Shown here piece by piece: positions 1 to 64,000 of a stretch of DNA of 64,000 bases (its first letter is position 1; each line of letters starts with the position of its first letter). The position numbers and the translations under genes were made by a program. The stretch comes from Hawksworthiomyces lignivorus (lineage: Eukaryota > Ascomycota > Sordariomycetes > Ophiostomatales > Ophiostomataceae): assembly GCA_002917075.1 (NCBI GenBank), contig NTMA01000068.1, positions 62,001 through 126,000 of the forward strand, given 5' to 3'. The notes beneath the pieces are model-generated. The model had not been told where the DNA came from and searched no databases. It saw nothing but the letters and a program-made list of their open reading frames with translations.

Positions 1-204
1 GACACGATTTTGAAGTACTGCACTGTACGCGGCATACTCTGCGGCAGCCGCCAGCAGTTTGAGGAGGTGGTCCACATGATTGAGTCTACTGGTATTGTAC
101 CTTTTATTGATAGCCGCAGCTTTGAACTGACCGACTTGAAGACGGCTTATCAATATGTGGAGGGTCAAAACCACATAGGAAAAGTAGTTATCAAAATCGC
201 CTAG
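1..204 (+). CDS. C-terminal end of a zinc-type alcohol dehydrogenase (MDR family), cut by the window edge
   Basis: An open frame enters from the left edge in phase (first codon GAC at base 1) and stops at 202-204, giving about 67 residues. The segment GILCGSRQQFEEVV followed by LKTAYQYVEGQNHIGKVVIKIA is the usual C-terminal strand-helix end of the Rossmann half of medium-chain dehydrogenases/reductases, where the last helix packs next to the GKVVI(K/R) strand. The catalytic zinc and GxGxxG regions lie outside the window, so substrate cannot be assigned. The family oxidises alcohols or reduces aldehydes, ketones or enones with NAD(P)H. No methionine visible here is the true start. Confidence 0.8.
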   Translation, partial: DTILKYCTVRGILCGSRQQFEEVVHMIESTGIVPFIDSRSFELTDLKTAYQYVEGQNHIGKVVIKIA

Positions 205-302
205 GGCTGATATGAGGACTAGGTACTCTGAATTCGATTTGTAACGCAGTATAGCTTATCGCTCATTAATTCATATTCCTTTATAATCTCGCTCCCGAAC
301 AC

Positions 303-953
303 CTAAAGATGGACTTTGACAAATTCCCACAGTGTGCCTCCGTCTTTTTGTGCAAAAACTCCGCTGCCATCCGGTCGGGCAGATACCTGCCACTTCTGCC
401 ACCAATGTAGGGTCTGTATCCAGAAATAACCGTCTCGTTTGACGCACGACAAGTTCTCCCATTTATCTTGATAGGGAAGTCTAACGTAGAAGTCCCACCA
501 CATATCATGACCTAAAAATCCCCCACTTTCAATATTTTGAAAGTCTTGGAAACCGTCCCTCTCATTACAGAGCCACTGCCAGCGTGTAGGGACCACGTCA
601 GAGTCTATCGTACTGAGGTCTTCGAGACAAAGACAGCCTCTGGTGCATGCTAAAGCGCGGTTTTTCAGAATGTCGGCAATAAGAAATACATCGCCGGCGC
701 GTGGTTCGGACCTACGCGTCACGACGAGCGGTCCGAGAAGATCCAATGTATCACGGAGCTGGATATTGGCTGAAGTTGCCGCGCTACTACTTGCGGATGA
801 GGTCAAGTGTGTCTCAGATGGGTGCAGCCAATCGTGTACCGCTACATCGTCTTCTGGTGTCATCGTACTAGTGGTAGGCGTAGAGACACCATCTCCGGAT
901 GAGGAGGTCGTCGCATTTGACGCGGTATCGGGCGCATTTGTGGTAATAGCCAT
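303..953 (-). CDS. Trp-rich hypothetical protein with a C-terminal WEFVKV motif
   Basis: Single-exon frame of 216 residues, start ATG at 953. Residues 1-65 are Ser/Thr/Ala-rich and look disordered. From about residue 68 the protein is ordered, with many tryptophans (RWQWLC, GHDMWWDF, LHWWQKWQ) and the ending GTLWEFVKV. A GFLGHD motif followed by a final GTxWEFVKV resembles a widespread family of uncharacterised fungal beta-rich (possibly beta-trefoil-like) proteins; that link is from memory of the pattern. No signal peptide or membrane segment is seen. The function is unknown. Confidence 0.6.
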   Translation of the reverse strand: MAITTNAPDTASNATTSSSGDGVSTPTTSTMTPEDDVAVHDWLHPSETHLTSSASSSAATSANIQLRDTLDLLGPLVVTRRSEPRAGDVFLIADILKNRALACTRGCLCLEDLSTIDSDVVPTRWQWLCNERDGFQDFQNIESGGFLGHDMWWDFYVRLPYQDKWENLSCVKRDGYFWIQTLHWWQKWQVSARPDGSGVFAQKDGGTLWEFVKVHL

Positions 954-3171
954 GCAGAAGGCGACACGATGCTGTGCGCCTGCAGTTTCCCAGGAGTGAA
1001 TGTTGCATGCTTGCAGAATGTGATGGAACTTTGAGATAACGAGTGGAAAACGCTTCTGATGTTACTATTGGCCCAGCCGGTCATTTTGTTAACTGGCAAA
1101 ATCCACGTGAATATGTTGGGGGCCGATTCTGCGGCTTGGCTACACGAATCTCATTTTCTCCACTGCCCAAAATTAGAATTTTGCAGGTCCTAGCCTCTTC
1201 GAAGCTCTTGCATCTTGTAATCTCGGAATACCACAGTTGTTACATTCACCCTAGAATTTTGTAGACCATAGTCCATGCCGCGTATCTTGTTTCAGCGAGG
1301 GAGATGTAGTTCTTTCCAAGTTTGAGCCCCAGCAGCCAGCAAAAGCGGACACATTTACCTGGCAAAACTCGTCATCTCATTCCTATGCCCACTCGCATTT
1401 CCACTTTTGTATGCGCAATTCCACATAATGGGGGAACTCGAAGTAGAATTTACGTTTCTGAAAACCATAGAGCTATAAATGTTGTTGTTAGCGACTTGTT
1501 TAGGAAAACTCATATTTGCGGTGGACTCAGGCTGCGCCACCAAAGGGCGAGAAGCAAGAACGAGATTCAGTTGGGGTGGAAGCTGCCGAATTTCTGGTAC
1601 ACTTCTACCTCACAGCTTGTGTTCCGCTCTCCCGTTAAAGATTACTCTATCAATCAATAATTGGCAAGGGATGCGGCTTACAAGCTGAAGAATCTCACCT
1701 GCCAATCATGGGCACCCCATGCTATCATTGTGGCAGTTCGATAAATTATCACATTCCTATTTTCAACAGTACTTTCGCACCTCTAGCAACGTTCTGGATA
1801 TACCAAGCAATGCGGATCGTAGGTTTGTATTCGTCTTGTTAGGCATATGATGGGAAACGTCCTGGCCATTCCATCTACGCTGTCAAATTCCTCCCGTAGT
1901 TAATCCTCTTCCATTTTCATATCTCCAATGGGTTTGTATATATCACGGTTGTATATTATGTTGAAGTAACAAGAAACTTTGTTACGAGCATATGCGAAGA
2001 ACGCGTATTCGAAATGGTAAAACTGCAAGATCGATCTGGGGCTAACTCGTTGGACTGGTCTTCGCATAAATTTCTACCTACAAGTGCACCAGGCCATGAA
2101 CTCAACTAGTTAATAGCGAACAACTAGATGCTCTGGTATCATATTATTGTCTGCATTCTAAAGGACGCAGACGAAAATTGTGTGCTCATCGTTATCCAGT
2201 TTTTGTCTTGCCACCCTGTATCATCCCACAACTCGCTGTGAAGACGTCGTTCTCTGTGATTAAATTTAATCTTTAGGATTAAAAACCACAATAATCCTCT
2301 ATCTGAACACAAAGTTGTCACTGGATATCTAACTACCGTTTCGCCATATTTAAAAGATGTGCCCGTAGAGAGTAGTAAGCGTACCTATGATGCATAGTAG
2401 ATACGAAGCTCACTAAGACTATAGAAGAGCTGGGATTGAGAACAACAGAAGGGCCTAAGCTAGGTCTTTATACCAGGTATTTCCATAGAAACGCTCCTTG
2501 TTTCTAGGTGAGCCAATTTCTCACCCATGCTATACTGTGGCACGATATATTTTTAAATTGCTATAGTCATAAAGGAGGCAGGATGCGGCTTCTGCAATCT
2601 CCGATGCATACACGTATGGCACACATCAGGCCATACGACGGTTGCTGCTACGCCTCCCGACCATGTGTTGAGCAACACGCAGCCGTACGTATGCTCTCGT
2701 TTAAACTCCCGTCTATTCCGATTTATTGATTGTATCATCGCTTGTGGAGTTAGCCGGCACAACAGTCGCACTCTTCTATCAGCCCTCGGGTCAGCATCCT
2801 GGATGATGATGGTCAATTGGCTGCTGCGGAAATATCCTAGCCTTTTCCAGCCTAGCTTAACGGTTCTCCGCTAATCTAGAAATAAGGTTTTGTGGCGCCG
2901 GGTAACCCGCAGTGCAATGCTCGCCAGGGGACTTTGATATTAAGGGTCACGAATGACACAACACTGTTCTTACTGGTGGAGATTTATAATACGGTCCAAG
3001 AGACAACAAAATACAAATTTACTATTTAATCTTCATCTTCCTAGCTATACATTAATAGTTTGTGAATATTTTCGTGCGCCGCCGCAAGTTCTCTTTCATA
3101 GACTCTAGTAACGGTGACAACCTGTTTACACTAGCCTAGCCGATGCAGTTTATCGCTGATCTGGTGCCAAA
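954..3171. other. Intergenic, no gene recognised
   Basis: About 2.2 kb. Open frames here are all under 115 codons, lack family motifs and overlap on both strands. No intron-spliced reading gives a recognisable protein, and no tRNA or clear repeat was seen. Confidence 0.5.
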
Positions 3172-4183
3172 ATGAAATCATTCAATATCTTCAATCTGCT
3201 CCTTGCGGGCATTTTTTTTGACTCAGTCCTTGCTAGTAGATGCCGCCCTTCTACAACAAGAGCTTCTTCTAGCACCATCTCAAGCTCCACGCCGCCCTCC
3301 ACTTCATCATCGTCGTCTGCGCCATCGAGTTCTCCTTCTCTGCCGCCGTGCTCCGGAACTACTCTGACCGGAAACATTCAAGTTTATGACAGCCTCGGGG
3401 GTTTGTTGGGCTATTTTAAAAACACTTACGACGCTTCGGGTCTGATCACGTATGGTAAACTGGAAGACGCAGCGGTAGTGCAGCTTTCCTGGACCGGAGT
3501 CGATTGCACCCCAACCGGTCTTGCTCTGACTATGGTGAATGGCCTATCCGACCAAACCTATCCCTATCTAGGGCTTGTGGGAGGCGTCAACGGCTATAAC
3601 TTACAGAGCGGAGAGTACGGGTAAGCCGCTTTGACTCTAATGTTAAAACCCTAGTTGTGGGAGATTGTAGTGGCTAATTATCGCTTCGGAGCAGCTATGC
3701 GTTTATGACTGGAACCGGATTCGGTAAGATCTGTCTCTTCTATATCAACTTCTAGAAGCAATAGTTAACAGGCCTTAATAGTACCACCAAACTCGTCTCC
3801 ATCATTCACGGCTGGCTCTGCAGACGAATTTTCTACGCCTTGTGAAGCATCTGTTGTAAGTCTTTAGCCCGTGTTCATGAAGTCCATTTCAATGCTGATC
3901 ATATTCCCTCGCAGTGGACTCTTGACGTTCTTACTGGACAACTTTCCATCGTGTGGACGAATGTGAACCTGCGTACGTTGCTCTCCTTCACGAGATCATC
4001 ACAGCTAGTTTATTTTCAACTATCTAACTCTAAATGATTTCTCTGGCAGTCCAAGATAACCCACAAGTTTATTATGATCAGTTGGATCACAATATTTTTG
4101 TTACAGGTGACATAGGCGCATTCGACGCAAAATTTCCAGCCGATACAAATATCCCGCTAACCTTGGTTTTCGCCGAAATTTAA
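3172..4183 (+). CDS. Small secreted protein, five exons, Ser/Thr-rich linker
   Basis: Exons 3172-3620, 3695-3723, 3782-3855, 3915-3972 and 4050-4183 give 247 residues. Every junction is GT-AG and keeps phase. Residues 1 to about 22 (MKSFNIFNLLLAGIFFDSVLA) are a signal peptide. Residues 23-60 are a Ser/Thr/Pro linker likely to be O-glycosylated. The rest follows a known family of fungal secreted proteins of unknown function: TGNIQVYDSLGGLLGYFKNTYDASG, then YPYLGLVGG, GYAFMTGTG, an IVWTN segment and a final LTLVFAEI. The second exon is only 29 nt. The protein is probably extracellular or wall-associated. No catalytic residues are evident. The agreement of all five exons with the family pattern makes the gene model strong; the role is unknown. 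Confidence 0.85.
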
Positions 4184-5340
4184 TTGTCGCCGAATGGATT
4201 AAGGACTAATACCTTTAAATAGCACGCTTCCGCACACCATATTTGCGTTAATGCGCGAAAGAAAGAGCTGGCTGTTTGCGAGAGTTTTCTATAGCTTTTA
4301 ATTTTTTAATAATAATTAATAAATACATTGAACACGAGTCACCTCATTAAATTATGCTCGATCTACTCTGTCCTGTTCTCTTTCTTATTTCTTTCGCATT
4401 GTTTATATCAACGCCGCTTCTACTTCTTCATATGCATAAATATACATTTAGGACAGAATTATTTCAGTGTCCCAACTTGCGAGAATCAAACAGTTTGTGT
4501 GAGTTTAGCGTATCTCTGCTAAGACGGTGGTGCCGCCAACATAGGAAAACGAGAGGAAGAAGACGTTATCGCCATAGTTTGTGTTAACCTCATACTTGGT
4601 ATTGTCGAGCACATTGCACTGAGAGGAGTATCTATGATCTACGTTTCTTTTGATCCGTAGGGTTTCTTACCAACAGTCTCGTTATATGCACCACTGTCGA
4701 AACAGCCACTGACATGGTACACTCGCCACAACAGTGATATTTCTGAGTCGTCTTCCCATTTCTAGGAAAATAAGCCGCTAATTACAGTATTTTGAAATCG
4801 CGCAGGACGGTAGCTGTTGAAAGATTTTGAAGAGTATCTGAACAATTTGCTAAATTCCGAGAAAGAATAGATTTATCTTGAGAGATCTGCAGGGCAGTTT
4901 CTATTTTGCTGCTAAAGCGTCCTTTCTAATTATAGAATAGGAGCCTCATTACATGTTTTACAAATACTATGTCAAGAGCAAGGTCTATGACCTATTCTTC
5001 GTGAAGCAGAAAAAAAAACCTTCTCTTCGAAGAATCACAGGTAGATGTCTGCTAAGCACAGAGAAGCTTCTTACTAACAGAATTCTTTCAGATCCAGGCG
5101 TAATACAGTGTGCGTAACAATCATATCATATTTATATCTAGGCAGTCTCGCTAAAAAAAAACCTTCTTTATAGTGAATTGTATCGGCAAGATTAAAGACA
5201 CCTCTAGAAAAGTGGGCCGTTCATAAATAAGCACTTTGTCTCACTGACCGGATTTACTTAAATTCAAACAACCTCCACTCATTTCTATTACCACTCGCCA
5301 ACCTTAACAACTTTACTGTGCCTACGAAGAGCTTCGCTAA
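4184..5340. other. Intergenic, AT-rich
   Basis: About 1.15 kb with no coding signal. It contains two short A-runs followed by CCTTCT (near 5010 and 5152). It presumably holds the promoter of the homeodomain gene starting at 5341. Confidence 0.5.
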
Positions 5341-7371
5341 ATGGAGCCATTGCTATTACATCCATCTAAAATTGCGACGGCGACTGACGTACTGGAAAAG
5401 GATAGAACGGCAGCCAAATCTGGAACATCTATTGCCAGACATTCTAAACGGTCCACCCGGGTTTTAAAAGAATGGTTTGCTTCCCATTCCGCCTGGCCAT
5501 ACCCTATCGGCCAGGAGAAGGATACACTAAGCGAGAAAACTGGCTTGACCATTACTCAGATTTCTTATTGGTTCATCGATGCCCGACGGCGAAATAGTCA
5601 AGTAGTGCACCGGTCACCAGGGAAGAACTTGGGAGCCCGGCACTATCGAACACATTCCGAGGTTCTCGCGAGCAGTGGGATAATATGACTCCTTTTGATC
5701 GGTGGCGACATTCTCCTCCAGATGAAGAGCCCGCTCCATTGTCTGCCATTTCTCTGGCACTGGAGAACAGCGAAGCAGATTCCGGTGATTCCATACTGAG
5801 CCTTGATCTCCATAGAGATGCAGTATGTTCAGCTTTTAATACTACAAATTCTCTGCCCGGCTCCACCGGCTCCTTGGATTTCTCGACCTCTGGTCCGGTC
5901 AGCAGCTCGTCTGCTGGCTCTCACGATTCTGATTTTATCTCTATTTCTAATGGTAAAAGAAATTCCCGTCGCCGCCGCAAGCGAGGACCAAATACGCGGT
6001 GTGTTCGCGCAGGCATGTCAGCGAGAGAGTGTTGATAACGTCTATCAATGTACATTTTGCACAGACACTTTTAAATCGCGATATGATTGGACAAGGCATG
6101 AGAATACGCTGCATCTTCACCTCGAGCAGTGGACTTGCATGGCGTCTGGGCCAAAACGGTTTGACCCGAGCGAAAATTCTATGAAATGTGCGCTGTGCGA
6201 TACGCTTGAGCCGACCGATACACATATCCAATCCCATCACTCCTCTGACTGTAGTTCAAAGCCTCTGAACGACCGGATATTTCGCAGAAAAGATCATTTG
6301 CAGCAACATCTACGCCTCTGCCACGGTGTCAACAAAATGCTGCCCTCGATGGACGCCTGGAAATCAAAATTATTGAGAGTGGAATCACGTTGTGGCTTCT
6401 GTGGAGAGACTTTCTCGCTCTGGTCTGACCGCAGTGACCACCTTGCCGAGCACTTCAAATTGGGACAGCGGATGAGAGACTGGAAAGGAGACCGTGGCCT
6501 AGAGCCTGCTATCGCGCTTCTTGTCGAAAACGCAATACCTCCCTACTTAATTGGAGCGGAATCCAACGACCCAGAGCCATTTAGCGCCTCGAGAGGCATC
6601 TCAAAAACAATTGCCTTAGCACCCCACCCTGGACAAAGTCAACCTCCCACGAATTTTGAGTCCCTGACTGCGCGTCTTGGCGAGTACGTGTCTTTCGCAA
6701 AGGCAAACGGCAGTGTTATTACATGCGACCTCTTGCACCGGGAAGCCCGGCTCATCTTATATGGAGATGATGATCCCTGGAACCAGACGCCTGCTGATAA
6801 CGATCAGTGGTTAAACATATTCAAGTTCGGTCATGGGTTGAATTACGAACCAAGCCAGCTTTGCTTTTCTGTGCCTGGAAAGGACCCTGTCTTAGGCAAT
6901 TCCTACCCAACTGAACCACATGCCGAGGTACCTTCAGTTTCAGAATTTGCCGATGCGATAGCATCGTCTTCGTCTCAAGGCGCACAACAGGCGCCTGGCC
7001 AGACTGGATTTGGCAACATCAACTCAGCGGTAACATGGCCGTGGCGGTGGCAGACACCAGAGTGCCTGTTGGAATTTAGGAAGATGGGCCTTCCACCGCC
7101 ATTTCCTGTTGCTCACTATGACGAGGGCATTCCTGATTCGCTTGACCGCATGCAGGCACAAATGCCTTCGATATCAAGTCATGTCGACACCTCAAGAATG
7201 AGAGACAGTATACCTATTCCAGAAATGCAAAGCGGTCCCTTGTTTTCTGTGCATGATGAGCTGCAGATGAGTCACAGTGACTCTCTCGCAAACAGCACTT
7301 CTATGGACGCAGTGTATGGCGATGATGTTTTTCTTTTCGATTTAGATCTGGACCCAGGTTGGATGTACTAG
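5341..7371 (+). CDS. KN-homeodomain plus C2H2 zinc-finger transcription factor, apparent frameshift near 6025
   Basis: Exon 1 is 5341-5601. An intron at 5602-5675 (GTAGTG to GCAG) joins QxSYWFIDARRRNSQ to WDNMTPFDRW in phase. Residues about 37-87 form a TALE/KN homeodomain with recognition helix ISYWFIDARRR. The middle part, DRWRHSPPDEEPAPLSAI then a basic SRRRRKRG stretch, is typical of the fungal KN-homeobox/C2H2 family. After it the frame must change: the finger region (YQCTFCTDTF...RH, FRRKDHLQQH, CGFCGETFSLW) is read one frame over and runs to 7371. The break lies at or just after the dinucleotide run at 6023-6029. One GA unit more there would make the two frames continuous, whereas a spliced alternative (5953-6025) needs a poor acceptor and would delete the basic stretch. 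So this is a frameshifted allele, a sequencing error or an unusual splice. It is a nuclear DNA-binding regulator, targets unknown. Confidence 0.75.
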
Positions 7372-7683
7372 TCATTATATATCGTTTATGAGAAATCATA
7401 TGCTAAAACATGTATAACGGAAATTTTGTTCCTTCGATAGGATAAGAGATTGTCGTTTTAACTCCAATTTGTACGAGCGCTATATATCTATCAACGCCTT
7501 GTGCCATTCAACGCCTTATGCTCTATAACGCCCTACTACGAGAATCCACATGCCCAGAGCCTAAAAGGTGTCAGTAGTGTCATTCTCTATAATAATAGTA
7601 TAAATAATGTATGTCATATCAATTCTAGACAAATCTGAAATTCTCTTCTTTCACTTCTTAATAGTCAGTTTTAATGCGAGATC
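7372..7683. repeat. Intergenic with a short 17-bp tandem repeat (7491-7541)
   Basis: A unit beginning TCAACGCCTT is repeated at 7491 and 7508, with a third diverged copy (ATAACGCCCT) at 7525. Otherwise AT-rich and without a gene. Confidence 0.45.
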
Positions 7684-8412
7684 ATGGAAGAAGCTGCTTT
7701 ATCAACGCCAGGGCCTAATATTACATTGGTTTTCCCTGTTGAAATATTTGATGAGATCCTTTGGTAATGTTGTTACAATAGATTATACGTGGTTGGAGTT
7801 GATGCATCTCTAACACTGCAAAGGGTCTCAAAAAGCGCGATGTGATTCAACTGAGTTACACATGCCGCTGCCTCAATCAATTCTGTGGACCCTACCTCCT
7901 GAAAATTGCGGCAAAGGAGCTACAATCTGGAATTGGGTCAACTCTTTACATCCACAGGGCCGTGAAGAGATGTCTGCACCGCGTGCTAAAAACGCTATCG
8001 GCGTTGAAAGCGCCTGTCTCCAAACCAGACGAGTGGGGAGAGACCGCCCTTCACTGGGCTGCGCGCCAAGGCTGTCCTATCTGTGTGGATATTCTCCTGC
8101 GGATCAGATCCCAATGCCCTCAGTTCCAGTGAATGGACGCCACTGATGCTAGCTGCGCGATTCGGCCTCACTGCAGTTGCCATGCCCCTTATAAAAGCTG
8201 GTGCCGATGTCAACTACCGAGGATTCCACGGGTGGTCCGCCCTGCACCTGGCTTGTCGACACGGCCACCACACCATGTCAGCTCTCCTCGTTGCTAGCGG
8301 GGCAGACACAGAACTCGTGGACAACGACGGAACAAAGGCACGGGAGGCGACCTGCTATATGCGAATGTGTGGGAGCCCCGTGAACACCACCAGAAGTGAT
8401 GGTTGGAGGTAG
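7684..8412 (+). pseudogene. Decayed F-box/ankyrin-repeat gene
   Basis: The start at 7684 reads MEEAALSTPGPNITLVFPVEIFDEIL, an F-box-like opening (LPxEIxxEIL). It runs into a donor-like GTAATG at 7764. The downstream reading (DVIQLSYTCRCLNQF, from 7839) is the usual continuation, but no GT-AG intron joins the two in phase without deleting it. Ankyrin repeats follow: GETALHWAARQGCPICVDILL ends near 8097, and the next repeat (GSDPNALSSSEWTPLMLAARFG) is in another frame with no room for an intron. A third repeat, GWSALHLACRHGHHTMSALLVASGAD, and a ragged C-terminus end at 8412. Two phase breaks in 700 bp indicate a pseudogene. The intact form would be an F-box adaptor or ankyrin scaffold. Confidence 0.65.
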
Positions 8413-8476
8413 TTTGAAGATTTCAGTTATTGCAATAATGAATTCTCAGGTGTTGGATAAACGAGCTCCGTCTAAT

Positions 8477-10051
8477 CTACAATTTCCACTTTGAGCGGTT
8501 TTGACCCGGGCGGCTTATCGCCTCGATGCTAACCCAACCCACAGCACCACTAGTTGTCAGTAACAGTGCTCCTACCAAGATTGCCATGGATGTATAATTA
8601 TTTGGACTCTCAACTGCCTCATGTCCTCGCACCAAAACACCAGCAACAGGCGTTCCAACCAGGGCCGCCATTCCTTACACCATATACATCAACCCAGCGA
8701 CCTGTGGCAGCCGTTCCAACCTGAACAGCTCTAGCAGTGCTGCTGGGAACAGGCTGACATACGCGCTAGCGAAAAGACTGTACAGCACTGTGAAACTAAT
8801 GAAGAGCTGCCTCGCTGTTTCTTGATCGCCTATGCCAATCACCGTGCTCGGAATCCAAAGCCCAAGAGTCATGGCAGCGCTCAAGTGCGTGGTGAGGAAG
8901 AATGAGTTGAGCCCCCCCGAGATGGTCCGCGACAAAACCCACGGAGATCTTGTGTGTCGCGTTGCACGCATTGCATATCGCGATGAAATCTGCTCCATCG
9001 TTGTCACTGTAGCCCAGTGTTGTCGCATACGATGCCAAGAAAAATACAGGAGTAAAATATGGCGCACTCTGGAGAGCAGCGCCCAGCGCTTGCGCTGCGA
9101 ACCAGCGACTGCGTACAGTCTCCCAGTCAGGTAAGGGGATGTGGAAGAGCATCCGAATTGTGCCAGTCACAGTAGTCGACCTTTTAAGATGTATCTTCTC
9201 TGCGTGCAGCTGTGCGGCCACTGACGGGCCCCAAGGCAGAACCGACCCGGCAGCACAGACGGCCGCCACAGATACCGCACCCGTCAAGCGTAAGTTGTTG
9301 CGAAAGCCAATCTTGTCGATGCAAGCTTTCACAGCCGGCGCCCAGACCAAGCCACCAATGCCCGTTCCTGACGAAATGACGCCCATAGCGAGTCCTCTGT
9401 GTGGGCCATATCAAGTTGGCCCAACGGCCATAGAGGGCACAAAGGACAAGCAGCTACCCATGTCGAGGAGTAGGCCCTGCGAGAGCTGAAAATGCCAGAG
9501 CTCTTTTCCGAAGCTGGCTAGGATATGAGCGAGACCAAAGAGGATGCCACCGCAGCAAATTACAATCTGTGGGCTGAAGTGCTTGCTCAAGCGACTGCGA
9601 AAGGAGCGCCGATGGTCATCATAGAAACAGAGAGGGTGCCCACAAGATCGATTTCGGCAGACGATGCTTCAGTGAATGGTGTGGAAATTGGGCTTGCTGC
9701 TGCTCCGGCAGTCCCGTCACCAATATCAATGCCGGTCGCCATAGATTCGTAGAGGTTTGGTAGATGCCGAAGCAGAAGAGGATACCGCAAGCCGTGAAAT
9801 TAATTATGAAAGCGGCAGTAAGAGCAACGGCTTGGCGCCTGCAGTTATTTTGGTCAGGATCCTGGCTGTAATGTCTTGAAGAAAAGAAAAGACAGGGACG
9901 GGTTTTCACTTGCCACAATTTTGGCATACCATCTTGAGAATCTCTCGCTGCTCTCAGTTGGCATGCTAGTCTCTTCAAACATATTTGCACTGGACTTTTC
10001 GGCAGCCATCATGATTCCGACTAAGTGTACGGCCTCCTCAGTAACCGACAT
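8477..10051 (-). pseudogene. Decayed monocarboxylate-type MFS transporter
   Basis: Segments of a monocarboxylate-porter-like MFS protein are spread over several frames. An N-terminal piece lies at 10051-9860. TM1 (AAFIINFTACGILFCFGIYQ) is near 9800. Then comes LSKHFSPQIVICCGGILFGLAHILASFGKEL at about 9590-9510 and a GSCLSFVPSMAVGPT stretch, interrupted by TGA near 9412. HRGLAMGVISSGTGIGGLVWAPA continues near 9400-9330. The C-terminal half (FISFTVLYSLFASAYVSLFPAAL, then LVGTPVAGVLV) is in other frames down to 8477. These pieces match the family order, but at least one in-frame stop and several frame changes are not explained by introns. It lies next to another decayed gene, suggesting a region free of selection. 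Confidence 0.7.
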
Positions 10052-10940
10052 TAGATGATAAATAAATCTTCAGATTAGCTGGTTTTAATACTCAATGCAG
10101 GAGAGTTAGGAAAGATTTATATTGTCAAACAACAAGATGAATGTTTTCTATTTAAATGGAACGAGAGGTCTTCAAAGCCCGATACGCTTCTAGTTGCCGG
10201 ATACGACAGATCCAAAGCCGAGACCAAGTCCGTAGAAATTTTCGGAGATCTCATGCCTAGACTTCAGATGTCGGAATGACTCACTATTCTCTGCATGGCA
10301 ATTTGTGTCTTTTGAATGTCCGGTTAACCCGTCGAACTAGCGTAGAATGGTTTGTTACGAGATGCAGTACAATACGCTGCGAATCACAAACAAAGGGATA
10401 GCCCCAGCGGCTTTCGTTTAATTAGGCGGGGTGAGTTGCTCTATTCCGAAAGTGCTAACTGCCGTAGGGCGTTGAATGACTCATCTAACTTCTTGGCCCC
10501 ATAGGGCGCTAGATGACACTTTTTAATGGGTCTAATAGATCTGGGACCCATTGTAGACACAGCATCTCCGCGGGGGAATGGGCTGATGAGAACTCAGAAC
10601 TCTTTTAATGCTGGACAGGCATCCAAAATACAGTGTGAGAGAGTTCGCAGCTTCAAAATTACCAGGTTTAGTGCCCAATTAACGCTCACTTACAGCCTCT
10701 TAAAGGCTGTTCAGTAGGCCATGCGAAGATATGTATGCTATAACTGGAACCTACGGAAAATAGTTTAGCCTTACGCTATATTTAGAGCCCATTACACTAC
10801 GAGCTTGGTATAAAGTTATCGGTCTGGTACGAATGTTATATCATAACTTCTACAGTTTTCACACTGCTACATCTTTCCACAAAATAACAGCGCTTTTCTG
10901 CTTTGCATACTGATAGTAGTTAGGATAACTTTCTTTCGAC
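10052..10940. other. Intergenic with two copies of a GTAGGGCG(T/C)T motif
   Basis: No gene recognised. A 17-bp motif occurs at 10464-10480 and, diverged, at 10501-10517. It resembles the reverse complement of the repeat unit at 7491-7541, on the other side of the decayed block. The last 100 bases should hold the promoter of the methyltransferase gene. Confidence 0.35.
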
Positions 10941-11667
10941 ATGTCTTCTTCACCAGCCCCCAATCCAGTTGTGGCTCCGGCTCATGTCCATGCCTTGCTC
11001 GACCGCCTCCATGCAGAATCTCTCGCACAAGAAGCTGCTCTCGGAAGCTTTCTCAGTTCTGGAGACAACTTTGATTCCCTAATGCGGGATAAGTTCATAG
11101 CTTTGGACCAAGACAAGTGCCAATTTGTGTATCAACTCGCCAGAGCCACCAACGCTCACAATATCGCGGAGGTGGGCACTAGTTTTGGTGTCAGCACCAT
11201 CTACCTCGCCTTGGCTGTTGGAAGCAACCTTGAGCGGAGCGGAGGAAATGGGATCGTGATTGCTACCGAGAAAGAGGACACCAAGGCAAAGAAAGCACGA
11301 CAGTACTGGGAGGAGGCTGGCACCGAACTGGTGGCAAGCCATATTGATTTGAGAGAGGGAGATCTCCATGAAACATTAAAGACCAACGTTCCAACTCTAG
11401 ACCTTGTCTTAATCGACAGTAAGTTGCCTCTGAATCTGGGGCCAAGATTTCAACTGACTCGCCACAGTCTGGGCGCCCGTTGCGCTGCCTGCATTAAAGC
11501 TTCTTGAACCCAAGATGCGGCCCGGGGCAGTTGTAATCGTTGACAACTCCATCTCCTCTGCCGCGCGATACGCAGCGTTATTGTCCTACCTCAGGTCTCC
11601 TGCGAATGGATATACAAATTTAACCCTTCCTTATTCAAATGGCCTGGAATTAAGTATCAAGTACTGA
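10941..11667 (+). CDS. Class I SAM-dependent O-methyltransferase
   Basis: Exons 10941-11418 and 11468-11667 (49-nt intron GTAAGT to CACAG) give 225 residues, typical of the small catechol/caffeoyl-CoA-type O-methyltransferases. The SAM-binding strand and glycine loop is NIAEVGTSFGVSTIYLA (residues 74-90), with an acidic strand IVIATEKE next. DLVLIDIWAP, formed across the splice, carries the metal-binding aspartate region, and VVIVDNSIS supplies the second metal-binding Asp-Asn. Without splicing the protein would end in an unrelated tail. The family methylates phenolic hydroxyls with a divalent metal in the cytosol. The substrate is unknown; neighbours are a decayed transporter and a HET gene, so no pathway is implied. 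Confidence 0.85.
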
Positions 11668-13022
11668 CCTGATACTGGTTCAGCACACCAGAAAGAGAGC
11701 CATGCCGTATACACGGGTAGTATGAGCTGATTTATGCATTGCGCCAAATAATAATCTAGACATAATAACTACTGTAGATTTGCTTAGCTATTCTAAAGGA
11801 CATTAGTCTAGACGACTCTCGATTGTTGTGAACTGCTCTATAGGTTGTAGGTGGACAGAGGCCGGCTTGTCTCATTGTTCTAGCTTGCTAGTGAGAGCGA
11901 GACGGGCTGACTCCTCGACTCCACCTAACCACCAAGACCACCACAACTTAACTAAATTCCTCAGAGTAGCCTTTACAAGGCTGCTCTGAGGTTTGCTTAA
12001 CCTTCTTGTTTCAGGGAGTGCATGAAGCTGCCTCCCTTACTGCGTAGGTGGCCAAGTTATGTGATGAGACTGCAGTAGCCTTGAGGCCTTTTTCGGATCT
12101 CAACCAATTCGCAACCAATTAACTTCGTTTTTGTTCCCACGAATAGCCTCTACTCTCGTCAGAAGCCGTATCTCCTCAGAAAGTGTGTATTCAGGTGCCT
12201 GCCTATTCTATCTGGTAAAAGGAGCAAAAAGTCTGGGCTCCTCCTTTGTATGGCTCCGGGCCGGTGAGAGGGCAGGATAGCTTTAGACAGCTAAATCCTC
12301 CACCTCTTTACAGCACTGCACAGGGGTCCCCCACGCTTACGACTCACTAGATCACTGCTGGTTTGACGAGTAGTTGAACTATAGCTACGTCTTTTCCAGG
12401 GAGCCCGGACGCTAGTGATGGGATAGTCATATTGTTCCCCGTCTTATGAAGCAAGGGACATTCTTTTCGGCCCCTCCATTACGCCGCCTTAAAATTGGTG
12501 GTATATTACGGCTGACTGCATTTCTTTGGGTATCAGTCGCATATGCTGCCGCATAAGTAGTGACGCCACAACACCATTATTTATGTATCTTTGGCGACGC
12601 TCAACCCCGCTCTCAAGAAGGCATTTATTTTCAACAGGTTAACAGCCTACATGTAGGCAGGATCCGGAGGCGGAAGGATATGATTGGTCACGAGCTTGCG
12701 ACTCAGCCTCACAGAATTCCTGTGAACCCAATAAAGGAGGAGAACCTTCGGACGAGGCGGTTAATTTGTTGCGTTTTATTTTGTTGAAGCACCACGAAAC
12801 CGAGATAGCGAGCCTTTGAAGCACCAAACAAGGCCAGCCACTCGATATCTTTGGCTGCAATCTTGCAACAGGCGCTGTTCAAAACAAGATTTAGTACAAC
12901 ACGTCCAAGATACGGTTTTCGCGCGCCGGTTTCGCCCCTCCTGTTCCTGCTCTCTCGGCACCTCGTTATCTTGCCAGTCTGCGTGTTCTATATGCTACTA
13001 CAAGGTGTCCCTCGATGTCACA
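11668..13022. other. Intergenic, no gene recognised; contains an inverted repeat
   Basis: About 1.35 kb of mixed composition, with only short frames lacking family motifs. It contains the hairpin listed at 11959-11991. The HET frame stays open upstream to 12816 but the added residues have no domain character. Confidence 0.45.
11959..11991. repeat. Inverted repeat, 14-bp arms, 5-base loop
   Basis: Left arm CCTCAGAGTAGCCT (11959-11972) and right arm AGGCTGCTCTGAGG (11978-11991) pair at 13 of 14 positions around TTACA. It may be a transcription terminator-like hairpin or a trace of a small inverted-repeat element; no target duplication was identified. Confidence 0.6.
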
Positions 13023-15890
13023 ATGCGCCTCATAAACGTCAAGACTTTGAAGTTTGAAAACTTCTTTGAAGACTCAGTCCCACCTTACGCCATCTTATCG
13101 CATACGTGGGGCAATGACAGCGATGAGCTTACGCTTCATGATGTCCAGGAGGGAAGGACTGATAAACGGGGCATCGGATCGCTCAAGTTTCAGAATTGCT
13201 GTCGGCAGGCCGACAAAGACGGGCTCGAATATGCCTGGATTGACACCTGTTGCATTAATAAAGCCGACTCAGTGGAGCTGAGTGAAGCCATCAACTCCAT
13301 GTTCCGATGGTATAGGCATGCTTCCATTTGCTACGCCTATCTATCTGACGTTTCTCCTTGCGACGAGCCCCGGAAGCAAGGATCCAAATTTCGGACCAGC
13401 CGGTGGTTTACAAGAGGGTGGACTCTACAGGAGCTTCTTGCACCGAAGCAACTGCGATTTTATGATTCAGAGTGGAACTTATTAGGAAATAAGGGAAGCC
13501 TATGCAATGTCGTTGCGGAAGTTACTGGAGTCCCTCGTCACTTTCTTCTGGGCATCGCCGAGCTGCAGAATGCCAGCGTTGCGCAACGAATGTCATGGGC
13601 GGCGCAACGAAAAACAAAAAGAACTGAAGACTTGGCTTATTGTCTCCTGGGAATCTTTGGCGTGACTATGCCGCTGATATATGGAGAAGGCAGTGGTCCA
13701 TCTTTCTTCCGGTTACAGGAACAGATAATGAAAATGACCAAAGACGACTCGATTCTAGCATGGGGTCTGGCCAAAGGAGACGAAACATCAACCGACCCGT
13801 ACCAAGTTCACGGAAAGATCTTAGCTGCTAGTCCATTAGAGTTTGCCAATTGTGGGCAGATCGCCTGTCGTGAATACAGTCATCCTACGTCCTTCGACAT
13901 TTCTGGTGGTAGATTGCGAATTTATGCATCGCTTGTTATCACGCCCACTGGGAGGACTGTTGGCTTATTGGGTTGCGGGCCCGAGAACGACAAACAACTA
14001 GTCGTTGCAATTCCTCTTGCCAAATCGACATCCTCGTTGCCTGACGAGTATATCAGACCGAAGGGACTCTCTGCACTGCTTGCACAAGCGGCTGGATCTG
14101 ACGACAACCCCCCCAAACCGATTTACGTTGCAGATGGTAGCCAAAGCAAGTGCCTCAAGAAGACTGACAAATATTACTGGTTCTACGACGGTGGCCCCAG
14201 CGACATCGACTTGGATCTCGTTGACGTGGCTCCGCAGAGCCGCTGGGACAAAGACCGGTCTCTGATTACAGCCCTAGATCATTCGAGTACCGGTGGTATA
14301 AGCCGGACCTGGACTCGGTTCTGTCACAACCGGGATAGCCTGCATGATTTCGTGATAATGCTTGGGTTAGAACAGAGAGAGTCTGACATCAAGGCTTATT
14401 ATCACATTATGATATGCGCCAGAGAGACACCCCTGACATCAATATACGAGAACTGGAAACGCTTGAGGCGAAAGCGAAACACATATAGGAATATCAGTGC
14501 AAGCAGTGGATCCTTGAATCTCTCAGTGGTGTTAGAACGTGTTGCAGGCCAGCCGATGTTTATTATCAAGCCAGAAGTGCTACTAGAGCCTCCAGAAAAT
14601 ACCACCAATATGACCATGGAGTTGGATAAGCTGTATAAGGAAGAGTCGTGTAAAACATGTTTGGCAAATTTGAAGAACATTTGGTTGGAGGCGGGAGACC
14701 TGCAGCTTACCGCCAAGCTAACTGCACAGCGCCTACAGGAGATGCAGAGTGAGCAAGAGAGCATTGAAGTGGAACTGAAAAAGCTACAAGAGAGGCTGGA
14801 ACTTCTTGTCGAAGAAAAAAGGAAGAAAACCACCGAAGTGCTGATTCTAGACGAGCAGAAGGAAACTCTGGCCAAAGCAAGGAATTCTGCGTCTATCGAT
14901 TATGTGGCGGCAAGAAGCGATCTGCACCAACTCCGGGCGGACTTCAGCGAGGTGGACATCTTCCAAGTAAAGCTGAAAGGCCAGACACCACTTCTATGGG
15001 CTGCCGAAGGGGGGCATGTCGAAGAAGTGAAAGTACTTCTTGACTACGGATTTGATGTGAATGGGTCGCTTGAAGAAGAGAAATGCATGTCGGAGGCGCT
15101 GATCGCGGCCTCAGGCAAGGGACACATAGAGGTAGTCCAACTCCTCCTCTCCAATACGCGATGTGATATCAACGCGCGCGACGAAATTGGCCGGTCGCCA
15201 CTCTCTCAAGCTACCGAAGGGGGGCATGAGGCCGTTGTGCAATTGCTCCTCGAAAATGGAGCCATCCCGCTCACTACATATAAATACCTCGGCTCGCCTA
15301 AGCCGATCAAAACGCGTCGCTCCAGATCCAGTCGCTCGCAAACATCTCTACGCATTGAATACATTGAAGGCGATAAAAGCAGCGATCCTGAGAGACCAGG
15401 GGGTCATATACCCAGTGTGCGCGTTCGTTTAAGGCCGTCCCGCAGCGACAAGGATGAACCTATAATGGTTTCAGGATCCGCTGATAGGAACCAAGCGGAT
15501 GCGAAGCCTTTGCCAGAAACGCCGCCTGGCAGCTGCAAGGATGAACATATAATACTCTCAGGGTCTGCCGATGAGAAGCAAGCAGATGCGAAGCTTTTGC
15601 CAGAAAATGGGAAATCTTCGCGCAGCACTCGGTCTTACGACAATTATTCTGTTGTCTCTAGTGCTTCTAGGCTCTCACATATAAACAACCCAGCTCTCTT
15701 GGAGAAGGTCAATGACGCTATACAGCGGCTTATTCTCCCCGAATTAGAGGCCTTAAAAAGGCATCAAGGCAATACTACTATTATAAGAATGGAGAACCGG
15801 ACCCACAACAAATCGGAGAGCGGACCTGCAATAGATTCGAGAACAGAAGCAAAAACAGTGAAGAGCAAGAAAGAAAAGGTTTCAGGGTAG
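13023..15890 (+). CDS. HET-domain protein with coiled coil and ankyrin repeats
   Basis: Single exon, 955 residues. I chose ATG 13023 because MRLINVKTLKFENF is the canonical opening of HET proteins, though the frame is open upstream. The HET domain spans roughly residues 21-150: PYAILSHTWG, then YAWIDTCCINK, AISYCYAYLSDV-like and WFTRGWTLQELLAP. LAYCLLGIFGVTMPLIYGEG follows. A Glu/Lys/Leu-rich coiled coil lies near residues 570-625. About three ankyrin repeats lie near 650-750 (TPLLWAAEGGHVEEVKVLLDYG, LIAASGKGHIEVVQLLL, SPLSQATEGGHEAVVQLLLENGA). A basic Ser/Arg stretch and a 29-codon tandem duplication (15447-15606) precede the C-terminus. There is no NACHT/NB-ARC segment, so this is not a classic NLR. 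HET proteins trigger cell death on non-self recognition; the partner here is unknown. Confidence 0.88.
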   Translation: MRLINVKTLKFENFFEDSVPPYAILSHTWGNDSDELTLHDVQEGRTDKRGIGSLKFQNCCRQADKDGLEYAWIDTCCINKADSVELSEAINSMFRWYRHASICYAYLSDVSPCDEPRKQGSKFRTSRWFTRGWTLQELLAPKQLRFYDSEWNLLGNKGSLCNVVAEVTGVPRHFLLGIAELQNASVAQRMSWAAQRKTKRTEDLAYCLLGIFGVTMPLIYGEGSGPSFFRLQEQIMKMTKDDSILAWGLAKGDETSTDPYQVHGKILAASPLEFANCGQIACREYSHPTSFDISGGRLRIYASLVITPTGRTVGLLGCGPENDKQLVVAIPLAKSTSSLPDEYIRPKGLSALLAQAAGSDDNPPKPIYVADGSQSKCLKKTDKYYWFYDGGPSDIDLDLVDVAPQSRWDKDRSLITALDHSSTGGISRTWTRFCHNRDSLHDFVIMLGLEQRESDIKAYYHIMICARETPLTSIYENWKRLRRKRNTYRNISASSGSLNLSVVLERVAGQPMFIIKPEVLLEPPENTTNMTMELDKLYKEESCKTCLANLKNIWLEAGDLQLTAKLTAQRLQEMQSEQESIEVELKKLQERLELLVEEKRKKTTEVLILDEQKETLAKARNSASIDYVAARSDLHQLRADFSEVDIFQVKLKGQTPLLWAAEGGHVEEVKVLLDYGFDVNGSLEEEKCMSEALIAASGKGHIEVVQLLLSNTRCDINARDEIGRSPLSQATEGGHEAVVQLLLENGAIPLTTYKYLGSPKPIKTRRSRSSRSQTSLRIEYIEGDKSSDPERPGGHIPSVRVRLRPSRSDKDEPIMVSGSADRNQADAKPLPETPPGSCKDEHIILSGSADEKQADAKLLPENGKSSRSTRSYDNYSVVSSASRLSHINNPALLEKVNDAIQRLILPELEALKRHQGNTTIIRMENRTHNKSESGPAIDSRTEAKTVKSKKEKVSG
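15447..15606 (+). repeat. Coding tandem duplication of about 87 bp in the HET gene
   Basis: Two diverged copies, 15447-15519 and 15534-15606, each encode a DE(P/H)I(M/I)xSGSAD(R/E)xQADAK(P/L)LPE peptide. The period is 87 bp (29 codons), so the frame is kept. Many third-position differences show that it is not very recent. Confidence 0.8.
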
Positions 15891-16572
15891 ATTTGTTAGC
15901 TTCGATGAAAGTGTGGAGGTGAATGTTGTCATATGTTGTTAGGATTATAAGTCACAGGAAATCGGGTGTGCAAAACTCTGTAGGCTGTGAGCAGCAAATT
16001 TCAGAGCCATTAGCTGAGACTATGTGGATCTAACTCCGCACTGGCAGTCGGGAAAGCTCAATCAAAACACCTTGAGGTCTGTCTCACGTCTCTCGCCGCT
16101 TGAATTCATCTTCGGCTCTGATGATGACGGATATTGGAATGATAGTGGAGACGGCTAGTGCCATAATAACGGAAAAGGACCTCCTCCCCAGCAAGGGATT
16201 TCTGTGAACACCTAACTATATCGCCGTCTGAAGTGCGGATTCTGTATATTTACCCGTTTGACAATGGTCGAAGATCGGCGTTTTCCAAGTAGCCTAGCAG
16301 CTTCTAGTGCTCCTAATAGCGCTACCCCACTACCGGGTTCAGGAAATCTCAACTCATTGGGGAATTCATTTCGGCGCCGCAGTCGAGCATGAGGGACGCC
16401 ATAAAATCTTTCATTCTATGCAATGCTGTCATGAAGAAGGCGAGAATATTAGACGTGATACGCAACAGATATCTTTTGTATTCTCTGCGTCCTGGAGCTG
16501 AATTATTGAGATTTTACGCAAAACCTGCATTGCAGAAACTCTAAAGCACTCCGGTTCGAGTCAACCGCAATC
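15891..16572. other. Intergenic, promoter side of the glucarate-dehydratase-like gene
   Basis: No gene recognised. A 64-codon frame at 16307 has no family motif. Confidence 0.45.
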
Positions 16573-17847
16573 ATGACCGGGCACGCCTTCATCAAAGACG
16601 TGGTCATCACGCCTGTTGCTTTCCATGACATGCCCCTTCTCAATAGCGTTGGCGTCCATGAGCCCTACGCCCTGCGCAGTATCATCGAAATCGTCACAGA
16701 GGGCGGTCTCTACGGCCTCGGCGAGTCATATGGCGACTCAACCCATCTCGGCCGCCTGGAGAAGGTTGCGGCTCAGCTGAAAGGTCGATCTGTCCACGAC
16801 ACAAATGGCATCTACCAGATCTGTGTCAATTCTCTAGCTGGGGATACATCCACAGGGGGAGATGGAATGGCAGGCATGGTGACGACGGCGTCTGTGGCGG
16901 ACAAGGTGTTCAGCCCCTTTGAAGTTGCGTGTCTCGACCTGCAGGGCAAGCTGGCTGGTGTACCAGTTTGTGATCTGCTCGGTGGAAGAGTGAGAGATCA
17001 GGTACAGTTCTCGGCATATTTGTTCTACAAATGGGCTGGTCATCCTGGTGAACCAGATGACGAGTATGGCGAGGCCCTGGATCCAGAAAGCATCGTCAGA
17101 CAGGCCAAGAAGATCATTGATGAGTACGGCTTTAGGGCCATCAAGCTCAAAGGCGGTGTCTTTCCTCCTGCACAAGAGATCGAAGCCATAAAAGCCCTAC
17201 ACAAAGCCTTTCCTGGTTTCCCTCTGCGAATCGACCCTAATGCCGCGTGGACGGTTGATACGTCTAAATGGGTAGCTCGCGAGCTCGACGGCATCATCGA
17301 ATACCTTGAGGACCCGGCACCTGAAATCAGCGGCATGGCCGCCGTCGCCAAGGAGGCCAATATGCCCCTAGCCACCAACATGGCTGTCGTCAGCTTTAAC
17401 CACCTTCCAGCGTCGGTGCGGCAGGACGCTGTGCAAGTCATACTCCTTGATCATCATTTCTGGGGCGGCCTCCGGAAATCCCAAATCTTAGCCGGCATAT
17501 GCGCCACCTGGGGGATGCGTCTCTCGATGCACTCCAACAGCCACCTGGGCATCTCCCTCGCGGCCATGACGCACCTCGCCTCTGCGACGCAAAACGTGGA
17601 CTATGCATGTGACACACACTGGCCTTGGAAGAGGCGCGACGAGGATGTAGTTGTCGGAGGTACCCTGAAGTGGAAGAACGGTGGGCTCGTGGTGCCAACA
17701 GGGCCTGGATTGGGCATTGAGCTGGATCGGGAGAAGCTGGCAAAGCTGCACAAGCAGTACTTAGATTGCGGGCTGACGAAGAGAGATGACACAACGTACA
17801 TGAAGAAGTTCAATCCCGACTTCTCGGCTCATATCCCGAAATGGTGA
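16573..17847 (+). CDS. Glucarate dehydratase-like enzyme (enolase superfamily)
   Basis: Single exon, 424 residues. The N-terminal capping domain includes SVGVHEPYALRSIIEIVTEGGLYGLGE. The barrel carries the glucarate-dehydratase signature residues: KLKGG with Lys191 and Lys193 (second Lys is the base), metal ligands Asp221 (RIDPNAAW), Glu246 (YLEDP) and Asn269 (LATNM), and the catalytic His320 in SMHSNSHLGIS. The late DTHWPW and RDDTTYM segments match bacterial glucarate dehydratase closely, more so than fungal L-galactonate dehydratase. Expected reaction: D-glucarate (or galactarate/idarate) to 5-keto-4-deoxy-D-glucarate plus water, Mg2+-dependent, cytosolic. The gene sits upstream of a carrier, a DHDPS-family aldolase, an SDR and a regulator that fit the same pathway. 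Substrate preference among acid sugars is not fixed by sequence. Confidence 0.88.
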   Translation: MTGHAFIKDVVITPVAFHDMPLLNSVGVHEPYALRSIIEIVTEGGLYGLGESYGDSTHLGRLEKVAAQLKGRSVHDTNGIYQICVNSLAGDTSTGGDGMAGMVTTASVADKVFSPFEVACLDLQGKLAGVPVCDLLGGRVRDQVQFSAYLFYKWAGHPGEPDDEYGEALDPESIVRQAKKIIDEYGFRAIKLKGGVFPPAQEIEAIKALHKAFPGFPLRIDPNAAWTVDTSKWVARELDGIIEYLEDPAPEISGMAAVAKEANMPLATNMAVVSFNHLPASVRQDAVQVILLDHHFWGGLRKSQILAGICATWGMRLSMHSNSHLGISLAAMTHLASATQNVDYACDTHWPWKRRDEDVVVGGTLKWKNGGLVVPTGPGLGIELDREKLAKLHKQYLDCGLTKRDDTTYMKKFNPDFSAHIPKW

Positions 17848-19552
17848 AATGCAACGCAGCAAAGGATAGTAGAAAGCGAGATGGCTCTAAATAGAGAGTA
17901 TTATAGGTTGCAACATATAGTCCGTAGCTAACAGTGCTAGGCTATTTCGTAGGCAGCGTATGTTTATGTGGATATTCCTTGGTCCTAAGGTAGACAACCT
18001 ATCTCAGCATTTAATGAAAATTATTCTACAGCTAGTTTTGCCGTACTTCGACACTTCAATGCGAGCATCGTCTTTCGGGATATTTCTCAGTCTTTGAGCC
18101 ACCTTTAATCTTCGTCAAGTACATGATATTATACCTTGAAGTAGTGAAAGGACTTCGAGTTTACAGTCAATTGTGTTAAACCGTTATTTTCCATCTGTGA
18201 TGGTTGACTAGGGTTGACTAGCTCACTGTCCATCTTCAATTGAAACACGATCTCTATGAAACATGAGACATGGACTCTAATATAAATAATTTTGCCATCA
18301 TACTCATTATCAAGCACATATCAGCGTGGTTGGAAGCTATGATCTTCTCATAGTCACTAAACGCCTAATCGAAAATAGCATCATGATTCCCCTTGAGCCT
18401 CTTGATAAGCCCATTAGCCTTTGTGGACAGTTGCCCGTATAGAACTAATTGATAGCCTTTCAACTTTGCGTAAAAGCCTTTAAGGAAACGATCTTAACAA
18501 GCATCCCCAATTGAACGACGATACCTTGAAAAGCAACCATTCTTACCTCTTCATCTTAGGTTTCAAAAATCTTATTATGAGTTCATTCCTTGAACAAGCT
18601 ACACCATAAACTTGAAACTGCCAAGTACAGAGTTAGTTAATCACTATTCCTCACAATGCTCTAATAGTCTAGTTTGAATCCCTACAATACAAACTTGTAC
18701 TCCTACAATAAAGCTACAATACAAGCGTTGATGCCTATGATGATTTGCCTAACCAGTAAATGCTCTAGTACGATTTCGCCACGATGTAAAAGCTCATTTA
18801 CGGTATCCCACATACCAATAAAATGTAAATGCAGAGACTCATTCTCTAACAGTAGCTAGACAAAAAAAAACATGAACTGTTTCTCCACAGTCAGTTCTTC
18901 GTTGCCCATAATTAAGCCACTCCGTGGTTCGACATTGAGAGTATTCGCGATAAGGTTGCAAAACTCTCGTATTACGGGTCGTGGGTTAGCGTTACAAGGA
19001 GAGGCGGAAAACAGAGGCGGCTAAGACGCACTACATATCCGTCTCCACAATGCCCTCCGCTTTTACACTAGCGACAGCCATTTTCCGTTGATCTACACAG
19101 AAAACCGAAGGTGCCGTGGGTCCAGTCGGCCAAGAAGTGCGAGACGGGATTTGGAGGTCTTGCTGAACAAATCTGGGGTGAAGTGCGGGGATGCAAATTT
19201 ATCAGCTACGAGAGATGATACGGTATGCACGCTACATACCGAGCCTCACAAGGTGTACGTTTTCTACCTGTCTTTCTTGCTGTCATTTTCTATGCTTGCA
19301 TTGCGGGGATCAGCATCCCCAGCTCTAATCTGGTTTTATAAATGTAGATTTCTCGCTCTCCTGTTGAGGGTTTGGCAAGCTGTCTTTGGTCCGGTTATCT
19401 TGCTTTATGGGATTTCAAATTAGAGAAAGGCAATTCTGACGACTGTCCCAGCGAGGCTGCTAGCACTTCTGAGCTGCTTTTGGCCATTATTTTTCTGAAA
19501 CAATCATTGCTTAAAGTCTGTCATCAACTTCGTGAATTGTCTCTGGTTCATC
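17848..19552. other. Intergenic, AT-rich, no gene recognised
   Basis: About 1.7 kb. It contains a directly repeated GGTTGACTAG near 18199-18219 and an A-run near 18862. Frames up to 111 codons show no family motif. The 3' part is the promoter and leader of the MFS gene. Confidence 0.45.
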
Positions 19553-21329
19553 ATGACAGGCGACACTGAGCAAGTCATCTCGGACCATGACGTCCTCGGA
19601 GGCAAAGCCGAAATAAGTCACGAGGAGATGGTGCACCTTGTTGAACTAACACCCGAGGAGAAGGAGATTGAAAAAAAACTTCTCCGCAAGATTGATTTGC
19701 TAATCATGCCGCTCGTCATTGTCGTCTATCTTATGAACTACATTGATCGGTAAGCCATCTTAGTTTGCACTTTTGGAGATTCTCGACGGCTCTGTCTTTG
19801 GTTTCTTTCGGAAAGGTTTGTGACAAACTATCCATATTAACTTTTGCCAGGAACAACTACGCTGCCGCTAGACTCCAAGGTCTCGAAAAAGATCTTGGCC
19901 TTGTTGGCCAGCAATACCAGACTGGCTTATCCATCCTATTCGTAGGATATTTACTGATGCAAATTCCCTCTAACTTGCTGCTCAATTATATCGGTCGTCC
20001 CTCGCTCTACATTGGCTTCTGGGTCTGTGTTTGGGGCCTTGTATCTGCTTGCACAAGTCAAGTCAAGAGTTATGGCGGCATTGTTGCTTGCCGTTTTCTC
20101 CTCGGTTTTGTTGGTATGTAGCTAATTCTCCGGAAGAATATCACTCTGGTATGGGCGACTAACAACCGCAAAAGAAGCACCTTTCTTCGGAGGTGTTCTC
20201 TTCTACCTCTCCAAATGGTACACTCGCAAGGAGTTGTCCTTCCGGATGAGTATCTTTTATTCCGGATCGCTTCTCAGTGGTGCTTTTGGTAACCTGATCG
20301 CGGCGGGGATACTTAACGGCCTAAACGGAGCACGAGGCATTGCTGCATGGCGATGGCTTTACATTATCGAAGGCTCGATCACTTGCTTTATCGGCATTAT
20401 CATCTGCTTCCTCCTTCCTGATTTCCCTGAGACATGGCGGCTCTTGCAAGGGGCGACAAAAAACGTTGCTCTGAAGCGTTTGGCCATCGAAGCAGCCGAA
20501 GCTGACATTGACGAGCAAGGTGGTGAGTCCTCCCAGATTCCAAAGTCTCGCACATTCCGAAACTTGAAGATGCCCATGTCACTAACTTAATTTCAAAGGC
20601 ATGACCCAAATCAGGGGCCTTAAACTGGCAGTCATGGACATCAAGACATGGGCCTTTGCTTTCATGTACTTCTGCATTGCCGGCGCCGGCAGCTTCCAGT
20701 ACTTCTTCCCTACCCTCACCAAGACTCTTGGCTACAACAGCACCATTTCGCTGCTGCTTGTCGCCCCCCCGTACATATTCGTCGCCTTGTATAGCTTGGC
20801 GCATAGCTGGGTTGCCGATCGCATCGCCGTCCGTCATTGGTTTTTCTTCTATCCCATCCCGATCACTATCGTCGGATTCATCATCTTCATGACTGTCGAC
20901 TCATTTGGGCCACGATACTTCTCTTTTTTCCTCATGAACCTGACTTTTGCGCAAAACGGTGTTCTCTATTCTTGGATCGCCAACGCCCTGCCTCGGCCTC
21001 CCGCCAAGCGTGCCGCCGCTTATGGCATCATCAATATGATTGCTAACTCGGCCAGTATATGGACGCCCTACACGTACTACGATGCTGAAGCGCCGTTCTA
21101 CCGCGTTGCTCTCGGCGTGTGTACCGCGATGCAGGTGCTTGGCGGGCTGACTAGCTTCTTCATGTACTTCAACTTAAAGCTCCAGAATAAGAGACAGGAG
21201 AGGCTAGAGAACGAGGACGTGCAACTTACAGAGAGAGAACTGCGGAGACTTGAAACAACGGCCAGGGTCGAAGGTGTCGATTTGGCAACAGCAAGGAAGT
21301 TGCAGAAGGGATTCCGGTACATGTTGTAA
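19553..21329 (+). CDS. MFS transporter, anion:cation symporter (ACS) family
   Basis: Exons 19553-19749, 19851-20113, 20175-20522 and 20599-21329 give 512 residues. The N-terminal acidic tail ends at KIDLLIMPLVIVVYLMNYIDRNNYAAARLQG, the standard ACS-family TM1 with its DRxNxxxA motif. LSILFVGYLLMQIPSNLLL (TM2), GRPSLYIGFWVCVWGLVSACTS, GFVEAPFFGGVLFYLSKWYTRKE (TM4/5), WRWLYIIEGSITCFIGII and LPDFPETW follow. The second half, with KTWAFAFMYFC and PPYIFVALYSLAHSWVADR, is complete, and the C-terminal tail is charged. The family (Dal5/Tna1-like) imports organic anions such as allantoate, nicotinate and sugar acids with protons at the plasma membrane. Between a sugar-acid dehydratase and an aldolase, import of an aldarate or hexonate is the simplest reading. 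ATG 19553 is preferred over an upstream non-ATG extension. Confidence 0.88.
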
Positions 21330-21841
21330 ATATTCGCTGCTGCAATTGCCCCAAAACTGATCTAGAGTATATCTATTGTATGCAAATAGCATCCATGTCA
21401 TGAGCTTGTAAATAAACCTAAGATAAATTGAAGACAATATTAAGGAAGCAATCTAAGTTTACAGTAAGACCATTACACAATGTGGAGATAATTACGGCAG
21501 GAATGTTTGTGAACACGGGTTGACACGGCTAATAAGATGCAATGTCTATTACCAGGTCATCCTTGACATATATTTGGATAATAAGTGAATTCATGTGTTC
21601 TACGATATATTGAAAAGTAAATTGATGCGATAGAATTTTTAAAGTTTAAACCTCCACGCAATGAAGAAAGTTTCCTTGAAGTGAGAATCTTCTTCTTTGC
21701 GGTCATCCTCTATTAAGATATATAGCACCCGATATGAGAAGTATTTAATGCTATTGATTTTTAATTGCTTCTCTTCTATCCATAGGCCGTATCACCCTTC
21801 TATGTCTATTTGTGGAACTGAATCATATTCTCACTTCTGCT
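21330..21841. other. Convergent 3' intergenic spacer
   Basis: AT-rich spacer between two convergent genes. No gene seen; presumably both 3' UTRs. Confidence 0.5.
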
Positions 21842-22801
21842 TTACAAGGTAGCTTCAATCTTTACCAACTCTTTCGTCCCCTCCTCAACAGCCTTCTTTG
21901 CCGCATCCGAGCATTCCACATACGGCCTCCTGGGCTTCAACTTTTCCAGCGCGTCGACAATGCCTGCAGCTTTAGCAGTGTTCAATGCAACTCCGTACTT
22001 GACCGAAGCGACGCCCGCCTTGCAGGGCTGCTCCGCCAGCGCGGCCGTCTTGTGTAGCGCCATGGCTTCCTCAAACTTGCCCTGCTTGTATAGCTGGTAG
22101 ATGCGGTTAATCGTCTTGGGAAAGACATTAGAAAAGCCGGCGATAGTGCCAGAAGAGCCCGCGGCAAGGCCGCCGATCAGGAAGTCGGACTGGCCGCCGT
22201 AGATGGAGAAGCGCTCTGGGGGAAATTCAGCAGCGAGCCGAGTGATCTTTGCAACGGCGCCGCAGGTGAGTTTGACTCCAACAATGTTGCTATGGCGGCG
22301 CGCCAGATCAGCAATAGTGTTAGAGTCAAGGTCCACGCCATTGCAAACTGTGGGAAAGTTGTAGATTACAATTGGCAGGGGACTGGCGGTCGCAATGTCG
22401 TCGAAAAAGCTGTTGATCACCTCAGAGGTGGTCTGTTTTCCGTAGTACGCTGGCGGTAACACAAGCACATAGTCTGCGCCAGCTTCGGTTGCATCAGCAA
22501 TGTGTTCGAGCACCTGCTTGGTGGAGTGGCCGCTCACGCCAGCCATGATGGGGTACGAAGGGCCGCAGGCCCTTCTGGCGGTTTGGAGCAGAGCCCTGCG
22601 CTCATCACGAGTGAGCAGGAAGGTTTCAGCGGTGGTGCCTAAGACAACAAGGCCTGCCAAATATTTAGAGAGATAGGCAAAGTACTTGGCTTGGGCGTCA
22701 AGGTCAAGTGTGTCGGTGCCATGATTGAAGAAGGTGATAGCTGGAGCCCAAACACCCGCAGGGGGCGTGATCGGCTTAATGGTGTCGCGGGCGGCAGGCA
22801 T
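21842..22801 (-). CDS. DHDPS/NAL-family class I aldolase or dehydratase
   Basis: Single exon, 319 residues, a full-length TIM-barrel of the dihydrodipicolinate synthase/N-acetylneuraminate lyase family. The pyruvate/keto-acid loop GTTAE is at residues 55-59, the catalytic tyrosine in IVIYNFP is Tyr147 and the Schiff-base lysine in VGVKLTCG is Lys177. The YGGQSDFL segment and the AGVASVKYGVALN tail resemble the fungal L-threo-3-deoxyhexulosonate aldolase type (GaaC/Lga1-like), which releases pyruvate. Here the partner enzyme is a glucarate dehydratase, so a likely substrate is 5-keto-4-deoxyglucarate, cleaved to pyruvate and tartronate semialdehyde, or dehydrated to ketoglutarate semialdehyde as KdgD does. 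No semialdehyde dehydrogenase is nearby, which favours the aldolase route. True lysine biosynthesis is unlikely because fungi use the aminoadipate route. Confidence 0.88.
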   Translation of the reverse strand: MPAARDTIKPITPPAGVWAPAITFFNHGTDTLDLDAQAKYFAYLSKYLAGLVVLGTTAETFLLTRDERRALLQTARRACGPSYPIMAGVSGHSTKQVLEHIADATEAGADYVLVLPPAYYGKQTTSEVINSFFDDIATASPLPIVIYNFPTVCNGVDLDSNTIADLARRHSNIVGVKLTCGAVAKITRLAAEFPPERFSIYGGQSDFLIGGLAAGSSGTIAGFSNVFPKTINRIYQLYKQGKFEEAMALHKTAALAEQPCKAGVASVKYGVALNTAKAAGIVDALEKLKPRRPYVECSDAAKKAVEEGTKELVKIEATL

Positions 22802-23984
22802 TATGTCCTGTCAAATGTCGTTGTAACTAAGAGGAAGAAAGTCGTGCAGGAGTCTAAAAGTCAAATCGTCGAATCAGATATGACTAGGATCATAGAATTT
22901 AACTACGTGACAAGAACAATACAAAGTATTGAGTAAAGAGGAATGAAAATGTAGTTTCAGAGGAAGCGTTAAGTAGAGTGTAATGAGAGAGAAACAGAAA
23001 ATGTCCGAGTTTCTTATCGAAGGAGTATGTGGAGAGAAACAGGTCCTGTTTCTAGTCAAGGCAGGCCGTGCAGACTAGGTATATCCACTACGCAAGTCTC
23101 CTCCGTTTCGGAGGCACTTGGATAAGGTTATTAGAATTTGTTATACGTTTTTGTTGTCAACGCTGTAGTGTTTGAAGCATATGAAAGTCTGCTTGATGTT
23201 TCTGGCCTGTGGTTATTACATAGATTAGAAATATCCCGAGTATGTTTAAGCCTTGCCCGATGCAGCTAAGGTCGGCATCTCGTCTCCCTTCTACTCTCTA
23301 TTTGTTATGAATATTTCTTATTTCCACACATAAGCATCTTTAGTTGTATGTATTTCGCCATCCTATTTAACAACATCTTATGATGCTGAAGTGATTGATT
23401 GACTTCGCTTCCGATTTCAAGCTATGTGGGTATTTCTTCTAGCATGCATATTAGTGCATGTAGGAATCTCCACCACCTGTCAGCTCGTCGCTAGAACGAG
23501 AACTGATGACCAGCGGAAAACCTCTTAGTGAGACGGAATCCAAGGACCCCGCACGTAGAGACTGCCATAACCGTCGGATAAGAACCCAACAACCACGATC
23601 ACCCCTGTGATAGAGATTTAGACCGGATCATCTCCTATTGTACCTCTTGGCTGACCTGTTATTGGCTCCGCAGATAAAGCTAGAATGATAGGTTTCTTTG
23701 ACCACATGTGAAGCTTCGATACTACTTGAAAGTTGATGTTGAAGTTAGAATGCCATATCCCCTTGTCCTGCTTCTAGTTTCGCCCTGTTGCATAGAGATG
23801 ATTCAAACTGCGTAATCGACTCTTCTTGTCCAGTTATGCTGATCTTTTCTCATACCTTTTTTGTCTATCTCTACCATAAAAAATTCAGAAGCCAATATAC
23901 CAACAGTTCTCCAATGTAAAAATTCGGTATAATTCCGTTTAAGTCATGCAAGAACTCCTCCACATAATCCCTCGCCATTTAAAT
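22802..23984. other. Intergenic, no gene recognised
   Basis: About 1.2 kb; contains the promoter of the aldolase gene (right of 22801) and the 3' flank of the SDR gene. Short frames show no family motifs. Confidence 0.45.
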
Positions 23985-24981
23985 CTATGACTTTCTGTGC
24001 ATGATAGTGGCGGCAGCTTGGTGGTTTGGGAAGATGAGCGAATCGGCCAAAACAACATTCTCCCGGCGCCCAGCAGAAAAGACAATAATCTCGGCAATGT
24101 CGTCTGGTGTCAAAGGCTCACAGCCGCTTCAAGTTACTTAGTACGCTATTGCAACCAGGCACACAGCAGAGTTCAGACAAACAAGACACTTACGCATAGA
24201 CGGCGTCGGCTTTGCTCTTGTCCCCGTAGAAGCGCACGACCGAGAATTCAGTCTCTACTTGGCCAGGATCCACGCTGATAACGCGAATGCGCTTAGAGAT
24301 AAGCTCCTTGCGTAGAGAATCAGTGAAGGTGCGGACAGCGGCCTTCGTTGCGCAGTAGATACTACCGCCGACATATGGCTCGCGACCAGCAATAGAGCCA
24401 ATGTTGATGATGTCTCCAGCGCCCTCACCGTTGTTGCGCCGTAGCATCATGGGTAGGATGGCTTGTGTCATGTTAATTAGGCCCGTGACGTTAGTCGCAA
24501 ACATGATATCGATATCTTCCTCGGCGATCTCTGGTGCCTTAGCAACGCCACGGACTAGACCACTACGAGGTCGTTAGTATTAAAATTCTGATGTTTTCAT
24601 ACAGCATAGGAGTATTTCTAAACCACACAATACGTATGATTCGGTGCGGGTTGCTGGAGGAGCGAATGCTTACGCGTTGTTGACCAACACATCAATCTCT
24701 GCGAATTCTGCGGGCAACTTGCTCACGAAAGAGCGAACCTCGTCCGGCTTGCTTACATCGAGCTGCACTGGAAGCACCTTGACGCCCTCACCGACTTCTT
24801 TAACGATATCTGCGGCGATCTTCTTCAGGTCGTCGATGCGGCGCGCAGTGAGGACAAGCTTGATGTTCTTGGGGCTGGTGCGAGCAAACTCAAAGGCGGT
24901 TGAGCGGCCGATCCCCGAGGAAGCACCCGTGATGAGGATAGTCTTTCCCTCCAGGCGCTGGCCCATTCTTGAAGCAGACAT
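23985..24981 (-). CDS. Short-chain dehydrogenase, 3-hydroxyacid dehydrogenase type (yeast YMR226C-like)
   Basis: Exons (minus strand) 24981-24674, 24562-24194 and 24126-23985 give 272 residues with all junctions in phase. The cofactor motif ITGASSGIG is at residues 17-25, VLTARR provides the NADP-type basic residues, and LVNNAGL is completed by the first splice. DIINIGSIAG supplies Ser, YCATK supplies the catalytic Tyr and Lys, and SVDPGQVETEF follows. The C-terminal PLTPDDIAEI and NHQAA segment match the family that oxidises L-serine, allo-threonine and 3-hydroxy acids with NADP+, and that in bacteria (YdfG) reduces malonic semialdehyde. In this cluster it could reduce tartronate semialdehyde to glycerate. 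That role is inference; the fold and class are firm. Confidence 0.87.
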
Positions 24982-25778
24982 GTTGCAAAGATTTTGTGAC
25001 GCAGTGGTCTGGCTCTAAGACGAGATGTGTGCTATCGCTGGAGGAGGATGTTCTCTTTAAGACAATTGGAAATATATGTAGTGGAAAATTTGAGCGTTGA
25101 TAGTCTACTTTGAAAAACAAGATGAAGTCATCATAGAACTCGCTGTTACGTCATATAGATAATGGCACAGCTCTCATCTCAAGGTGTTTTTCGACACTGG
25201 CGCGGCGACCGCTTTCAACAGCTAATCTTCGTAGTCAAATTTCATAGGTGCACTGATCTCCGTCTCGTAATTCTATGTCTCAACATCAGCCTCTAGGTAT
25301 TCTATCACGAAGAGTTGGCTTTGACCCACCTTGATTTCCGCGCATGGGGTGGTCCTTTTCCGTCCGCTGCCCCATAGTACTCCGCACATACGCCCTAGCT
25401 ACGGCTATGTCTTCAACTTGTTGCGGACGTAGTCGGACATAAGTCCAATACCTCTTCGTTGCTTAACGGATGTAATCAGGCGCAACCATCTCGCAACTTT
25501 CCCATCCAGAAAGCCCCAATTTTGCTCCATCGTGGTTAGATGAACCCTTTGACGGATTTTTGGTGTTTTAGCTTCTCCAAAATGACCCAAGAGCACTGCT
25601 AGTCTCTTGCTTTCTGTTGTTAACTGAAATATGCAAAGAAGAATCTAGCACTGAAAATTTGTCCAGATAGATGCGTGATGGAATTTCCCAACCTGTACTC
25701 TGAAAGTGACTAATCGAGAACATATAATTGTTTCTTTGAATTAAAAAGCCTGCCTCTTGTTGAAGTTTCTGAGCTTTT
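24982..25778. other. Intergenic, no gene recognised
   Basis: Promoter of the SDR on its left side and the 3' flank of the regulator gene on its right. A 63-codon minus-strand frame at 25596-25405 has no known motif. Confidence 0.45.
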
Positions 25779-28202
25779 TCAGCCGAAACTGTGATGTTGC
25801 TGGTCGAACACCGACCCTGACCCTGCCGTCATCGACGCGGCATCAATATTACCCAAGCCCGAGGACACCATCGAAAAGAACTGATCCCATCCCGGATTGT
25901 CTGTCAGGGCCGCAACGGGCATACCATTGAGGTCAATTGTAACCCCCCCAGCTATTTGGCCGGAGTAGTTGCTAGACATGGCAAGAGGGCTCTCGTCGGT
26001 GGGTATCGACGTGTTGTGGTAGCCGTGAGCGTCTTCCATGCCTGACATGCCGGCCAGTGATGGGTGTGTATGTTTTGTCTGCCGTAAGGCCTCTACGCGA
26101 AGCTCTTCCAGAACAAGGCAGTATCGTTCTGAGAGTGAGCCCTTTTCGGCAATACTGGAAAGATGGGCTTGGCATCGGGCGGCAGCAGCGAAATATTCAT
26201 TGTAGACCTCCGGTGGCGCCTCTCGTTTCTGAATCACGTAGATGTAAAGCAAAATTACTGCATTAAAAGCGAAATACGCAGTAATCTACCACGATCAGTT
26301 TCCATTTTGATTTTCAAGGTCGAAGGAGAACCTACCCAGAAAGAGCGGAACATCTGATTGTTTCGCGTAATATCGTCAATCGTCTTCACGGTGCTCATCG
26401 CAGCCATAAGACATTTTTGTATGCTCTCCTCGTGTTGTCTATTTGTGGAGCTTGAGCCCCATGATTGCTGCGAAAGTTGCGCAAAATTGCTGAGAATAAA
26501 GGGCCTGTGAGCAAGGATGATCGAATGCCAATATGTCAGATTCAGGACGTTTCGCTGTCGCTGGAAGATGGGCATGAGAAGTGAAGCGCTGAAAGCGTCC
26601 GCATCGAGGAAGCGCGCCAAACCAGCGCGCCACTCGCTCAAGTCTTTCGAGATGCTTGCAGTGAGGGTTACTCGTCGGCTGGTCGTAATGGGCTTGACGG
26701 AGTAGAGGCCACGAAGGATCTTGCTGCTTATGCGGGCCAGCCTGTGAAATGTCAACAACGTGCGTCTGGATGAGCAGCTGCAGGATAACCTACTTGATGT
26801 GTGCGAGCGGGGCAAGCATGACGGAAGGACCCTTGTCCGTAGTTGATGAACGGATGCCGTCTTCCATGATATCGTGGTCATCAACACAGGCCGGAAGGTC
26901 GGTGTCGATGTCCTCGTCGTGGAACAGCCGTGGCCTTCCTAAGGAGGCACTGAGATATGCATCTAGAGTGTAGGCACACCAAAACGTCCGACGGCGGCAT
27001 TCAACTTCGATGCAGCTCAAACCGTTCGCCGCGTCCGGGTGACGATTTCTGTTGAGACCAAGAGCGAGTACCAAGCTCATTACGGTGCCAAACAGGCTCC
27101 AGCAATGGTTGATGCGTGATTGCGTGAGAAGATAGTAGCACTGGGTTAAGCGTGCTTGAACGCTGGTCAAGCGTATGGAGCCCGTCTCGTTTGTCAGATG
27201 ATGCTCAGCTGCAAAATAGAATCGCGCGCTACAGAATTTCAAGTCAGCAACAACTTGCAGCCATTCGCTGTAGAATTCCCTAACCTCAGATCGGGAGGTC
27301 CAGGCCTATCGTTATCTGGCATGTACACCCTCGCCTGGGCAAATACCATGAAGAGCAAAGCGACTTTCGCTGGAGCGCTCTGTGAGTCGTGCATAACTCC
27401 AAGGGTGTCGTAAAACTCTGCAAACCACTTCTGGACCGTGGGGCGATGCAGGAAACGGTATGTTGGCATAGCAAAGTCAAAATACCGATCCACCAGGCGC
27501 TGTGCATCGTCTCGAGAAAGCATCAAGCAGAAAGAATGATCGAACCCCGAGGACTTCAGAGGCGCGTCACCGAATGTGAAAATACTGCTCGGATGGGCGA
27601 ACGAAATAGCCTGACGCAACCGTTTCTGGATCCGAAGCAAAAACGAGACTCCTGAGGCCGGTCCGACATAGTGCCCCTCCAAATCGGTCTGCGATGGCTC
27701 GGATGCATCTCGCGGTGATATTGCTGTATAACTCTGATCTGACTGTCCCATATATTCTAATGAGAGGTCGTTGCCTTGTATTCCTGAGCCGTGCTCCATC
27801 GCTGCTGTGCCCGATTCTGTCTGATACTGCTGACCGCCAAAAGACGGACCTGATCTAGGCGCGCCCATGCCCTCATCCGGGATGCCAGCTGAGGCATTGG
27901 ACGCTGACGGGATGAGAGGCACTCGGCCCCTCACATAGGCGGAATCAAATGTGCAGCTTGCCTTTGCTCGAGAGCAAAATTCACACGGCTGAACGCCATT
28001 GCACTTGATTTTCCGCCTGTACGTATCTTCATTTAGTCTAATATCAAGCCAAATTAGAGACTAGATTCTTTTCGTACCTCTTGCACCGATCGCAAGCTCT
28101 AGTGACTCTCACCCTCTCGCTGTCTCTCTTGCGCTTCTTGGCGACCTGTTGTGGGGCGCCGTTCTCTGGAGACTCGGGTGGTTGACGGCGGCTCATAGAC
28201 AT
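25779..28202 (-). CDS. Zn2Cys6 fungal-specific transcription factor
   Basis: Five exons (minus strand): 28202-28078, 28016-27285, 27228-26794, 26741-26336 and 26285-25779, giving 734 residues with each junction in phase. The binuclear cluster has Cys37, 40, 47, 53, 56 and 63 (CDRCKRRKIKCNGVQPCEFC), preceded by a basic KKRKR stretch and built across the first intron. The fungal-specific domain follows: RYFDFAMPTYRFLHRPTVQKWF, LTQCYYLLTQSRINHCWSLFGTVMSLVLALGLNR, and ECRRRTFWCAYTLDAYLSASLGRPRLFHDEDIDTDLP, which is the classic middle homology region. The distal C-terminus is low-complexity and could activate transcription. It ends the aldarate-like gene run, so control of those genes is plausible. 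An alternative start two codons downstream would change little. Confidence 0.88.
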
Positions 28203-30273
28203 GCTGTTTAGTTATACACGGTTAAAATCGTGCAGCAATCAAGCAAGGATACAACATGCTGGATAATCGATCAACCGTGGTAGACGTGGCAAGGTATTGT
28301 TGACTCCACGAAATGTAGCATTGCAGCTAGATGCGCCCGACTTTAATGCGGAGTAAATGCTTATTAAGTTTTGGGAGACCAGGAGCACCCCGAAAAAAAT
28401 TGCACTCATAAATAAAGCCAATGGCGCAGCACAGATTTGCTTTTGCTGCTGTATAAGACGTTCCGCAGTCGGCTTTTTTATAAATATGTTGCACGTTTTA
28501 ATATAAGTCAAAGGATTTATATTCTTCAAAGCTGCAATATTATGTTTGGCGTTTTGGAGAAATATGATAATACCATTGCTTTCATTTCTCTTGAGTTTAT
28601 ATACTTATTAAACCGTAAATTACTATTAAATCAGTTGTGACGGTGCAGTAATATACTATGATTGCCGGAGACCCAGACTCCTACGATGTAAATCAAATAA
28701 AATACCATTAGAGTGAATAACAGTAATGGACTTAGCAGTGGTTTCTAGGCGACTAAACTTGATTGTAAGAGCCTGTATGGAATACGCGTATAATGAGAGA
28801 TTTTTTTTCCTCGTAATCATACATGTACTGGTGTCTTGGCAGTTGTTCAAAGCGAGGCCGTATACTACCTTGCCGAGATTATCACTAGACACACTTCGTA
28901 AAGCATACGAGTACAGTCACGGCGGCAGAAACCACAGCAACATACTCCGGATCTACTCTAATCACAGATTCAGACTGCGCTCGACGCAATGCCGTAGCAG
29001 TAGGGTAGCGAGTCGACAGGTGACCCGGAGCTACTCAGCGGGCCGAACCTGAAGGGAGAAAACATAAGCAAGGGAGTACACTGGCCGAGCTTTCGGTAAT
29101 ACATATTCCTTGACGTAGCGCTTTGGCATCAACTCCATTACTTCCCGGTGGGGAAGGCCGTTTTCATAAGATTTTCCTGGGCTCTTTCCTACGATAACCG
29201 TCTTCTTGACTGATAGAAACGAAAGCTCAGAAAATTTCATCTGATACAAAAAGTCAATCATGCACAACTAGAAAAGAAGCTCAAAGCCATTCGATGTGCC
29301 CAAGATTTGAGCAGCAAAGTTCCTATTGGAATACATTACTTACTTGGAGCCTTTTGTGTGAAGGGAAAAGGATGCCTAACGCGGACCAAAGTATCGCCCG
29401 GACATAGCAGATGCGCTGGTTTTTAAATGGTCGGGATTAGCTGACCGGCTTGGCCGGGAAATAACTTTGTAACGCATGGCCTTATGGTCGGTTCATTCAA
29501 ATACGAGAAAAACCTCAGAGGCGATGATCAGTAACGGTCCCTAATGGTGGATCAACTGGGCTCTAGTTTATTTTATGGGGTACTTAACTTGTTTGCTGAT
29601 TTTCATATAGGTTTCTGTATCTTTTTCCTCGCACAGAATTGAGGATGCCCTATTTTTCTAAGCACAGAGCACCGCGCATACGTTAAGATCCCTGCCCATC
29701 TCGTATTTCCTAGGGTTGTCTGCCACCCAGATCCAGTAAGCATATCTTCCCATACGCTTATTCACGACGCGCGGCCCCTAAGAGTACGGAGTACGGAGTA
29801 TGTGTGTACCCCTATTAAGCACTGCCTTCGCCATTTAGCTTAGGATCTTTAACCATGCTTAGGTTAAGGAGTTGGCGAGTCTTTTTCTTTTTCTTTTTTT
29901 TCTTTTTTTTTTTTTAACCAGATCCACCTGTGCGATGCTTATATGGTGGATGTGACAGGAGACCAACACCCCTGATCCGTCTTTCTGACACTTCGTGTCT
30001 GTTCCAAGTTGCTGCCTACTGGACAGGCCAACGACAATAAAATAACATATGCCATCCCAAGCTGCAGTCTGCAGCTGCCCTTGGGCTCATTAGTTTAAAG
30101 TTTATCGAGGTTTTGGTCAGGCCTTTGTTCGATGTCTTCAAAGTCATGAATACTTTTTCTTCACACCCAAGGACAAAGAACTCTCGCCCCGCATCCGTCA
30201 CGCCAGATCATGTCCCTTGACAGCGCAACTGAGAAGTCCTCTTTTCACGACTGAATGCACCACCTTCTCAAGC
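28203..30273. other. Intergenic, about 2 kb, no gene recognised
   Basis: Very AT-rich near 28430-28640. A 78-codon minus-strand frame (29267-29031) has plausible composition but no recognised family. A (AGTACGG)-type short tandem lies near 29783-29800. A long pyrimidine tract at 29881-29915 and then the promoter of the DUF5672 gene close the interval. Confidence 0.4.
29881..29915 (+). repeat. Pyrimidine (T/C) tract
   Basis: About 35 bases of almost pure T with scattered C. Such CT-rich tracts are common upstream of fungal genes; here the nearest start is about 360 bp away. Confidence 0.5.
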
Positions 30274-31463
30274 ATGCAGTCGGCTAAGTATCTACAACAT
30301 ATAAGAGCCATGGTGGCAGCATGTCCACCATTGCCGCGGATAGGTCGATGGCTACGCCTGGTTAGCGCTGTCGCCATATTCCTGTACGCACGCACTTCGT
30401 TGCTCACGATGCATTTTACACAAGACTGGCGGTAGTTCTAACGGCAAAATTTGGCAGGCCAATCGTCTTATGGTTAGCAGTCCTTCGGTCGTCAAACATG
30501 AATATATTGATCGATTACACCCCGCGGGTTGAGGGCGCCAAGTTAGCGCTGCTGATCGAACAGCGGCCGCTGCCAAATCTAGTGCCTTTGATGCTGCACT
30601 TTATCAGTGTTGTGCCACCAGACTGGCGCTTTCGGTTTATGGGTTCAAACGAAAGCGTGTTGCATATCAACAGGAGCTCGGCGATCCGAGAGCAGGTCGC
30701 CTCAGGCAAGCTTAGTCTTACATACATACCGGCAAACCAAACAACCGGATCGCAAGAGGAGATCAACCGCTTCTTCACCCAGCGGTGGGTGTACGAGACT
30801 CTGCTGCAGCCTGCAGAGTGGCTGCTTGTTTTCCAGACGGACAGCATGCTGTGCGCCAACAGCAAGAAGTCCATCAACGACTACCTGGGATACGACTGGG
30901 TTGGTGCGCCATGGGATCCAGATGGCAGCTTCGGCGGGAACGGAGGTCTGTCGCTGCGCAGGGTCAGCTCGATCATCGAAGTGCTGCGAACCAACAACCG
31001 GTCCGACAACGGCGAGCCCGAGGACATTTTCCTTTCGAATGCCTTGAACGGTCGCCTGGGCGCCAAGATGGCCAACGGCCGGCTCTCCTCCACCTTTTCA
31101 GGCGAGATGAACTCGGGACCAGGTGAAACCATTGACCACAACAAGGGCATCGACAAGATCGACACGGACGGGTGGGTTGAGGGTATCGATGACTGGCGCG
31201 AGGGCTTCTACGAGCCGATGGGCTTTCACACCGGCGCAAGCGGCACCACGCTCCACAGTCCGATATGGGGCACACCGGAGCTCCGCGCGCACATGTGGAA
31301 GTACTGTCCGGAGATAAAGCTGATACTCCAGATGGATGCTGCTCAGTACGTGCCAGGTGACTGCGGCTCGAATTGGAAAAGATCAGATAGCGAAGAAGGC
31401 TATATGACGGAGGTTGTCGATGGTGTAGAATACCCCTTGATACCAAACTTGATTCCTTGGTAA
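30274..31463 (+). CDS. DUF5672 family protein, type II membrane anchor, probable glycosyltransferase
   Basis: Exons 30274-30383 and 30458-31463 give 371 residues. Splicing (GTACGC to GGCAG) joins LRLVSAVAIFL to PIVLWLAVL, making one clean N-terminal transmembrane helix near residues 28-45. The unspliced frame stops at once, which supports the intron. The lumenal part carries KLALLIEQRPLPNLVPLMLHF, WLLVFQTDSMLCANS, YDWVGAPWDPDGSFGGNGGLSLRR and ANGRLSS, the usual block order of DUF5672. The DxD-like QTDSM and GGNGGLSLR segments resemble GT-A glycosyltransferases. A Golgi-lumen sugar transfer role is inferred; donor and acceptor are unknown. The start at 30274 could instead be ATG 30310, which keeps the helix. 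Confidence 0.82.
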
Positions 31464-32432
31464 TTCTAGAACATGCGGTTTAATAGATGCAATGAATGCG
31501 ATACTAGACCGATTCCATTTTGTTTCGAGAGCGACAAAAGTTGTCATTAGAATCCTGATTCCTTCTCAGTGGATTGTGAATCCCAGAGGATTCCAAATCT
31601 AATTTTACTTGAAACAATGGCCTGCCTTTAGCTTGGTAAACCACTATCGGAGACATAAGCGTCTCCACTTCTATTGGCCAGGCCAAACCAAACCACCTAG
31701 CTAATCGAGCTGTAGGTAGATAATGTAGCTGGATGGGCTGAACTATGTATGCTTATGCTCGAATGGTAGAAGACGAAGAGACGAGCTTTGTGGAAGTCAG
31801 CACAACCGTGTAAAAAGAGAATGAAAGTATGGATGCTGCCGCGAAGTGCGCGTCGAGTTCGCTTTAAATTACCACAGCGGGTTACACAATTTAGAACGAA
31901 AGAAAAAGGTTCTCAACTACCCATTTCCCAAGTTACAAAAGGGTTAAAAGGTAGAAGGCTCAGCGACATAGGGCGATATGACACCAACATCGTAAAAATG
32001 CACTGTTCTTTTTTTTTTTGCACGGAACAGCCTCAGGGAAGAGCTTTCATTTTCGACTAGTGTCATAGATAGAATCCAAACGAGACCTTTAGTTTCAAAT
32101 ATTCGAGACCGAATAACAATGTTAGAGAATGAAGGTTCAAAGAACGAAAATACGTATAAGTCGCTCCATTTTATGCGTGCTACCACCGCTGTAAGTCCTA
32201 AGAAGAACATGCCCTAAAAGGTTGAATGTCGACATACTTTAGCACCAAAATTTATGGATATCGTATTTATGTAATTGAAAACTCGTTGTCAAGTTCACGG
32301 AGGTTGACGCTATTCTTTGTGTGTGCTTGCAAGCGAGAGTGGTAGAATTTGATACTATGCGTTCTGATGCCGAGACTTTCCCTTCAACAACACCCTCTGG
32401 AAACTTCTGTGCGTCAAAATCCATATTTCTCC
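31464..32432. other. Convergent 3' spacer
   Basis: AT-rich with scattered short frames and a T-run near 32009-32018. No gene recognised; it contains the 3' ends of two convergent genes. Confidence 0.5.
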
Positions 32433-34655
32433 TCAATAGTTTCCTAGCCACTGGGTCAACGTCTCCTGGCTCGCCACGTCCAGGGCTGTGTTTCCGCGAA
32501 ACAGATCCTCGAAGAGGGCTGTATCAACACCCTGCAGGTCCCACTCGTCGGCCGCGCCGGCGACTCCCACCGAGACGGCGAACTGGTCCTCGGGCAAGAA
32601 CGACAATGGAAGCAGCGGTGACACAGGCTGGTCGAGTGGCGGCCACAACCCGGTAGGCTCTTCACTTGTGCCCACCGCCTCAGTCGGACAGGCCGCCGGC
32701 TGATCAGCTAGCAGCTGGCGCTCGAAGCGGATGGTGCCAAAGCAGGGGATACGGATATGCAAACCCTTGCCGCCGCCGGTGAGCTTACCTGCGCATCCCG
32801 CATCTTCTTCCTCTCCTTCTTCGTCTTCTTCCTCGCTGCTCCGGATGGTGCTCGTCCGGTACGGCGCGCCGCTGGCGGCGTCCGCCTCCATAGCGAGAAG
32901 GTGGCGGAGGATCCGGGTGATCTTCGTGGCGATGGCGTCGTCGTGGTTGCCAGCCATGGCGGCGAGAATGTCAAAGGTGCGCTCCATCAAGCCGCGGTCA
33001 CTGAGGCGGCTGTGGGCAAGGAGGTCCAGATTCGCCGAGGCAGAGGCAGAGAGCGCCTGGTGGCGCCGGCCGTGCGAGTCGATGTAGGCGAAGCACAGGA
33101 CGGTGGTGGAAATGAAGGCTAGAAAGTCCGCGCCGCGGCAGTAGTAGTGCGCCGGGTTGGCGGTGCGAAAGGCGATGAAGCGGGCCAGCGTCTCGCGGCA
33201 AGCGGTGACAGCGGCGATCTTGCTGTGATCGCGCCGGCGGTCGCTGCCATCGTCTGCTGGTGAGGCAGCGCGCAGCATGTATGGCAGGTGCAGCCGGATG
33301 AGAAGGTGAAAGTGGCTGAGCTGATCCATGAGACGAAACGTTTCGCGAGCAGCCTCCGTGCCGTCGCTGCTGCCACCGTCGCCACCGTCGCCACCACTAC
33401 TACTACTATTGGTCATGAGATCCGGGATGAGCCACCATTGGGGATGCATCGCGGTGGCCGCCTGCTGCAGCTCTGCATCAATTCTGTCCGTCTCAGCAAA
33501 GTCCCTTTCGTTACACTGGAGGACTCGGTCCGCAAAGACGCAGTGAGCATAGTGCAGACGATCAATTGGCCGGCCGTTTGCCATGATATCCGATACCGTG
33601 GAGCTCAATTCGAACGATGTCCGCGGCAGACCCAAGAGGATCGAGAGATAGCAGTCCATCTGGACAAGATGAAAACAGATCTGAGCGGGGTCGAGGGACT
33701 CGTCGACCGCACCGAGCCTTGCCTTTTTCTTATGTGGAGAGGAGGAAGAGGAAGACGGCAACTGGGCGTGGCGGCCGCGGTGCAGCCCCAATAACTGTGC
33801 TATGGCGACTGCACGGTGTACTGCCGTCCACGCGCGATGTAGGTCGCCGGTGTAATTGTGGTACATGGACTCAATGAGGATGCACTCAATGCCAGTTATG
33901 GACCGGACGAGCTCTTCATCAGAAGTCACAAGGCGGATCGCCGTGTCGACGACGCGCTTCATAATGGAGCGCTCCGCGGCACCGCCGTCGGGCAGGCTTG
34001 CGAGCGTCGAGGGAGGCACGCCTTGCAAAAATGTGCCCAGCACTAGAAGCTTGCGCGCAAATAGCACTGGGTGAGATCCTGGCGGGGGCAGCCGGAGGAT
34101 CGCCTGTGGTGGCGGCGGGTCCCAGCCGTGGGAGTCATCGTAGAGATTGCATATGCCGCTGTTGATGTACGCTGAGAGGCCTACGGGGAGGGTGTAGATG
34201 CGATCCATGTCTAGTGTGTCCGGCCAGACCGCGGTCAGTGCACGAGACAATTCTGAATATGGATCTGTGGTTGACGGGCTGTCGCTAGAGTCATTCGGAA
34301 GTCGTGAAGAAAGTGACAAAGGCGAAGCTGGACAAATGTACGTCGGTGTGACAGTGACGGTGACTGGTGTAGCCGACCTCCGGTCAGCACCAGCTCGTGC
34401 ACTGGGAGGGAGACAACGATCGGCATTGCGTTTTGCTGGTGATGCCGGTGGTGTTATGTCGATGTCCTGGCTCACACAGTCCGTTCCGCGTCGCTTGCAG
34501 TGGATACAGATGCTATCGGCAGGCACGGCGAAGCGGCAACGGACTTTGCGCCGTCTACACTCCCAGCAGCTCTGCGTGCCTTTGCGTACTTTGCGCCGCT
34601 TAGGCTCAGAAGATCTGTCCTCCTGTGGGCACACTCCAGTCATCTGTAGCTGCAT
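32433..34655 (-). CDS. Zn2Cys6 transcription factor, single exon
   Basis: A 740-residue uninterrupted frame. The zinc cluster lies near the N-terminus with Cys30, 33, 40, 50, 53 and 60 (CWECRRRKVRC, then ICIHCKRRGTDC), preceded by basic KRRKVRKG. A Thr/Ser/Pro-rich spacer follows, then a regulatory domain with RLVTSDEELVRSITGIECILIESMYHNYTGDLHRAW and AIAQLLGLHRGR, characteristic of the fungal-specific domain. There are Gly/Ser/Asp-rich and Glu-rich inserts (GGDGGDGG, EEEDEEGEEED). GC content is visibly higher than its neighbours, which may reflect a longer conserved coding stretch. Its promoter (34656 onward) carries TTCG-N2-CGAA palindromes. The target genes are not apparent; the next gene outward is the butanediol-dehydrogenase-like gene on the same strand. 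Confidence 0.88.
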   Translation of the reverse strand: MQLQMTGVCPQEDRSSEPKRRKVRKGTQSCWECRRRKVRCRFAVPADSICIHCKRRGTDCVSQDIDITPPASPAKRNADRCLPPSARAGADRRSATPVTVTVTPTYICPASPLSLSSRLPNDSSDSPSTTDPYSELSRALTAVWPDTLDMDRIYTLPVGLSAYINSGICNLYDDSHGWDPPPPQAILRLPPPGSHPVLFARKLLVLGTFLQGVPPSTLASLPDGGAAERSIMKRVVDTAIRLVTSDEELVRSITGIECILIESMYHNYTGDLHRAWTAVHRAVAIAQLLGLHRGRHAQLPSSSSSSPHKKKARLGAVDESLDPAQICFHLVQMDCYLSILLGLPRTSFELSSTVSDIMANGRPIDRLHYAHCVFADRVLQCNERDFAETDRIDAELQQAATAMHPQWWLIPDLMTNSSSSGGDGGDGGSSDGTEAARETFRLMDQLSHFHLLIRLHLPYMLRAASPADDGSDRRRDHSKIAAVTACRETLARFIAFRTANPAHYYCRGADFLAFISTTVLCFAYIDSHGRRHQALSASASANLDLLAHSRLSDRGLMERTFDILAAMAGNHDDAIATKITRILRHLLAMEADAASGAPYRTSTIRSSEEEDEEGEEEDAGCAGKLTGGGKGLHIRIPCFGTIRFERQLLADQPAACPTEAVGTSEEPTGLWPPLDQPVSPLLPLSFLPEDQFAVSVGVAGAADEWDLQGVDTALFEDLFRGNTALDVASQETLTQWLGNY

Positions 34656-35288
34656 ATTCGGCGTGCATTTAGAAACAATGTGTTGTCGTTGATCCGAGAC
34701 TCAGGCACCCTCAGCTAGATGGTGAGGCCTTCGTCCGAACTCTGGCTTCGGCCCAAAACAAAACACTTCGGTCGAAGGACGTTTTAGTAATCAGATCGGT
34801 GGTCGATTCGTCAGCGTCGCGGAGATAACAGCGCAATATCCCACACGAAAAAGATCATTGGAAATTTTCCTCTTAAAGACGTGCGCCTGTGTAGTTTCGG
34901 CTCTAACCTGTTTAAGGGGCGTGCTTCCTGTTCTTGTAAGCCTTGAGAGAATTTGGACAATAGTGATGAGATCGCTTCTATACACTTAAGAGATCCAAAG
35001 AGAATAGCGAATGACTTTCTGCACATGGCCGGCAGACGTAGCATCGACTGAGATAAGTGATGCTACATGACAATACAAGTCGGGCACTTTTTGCAGGAAA
35101 CTAAAATTAGCAGATACCTGAAGTGAACAGCAATTTGAGAGATGATATAAAAGTTTTAGAAAATATTAACAGAAGTTGCCTTCATAATAATATTTATAAA
35201 TAGTAGAGGAGGAATTCGTTTGGATTGAAATCTATTTGATAGCAAAATCGAAGGTACATTACTCTATGATGTTTGCAATACGTAAGAT
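34656..35288. other. Promoter side of the Zn2Cys6 gene and 3' flank of the MDR gene
   Basis: No gene. Two TTCG-N2-CGAA palindromes are listed separately. The right part is AT-rich. Confidence 0.5.
34730..34776. promoter_or_regulatory. Paired palindromic motif TTCGTCCGAA and TTCGGTCGAA
   Basis: TTCGTCCGAA at 34730-34739 and TTCGGTCGAA at 34767-34776, 75-121 bp upstream of the ATG at 34655 (minus strand). The second ten-mer also forms the right arm of the inverted repeat upstream of the NmrA-like gene at 48270-48279. It may be a binding site for a dimeric regulator; the assignment rests on sequence alone. Confidence 0.35.
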
Positions 35289-36618
35289 CTAACTTGGCGA
35301 AACTAGAACTTTAACATCATTGTTATTTCTGCTAAGTAGTCTCATAAACCCTTGATCAATAACGTTTGTCAAAGTAATCCTGCTTGTGATCAAGCGTTCG
35401 GGAGCTTTAATTTGACCTGAGATAATCATCAGCAGCTTTCTAAGATGTTAGGGCGATAGAAACACACCTGACAAAATAGCATCGATCACTTCCCCGAATT
35501 CTCCTTGTGTGTATACTGAGCTACCTATCCATGTAAATTGTTTTGATAGAAATAGATTTGCATTCACTATAGGTTTGGTCTTCCACATAGCCAAGTTGAC
35601 GATCGAACCTCGTGTGCGCACTGTGGCAAATGCAGTATCAACGGACTGCTGAACACCTGCACAGTCAAATATGACGTCTGGGCCAATATTATCACACATC
35701 TGGATGCTGGATGCCACAACATCGTCGACGAGGGGGTTGAGAGTTGTCGTAGCTCCGAACGACGCTGCTGTACTGGCACGAGACTCTGAAGGTTCTGACA
35801 CGAGTATAGTTTTGGCACCAAACGCTTGGAGGCAGAGTAATACTGCTAGTCCAATTGGACCTGAACTCACGAATTAGCATATAATCTAAGCATATAGCTA
35901 GAAGATATTCTTACCTCCTCCTAAGATGAGAGCAGATTGTCCAATTGCTATCTTGCTCACTTTGACTGCGTGCCACGCCACCGCCAGAGGTTCGACCAGC
36001 GCTCCGACTTCCATGGATATACTTGGTGGAAGTTTATATATATGTATTGGTTTGGCACAAATATAGTCTGAAAAACCACCACCGTAGCCCGCGTAGCCCA
36101 CAAAAACTCTCTTCTGGCACAACCCTGGTGCGTTGTGAAGGCAGGCATAGCAGGTATTGTCATAAGCCACGCTTTCGATCACGACTCGGTCGCCAGGCAC
36201 ATACCCTGACACATCTTCACCGACCTCGACTACCGTTCCCGATAGTTCATGGCCTATAGTGTGAGTGGTTAGTGATGCTGCTTAGGCGATAGAATATCGA
36301 GAGTAATAAATTTTTAATGTACTTCTTCAGCTCCGCTTGCCCAAAGTTAGACTTACCCAGCTGACATGGAAGACTCTCCGAGGTAATCGGATGCGGCGTA
36401 GATGGGATAAGGCGAGGTCCGCTTGTATACTCATGAAGATCTTGTTATGATTAATTTTGATTCGAATCGCAATCGGTCACGAGCAGCTCCGCGAAATTAC
36501 CTGTGCCACAAATTCCGCACCATGCAATCCTCAATTTTACCCATCCGGCTTCACAGATTGGCTCTGGAATTTCATCCAACCGAAGGTCTTGAGCACCATG
36601 GAACCGTAGGGCTCGCAT
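35289..36618 (-). CDS. Zinc-dependent MDR, (R,R)-butanediol/sorbitol dehydrogenase-like
   Basis: Exons (minus strand) 36618-36501, 36440-36357, 36253-35915, 35860-35468 and 35416-35289 give 353 residues, all junctions in phase. Catalytic zinc ligands are Cys37 in AWCGICGTDLHEY, His69-Glu70 in QLGHELSG and Glu155 in GALVEPLAVAWHAV. The nucleotide site GGGPIGLA is at residues 179-186. The overall pattern, especially CGICGTDLHEYTSGP and VEPLAVAWHAVK, is that of yeast Bdh1-type 2,3-butanediol dehydrogenases. The structural zinc loop (Cys102, Cys105, Cys113) seems to lack one of the four usual cysteines. Likely reaction: vicinal diol to alpha-hydroxyketone with NAD+, cytosolic. It is divergent from a sugar-porter gene. 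Polyol (xylitol/sorbitol) oxidation is the main alternative. Confidence 0.85.
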
Positions 36619-37162
36619 TGTGAGAGCAATTTGGTTTGATACTAATAAGAGTTCGATTGGCCTGCCGACTGTAAACCAGGAGATGGGCGATGCTGGGCTC
36701 CATATCGGCAGATTAAATGTTTAGACAATAGTGTCTTGGCGTCAAGAACACCTTCAGTACATGAGGAAGTTCGGATAAGGTTGAAGTACTGTAGCTTTGT
36801 GGTCGGGAAATGTGGTAGCTTTGGCGATAGGCATTTGTACTTCCCAAACAGCCAATCAAAGGGGTCGGTGATGCTACTCTGCTAACAATTGACAGCGCTA
36901 CCTGAACATCTAGACCCGCAACGAGACAAAAGCCAGGGAAGACGACTTTAACACGGCTAAAGTGGTTGTGGGGTACCCCAGACTTACAGCCCTTTTTCGT
37001 TTTCACCGACGGTGCGGTTGAACACCAACATGCAAAAAGTAGTTAAAAGTCATAATATCGCAACTTCGATGGGAGCTGGTTTCCGGAATCCGACAATTCT
37101 GTCTTACTCATACCGCTCTAAAGCTATATCCAAATTCGTCTGAACCAGTGCAAGCACCGAGA
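36619..37162. promoter_or_regulatory. Divergent promoter region between MDR and sugar-porter genes
   Basis: About 540 bp between two head-to-head genes. No gene is visible; a 97-codon minus-strand frame lacks motifs. Shared control of the flanking genes is possible, but no operator was recognised. Confidence 0.5.
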
Positions 37163-39312
37163 ATGATGCTGACTCGTCACGCTGGGGCGGACGCAGATGT
37201 CCGTGTTGAGCATGCCAAAGGCAGACAATTCCGTTGGTTTAATGTGTTCATGATTATAGTCATGAGCTTTGGTTCGCTCGGATACGGACTGAGCGCTTCC
37301 ATTATTGGAACAACTTTGTGAGAGTGACATAATTCGCCATATGACAAGACATTAAAAACTAACGCTTACCAGAGCACAACCCTATTTCATCTCCTACTTC
37401 GAAATTGAAAGCCGCCCGAATGGCGTCGCTCTTGAAGCCGCAACAAACGTGAGACAGTTCACACTAATGATATATGGAACGTGCCCGATACTGATGGCTC
37501 GTAGGGACTTTACCAAGCAGGTGGCTTTATTGGATGTTTTCTTGTGACACCTATTGCGGATAGATGGGGCAGGAAAGCGGCTATTGCTTTGGTAAGTTAA
37601 TTGACCATAACCGGTTGCTGCTAGTTTATTATCAAACTGCGACTAATCTAGCATCTTAAGGCTTCGACTGTGGTGATTGTCAGTGGTGCTCTCACAGCAG
37701 GTTCGGTCCACATCGGCATGTTTATCACGTTCAGATTTTTTAATGGGCTGGGGTAAGATGCATTTATAATTGTATCATGGCTATTTTAACTAACCTATGT
37801 TCCAGGGCCTTTTGCCTTCTCCTATTGATCCCAGTTTGGATGGCGGAAGTCGCTCCCCCAGCTGTCCGTGGTGCAATGGGTGTAGTCCACGGCATCTCCA
37901 TCAGTGCAGGGTACACTTTGGCACAGTGGATAGGATTTGGTTTTTTTCACGTTCATAACGACATCGCATGGAGGATGCCTCTGGGTATGTTTACAAAGGA
38001 TACCGTGGTGTGAGAGCTATGCTTACTGGCTGTTAGTTTTTCAATGCTTCCCACTTCTCGCTCTCCTAGTATCAATGTACTGGATTCCTGGTATGTCTCG
38101 CACAATCGAAGAGAACTTTAGACTTTCTTCTACTAATTCCGCCCAAGAGAGCCCTCGATTTCTCCTCATGAAAGATCGTATCGAACAGGCCCAAGATATT
38201 CTTAATAAGCTCCACAACAGTCAGGAAGCTGTCATTGAGCTCTCGCAGATCCGACGCCAAATATCTATCGACAAGCAACTTGACAGTAGTTGGATGCGTA
38301 TGCTAACTAAGCCGTCGTATCGGAAGCGAGCTATTATTGCTGCTGTTCTAGCCTCTTCCACCCAGATGGTTGGCACCCTCGTCATCGGAAGTAAGTCGCT
38401 TTCTCTGCTAGTTAACGTTTCACTATAAGCCTAGGTTTGCGCTGACTGACGAAAGATTACGGGCCATCCATCTATGCCCGTCTGAATTTTGATCCCAATG
38501 AACAATTTATTTTCCAGGCATGTAGTGTCATGACAGGATTCATGACGAGCCCCATTGCAGTATGGATTGTAGACCGAATGCCTAGGAATAAGCTATTAGG
38601 TGGTAGCGAGTTGGTCTGCATAGCGGCCATGATTGTCGAGGCCGCTTTGACAGCTACTATGGTACCAGACGGCAATAAAGCTGGCATGAGAGCTGCTGTG
38701 GCTATGATTTTCCTCTTTTTCGGAGTTTTCAACCTGGGCACTGACTGTACTTTGTATCCATACCTGAGCGAGATTTTCCCTACACATCTCCGCGTCAAAG
38801 GGCTTGCTCTAGGTGTGGCGGCTATCAATCTCACTGAGTACGTTGCCAAAGATTCGCGGTTCTGGAATATCAAGTCAACTAACATTATTTCGCAGTATTC
38901 TCTGGCTTCAGGTTGCTCCGACTGCATTTGAGTAAGCGATAACGTTTTGTTTTCAATATCGTAGCTGAGAAACGCACGCTTCACAACAAACCACCATTGC
39001 TAACAGATTTGGCAGTAATATTGGCTGGAAATTCTACCTCTGCTTTATTATTCCGGCCTTAATCATGTCTTTGTGCATCTTCTTCGCTTTCCCCGATACT
39101 TGGGGAGTTCCTTTGGAAGAAATCGCAGCGATGTTTGGAGTAAGTATTGTATCCCTATCAAAGGTAGTGAAAATTGTACATACCCAGCTCTAACGTTCTA
39201 ATAGGACCAAGATGAATTATACCATGTCGACATAAATGGGGACAATAGGCTACAAGAGGAAGAAGCAGAAAAAGAGGGTGCTTCAGTGACACATCACTCA
39301 GATACTCTCTGA
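37163..39312 (+). CDS. MFS sugar-porter family transporter, eleven exons
   Basis: Exons 37163-37317, 37373-37448, 37505-37591, 37652-37752, 37806-37984, 38037-38090, 38148-38390, 38456-38837, 38896-38931, 39007-39139 and 39205-39312 give 517 residues, every junction keeping phase. Sugar-porter marks are present: FGSLGYGLSASIIGTTLAQP (TM1), GGFIGCFLVTPIADRWGRK, PVWMAEVAPPAVRGAMGVVHGI, WRMPLGF, the PESPRFLL motif made by splicing at 38090/38148, YPYLSEIFPTHLRVKGLALG, and the FPDTWGVPLEEIAAMFG tail. The last replaces the usual PETKG. Proton-coupled uptake of a sugar, polyol or related compound at the plasma membrane is expected. The 36-nt exon 9 is notable. It lies between dehydrogenase and TPP-enzyme genes. 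An alternate start at 37166 is equivalent. Confidence 0.87.
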
Positions 39313-39701
39313 ATGGCTAGTAGTCCTTGTTCTAGATTTCCAAAGGAAAAAAAAGGCTGTAATAAAGTTTGCCAGGAGTAAATAATCAAGCTTTCGCTCG
39401 CGAAATTGAAAACAGTTGAATCCATTAATTATTTCGACATATTTTGTTAATAGGTATCTGTGATTCTGTCGCGTAAAATAGAAAACTATTTCCGTCATTT
39501 AGTTCTTATTAACTTATGAATTAGCTGCATGCTACCTTAGTTTAAAATACGTTTGATTGGTTTCACTGATAGCTGAAGTTTAACACTTTAATGACTGTGG
39601 TACAATTCTATGGAAAGTATGTATTTATATTTAGAGTTTAAATATACTGCGTCCGCTAGATTGTCTTTTGTCACTACGAGACAATAATTAACATAGTCGA
39701 T
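39313..39701. other. Convergent 3' spacer
   Basis: AT-rich spacer with no gene; presumably both 3' UTRs. Confidence 0.5.
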
Positions 39702-41682
39702 TTACACCTTGTAAAAGGGTCTAGGAACTTTGTCGTAATATGGGATGTTGATTGTGACAGCATCTTGCTCAGCGTTCATGTAAAGCCTCGTAATCGGATG
39801 GATTGGCTTGTCGTCAACGATCAAATTCAAGCATCCAGGGCCATTTGCAGCTGCAAGGTTCCTTACGGCCGGCTCAATTTCCTCGAACCTGGACACTTTT
39901 GCAGAGGCGTTACCCCAACCGTGTGCGACTTTGTCATATTCTGCTGAAGGGCTTAAGCGGCTGACACAACGGGCAGGATGATCATTACCGTAGAAAAGTT
40001 CTTGCCCATGAATTGACATTGCCCAGACATAATTATTGACAACCACAGTAAGTATGTTTAGATTGAATCGTGCATACGTGTCCAATTCGGAAATGTGAAA
40101 GCCCGCAGAGCCGTCACCTTGGATGTTGACAATCTGGCGCGATGGATCTGCAATAGCGGCGCCGAGAGAGTAGCCGAACCCATTTCCAAGGAGTACAAGA
40201 TACCCAAGGGCACCAAGAACAAGGTGTGGCTTTGCTTTGTGTGCCAGATCAGCACCCCACAATGCAGACTCTCCTCCATCGAGGCAAATGATGGAACCCG
40301 GCTCTAACGAGTCCATGACCTTGGAAAGCGCTTGGTATACATTCATGCGCCCCGGAGTAATCTCCATGGGCTCTGCAACAACTGGATGGGGGCGGCGCTG
40401 CATGCTTACAGCAAGCTCCAGCCATTCCTTTGATATCTTGAAAGGCCGCTTCTCTATTTCTTCGTTGAATGCCACCAGTGCAAGGGACAGGTCAGACACA
40501 ATACCGCAATCGATTGGGTGTGTTCTTCCAATCTCTCCGCCGTCGACGTCAACTTGGATATATTTGCAACCCTGCATCGGAAGGACCGCGCTCTTGCGCC
40601 CACCGAGATACATTCCAGTCCTGCATCCCAGAAGTATTATGAGGTCTGGCTGAGGGTTGCCACTAGCAAAAAGTGCACCGAGGCCCCTAGCGGCACCGGC
40701 GTCGAATTGACAATCCACAACGTTGAAACGGCGGTATTTTGCTCCATGGAAAAGAGGTGTTCCCGTCGCTTCAACAAGCTTCGAAAGTTGCTTATGCGCC
40801 TGATTCCACGAATCAAATTAGCATTGCTCCTAAACAACACTTGCTTTCTTTGCCCTACCCATACCTCAGTTGTGCGACCTCCTGAGCCAACGATTATGAC
40901 TGGTCTGCTGGCCTCTCTCCATAAATCTATAGCTTCTTTTACAGCAATTGGTGATGGACTAGGAGAGTGCGGAAGAGGTTTGCTAATAGCGCCCCATGAT
41001 ATGCGGCTACGATAAACAGGCCTAAATAAGACGTCTGAAGGAAAGTCAAGCAGCACCGGACCTTTTAAAAGTTAGGCATTTGATTCAGTAGATGGGGTTG
41101 ATCAACTAGGTAAATCATACCAGGTGCCCCAGCAAAAGCGGTACGGTAAGCGTGAGCCACAAATCGTGGAATTTCCTCTGGTTGTGGGACTCGGTGGGCA
41201 TATTTAGTAAGCCGCCTGGTAACATCAATTTGATCAATATATCCCTGGATAGCATTGGTTTCTTCCTCAACCATAGGAGCGGACGATGTGATAACGAGGA
41301 TGGGGCTTCTATCAGCCAGCGCTGTCCCCAGCCCTGGAAGGCCGTTGCAGAAACTATAAGGAGGCGAAATGTCAGCAGAGCTAAATGCCACCTATTTAGA
41401 AGCGACTTCTTCTCGAACGCACCCGCTATTCGCCGTCACAAAAGCTACTCCTAGTCCTCCTTTGATTTTTGCGTAGCCCTCGGCAGCTTGAACAGCCACA
41501 GTCTCATGACGTGTGTCAATGAGGCGAATCCCGTTATCTGAGCAGCCCATGAAGAATGCATCTAAATGACCTCCGTGTATTCCGAAAGCCACCTCTACGC
41601 CGATAGCCTTGAGACACTGCGACAATAAGTCGCCGCCGGTGAACTCACGACCTACCGGCAGAGTAATCGCAATAGGTTCCAT
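39702..41682 (-). CDS. Thiamine-diphosphate enzyme, benzaldehyde-lyase/acetolactate-synthase-like
   Basis: Exons (minus strand) 41682-41423, 41353-41121, 41061-40865 and 40799-39702 give 595 residues. The Pyr domain has GIHGGHLD (His36, His39), the cofactor-activating Glu60 in DTRHETVAVQAAEGYAK, and Gln123 in NAIQGYIDQ. The spacings His39-Glu60-Gln123 (21 and 63) equal those I recall for bacterial benzaldehyde lyase (His29, Glu50, Gln113). The middle domain has PVIIVGSGG and DLIILLGCRTGMYLGG. The PP domain has GDGSAGFHISELDTYARFNLNILTVVVNN, the TPP-Mg motif. Such enzymes make or cleave alpha-hydroxyketones (acyloins) or decarboxylate 2-keto acids. Neighbours include a butanediol-dehydrogenase-like enzyme and an SDR that handle acyloin-type compounds. 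It is unlikely to be mitochondrial acetolactate synthase: no transit peptide is seen and the active-site pattern differs. Confidence 0.87.
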
Positions 41683-42346
41683 GACGCTGGCTAATTTCCT
41701 AGCGGATAAGGAATAGTAAGAAAGAGCGAGAAACGCTTGTCGATATCTGAAATGACTGGTAAAAAATTGGTTGTCTGCGGATAGTAGTTACGCACTAAAC
41801 AGTACCTCTTCTTTCACTATGCCCTTGACGAAGCCTGGAATTAGCAATGTGGCATACGTTCTTCAGGCTACCTATATAAGTAGAGTAGGCTAAAATATGT
41901 GACGTACACACGTAGACGTAAAATATTCCTAGGCTACAGGTGTTGTTGAATACAGAATTTCCGCAGTGACTACGTTGCGACGAGTCTCAGGCTATCGGGT
42001 AAAGTGGTTGTTGAATAGCGTCGGCACCTAAAATGCAGGTCATTTTGTTTGGGTAATGTGGTAGCTCTATGCTTCATGCGGTAGGTGGAGACATAATAGG
42101 CCGCTAAACATCATAGCAATTTACGGTGGCTAGATGTGGACGTCTCTGCTGATGGTTTTATGTCACGACCCTCTTCTGGAATTCAAAAATCCCATGCTCT
42201 GTTCAATAATTATCTACCAAGTAAACTAAGTTTGTTCTACTTGAAATACTGTCTATAATTGCATCTCCATGTTTGCAACTCAGGGCTGGTCGAGATATCA
42301 ATTCGGGATTTCGTAGAGATTGACTCTCCCTATGCAGGTTTTCAGA
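41683..42346. promoter_or_regulatory. Divergent promoter region between TPP-enzyme and SDR genes
   Basis: About 660 bp between head-to-head genes, without a recognised gene. No clear palindromic operator was found. Confidence 0.5.
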
Positions 42347-43360
42347 ATGGGAACCGAAAACAGAGTCGCAATTGTTACGGGTGCAGGTATGTTATTTGTG
42401 CACCGTTGGACCTGACGAGAGCTTGCACACTAATATCAACCTAGCGAGTGGAATGGGCCTTGCCCTCACCAAACATTTGATCAGGGCCGGCTGGAAAGTT
42501 GGGATGAGTGATGTGAATGAGCAGTTGGGCAGTGCTTTGATGACCGAGCTGGGACAAAATGCAGTGTTTGTTGCAGCCAACGTGACTAATTACGACCAAC
42601 AAGCGGAACTATTCAAAGCCGTCTGGGAACGATGGGGTCGAATTGATTTTGGTGAGATTTATTAAAAAAGAGAAATCAAGAATCCTGCTGACAGAATTTT
42701 ATCACCACAGTTGCCGCCAATGCCGGAATCGTTGATAGTCATTCTCTCTATACTCCTTCAAGAGACAACTCGACGGAGGGAGTACCGCCAAAACCAAAGT
42801 TGCTTACAATTGATGTAGATCTGACAGGTGCAATTTATACTGTATATCTAGCTTTGCACTATTTCCGGCAGCATCCGATAACACCTGGCGGAAAGCTTAC
42901 CGTTACAGGAAGTTCAGCAGCACTGTATCCGCTTGAATCCGTCCCCTTGTATTCGGCTGCAAAATCAGGAGTATGTCACACGAAATGTTAAATACACTGA
43001 TCGCACACGTACTAATCTGGACTCTATAATTGAAAGATAGTGGGTTTGGTTCGGGCCATGGCGCCAAGGCTGAAAAGAGAAAACGTAACAATCAACTGCC
43101 TCTGCCCAGGAATTATCGAGACGGGGCTTACCAAGAGATTGATGCAATTAATACCTCCCCAAGCCATCACCCCAATTGAAACCGTCATTCAATGTTATGA
43201 TCGATTTATTGACGGCGATGAAACGGGGTGTACGGCAGAGATCAGCAAAGACAAAATTTACCTCCGCGAACAGCCCGAGTATGCCGATGAGTGGCAGCGA
43301 TGGCAGGCAGAGAATTTGACTGAGATTGGCCGAAGATCAAGGGAGGAACCCCAAGCTTAG
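42347..43360 (+). CDS. Classical short-chain dehydrogenase/reductase
   Basis: Exons 42347-42386, 42445-42651, 42711-42970 and 43037-43360 give 276 residues, all in phase. The cofactor loop TGAASGMG (residues 11-18) spans the first splice. An acidic MSDVN follows the second strand, suggesting NAD+ preference. AANAG follows, then the catalytic Ser in VTGSSAALYPLES, YSAAK (Tyr and Lys) and the NCLCPGIIETGL motif. The family is near 15-hydroxyprostaglandin/acetoin-type dehydrogenases. Next to a TPP enzyme and a Bdh-like MDR it may oxidise or reduce an alpha-hydroxyketone; this is inference. The long C-terminal stretch (KDKIYLREQPEYADEWQRW) is typical of fungal members. Confidence 0.86.
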
Positions 43361-44477
43361 GGGAATTGTACACCTATTCTACTATAATCAGCATGCCAAT
43401 GCACATGCTATGCGCTTAGTTTTCGATAACATAGTGAAATATCAGTTAGCTTTCCTCGCCATGACACCTCTACGTCTTCTCCATTCTAAAGGAACAAGTG
43501 ATCTATGCATTCAAACTTGACCATGGACTTTATATCGCGAATACCGCCAGACTGGAAGCACTAGGTTCACTAATTTCCCGCAAGTTGGTGCGGCAGCAGA
43601 ACCTAATGCTGACTTGAAGATGCCGTTGTATCTTGACCCGGCACACCTCCACATGGAACATCGCCACTCATCTGTGATGATCAGAAACGCTTCTTTAGTA
43701 AGAAAGTATGTGTTTGATTTGTAGTTGGGTGGTGACGCCTTCTGTTGGGAATCATAAGGATTTCGGTTGGGTTCTTGTCGAATCCCAAATAGAGGATGTG
43801 GTGTGTTTGCTCTTGATTACCCTGGAAACTGTTGAAGTCGAATGCAACATAATGCCAAAAGTTTTGCGAAGGTTATATCTGCTTGGCAGCGCACCTCAAC
43901 TATTGTCACAAAATCGCAATACCTTCTATGTGCGCCTGCGAGACGGTGGAGGAGATGCTAGATCATATAGTATTACACGGCACTAACATAAGAGGAAAGC
44001 TGTCGGATGAACCTAAGATTTGGGTTATCGAATATAGGACTTTTGGCGGTATTCGTCTCGAGTTGCGGTGGCTCAATCGGAATGGGCGCTCGTTCTGAGC
44101 TATTAATTCGCAAGCCAACTCCAGGAGACTGCGCCATTGACACGCGGTAGGTACTACATACAGCCCGTAGCTACCTTTACTAAACCAGACGGCGGGTTTT
44201 GGACGGCACCCTCTGAGGCAGGATAGGTGTGGATAGATTGTCAGGATTGGCTAATAAGTATAGAGTACGATTGAGCTCTACTCCGAAAAACGACTAGCTT
44301 CCAAGTTAGCCGTGTAGTGGAGTCACTTGGATAATGGATAATCAAGACCGACTCAATTGCCGACTTGAACTCCGAGACTTTGGAGAAAGCCATGCTAGTC
44401 AAATTCAGAGTCTTTTGTAGCCAGCCGGGAGAGAATGCAGCTGCGCGAAAAACGTCTTGCAAACTAAAAGTTTCACG
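43361..44477. other. Intergenic, possible coding relic, no gene recognised
   Basis: One stretch (about 43493-43615, plus) reads with protein-like composition (EQVIYAFKLDHGLYIANTAR, then LEALGSLISRKL) but is closed by stops on both sides. I do not recognise it. The rest holds the regulator promoter. Confidence 0.35.
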
Positions 44478-47353
44478 ATGGATGCGCATGTATGTGATAT
44501 CTGCCAGCGAATATACAAGTCTCGTGATGCTCTTGTCCGTCATCAGAACATACACAGCCGCAAGAAAGAGTTCGTTTGCTCTATCTGCCTCTGCGTCTTC
44601 TACCGGGGCGATCTGCTTGCTAGGCATCGTCACATCCACGATACGTCTAATAGTGAGAACGGGACGACAGGTCGACAGAGAGCAGCTCTGGCTTGTAAGC
44701 AATGCCGAAAAGCTAAGATCAAGTGCAAGGGAGGAATGCCATGCAATTCATGCCGACGCTTGGCCCGGAGCTGTGTTCCGGCCGACCAGCCAATAAGATT
44801 GAGTGTCCAAGCGACTCTGCAAGGTCAGCGTGGAGTGGCCTACAGCAACAACGGCTCCGTTCTGCAAGTCCACCGCGATGCCGCCTTGCTGGTCGACTGC
44901 GAGCCAGAGCCGTGTCCGTCTGCAGCACAAGTCGACATATGGAACCCATCCATCCATGGCGACTGCCATGACACCTACTCGGATTTTGGCTCTCCAATGC
45001 GTGAGTTTTAGCTGCGCTCTGAATGTCCATATTACGGTCATCTGATTTCATAGCAGCAGGTCCTATATTAGAACGAGGCCCAGCCAAGGAGCCAGTGGCA
45101 GAAAAGACTGCTCAAGAGTTACAAACGCCAGTCACGTCTCATACAGTATCCGAGGAACATAGCTGTAATCAGTATATCGACAGACAAGAATCTCTCGCTG
45201 ATACGCCAGAGCTGATAAACAGCTATGATTTTAACGGCTTCGACGACTTACTTGCCTCTGGTACCATGGATCCATCTATTGATTGGTCCGAATGGCCTTG
45301 GCTGTGCAGTGATATGCTTACCGGAAATACACCGACAGAAGATCCTACGCAATCAGCCGAACATAGAAGTTTTGCTGACAGCCCAGACCGAGTCATAAAT
45401 CGCAGTTCTTTGTACCAAACACTAATGAGCAAGCACGACGGCGACTTGTCCGACCAAATAGCAGAGCCAAACAACAGTATCACCTGTGGAAGAAACGGAA
45501 ATGGAGAATCTTGTTCTGCTCCTGCGGAAGAACAAATCGACGAACATCTAATATCTACAGCTGATACAGAAGCGCAAGTTGTAGTTGTCAAAAGTCACAT
45601 CGAGTACGCAGATGCCACTAGGCAGGAGGACATGCAGACAGGTCAGAGAGCACGAATCCGAGCCCGCCGAGATGGCTCAAAAAAAGTCGAGGATGCATTC
45701 GGCCTCAGAGACCAACTCTCGGTTCAACAAAAGTCCCGGCACATCCTCGACCACTTTGTCACACTTTATTTTGAGCACTTTCACCCACAGTATCCAATAT
45801 TCTGGGAACAGGGATTCGATTCCTATGCCATTTCGCCAATCCTATTCCTGAGCATGGTATCCATCGGCGCTATTTACGCAAACGATGCAAAGGCGACCAG
45901 GTACGGAAGAATGCTTCATAGTCAACTTTTACGCTACTATATCCGAACCAGTGCGCCCGACCAAATTGATCAGAAATACGCCGTCTTCTTAATATTCGGC
46001 TTCCTGACACTGGGAGCGGAGCTTCTCTTTGGGGACGACTCCAGTTTTTCGAACGCTCGGCATGTTCACGCTATATTAATAACACAGTCAAGTAGAATGC
46101 ATCTATTTGACGACCGCTGCTCATCGAACTGTCATGCCGGCATATCCTTGTCACATGTTGGATGCTCTGACGGGCGATTGAAAGACTGGCTCGAGATTGA
46201 CATGCGTAGAAGACTAGCGTTTGGCATACTACGCTTCGACAGCTACCTCAGCCTCCTATGCAATACCAGGCCTCTCATCTCACATGAAGAAGTTCTTCTA
46301 CAGGTACCATGTGACAATTCGGTGTGGACGTATACAGGCCATGACTGGCAACAGCGTGCTCTTGAGGCCGTTGATGGATTAGATGGTCGTTCCCAATACG
46401 TCTTTGCTCATCTCATCGATATCGCCCTAAGCAGCATTGAGGACTTGCCTAGGCTGAGCATATGGGAGCATGGAATGGTTCTTCTCGGCTTGCAAGAATC
46501 AATTTGGAAAACTCACAATAATCCAACTTTCATTCATCAACTCATACAGCCCTCAAGTCTTATACCTAACTCACAGGGCACAATCCCTCTTTCAGCCTCT
46601 TCACAGGTTTCCGATAATAGACAACCCTCTACAGTATTTGATGCGAGTTGTGCCATTGACCGCTATGTTTCATACCAAATGCAAAATGCCATGACACAGC
46701 TGAATCATATGCTATTGACGCTTGAAAAATGGAAGACATCGTTTTTGTCGTGCGATGACACGGCAAATGATGGTACAGGGGAGTCAGTCCCTGGAACTAC
46801 TATTGTTGTCGAAAATTGGATTTTATTTCATCTCATACAGATGCGTCTCGCTGCTCCCGTGGACCATTTGGCATCCATGGCCAGTGATGGTGACCTGGCA
46901 AATTCCACGCCGCAGATTCAACAGCCCTTCTCACCTCAAATTCATGACTGGGGACAGACGTCAAAAACATCGATTGCACTACACCATGCCAAAGCAATAT
47001 GGAGTTTGCTACTGCAAACTTTCACTGGAAATACACGTCAGAACTATAGCTGCTTTAGTATAATCTATCCTACTGCACTATGGCAAGCGGCAGTAGTTAT
47101 ATGGGCAATTGCTAGGCTGTGCCCAGAAGCTAGCACAAGTATAGATTATTCAGTGCCAGTCGGGTTTTCTCAGTCTAGCTCAACACCTTCTGCAAGTTTT
47201 CTTTTCTCAGATTCAAACAACGAAATGCTTCTTAACGGCTGCTCAATTAGCTGTGGCTACTACTTCAATAATATCTCTTGCTTTAGAGAGTTGCTTTTGA
47301 AGTTGACACCAACAAAATACATTAAACCAGTTTTTATGAAAGATAGAATATAA
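44478..47353 (+). CDS. Transcription factor with two C2H2 fingers plus a Zn2Cys6 cluster
   Basis: Exons 44478-45000 and 45054-47353 give 940 residues (a 45057 acceptor also keeps phase). C2H2 finger 1 spans about residues 4-26 (HVCDICQRIYKSRDALVRHQNIH) and finger 2 about 32-54 (FVCSICLCVFYRGDLLARHRHIH). The binuclear cluster has Cys73, 76, 83, 89, 92 and 99 (CKQCRKAKIKCKGG, then CNSCRRLARSC). An acidic middle part is followed by a fungal-specific domain with FEHFHPQYPIFWEQGF, ISPILFLSMVSIGAIYAND and MRRRLAFGILRFDSYLSLLCNTRPLI. Proteins with both domain types are a minor fungal class. It acts in the nucleus. It is transcribed in the same direction as the SDR and ends the diol/acyloin-like gene group, so it is the best candidate for their regulator. 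Confidence 0.88.
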
Positions 47354-47503
47354 ATGAAAATAGTTCTACTAGCTAAAGTAGATATATAACGTTAGGATTT
47401 AGTACGAGATTTCGACTTTCAGCAAATTACTAGCGAATAAGAAACGATGCGCTTTAGAAATAAAATAGAATTTATGTGCCCATACTGAACTTAGACGCTT
47501 TAA
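47354..47503. other. Short 3' flank
   Basis: AT-rich, no gene. Confidence 0.4.
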
Positions 47504-47760
47504 TCAAACACAGACGCCTTGGACCACTTCCACCGAGCACGGATTCTTTTGCCATAAGCATAAAATACGAATGGGACTGGGATGAGCAGCGCTGCAAAGC
47601 CACCTGTGATGCTCGATCCCGGCCCAACGCCGATGTCGTAGTATAAAGGAGTAATCACCAACGGGAATACGGCCGTAAAATATAACTAACCGTAAGAATG
47701 TATTAGGAGCAATTGTAAATGTTGAGCTACAGCACCTCACCGCACTGTAGAGCAACAGGT
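47504..47760 (-). pseudogene. Relic of the C-terminus of an MFS drug-type transporter
   Basis: On the minus strand the segment TAPNTFLR-like, then YFTAVFPLVITPLYYDIGVGPG and SITGGFAALLIPVPFVFYAYGKRIR, ends at a stop near 47504. It corresponds to the last two membrane helices of DHA1-type multidrug MFS proteins (typical order NTFLRS, AVFPL, LGVGxGxSLxGFxA, PxPFxFYxYGxRIR). Nothing resembling the preceding ten helices is found upstream to 48410. It looks like a leftover of a deleted transporter gene. Confidence 0.6.
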
Positions 47761-48410
47761 CACAGCAGAGTAAGCACTATTTTAAGTGCCTTTCAGGGCA
47801 TTCAGGGCCTGTAACTCCCTATAATATCACCAAACTTAACACCAAACTTTTATATTCAATAACTAACCAACCAGTATAACTATGGAGACCAGAGTGGAAC
47901 TGTTGAGAAGAGACTTTTCTCCTTCTCACAGTCCCACCGACTTCTTGGCACTTAGAGGTTCGGATAAGGCCAGGGTGCTCACGAAATTATTTTCCCACAA
48001 AATTAGAGATCATTCTGTACGTACTCTCTACTCTATATTTCGTTTCAGCTCACAGCGAAATATTGGCCGCTGTCTACTACAGGACTTGAAAATGCTGAGA
48101 TCCATAGCAAATGCGATTCCTCTTTGTTACGCATATTGAAGTGCAAGTCTAGTTTGATGCGTATTCCATTCGAAACAAAGCCAGTATGGCCGTAATCACT
48201 GTGTACACTACGTTCGGTCCAAATCCTTGCACAGCTTTTCGACCGAGACATAGATTCGACCGAACTCACTTCGGTCGAAAACACTATACAAGTCAATGGA
48301 ATAGCTCTCATCTAGGAACACAGTGATAACTCTACAATCTGAATCAAATAACACGTATACACTAAACTTCTCTTTCATTACAGTGTCGAGCACGCTTTTC
48401 CGAAGGCAAA
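47761..48410. other. Promoter region of the NmrA-like gene
   Basis: No certain gene. A plus-strand frame at 47882 (METRVELLRRDFSPSHSPTD) reaches a donor-like GTACGT but matches no family; it could be an untranslated or small upstream exon. The inverted repeat at 48255-48279 is listed separately. Confidence 0.4.
48255..48279. promoter_or_regulatory. Perfect inverted repeat TTCGACCGAA-CTCAC-TTCGGTCGAA
   Basis: Ten-base arms pair perfectly around a five-base spacer, 132-156 bp upstream of the ATG at 48411. Two further half-like copies lie near 48211 (TTCGGTCC) and 48238 (TTTCGACCGAG). The clustering and symmetry fit an operator for a dimeric regulator; CGG/CCG triplets inside the arms suit a Zn2Cys6 protein. 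The right arm recurs upstream of the regulator gene at 34767-34776. Confidence 0.5.
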
Positions 48411-49731
48411 ATGGTTAAAGTTGCTATCGCAGGCGGATCCGGCAGTATGTACTCTAGCCAACCTATGAGTGGCGACTCGGTGATAGTATTAACAGTTGGT
48501 TCTGCAGACATCGCCCGGGAGGTCATTGACGTCCTTGTTGCTACAAATAAACACGAAATTTTGCTTCTATCCAGAAAGGTTGGCATTGCGAGTTGCATAT
48601 GCGATATGCGTGGTTGGGATCGTAGCTGCTAACAGGGACTGCACAGGATGCCCCATCTGGATCAGACGCACCGCGGGGTGTGACTTGGATCAAGACGGAC
48701 CCCGAACACCCAGAGCAACTGGTGACAATCCTGCAGGGTGTCCACACTCTACTCTCCTTTGCTGCAACTCAAGACGATCCAGGTAGCACCTTCCAGAAGA
48801 ACCTCATCGACGCGGCTGTGAAGGCGGGCGTGAAGCGTTTCGCTCCCTGCGAGTGGTCTACGTAAGGTTCTCTCTCATCTTTGTCCTTTTTTTTTTCCTC
48901 GTTATAGCATTAACCTATTGTCTTTTTTTCGTAGATCTGGTATGGAGGAGCAGAGCTGGTACGCATACAAAAAAACCATTCGCCAGTATCTCAAAGACCT
49001 AAACCAAGACAAAAAGGTGCGTCATAGGGACTCATGATAACCATCACGATAACAAAAGCCCATATATATTGCTGACACGCGACGTACGGCGGCTAGGTCC
49101 TCGAATACTCCCTCTTCCAAACCGGCCTGCTTCTTGATTATTTTGCAAGGCCATACGCGTCCTGCAAATACGTCCACAGCATGGAAATGCCCATCGATTT
49201 TGAGAAACGTCGTGCGATTCTTGTTGAAGGCGGCGAGAACGACCGCCTGACGCTCACTTCCGTTCAGGACATCACCAGCGTTGTCGCCCGCGCAATTGAC
49301 TACGAGGGAGAGTGGCCTGTGGATGGCGGCATGCAAGGCGGCAACTTGACAATCGGGCAGTTCCTTGCGCTAGGCGAGAAGATTCGAGGTACGTCTTTTC
49401 TTGTTCGTTTTCTGTCTTGATATGTTCCTAGTGAAGCAAAGCGCTCACACTATACCGAATTGGAGCAGACGGTCCCTTTGCGATCGAGACGGTGAAAATC
49501 CAGGATCTGCAAAGCGGGCAGTTCAACACTTCATGGATGCCGCGGCTCGACCACCCCTCTGTCCCGGCCGACCAGGTGGACGCATTCTCGTCCATCATTC
49601 TTCAAGGTGTTCTTAGGGCGATCCATGCCAACGAATGGACTGCTTCAGACACATGGAATAAGCTGCTGCCCGATTACAAATTTGCACAGCCTGAAGAGTT
49701 TTTATCTAAGGTCTGGCATGGCAAGCCGTAG
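48411..49731 (+). CDS. NmrA-like / isoflavone-reductase-like NAD(P)-binding protein
   Basis: Exons 48411-48444, 48508-48578, 48647-48861, 48935-49016, 49097-49388 and 49469-49731 give 318 residues with all junctions in phase. The Rossmann motif GGSGNIA is built across the first intron (residues 9-15), followed by ILLLSRK. GVHTLLSFAATQ, AGVKRFAPCEWST, YSLFQTGLLLDYFA and SVQDITSVVARAIDYEGEWP are standard NmrA/isoflavone-reductase-family segments. Members either reduce small aromatic or phenolic molecules with NADPH or act as redox sensors that bind NAD(P). Fungal secondary-metabolite loci often carry one. No direct partner is evident nearby. The inverted repeat upstream suggests specific transcriptional control. 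Confidence 0.86.
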
Positions 49732-51548
49732 AGAGACTTGAGAAGGACAAGGCCTGCTAGACTGTGCGCATCAAATCAAAAGATAGAAAACAGTCAGATA
49801 GAAGCAAGATGACGTGTGGTTTTAGAAATTGGTCTCTGTGCCGTCCTCTATATGCTTCACGACACCCTTTTTTTGCTAGAAAATAAATCGGTGCAGCTCC
49901 CTAAAGTAAATTTTATACTTTTCATTAAAGTAAAGCCACAAGATCCTGTATACATCTCTCTCGTCGCCAGATTCGTACGTGCTTATCCCGATGGATCTTC
50001 ATGCGCCCTTTGAGGTACAGGAATGAGAGACAATAACATATTGCTTCAGTCATATTTGTTAAGTTTACCAGTCTTCAATTTAGTCTTGGGATATTTATTG
50101 CAGAGTGAGACTTATTAGTTTTCAATCTTCATGCAATAGCAACATCATCACTGGCTCTGACTCTTTGGTATGGGGATACACTCATTGCATACTTCATTGC
50201 CATTGTTATTTTAACTCATCTGGCTTTTTTAGCTTGAAGTACGTAATTTAGTGCCTCCTAAACGCGTCTCGTGGCATTACTAACTGACACGCGATGTAGC
50301 AGGTCTGCGTTGTATCCTTCTCACACAGGTGACTAACTTTTTCTCTGGTGATGGTGAGGACCAACATCGTAAGTCTGATTGTGCTATTACGTCTCAAACT
50401 TAATAAGTAGTTTATTTAATGGCTATCTGCTTCGGAGTTTCCGGTGCTCTCCAGAATTTGCCATGTGGTGTTTCGTTTTCTCTTACGATTGAAGAGGCCA
50501 TCTTTGCGGAGCCGTCTTTTGACGCTGTTCTAGCTCAGCGCGATTTATGAGATTTTGCTTTCATATGAGTTTTTCATTAAGGGCGCGAGTGCTACACTAT
50601 TATTCTCAGCCTCTGTAAACTGACCAGGGGGAGGATGTATGTGTAAAGCTTATTAGTAGAGAAAAACAACGGCGTGCGCTAGAAGCCCGCTAGAATAGTC
50701 CATGCTTTACCTGAATAGGAAACTCATTTGTCATTGGTCTCGCTGGTCGCTGATCCTTTCGCCCAAACCTCCGGCTGTCTCGCTCGTAATGTTGATCCTT
50801 GCCTTTTCTTTCTTTCTTTCGTAGCCTCCTGATTCTTCATCCCGTTTTCTTAATTCCCATTTTATGATATCGAGAGATGGAATCACAGAAATCAGCACCT
50901 GTTTCATAAGGTCAGAACACGTATAAGGCGATAAAGGTTTGAGCCAAACACCAATTTCAAATATGCGGACCCGAAAGCTGTTATGATCCGCACTCGCCGC
51001 CCACAACGCGCGCACTTGTTTCTTGACGCTAGATAGGAAATAATGTTATTTCCGATCCGGCAATTCATGTCTTACTCTTACACACACCTAGACCCCAGGG
51101 TCCGGTGCCGACGTTACGTAAAAGTTACCTGAGCTAGAGAACGGAGTATATTTAGTTAACACAGGCACCGAGCACGGAGACAATGTATTCTATGATGTCA
51201 ATATATCGACAAATTAGGCAAGCCCAGCCGATGTAAATCCTTGATTTTTGCCTCCTGTCATCGAGGTAGCACCAAACACTCTAGCATGCGGAGAGCATTG
51301 TGGAGAGCAATGTAAGGGGCGATGTGGAGAACTTGAGTGTTTTCGGGGGAGTGGGATGGACGTCTCTTTGAGCGCGTTTGATGGTGTATATTATGTGCAT
51401 CTGGGACGCAAAGCCAGCACAGTTGAGTCTCCCTTTCCCTTGGCCCAGGAAGAACACCAGCATCTTTAACACGAGAACTGCTGCCAAAAATCCGAAAGGG
51501 GACACTTAGACGCAAGAGAGAAGAGACTCGAGCAGAGTAGGACAGAGG
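49732..51548. other. Intergenic, 1.8 kb, no gene recognised
   Basis: Short frames on both strands (for example 94 codons at 51015-50731, minus) show no family features. The right part should hold the permease promoter. Confidence 0.45.
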
Positions 51549-53221
51549 ATGGAGGACATACAAAAACCTGGCCAGCAGGGCAACGACATCAGCAACGATG
51601 CCCTGGCCCTTGAGCGTCTCGGTGTCAAGCAAGAGCTGCACCGCAACTTCTCAAAACTTTCCATGCTGGGCCTGGCGTTTGCTATCCTCAACAGCTGGAC
51701 GGCGCTCTCCACGTCTCTCAGCCTCGCACTACCGTCCGGTGGCCCCAGTGCCGTAATCTGGGGCCTGATCACCGCTGGCCTGTGCAACTTGTGTCTTGGC
51801 GCATCTCTGGCCGAGTTCTTGTCTGCATACCCTACAGCTGGTGGCCAGTACCACTGGGCGGCAATGATCAGCTGGCCGTGGGCCTCTCGCGCCATCAGCT
51901 TTGTTACCGGCTGGATCAACGTGGGCGCCTGGGTATGCTTGACGGCTACGGGAGGCCTGCTCGGAAGCACGCTCGTTATTGAGATCATCACTCTGATGCA
52001 CGAGGACACCTACGAGTACCACGCATGGCATCAATTCCTCATCTACATCGCCTTCACTCTCGCCGCATTTTTCATCAACGCCTTTTCCACTCGGCTGCTG
52101 CCGTATTTCACCAAGGCCGCCTTCCTCTGGTCTCTCGGCGGTTTCGTCATCATTAGCATCACTGTCTTGGCGTGTGCGTCTCCCAATTACCAGTCTGGGG
52201 AGTTCGTCTACGGCGAGTTCATCAATGATGTCGGTTGGCCGGATGGAATGGCTTGGCTGCTGGGCCTGCTCCAAGGGTATGCCAATTCTCATTCAATCAT
52301 CCAAATACTACAAAATTTGGCAATAGAGTGATTTTGCTAATAAAACCTAGCGCGTTTGCCCTGACTGGTTTTGACGGCACCATCCACATGATCGAAGAGA
52401 TTCCGAATCCGCAAATCGAAGGCCCCAAGATCATGCTTTACTGCATCGGCATCGGCATGTTCACCGGCTTCGTCTTCCTGAGCTGTCTGCTCTTTGTGCT
52501 CACGGACATCACCGACGTCAACACTAGCGCCGTGGGCCCGCTGCTGACGATAATCTACCAGGCGACGCGGAACAAGGCGGGAGCCATCTGCCTGCTGATG
52601 TTTCCGCTGGTCTGCATGCTCTTCACCTCCACCACGCTCATGACCACCAGCAGCCGGATGAGCTTCGCTTTCGCGCGCGACCGCGGACTTCCCTTCAGCC
52701 ACGTCTTTGCAAAGGTCCACACCGGCCTGGAAGTGCCGCTCAATGCGCTAATCTGGACCACTGCATGGGTGATCGTCTTCGGCCTCGTTTTCCTCGGCTC
52801 CAGCAGCGCCTTCAATGCCATTGTCTCTGCCAGCGTGGTCGCCCTGGGCGTGACATATGCGATCCCCCCGGCCATCAACGTCTTGCGCGGCCGAAAGATG
52901 CTGCCCGAGACGCGTCCATTTAAGCTGAACGGAGCACTCGGCTGGATTTTGAACATCATCGGCATTGCATGGACGCTGCTGACCACCGTGCTGTTCCTCT
53001 TCCCGCCTGCGATCCCAACGACGGCGGATAACATGAACTACTGCATTGTCGCTTTTGGTGTTATTCTCGTTATTGCCGTTATTCAGTGGATCTTCGACGG
53101 CCGTAAGAACTACACCGGCCCGCAAATGGTTCAAGTGTATGGGGACATCCAAGAGGTCACAGTCGCTCAGGAGTCGGATGGAAGCGCACAAGCGCAGACT
53201 TCCGGCAGTGAAAAGCAGTAG
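51549..53221 (+). CDS. APC-superfamily amino acid/choline/GABA permease
   Basis: Exons 51549-52276 and 52351-53221 give 532 residues. After a 30-residue hydrophilic N-terminus comes RNFSKLSMLGLAFAILNSWTALSTSLSLALPSGGP, the classic first-helix region of the fungal GABA/choline permease group (Uga4/Hnm1-like). ASLAEFLSAYPTAGGQYHWAA follows, then GWINVGAWVCLTATGG. GAFALTGFDGTIHMIEEIPNP is made by splicing, and STTLMTTSSRMSFAFARDRGLPFS and VPLNALIWTTAW complete the family pattern. About twelve helices are expected at the plasma membrane. The substrate is an amino acid, GABA, choline or related amine; sequence cannot separate these. No catabolic partner sits beside it. Confidence 0.87.
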
Positions 53222-53669
53222 GAGGAATCATACCTCCTTGTGAGCGAACCAGAGAAATAGAAACTTTCTTGTATGGCTATCTAGCAATTTAAAATCATTT
53301 CTATGAAACCCGATTTTCTTTTTATTTGAGCTCCCACAGAGCATCGCGATAATTTACCGATCGCAGCAACCAAAGAAAGGAAGCGGCCAGCAGGTAGCTG
53401 CACGTACCAACAATTCTAGAGCTAAACTACTTTTTGATATTGTGCTATTTACCTAAGAGCGAGGACAGAGGCGCTGGCAAACTTCGGCGATCGTACTATG
53501 TAGCCGTTCGGCTCTTCTACGCACTCCACTCTCGGTAACTAGTTGAAATGTCCAACAAAACAGCCTTATGCCGGCGATATCCACTCAATGCCAGTTTTAG
53601 TCAATTGCTATCTTAAATATTCGTTTACTTCCTTCTGCTCTTCTTAGCAATGAATTTCCCTACTGGCTA
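53222..53669. other. Convergent 3' spacer
   Basis: No gene; 3' flanks of the permease and the ferric reductase. Confidence 0.5.
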
Positions 53670-55889
53670 TTACCAAGCAAATGCGTCCACCTCCAGCTCA
53701 AAGGCGCAGACTCCTACTTTCGCTCGTGCGACCACCGCCACGGCAGCCCTCACATCGTCACACATCCCCGCTGGCCCGCAGACTACAACACCCACTCTTG
53801 CCCAGCCAGCATTTGCCTCGTCACTCAGCAGCGGGCCAATGGCCAGCCTGCTTCCAATATTGATCTGTTTCTCGGGAAGCTCGCTAAGGACTGGCTCCAG
53901 AGTGTCTACAAGACGATGGTCCTCCGCCTTGACACTGTAGTAGAGCTTGATGTTCGGGTGGCGCGGCAGGAAAGATAACAGCCCAGTTATGCCAATACCA
54001 CCGCCGATGAGCAGCAGCCGATCGGTCTGGAGGATCGCCCTGGTGGGGTTGTTCGGATACGGTCCCTCGAGCAATGTGAGCAGGCTATCGTGAGACATCA
54101 AAACTCTCGTCATGCCTTTCGTCTTGCGGACAAATAGCGTTAGGCCAGAGTTTGTGAAGGACCGGTCATTTGAAGCGCTTCCGGGTCCCACAACCACTGC
54201 CTTATTCTTTTCTTCGTCGTTTGACTCCGAGTCCGGTCGAACAATGCTTTGCTTGCGACCAGCCAGCAGAGCCGTAGGGACGATAGAAAACGGATGGTTT
54301 TCCCACGGTCGAAGGGGCTGTAGCGTCGGGAAGTAGATGTAGACGTGATGGCCAGGCGCATTCCAGCGAATGCCAGGAACATCAACACGGACAAGCGATG
54401 GAGAGACTTCGGTAACCTGGGCGCGCCGCGTGCCAGTCTTCACCATGCGCGCCACGCGGGCCAGCCGGTCGAAGAACCAGACGGCAATCGTAGCATACAG
54501 CCACGTCTCATAGCCGAAATCTCCTTCGTCGTCGGCCCATACGTGGTACCAGCAGCCCACTACACAGATAACAGCCAAAACAATGTGCGTGATAAGGAAC
54601 AACTCGTATGCCCGTTGCCGAATCACAAGATAGCTCGTCAAGACAAGAATGACGGAGGCGACCGTTGCAACGCACCCCCATATCCATAACGGAGTGCCCA
54701 ATGTCGAGGCATAGTATCCGTCATCCACGTACAAAACCAACGAGATAATAGAGTGCAGGAGGACCTGAAATAAAAAGAGGCGGGCTACCCATCGATGGAG
54801 TAACATGTACGTCGAATGCGACCAGTTAGTCAGCCATAATAGGATGTTATTCCTCGTCGAAAATAGAAACAAAATTGGCATGTTGGCGAAGGCCAGCGCG
54901 CCGGTGCGCCACATCCAGTAAGCTAGAAGCTCCTGGTAACGATTGCTATACCATTGAAACACCCCATCGGGGTAGAGTGTTTTATACCCAACGCACATAA
55001 GAATAATATTTAGGAGTACTGCAACTAGAATGTACAGGCTTTGGCCGACCGTGGGGGCATTGCCGAGCAAATACGGGAAAGGACGGTCGTGGTAAGTTCC
55101 GATGATGCTGGGATAGAGCCAGGGCTTCACCCGGTCGAGCGCGCGGGTCATGAAAGGGAAGTACCCCAGCCACGTTAATGCAATAGGTAGACCAAACAGG
55201 GCCAGGACTATGGCAAGCCTAGTCGCAGATTTAGTTAGCAATCAAAGTCTGAAGGTCACTGGCGAACACTCTGGGGAAATTCGGTGGAATGGGATGTAAG
55301 TGGAGGACAGAAGAGATGGTGGGCAGCTTGCCACGCACGAGAAGTCTGATTCGAGCACGGTTTCTCGAAAGAAATAATACAGCGTCATCCATGTCGCTTC
55401 ATAGTTCTCTTGGGTAGTGAGCATGGTCATGTTGAGGACAAGTGTCGTGTCAGACACATTCGCCACTGTCGTCGGTGGCTCTGTGATATTCGCCAAAACC
55501 TCTCCATAGCTCCATACAGGAGGAATGCTGAGTTCCCCTGTAATTTCTGTCTGCCAGAACGTCTCCCGCAGCGCTGCATCGATGTCGCTGGAACAGTAAA
55601 GATGCATACACCAGGCGATAGAGCTCAAATAGGGGAAGTCGGACGCGCGACACAATGCCAGATCATGAGCGACTTGATCGGCAGTCGTGTGACCCCCGGC
55701 GCTGATAGTGTCGGAGCATGTAAGCGTGAAAGGAGAAAAGGATCTGAAGCATCCATGGCCGCAATATGGATTGTAAAAGTAGAACCCGGCGATCCCAGCG
55801 AGACCCGTCCTGGTGACGGGCACGGGTCCGGTCGCGATCGCGACAAGCGCAAGGCTCAGTAGTACGAGCAAGCAGGAAAATAGCTTCAT
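53670..55889 (-). CDS. Ferric/cupric reductase transmembrane component (FRE family)
   Basis: Exons (minus strand) 55889-55270 and 55218-53670 give 722 residues. The 51-nt intron (55269-55219) has a GCTAAC branch site and contains the TGA that splits the open frame in two, so this is one gene. A signal peptide (MKLFSCLLVLLSLALVAIATG) precedes a Cys-containing extracellular domain. Six or more helices follow, with haem-ligand histidines in SHSTYMLLHRWVARLFLFQVLLHS and LITHIVLAVICVVGCWYH. The FAD motif is WENHPFSIV, the NAD(P) motif is LLIGGGIGITGLLSFL, and the end is VVCGPAGMCDDVR with a terminal FELEVDAFAW typical of the family. It reduces extracellular Fe3+ or Cu2+ using cytosolic NADPH. No ferroxidase/permease pair is adjacent. 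Confidence 0.9.
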
Positions 55890-57967
55890 ATCTGCAAGTT
55901 TAAGCTGCGGCGCCAGAACAATAAGAAAATACTAAAGAGAAGTCGACAGAATATGTATACGGCTGAAACCACAGACTCTGTCCCGACCCCAAAGCTATGG
56001 TCCCGTCAATCCCACCCCGTTTGAGCACATTTGAGGCAGTTTCTTGGCAGCATCCAATCAAAGCAACTCCCAGGGATTATCAACAGTCTGGATTTTCAGA
56101 ACAGCTGTATGGTGGGAAGCATCAACTGCAACCATATTCTAGAAAAGAAGCAATTCGATATAGGTTTAGCATTATTTTGTCGATGGCCAATCCTAGAGCG
56201 CTCGATGTAATTGATATTTTGACTATGATACCAATGTATCTATGCTACAAACCAGAAAAAGTGTGTTACAAGGCAGCCTTTGCATAATGTGACAAAAGTG
56301 TGGTATGAGCAGATTAGAGAAGTTTATGTTATGTAAGAAGTTGACAAAATTATCAGGGAGCGAATTGAGAGGAAGTCTTTACGACACAGAAGAAGCAATT
56401 TACCTTGAAAGCTGCCTTGGATCAACGGTAACAGCTAAGTCTATTCACTTCGTCCCGGTCTGAATCCCATCTGTTTACGTAGTAATATACTGTACTGTAT
56501 ACGGTTTCCCTTATTGACTGGTTTCTTTTTGCGTTTTCCAGCCGCCTTACCGCTCGACCTGCTTTACATATTCGTGGGGGTCGGAATCACAACACTCATG
56601 AGTGAACAAAAAGGAACACGGTCAGGTGTTATCCTAAAAAGCTATTGTAAAATGCTGTAGAAGACGCCCAATATTGTGATGAAGGTCTGATATTGGAATT
56701 TATGTATGGAGAGGAATGGCACAATATCAGTTAGCAAGTATCGTTACGACAAACACCACCGTGCGAAATTATGAGAGGGAGAGTGAGTGGTGGTAGTGCA
56801 CGGGCTTCCTGCGGGGACAGCCATTGCGAGGAGAGTGAGGCCACAGAAACAAGTTTTTGAGAAATTAATGTAAAATATGTTTATACAAGCTATTCAAAGT
56901 AAAAAATGAGCATTTGGAAGACATAATGTATGTAAAACAATAATACGAAATAGATACGTCGAAACACGCAGATTGCTTTGCATCTTATGACTAGCAGCTT
57001 TTCTCGCGTGCACATCGTATGTTTGCGCGCTTCGCCTATTCGAAGTGGGGGCAAGACTGCGCAATCTTTTGCTCTGCATTGAAGCCAATGCAAAACAAAG
57101 AATTGTAGGTGCTTATGAAAGTTAAGCGACCAAGCTATCAGAGCTCACGCGCTAAGCAACTCTTTCTGGGAAGCAAAGCTCCAAGAAAGTATAAGCGGTT
57201 AACCCTTCCACAACGCATTGTCCTCCCGATTCTGGGTGGATTTGAACGTCAAGATCAGAAACTCAACATACTTGTGAAGATGCTTGAAAGCCACCCAGTC
57301 GTACTTTGAAATTCACTCTATTTGTCATAAAGCTGTTGCTTTGTAATAATAATACGCCGCATGTTAATGAATTCTTTGCTATGAGCAGCAATCATGATGC
57401 CAGCAGAGTTTTCTTCCATTTCTTGGAATGATAGAAGATTGCCTTTACGAGTCAAACTACAGGATCGTCGACGGAGATCGGGCTTTAGAGCTTAAGGATA
57501 CTGAATCCACCTCGCTTTTCTAGCGTGATTGATGAGTAAGTGGCACAACTAAGCCGATATCTTCCATTGTTGTACGAGCGGACACAGGAGCGGGCGCCCG
57601 AGCGGGAGCGGGAGCGGGAGCGGATGTGGGCCAGTTTTTGGTTAATTCCGCCGAATTTGATGTCGCAGCCTTTGAGCTTCAGATCCAGGCCGGCACCAAC
57701 AATGAGACATCGACACTGAGATTCATAGTCAGCATTCTAGAATCTTTGTATCTTTGTATTGATGTAATTTTACTTGATTCGGATTTGTAATTATCTTGAG
57801 AGCTATGTACGCCATAGAGGAAGAGATCAAGCCTCGCTGGATCATGCCCAAGTCTATAAATGATGGTCTTTCCCATGATCCCAAATTTGTTGGAACCCAG
57901 ACTCACAACACAGCTCAACAGCAACAGCACAAAAAAGCAAAGATAAAACGCAAACAAACTAGCAATC
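55890..57967. other. Intergenic, about 2 kb, no gene recognised
   Basis: AT-rich with short frames only. It holds a GAGCGG-type hexamer repeat (listed) and, at the right end, the promoter of the SDR gene. No spliced reading of family character was found. Confidence 0.45.
57595..57624 (+). repeat. Hexanucleotide tandem repeat (GGAGCG)n
   Basis: About four to five copies of GGAGCG, with a variant copy (GGCGCCC) on the left side. A simple-sequence tract about 350 bp upstream of an SDR start. Confidence 0.65.
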
Positions 57968-59073
57968 ATGGCAGACAAATTCCACCCCTACAAGGACAGA
58001 TACGCACACCCGCAGGGCGTCGGGGACGGACGACCGACCGCTCTCGAAGTGGTCCAAGATGAAGGACTCATTGGAGCGTACAAGGGAAAGGTTGCCCTTG
58101 TTACCGGAGGAACGAGCGGTATTGGAACAGAGACAGTTCGCGCCCTTCACGCCACCGGTGCAGACGTCTACTTCACTGCCCGGGATCTTGGCAAGGCGAA
58201 GAAGACAGCTGATGAAATCCGGGCCAAATCCAAGGGCACTGGCAAGCTGGACTTCGTCATGATGAACATGGATTCGTTGGCCTCTGTGCGTCAGGCTGCC
58301 AAAGATTTCTTGGCTAAGAGCGACAAACTGAACATCCTCGTCAACAATGCCGGTACGACCAGCAATACCACATACCCTATTATGGGCCTTTTCTTGCTCT
58401 GTACACTAACTTTTTCTTCTTCAACTGTTCAGGTATCATGGCTTGCCCATACTCGTTGACTGAGGACGGTTTTGAGCGGCAATTCGGCGTCAACCACCTG
58501 GCGCATTTCCTTTTCACGCTCTTGCTTCTGCCGACCCTCGAAAAGAGCGCTACGTCGAGCCTGCAATCCCGCGTCGTAAACGTGTCTTCCTCGTCGCATA
58601 GACACGGCTTAGTTTCCTGGGAGCATTACAACTCGCACCCAATTATTTACAACCCCGAGGCTGCTTATGGACAGAGCAAGACGGCAAATATCTGGCATGC
58701 AAACTACATTGATCGGGTGTATGGGCCGCGAGGCGTGCATGGATTGTCGCTGGGTCCGGGAGGCATTTGGACTGGCCTTCTCACCTTCCTTCCCGAGGAC
58801 GTTGTCAATGCCTTCAAGCAGGATGTGGAACTCAATACCCACATGCAGAGCGCAGAGCAGGGCTCTTCTACGTCGGTCTGGGCCAGTGTTGCCAAGGTGT
58901 GGGAAGGCAAGGGAGGAGAGTATCTCACCGACTGCGGAATTGCTCCTCCAGAAACGGGCGATTTGTACTCTGCTCTGGGCTCAGGTGCAGCGCCGTGGGT
59001 CAAGGGGCGGACTGCAGACGAAGACAGACTGTGGGCTTTGAGCGAGAAGCTCGTTGGAGAAACTGCACAGTGA
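57968..59073 (+). CDS. Short-chain dehydrogenase, retinol-dehydrogenase/WWOX-like class
   Basis: Exons 57968-58352 and 58433-59073 give 341 residues; the splice completes LVNNAGIMACPYS. The cofactor motif VTGGTSGIG is at residues 45-53, with YFTARD supporting NADP(H). GFERQFGVNHLAHFLFTLLLLP, RVVNVSSSSHR (catalytic Ser) and AYGQSKTANIW (Tyr and Lys) are all in place. The end LGPGGIWTGL is the PG motif of the family. Members reduce or oxidise lipid-like, aromatic or polyketide carbonyls. A Zn2Cys6 regulator gene follows on the same strand 560 bp downstream, which suggests a local pairing, but the substrate is unknown. Confidence 0.87.
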
Positions 59074-59631
59074 TCGTTCGTTGGTGTTCTGCAAATCCAG
59101 TCTAGTCTTCTGGACTGCAGGTTTGCTATCACCATTAGTTTATTTCTTCGTAGGTCTCTCTATCCCATTCATAAAAAAATTAGATTAGAATTTCATAAAA
59201 TAAACCATATTGTGGTTGCATCATTCAGTAGCCTTGCGTACCTGAGTTCGCCTGCTCTGCGTACGATTGCTCTGAAATTATAGAGTAAATAACGAAATAA
59301 AATACCTTGTGATTAGCTTCACAAGAGCACATACGCCACAAGCATGTCGCACAGCAGTTGGAATGAATTTACAGAAGACGCGCGCCCTAGTTGTGGAGAA
59401 GTTCTGTTTGTCGGGCTTTACGAAGTTTTGCGGTGAGTCGTCATTGGGAGAAATGCATCCCTTGGCACAACACTTGCGTAGTACCCACTCACCTTCTCTG
59501 CATATGACAAATCGCATCAGATTGTATTCTTGAGCGGGTTGAGCACGGTGCATAGGCTTAAGCATATGAGCGTTCAACTTGCCATTCGGATACTTAATTA
59601 TATGAGGCGAGACCGTCTGCCCTAGGTTCCC
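59074..59631. other. Spacer between SDR and regulator genes
   Basis: No gene recognised; short frames only. It includes the regulator promoter. Confidence 0.45.
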
Positions 59632-61555
59632 ATGGCGTCCACGAACCCAACCCGAAAAGCTTCCCAAGCTTGCGAAGCTTGCAGGTATCTAGACCCTTTG
59701 TGATTGGCCACATACTAGAATTTGATACGAAACGAACATATCTTGACACAAACCACAGGCGACTCAAAAGGAAATGCTCGAAAGATCGTCCGTCATGTCG
59801 TTTGGTATGGAGAACTGTCTGCCAAACCAGTAGCACAGAACAGACGGACAGTGTGCTGATTTGAACCTTGCCCCCATAGTGCACGCGCTTGAAGAAAAGA
59901 TGCGAATATGCTGGCTTGGCTGGACGTGAAGACCCTGCGAGTCCCATGGTAGTGACCGACCATTCTACAAGTCCTTCTATTGTCGGCCCCAGCAGCCTGG
60001 TCGGAGCGCTATCCTATTTTCAGTCAGAGACTGATGGCACCGCTATCGCCCAGGGTCCAGGCAAGCCGTTTCCCGCTTCTTTCTTTCTCGACTCGGACTT
60101 CTTCAGGCCGCTGAGTTCGAACAGTCTTGCGTGCGCGAGCCAAGCATGCCCCATCCACCAGTCTGCCTTGGCCAGTCTTGGACGTGATCCCAAGGAGCTC
60201 TGTGAAGACTATCTTTCTACGGTGCATCAATGGCTTCCAATTATTAGCAGAAAACGTTTAATAGCAGACGTAGAGAGAATTTCTTCTACCTCTTCTAATA
60301 GCAACACTAGCCCTGACGCCGACGCTGATACCTGTCTGCCTATTCTCCTCCTATGCATGAAGCTGTGCACAACCAGTCTGGCGCAAAAGCGCCAGGACGC
60401 GTATGCATACGCTCTGGCAACTTCACTTTGTTCTGCTGCGGAGTCCGCCGGGTTCATCTCCCTACGTCTCATACAATGCCTTGTGCTCCTGTCGCTCTTT
60501 GAGCTGTCCCACGCCATCTACCCAGCCGCATATCTCACCATAGGCCGTGCAGCGAGACATGGTCTGCTGATGGGCATGCACGACAGGAAGCGCGCACGGC
60601 AGCTTTTTGAGCCCGCAGAGACCTGGACCCTCCGCGAAGAGCAGCGCAGAACGTGGTGGGCGATTTTCGTGCTCGACAGGTAATTTTATCTCGGTATTAT
60701 GATGGCCTTGGAGCGTATGAACAAAAGGCCGCTGCTAACTCGCAGAACCAGAATTACCAACGTCGAGACAAGTGGCATGCCGCCTGCGGCACCAGAGCCC
60801 TGCTTTGAAGAACTCTTACCGATCAGTGACGTAGATTGGGACCAGGGCAACATCGTCGGGAGCGAACATCTCTACACAAAATCTTTCAGCAGCTCGGCCG
60901 CAACCGGGTCATTCGCCATGATCTGCCACGCCGCTCTCATGGTCGGCAAGGTCCATCGCCATACGGAGGCAAAGAAGACGGCGGAAGATGCCGCGCAGCT
61001 CCTCACGGAGGCCAAGCAGCTTCACTGCACACTTTTCGCCTTGCACACGTCTCTTGAGCCCCAAGATCCAAGCCAGGACCCTGTGCAAACCCTCCCCGCC
61101 CCTCGCTTGATTGCTTTGGCAATTTGCACCTGGGCTCGCTTCTTGCTATACAACGCCTACGCCTGCAACGAGCCATCTGGCCCCGCCGTTCACGAGCCTC
61201 TCGCGCTGGAGATGCAGAATATCAGCCTTACTGGCGTGAAAACTCTGGCAACTTCTACATCGCCTACTTTGGCTCAGTTTCACCAGAATTGTCCACTGTT
61301 AGTGCCATGCTTGTATCACGCAGCGACCGAGTGCGCTTGGTTTATACATGAAGATCACGATCCGGAACAATTCAAAGCTCTACGTGACATTGTCCAAGGG
61401 CTGCGAGAGTTGGAGTCTCGCTGGGGGGTTGCTAGTAAGACAAAACACCGCTTGCCTTTTTTCTTCTTTTTTTTTAAAAAAAAAATTTTTATTAACTTAT
61501 TGTAGGAGAATTTTTATCCCTACTCGAGCAAGGGGAGGTGTTGAAACTGATCTGA
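59632..61555 (+). CDS. Zn2Cys6 transcription factor, five exons
   Basis: Exons 59632-59684, 59759-59804, 59880-60679, 60746-61434 and 61506-61555 give 545 residues, all in phase. The zinc cluster (Cys14, 17, 24, 31, 34, 41: CEACRRLKRKC then CRLCTRLKKRC) is divided over the first three exons. The fungal-specific domain contains EDYLSTVHQWLPIISRKRLI, LLCMKLCTTSLAQKRQDAYAYALATSLCSAAESAGFISLRLIQCLVLLSLFELSHAIYPAAYLTIGRAARHGLLMG-like helices and REEQRRTWWAIFVLDR. The last intron (61435-61505) holds a T-run followed by an A-run, and its removal gives the usual ending EFLSLLEQGEVLKLI. It probably controls the flanking SDR genes, an inference from position. It is shorter than many members but complete. 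Confidence 0.85.
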
Positions 61556-61954
61556 TAAGTGCCATGAGCCTGTCACAAAATCGTCAACGTTTTCCAGTTC
61601 CCTAGTCAAGAACACTCGAAGCTGCATGCAAGTTGGCGCCACTGTGGTATATTCGATCAGCGCTGACTGCTCTCCCAGATTCTAGAAATACTACCCTAAC
61701 ATTGCCATGCTATCGACAGTTAGTTGCTATTTTTCTAGTCCCGCAATCTGCCGTACCAAAGTAACAACTAGTGACAGAGCAAATAGAAATCCAGAATAGA
61801 CAACCAAGTGTTCAGGTTACTGCGGGTGGAAACTACAAAAGCGAGAGTGGTGGTCAGCGCAAGGTTAGGCCACGCGTTGCCCCTCTTTTCATGACATGAT
61901 AACTTTTGAAAGACATTTCTACTCTTCAAGACTAAAGTCGCAATTCCAACCAAA
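61556..61954. other. Short intergenic region
   Basis: No gene. Promoter for the small protein at 61955. Confidence 0.45.
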
Positions 61955-62476
61955 ATGGCGCATCTACACGGCAGAAAGGGGCCAGCTGACGCTTTCTCGT
62001 ATGGAAAGGCAAACGGGACGTTTAAGAGCATTGACAAGCGAGTAGCCAAGCTCGTTGCCGACTTTGAGACTCTGTCAGAGTCGTCCACAATCCGGGCCAC
62101 CAACAGCTACGACAAGGCCAAGAAGACGCGCGAGTCAGTCGGCAGGTCGCGCATGGAGCTCGAGAGTCTATGCAAATCGGCCGATGCCATGTGGAATGAG
62201 CACCGCAGCAAGTGCTTTGTGCAAAGCAACTCGGCTCACGACTCTGTGCTCTCGCCTGAGTACCAAGCAAAGGTCGAGGCGGCCGTTCGAAAAGCAGTGG
62301 ACGTCGCGGGTTATTGCCAGACGCTGGGCCGAAAGGCCAAGGGGATCGAGGAGGACCTATCCGCTCAAGAAAAGTTGAAGGTGTTGACATTGAAACACCC
62401 AGTGATATTTGCGGCACTGAGGGCTTTGGTCAAAGTTGGATCTCATGGCTTGTTTGATGTCGGAGATTTCGTCTAA
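61955..62476 (+). CDS. Small helical hypothetical protein, 173 residues
   Basis: Single-exon frame starting MAHLHGRKGPADAFSYGKANG. It is rich in Lys, Ala, Ser and Glu and is predicted by composition to be mostly helical. There is no signal peptide and no membrane segment. I do not recognise a family. Coding use of third positions is biased toward G and C across its length, unlike the neighbouring spacer, which supports a real gene. It lies between a regulator and an SDR; no function is assigned. Confidence 0.55.
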   Translation: MAHLHGRKGPADAFSYGKANGTFKSIDKRVAKLVADFETLSESSTIRATNSYDKAKKTRESVGRSRMELESLCKSADAMWNEHRSKCFVQSNSAHDSVLSPEYQAKVEAAVRKAVDVAGYCQTLGRKAKGIEEDLSAQEKLKVLTLKHPVIFAALRALVKVGSHGLFDVGDFV

Positions 62477-62853
62477 GCTAAGAGAATATTGTTGTGCTTT
62501 CAGTCATTGGGGCAGCGGACTCCAACATGTTTGTTACAACAGATGTCAACGAAAGCACAATTAAGCACCGCGGCAATTTTTTTTTTATTTGTGATACTGT
62601 ATCTGTGTTGAACGGATCTAACTCTGCTAGTAAGACCAAAAATACCTGTCAACTACCAACAACAAGAGCATCTGGGAATGGTTTTCTGTCAGCAGTGTTC
62701 CAAGACGTTTCATATTGTTTGGCAGAGCTGTCTAAGCTGTATAGAGTTATCAGATTCCTTACACTGGCGAAAGATCAAGAGCGAAGGAGCATGATGTCGT
62801 AATTTTGATTCAAAACAAAGTAGAGACTGTCAAGTCTCATATACGGCAATTCT
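62477..62853. other. Convergent spacer
   Basis: A 102-codon plus-strand frame (62494-62802) lacks family motifs and is not called. No other signal. Confidence 0.4.
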
Positions 62854-63766
62854 CTACCAGGGCAGCTGAAGCGGCGTTGGCAGATTCTGGCCAAGGACTG
62901 GTTCGGCCGTGCCAATGTCCCGTGGCCCGCGGGGCGCCCAGTACTGGCCTGTCTTGGAAATATCCAGGTTGTCGGTCCAGTCGATTAAGCTTTTCGCCGC
63001 CTCGTCCGGAGTAACGGCTTGGTACATCCACATTAGATACAAGGATGGTTACACGAGACACGAAAAAAAAAATGATACTCACCACCACCGTCATCCCAGT
63101 ACTTGTCGAACCCAACCCCCGCCGTCATCTCAGTGCGCATAAAACCTGGGTGAATGATAGAGATAATGACGCCGGCCGCTTTCAGATCCAAGCTCAGCAG
63201 CTTGCCTGCCATATTGAGAGCGGCCTTGGAGGCGTGGTGCGCGTAGTTGCCACCGCCTTCCTTCTCGTGTCGGAGGGCGATGCTGCCAGCCTCTGACGAC
63301 ACCAGCACCACCTTGGTTCCCGCACGGAGCAGCCCCGCCTGGTAGAGTGAATGCACGATAAATACCGGCGCGATCGAGCTGGTCGTGTACATGCGCACCT
63401 CCTCGTCCCAGTTAGGACCCTTTGTGCCAAGATCCTCTGTCGAGAAGTGGCCAGCCGAGATGATCTGTGACGTTGGTAAGCTCCGCAGCTCCTGAAATAC
63501 GCTGAGATAAAATGCTAAATTGTCCGTACCACTGCATCCAAGGGACCAGAGCTCTTCAGATGTTCCGCGATGTTGGAGCCAACATTCTTTTCCATCAAGT
63601 CCACGTTTGGAATCCACCGAACACCTGCTGGGAAGCTTCCCGCACTATGGTTCTCCGCGGACCTAGTCGTTCCGTACACGGTCCGTCCGGCCTCGACATA
63701 CTGCTTTACAAGAGAGGCGCCGAGGCCGCGCGTTGCTCCAATAACAAGGACCGGTGCGTGCGACAT
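62854..63766 (-). CDS. C-factor/sniffer-type short-chain dehydrogenase with altered YxxxK motif
   Basis: Exons (minus strand) 63766-63530, 63464-63083 and 63017-62854 give 260 residues, all in phase. The cofactor motif is VLVIGATRGLGASLV. TKVVLVSSEAGSIA supplies the Ser, and IISIIHPGFMRTEMT is the C-factor/sniffer PG motif. The active-site stretch reads NYAHHASKAALNM: counted back from the lysine, the Tyr position of YxxxK holds His, and a Tyr lies two residues earlier. I believe this variant is shared by some fungal members, so it is not necessarily a loss. The tail TGQYWAPRGPRDIGTAEPVLG is family-typical. It probably reduces a carbonyl with NADPH; the substrate is unknown. Confidence 0.84.
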
Positions 63767-64000
63767 GATTTCGCTTAGTTTTCTGATGAGGTCGAATAAT
63801 GGTGCGGTGGCTACAATGTCAGCCGTTGAGTTGCAGACCCTCTCCCAGATTGATGATGTAATTTTTCTACGTCCTCTCGCGATCTATAGCGCTGATAGAG
63901 TACCTGTCTTGTCTTCTTAGTAAGCACAATTCTTGTTTTGTCGGCCGCTGCGCAGTGGCTCGCCAGTGGCGGGATGTGAAGCTTATCTCCCCAGAGCAAC
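63767..64000. other. Right edge, promoter region of the SDR gene
   Basis: A 62-codon minus-strand frame enters from the right edge (63999-63811) but has no recognised motif. No gene is called. Confidence 0.4.

Follow-up and report, generated by a model that had tools for sequence, protein, structure and literature searches.

Five genes lie between positions 16573 and 28202 of the window, the 64,000-nt stretch of Hawksworthiomyces lignivorus DNA analysed here. A search for RNA families returned no match in the whole window. The predicted genes are as follows.

16573-17847, plus strand: dehydratase; one exon (intronless), 424 aa; Pfam MR_MLE_C 189 bits
19553-21329, plus strand: MFS transporter; four exons, 512 aa; MFS_1 108 bits
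21842-22801, minus strand: DHDPS-family class I aldolase; one exon, 319 aa; Pfam DHDPS 141.5 bits
23985-24981, minus strand: SDR of the YMR226C/YdfG 3-hydroxyacid dehydrogenase type; three exons, 272 aa; adh_short
25779-28202, minus strand: Zn2Cys6 transcription factor; Zn_clus, and Fungal_trans 92 bits

Reading frames, splice models and Pfam domains all indicated that the five genes are real and lie where the original prediction had placed them. The transporter was modelled from exons at 19553-19749, 19851-20113, 20175-20522 and 20599-21329, whose spliced frame has no internal stop, and the SDR from exons at 24981-24674, 24562-24194 and 24126-23985. For the regulator, exon 1 spans 28202-28078 and exon 2 starts at 28016, with the later exons partly fixed. 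Joining exons 1 and 2 gave a full Zn2Cys6 cluster, which together with the Fungal_trans domain confirmed the proposed regulator family.

Judged by its sequence, the product of 16573-17847 is a glucarate-dehydratase-like enzyme of the GlucD-like branch of the enolase superfamily. Its closest structures were PDB 3va8 (807 bits) and the glucarate dehydratase 1ec7 (211 bits). It shares 33% identity with E. coli GudD, and the alignment showed that 16 of the 19 GudD positions examined, which we take to have active-site or substrate-contact roles, were kept (N27, H32, Y150, F152, K205, K207, D235, N237, E260, N289, D313, H339, S340, N341, H368, and R422 in GudD numbering), while three were changed (S29 to V, T103 to G, and E266 to I). 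The catalytic and metal-binding residues were intact in the alignment, namely K191 and K193, D221, E246 and N269, and D293 and H320, presumably the GlucD KxK motif, the metal ligands and the His-Asp dyad, respectively. E. coli GudX has the same 16 residues and is annotated just as 'glucarate dehydratase-related', so these residues are no proof of glucarate turnover. The enzyme scored 249.5 bits against the curated NCBIfam glucarate dehydratase equivalog TIGR03247, whose cut-off is 828.7, and it was therefore named GlucD-like and not filed as an equivalog.

The predicted aldolase has the catalytic Tyr147 and the Schiff-base Lys177 at the expected positions, and neither residue varied across the 30 rows aligned (the window enzyme and 29 of its 120 listed relatives). 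The top structure was 3qfe (439 bits), followed in the profile search by YagE, a DHDPS and HOGA1, no more than 2 bits apart. HOGA1 cleaves a keto-hydroxy diacid, which counts in favour of the aldarate reading. As these three were equally near, kinship does not fix the reaction of the aldolase. The SDR contains the Ser159/Tyr172/Lys176 triad, and its closest structures were YMR226C (3rku, 267 bits) and sulfoacetaldehyde reductase (6ixj, 164 bits), in agreement with the 3-hydroxyacid-dehydrogenase type originally proposed. For the middle exon alone, the best NCBIfam model was YdfG (NF007829), at 116 bits against a cut-off of 411. By its triad and its closest match, YMR226C, we regard the protein as a YMR226C/YdfG-type 3-hydroxyacid SDR. 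The names of its relatives refer to 3-hydroxy acids, malonic semialdehyde or sulfoacetaldehyde, which would fit an acid-bearing aldehyde and hence a diacid as the starting substrate.

Linkage in other fungi was scored as equal contigs among the 120 listed relatives of each of the dehydratase, aldolase and SDR. Among the matches listed, at least 46 contigs joined two or more of the three enzymes and at least eight joined all three, and the pairs on equal contigs numbered 25 for aldolase and dehydratase, 19 for aldolase and SDR, and 18 for dehydratase and SDR. Contigs whose lengths were unequal but within 1 bp numbered zero. The locus tags of linked enzymes were 1-5 apart in 19 loci. The conserved synteny on which the original prediction depended was thus found, with the three enzymes linked in many ascomycetes. 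In the SDR tree, all 30 linked rows, the window's included, fell in one 73-row subtree, and the remaining 49 rows were all unlinked; this subtree came from a quick tree with a support of 92 (the tool's mark is 95), and linked and unlinked rows were intermixed inside it. A protein search of the 43.7 Mb genome found no second dehydratase copy (six candidates scored). Because this search gave no second match and the three enzymes occur together on contigs of many other fungal genomes, their grouping goes beyond chance. It is very improbable that the aldolase and SDR belong to an older module acting on some other 2-keto-4-hydroxy acid, to which the dehydratase is linked by chance or for a different reason: both families are large (at least 2257 and at least 7999 matches, respectively, at E 0.001), but the dehydratase pairs given above argue against such a module.

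We consider it fairly probable that the products of this cluster take up and degrade a six-carbon aldaric acid, with D-glucarate the likeliest candidate and L-idarate or galactarate possible as well. In the best-supported reading of the route, the MFS protein would import the acid, and the dehydratase would remove water from the aldarate to give a 2-keto-3-deoxy (5-keto-4-deoxy) diacid. The DHDPS-family enzyme would then form a Schiff base on Lys177 and split this diacid into pyruvate and tartronate semialdehyde, which the SDR would reduce to glycerate. The Zn2Cys6 protein would turn the cluster genes on. The gene models, families, active-site residues, bacterial descent of the dehydratase and fungal linkage of the enzyme trio follow from the computations; we infer the substrate, the aldol split as opposed to decarboxylation, and the substrate and cofactor of the SDR. 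The families of the five-gene pathway first proposed and the linkage of its three enzymes stand in outline, with its substrate a matter of prediction, but its completeness does not: a glycerate kinase is absent from the five genes, and a search for the GarK class alone (PF02595) found no match in the genome.

The proposed steps are identical to those of the E. coli D-glucarate pathway (GudD/GarD, GarL, GarR, and GudP/GarP), the window dehydratase is a distant relative of GudD, and the transporter distantly resembles GudP. The earlier parallel with GarL and GarR holds for the steps and not for the families. In E. coli, GarL belongs to the HpcH/HpaI aldolases and GarR to the 6PGDH-like dehydrogenases, whereas the window enzymes belong to the DHDPS and SDR families and would thus be analogues. 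The GarR-type domains NAD_binding_2 and NAD_binding_11 were not found in the window reductase, which has SDR domains instead. GarL/GarR-type partners within the cluster were accordingly rejected. Members of the GarL and GarR families do occur elsewhere in this genome.

In the dehydratase tree, the fungal clade nested inside the sampled Actinobacteria, which shows an actinobacterial origin by horizontal transfer, the gene having been acquired long ago from soil bacteria. This descent was unforeseen in the original prediction. Actinobacterial homologues shared 60-65% identity with the window enzyme in the eight aligned and up to 70% in a separate search. We surveyed the fetched flanks of 80 actinobacterial dehydratase-homologue loci and found that these relatives often lie near a decarboxylating KdgD route. 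KdgD (>200 bits) was near the homologue in 30 of the 80 loci (a raw count), a KGSADH-like ALDH (>300 bits) in 24, a talarate/galactarate dehydratase (>300 bits) in 12, and at least one of the three in 44. One representative each was scored with NCBIfam models, giving 409 bits for KdgD (cut-off 278) and 654 for talarate/galactarate dehydratase (cut-off 500). No KdgD match was present in the fetched flanks of six of the eight actinobacterial rows nearest the fungal clade. Unlike these bacterial clusters, the window's five genes include neither KdgD nor ALDH. A fungal-aldolase match better than KdgD and an SDR match above 120 bits were each found in none of the 80 loci, so a transfer of the whole cluster is unsupported.

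These neighbourhoods bear on a reading that shares the first step, in which the DHDPS-family protein would be a decarboxylating, KdgD-like 5-keto-4-deoxyglucarate dehydratase yielding 2-oxoglutarate semialdehyde, an unlinked aldehyde dehydrogenase would yield 2-oxoglutarate, and the SDR would have another role. KdgD belongs to the same superfamily as the window aldolase and is a frequent neighbour of the bacterial dehydratases. However, the window aldolase scored 71 bits with NF002958 (cut-off 278) and 62 bits with TIGR03249 (cut-off 374), no exon-level match in this genome passed a KdgD cut-off, the fungal aldolase outscored KdgD at none of the 80 bacterial loci, and the linked partner in fungi is a reductase. 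At E 0.001, both KdgD models matched 30 of 30 aldolase relatives. We judge this decarboxylating route to be quite unlikely.

The same dehydratase-aldolase-reductase logic could also serve another acid, whether a pentarate, galactarate or, in the manner of the gaa pathway, an aldonate. In the fungal galacturonate route the dehydratase and aldolase are MR/MLE and DHDPS proteins, the substrates are monoacids, and the final step is taken by an aldo-keto reductase, the type of enzyme by which fungi reduce glyceraldehyde. An aldonate would be expected to give glyceraldehyde, which fungi handle with that enzyme type and not with an SDR of this kind. The window dehydratase has conserved GlucD residues that we take to be substrate contacts, and talarate/galactarate dehydratases stand alongside its homologues in the 12 bacterial loci noted above; both points argue against another acid. 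In its favour, the fungal D-galacturonate (gaa/lgd) pathway also proceeds by dehydratase, aldolase and reductase (EC 4.2.1.146, 4.1.2.54, and 1.1.1.372; PMC4870679), although the window dehydratase differs in belonging to the GlucD-like branch, and in Aspergillus niger galactarate induces an MR/MLE gene and an SDR gene (PMC5153877). Each of these two genes, which resemble the window genes at the family level, could be deleted with galactarate use kept, and three other genes were needed for it (PMC5153877); this counts against the aldarate reading. The same study called the fungal galactarate route unknown, and the genes that it found to be needed give no clear pathway. We regard another acid as unlikely, though with some weight.

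Returning to the aldarate reading with an aldol split, we give slightly better than even chances to a hybrid pathway, in which an early transfer gave the Pezizomycotina an actinobacterial aldarate dehydratase that fungi combined with an aldolase of the HOGA/KDG type and a 3-hydroxyacid SDR arisen by duplication, both assumed to be of fungal descent, forming a linked aldol route to pyruvate and glycerate in at least two fungal classes. The Colletotrichum 'glucarate dehydratase' HGT5 (GLRG_01139, CH063_01625, and CGSP_03952) is a published bacterial-to-fungal transfer, lost from 88.72% of the Pezizomycotina genomes then available (PMC4320630), a count that tells against the aldarate reading. Like the glucarate-dehydratase-like window enzyme, it was gained from bacteria, a match made by description; Colletotrichum dehydratase rows were 79-82% identical to the window enzyme. 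In contrast to the present cluster, the aldolase and SDR go unmentioned in the consulted passages of that paper. The transfer itself is already published for Colletotrichum, and the linkage of the gene with a DHDPS aldolase and an SDR, a variant on known bacterial steps, is supported in outline.

There is no settled account of sugar-diacid use in moulds. Degradation of glucarate and similar sugar diacids is the probable role of this cluster, which is linked in many moulds, and the three linked enzymes provide named candidate genes and offer a role for the published dehydratase transfer. Fungal strains built to produce galactarate or glucarate could also lose product to such genes.

We infer the membership of the transporter and regulator in the cluster, and with it their parts in transport and regulation. 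Colletotrichum models fusing a dehydratase to an MFS protein (P0136 and P0236) were set aside as support, as their MFS part has no real match to the window transporter. A nearby TPP enzyme was rejected as a pathway member, being far below every NCBIfam cut-off shown. The best shared Zn2Cys6-type promoter motif, CGG-N15-CGG, occurred in three of the five promoters, a maximum that 58 of 300 shuffle sets reached when all patterns were considered, so no shared motif was called. The transporter scored 191.6 bits with TIGR00893, the D-galactonate-transporter subfamily (cut-off 395), and shared 27% identity with E. coli GudP over 247 aa. Alternative splice choices in this gene were also open in frame, for example with exon 3 ending at 20519.

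All five genes that the original prediction placed at 16573–28202 were found at their claimed places in the window (C157:62001–126000), which comes from a genome of 43.7 Mb in 191 contigs. The set is a real catabolic cluster, its three enzymes linked across many fungi, with the gene order dehydratase, transporter, aldolase, SDR, and regulator.

Genes of the cluster and flanking features
10929–11504 (+), O-methyltransferase-like exon, flank
16573–17847 (+), dehydratase
19553–21329 (+), transporter
21842–22801 (−), aldolase
23985–24981 (−), SDR
25779–28202 (−), Zn2Cys6 regulator
30366–31460 (+), DUF5672 protein, flank
51510–53218 (+), amino acid permease, flank

The dehydratase and aldolase genes each have one exon, and the spliced transporter and SDR are 512 aa and 272 aa long. 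The zinc cluster of the regulator is created by joining across the first intron, with inner exons only partly fixed. The nearest named proteins were those of Niveomyces insectorum RCEF 264 (dehydratase 88%, aldolase 87%, SDR 88%), where all three homologues lie on one contig of 2,219,155 bases. Immediately upstream of the cluster, a 1041-aa frame (12765–15890, +) encodes a HET (heterokaryon incompatibility) domain with ankyrin repeats. The intergenic stretches 17848–19552 and 21330–21844 have G+C contents of 41.6% and 34.4% (window, 48.3%) and are possibly decayed repeats.

Linkage in other fungi was drawn from the best 120 rows per enzyme in fungal protein searches, so the absence of a pair is uninformative; each row represented a protein cluster's longest contig, and a shared contig was called from identical size in bp. 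Among the listed rows, same-size contigs numbered at least 25 for aldolase–dehydratase, at least 19 for aldolase–SDR, and at least 18 for dehydratase–SDR; at least 46 contigs (7 of them <30 kb) carried two or more enzymes and at least 8 carried all three. As a size control, unequal contigs ≤1 bp apart numbered 0, 0, and 0, and those ≤5 bp apart 2, 1, and 1. Since a shared contig alone does not equal adjacency, the spacing of locus tags was examined, and enzyme genes were 1–5 tags apart in 19 loci among the listed rows: Monosporascus GIB2, M. ibericus, Monosporascus CRB-9-2, Rhinocladiella mackenziei, Thyridium curvatum, Exophiala bonariae, Talaromyces islandicus, T. rugulosus, Verticillium albo-atrum, V. 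longisporum, Fusarium decemcellulare, F. zealandicum, Trichothecium roseum, Aspergillus terreus, Penicillium citrinum (outside the 46 shared contigs), P. macrosclerotiorum, Neonectria magnoliae, Scytalidium lignicola, and Thermomyces stellatus (identifiers perhaps not positional). All three enzymes were close together in V. albo-atrum (SDR 009010, aldolase 009011, dehydratase 009014), Thyridium (009060, 009062, 009064), and Rhinocladiella (07834, 07832, 07830). The widely spaced DRAFT-type identifiers on three shared contigs (Thelonectria olida, Aspergillus floccosus, A. californicus) are presumed to be non-positional. The synteny proposed as a check thus holds for the three enzymes in other ascomycetes, in genera that we take to span at least the Sordariomycetes and Eurotiomycetes. 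In two Colletotrichum models (P0136, P0236), the dehydratase is fused to MFS-type domains unrelated to the window transporter, hinting at a different transporter neighbouring the dehydratase in that genus.

The solved structure closest to the dehydratase was 3va8 (‘probable dehydratase’, 807 bits), presumably a Fusarium graminearum protein, followed by 3vdg, 3vc5, and 4it1 (583–460 bits); structures titled glucarate dehydratase or glucarate dehydratase-related scored 236–200 bits. The enzyme scored 249.5 bits with the NCBIfam glucarate dehydratase model (cut-off 828.7), which sets it on a separate branch. We aligned it with E. coli GudD at 19 positions whose functional roles we assumed; E260 or E266 was taken to be the third metal ligand, and both were therefore included. 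Sixteen were identical (N27, H32, Y150, F152, K205, K207, D235, N237, E260, N289, D313, H339, S340, N341, H368, and R422), and three differed (S29 to V, T103 to G, E266 to I). The same 16 residues occurred in eight actinobacterial and five fungal aligned rows, supporting a place for the window enzyme within the glucarate-dehydratase-like family. They were also present in E. coli GudX, annotated merely as a related protein, so they back family membership rather than proven glucarate turnover.

When bacterial and archaeal genomes were scanned with the dehydratase, 426 relatives emerged, and the best 80 of these were all actinobacterial by name, with identities of ≤70%. The quick maximum-likelihood tree comprised 111 rows (the window, 39 of the 120 fungal rows listed, 69 of the 80 actinobacterial loci, and two E. 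coli sequences). Its 40 fungal rows formed a single clade (support 100) inside the actinobacteria, sister to an uncultured Nocardioides (support 99), with some deeper forks at 86–93. The gene has no introns. Its bacterial-to-fungal transfer is not new here: the accessible part of PMC4320630 already names a glucarate dehydratase, HGT5, in Colletotrichum as one of three transfers predating Sordariomycetes, with homologues reported earlier according to its authors. HGT5 presumably corresponds to the window dehydratase; in that study, the C. graminicola candidates lack introns, the C. higginsianum copy was upregulated early during infection, and HGT5 was counted as lost in 88.72% of the Pezizomycotina genomes of its time.

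Around the 80 actinobacterial genes (raw counts, flanks ≤8 kb), clustering of predicted neighbours placed a KdgD-like group in 36 loci, an ALDH group in 24, and a talarate/galactarate-dehydratase-like group in 11. A tblastn search with a single representative per family detected KdgD in 30 loci (>200 bits), ALDH in 24 (>300 bits), and talarate/galactarate dehydratase in 12 (>300 bits); 44 of 80 loci had at least one, and 13 had KdgD and ALDH jointly. Of the three representatives, those for KdgD (NF002958) and talarate/galactarate dehydratase exceeded their NCBIfam cut-offs, and that for ALDH was below all cut-offs shown; the role of the ALDH group is one we infer. Within the same flanks, no locus had a fungal aldolase match outscoring KdgD, or SDR, GarR, or GarL matches >120 bits. 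Among the eight rows closest to the fungi (L009, L012, L013, L045, L010, L064, L014, L018), KdgD matched only in L012 (179 bits) and L018 (80 bits), and peptide-type ABC transporter genes were recognised by eye in the four whose genes were inspected.

KdgD, the decarboxylating 5-dehydro-4-deoxyglucarate dehydratase, is also the rival reading of the fungal DHDPS-family aldolase. KdgD models gave this protein 62 and 71 bits (cut-offs 374 and 278), and exon-level matches in the genome were all below the KdgD cut-off. The predicted Tyr147 and Lys177 were invariant in 30 of 30 rows (the window and 29 of 120 listed relatives), and all 30 were matched at E 0.001 by each of the dapA, HHED-aldolase, NanA, KDG-aldolase, and KdgD models. 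The 30-row profile found 3qfe first (520 bits); next came YagE, a DHDPS, and HOGA1 (114–112 bits), with a KDG aldolase lower (91 bits); these latter scores are near-equal, so the aldolase reaction cannot be named from them.

The SDR agreed with the predicted 3-hydroxyacid-dehydrogenase type: yeast YMR226C was its closest solved relative (267 bits), ahead of sulfoacetaldehyde reductase (164), and database names of its relatives include 3-hydroxy acid dehydrogenase / malonic semialdehyde reductase. Three or more close paralogues are encoded in the genome (83, 71, and 68% over portions of the middle exon; 57–68% over longer stretches). Of the 122 rows in a quick SDR tree, 30 were linked to a partner enzyme (29 of 120 listed and the window), ‘unlinked’ meaning simply a partner absent from the best-120 lists. 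All 30 fell inside one 73-row subtree (support 92) alongside 43 unlinked rows, and none of the 49 rows outside was linked among the listed matches. Linked rows did not form their own clade (21 changes vs 27 in shuffles). The subtree points, though not firmly, to a cluster-type paralogue subfamily.

In the proposed route, an aldarate would be dehydrated to a 2-keto-3-deoxy diacid, which the class I aldolase would cleave to pyruvate and tartronate semialdehyde, the latter being reduced by the SDR to glycerate. Onward use would require a kinase; a genome search for the GarK family gave no matches. The combined enzyme types point to a diacid substrate, because an aldonate would yield glyceraldehyde, unlike the substrates naming this SDR family. 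We infer D-glucarate as the preferred substrate from the conserved GlucD contacts and the talarate/galactarate dehydratase standing nearby in 12 of 80 bacterial loci. Judged from sequence, the aldarate pathway of the original prediction stands as the best reading and a reasonably probable one, its substrate and aldolase chemistry being predicted; our confidence is slightly lowered by the GudX comparison and by the published loss of the dehydratase from most Pezizomycotina genomes.

According to the accessible part of PMC5153877, A. niger uses up galactarate by a route given as unknown; expression of an MR/MLE gene (1146483) climbed from 2 FPKM to 641 and 1661, and that of an SDR gene (1141260) from 132 FPKM to 805 and 747, galactarate was still used after deletion of either, and genes 39114, 1090836, and 1121140 were wholly or partly required. 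Mucic acid was not used by a Coniochaeta (PMC7393721, in part), and the available text of PMC12076931 cites the A. niger work and gives no fungal aldarate pathway. The linked cluster was not described in the accessible parts of PMC6353982, PMC6695620, PMC4870679, and PMC5003357, nor was the linked dehydratase–aldolase–SDR set the subject of any title or abstract opening listed in searches of mainly open-access literature.

Elsewhere in the window, a TPP-dependent enzyme exon (39705–40817, −) had acetolactate synthase and oxalyl-CoA decarboxylase as top models, with scores far below cut-offs. A ferric reductase frame (53673–55931, −) lies next to another in-frame open stretch, with one stop separating the two, and a Fungal_trans regulator frame (59880–61502, +) has a single in-frame stop inside an apparent short intron.
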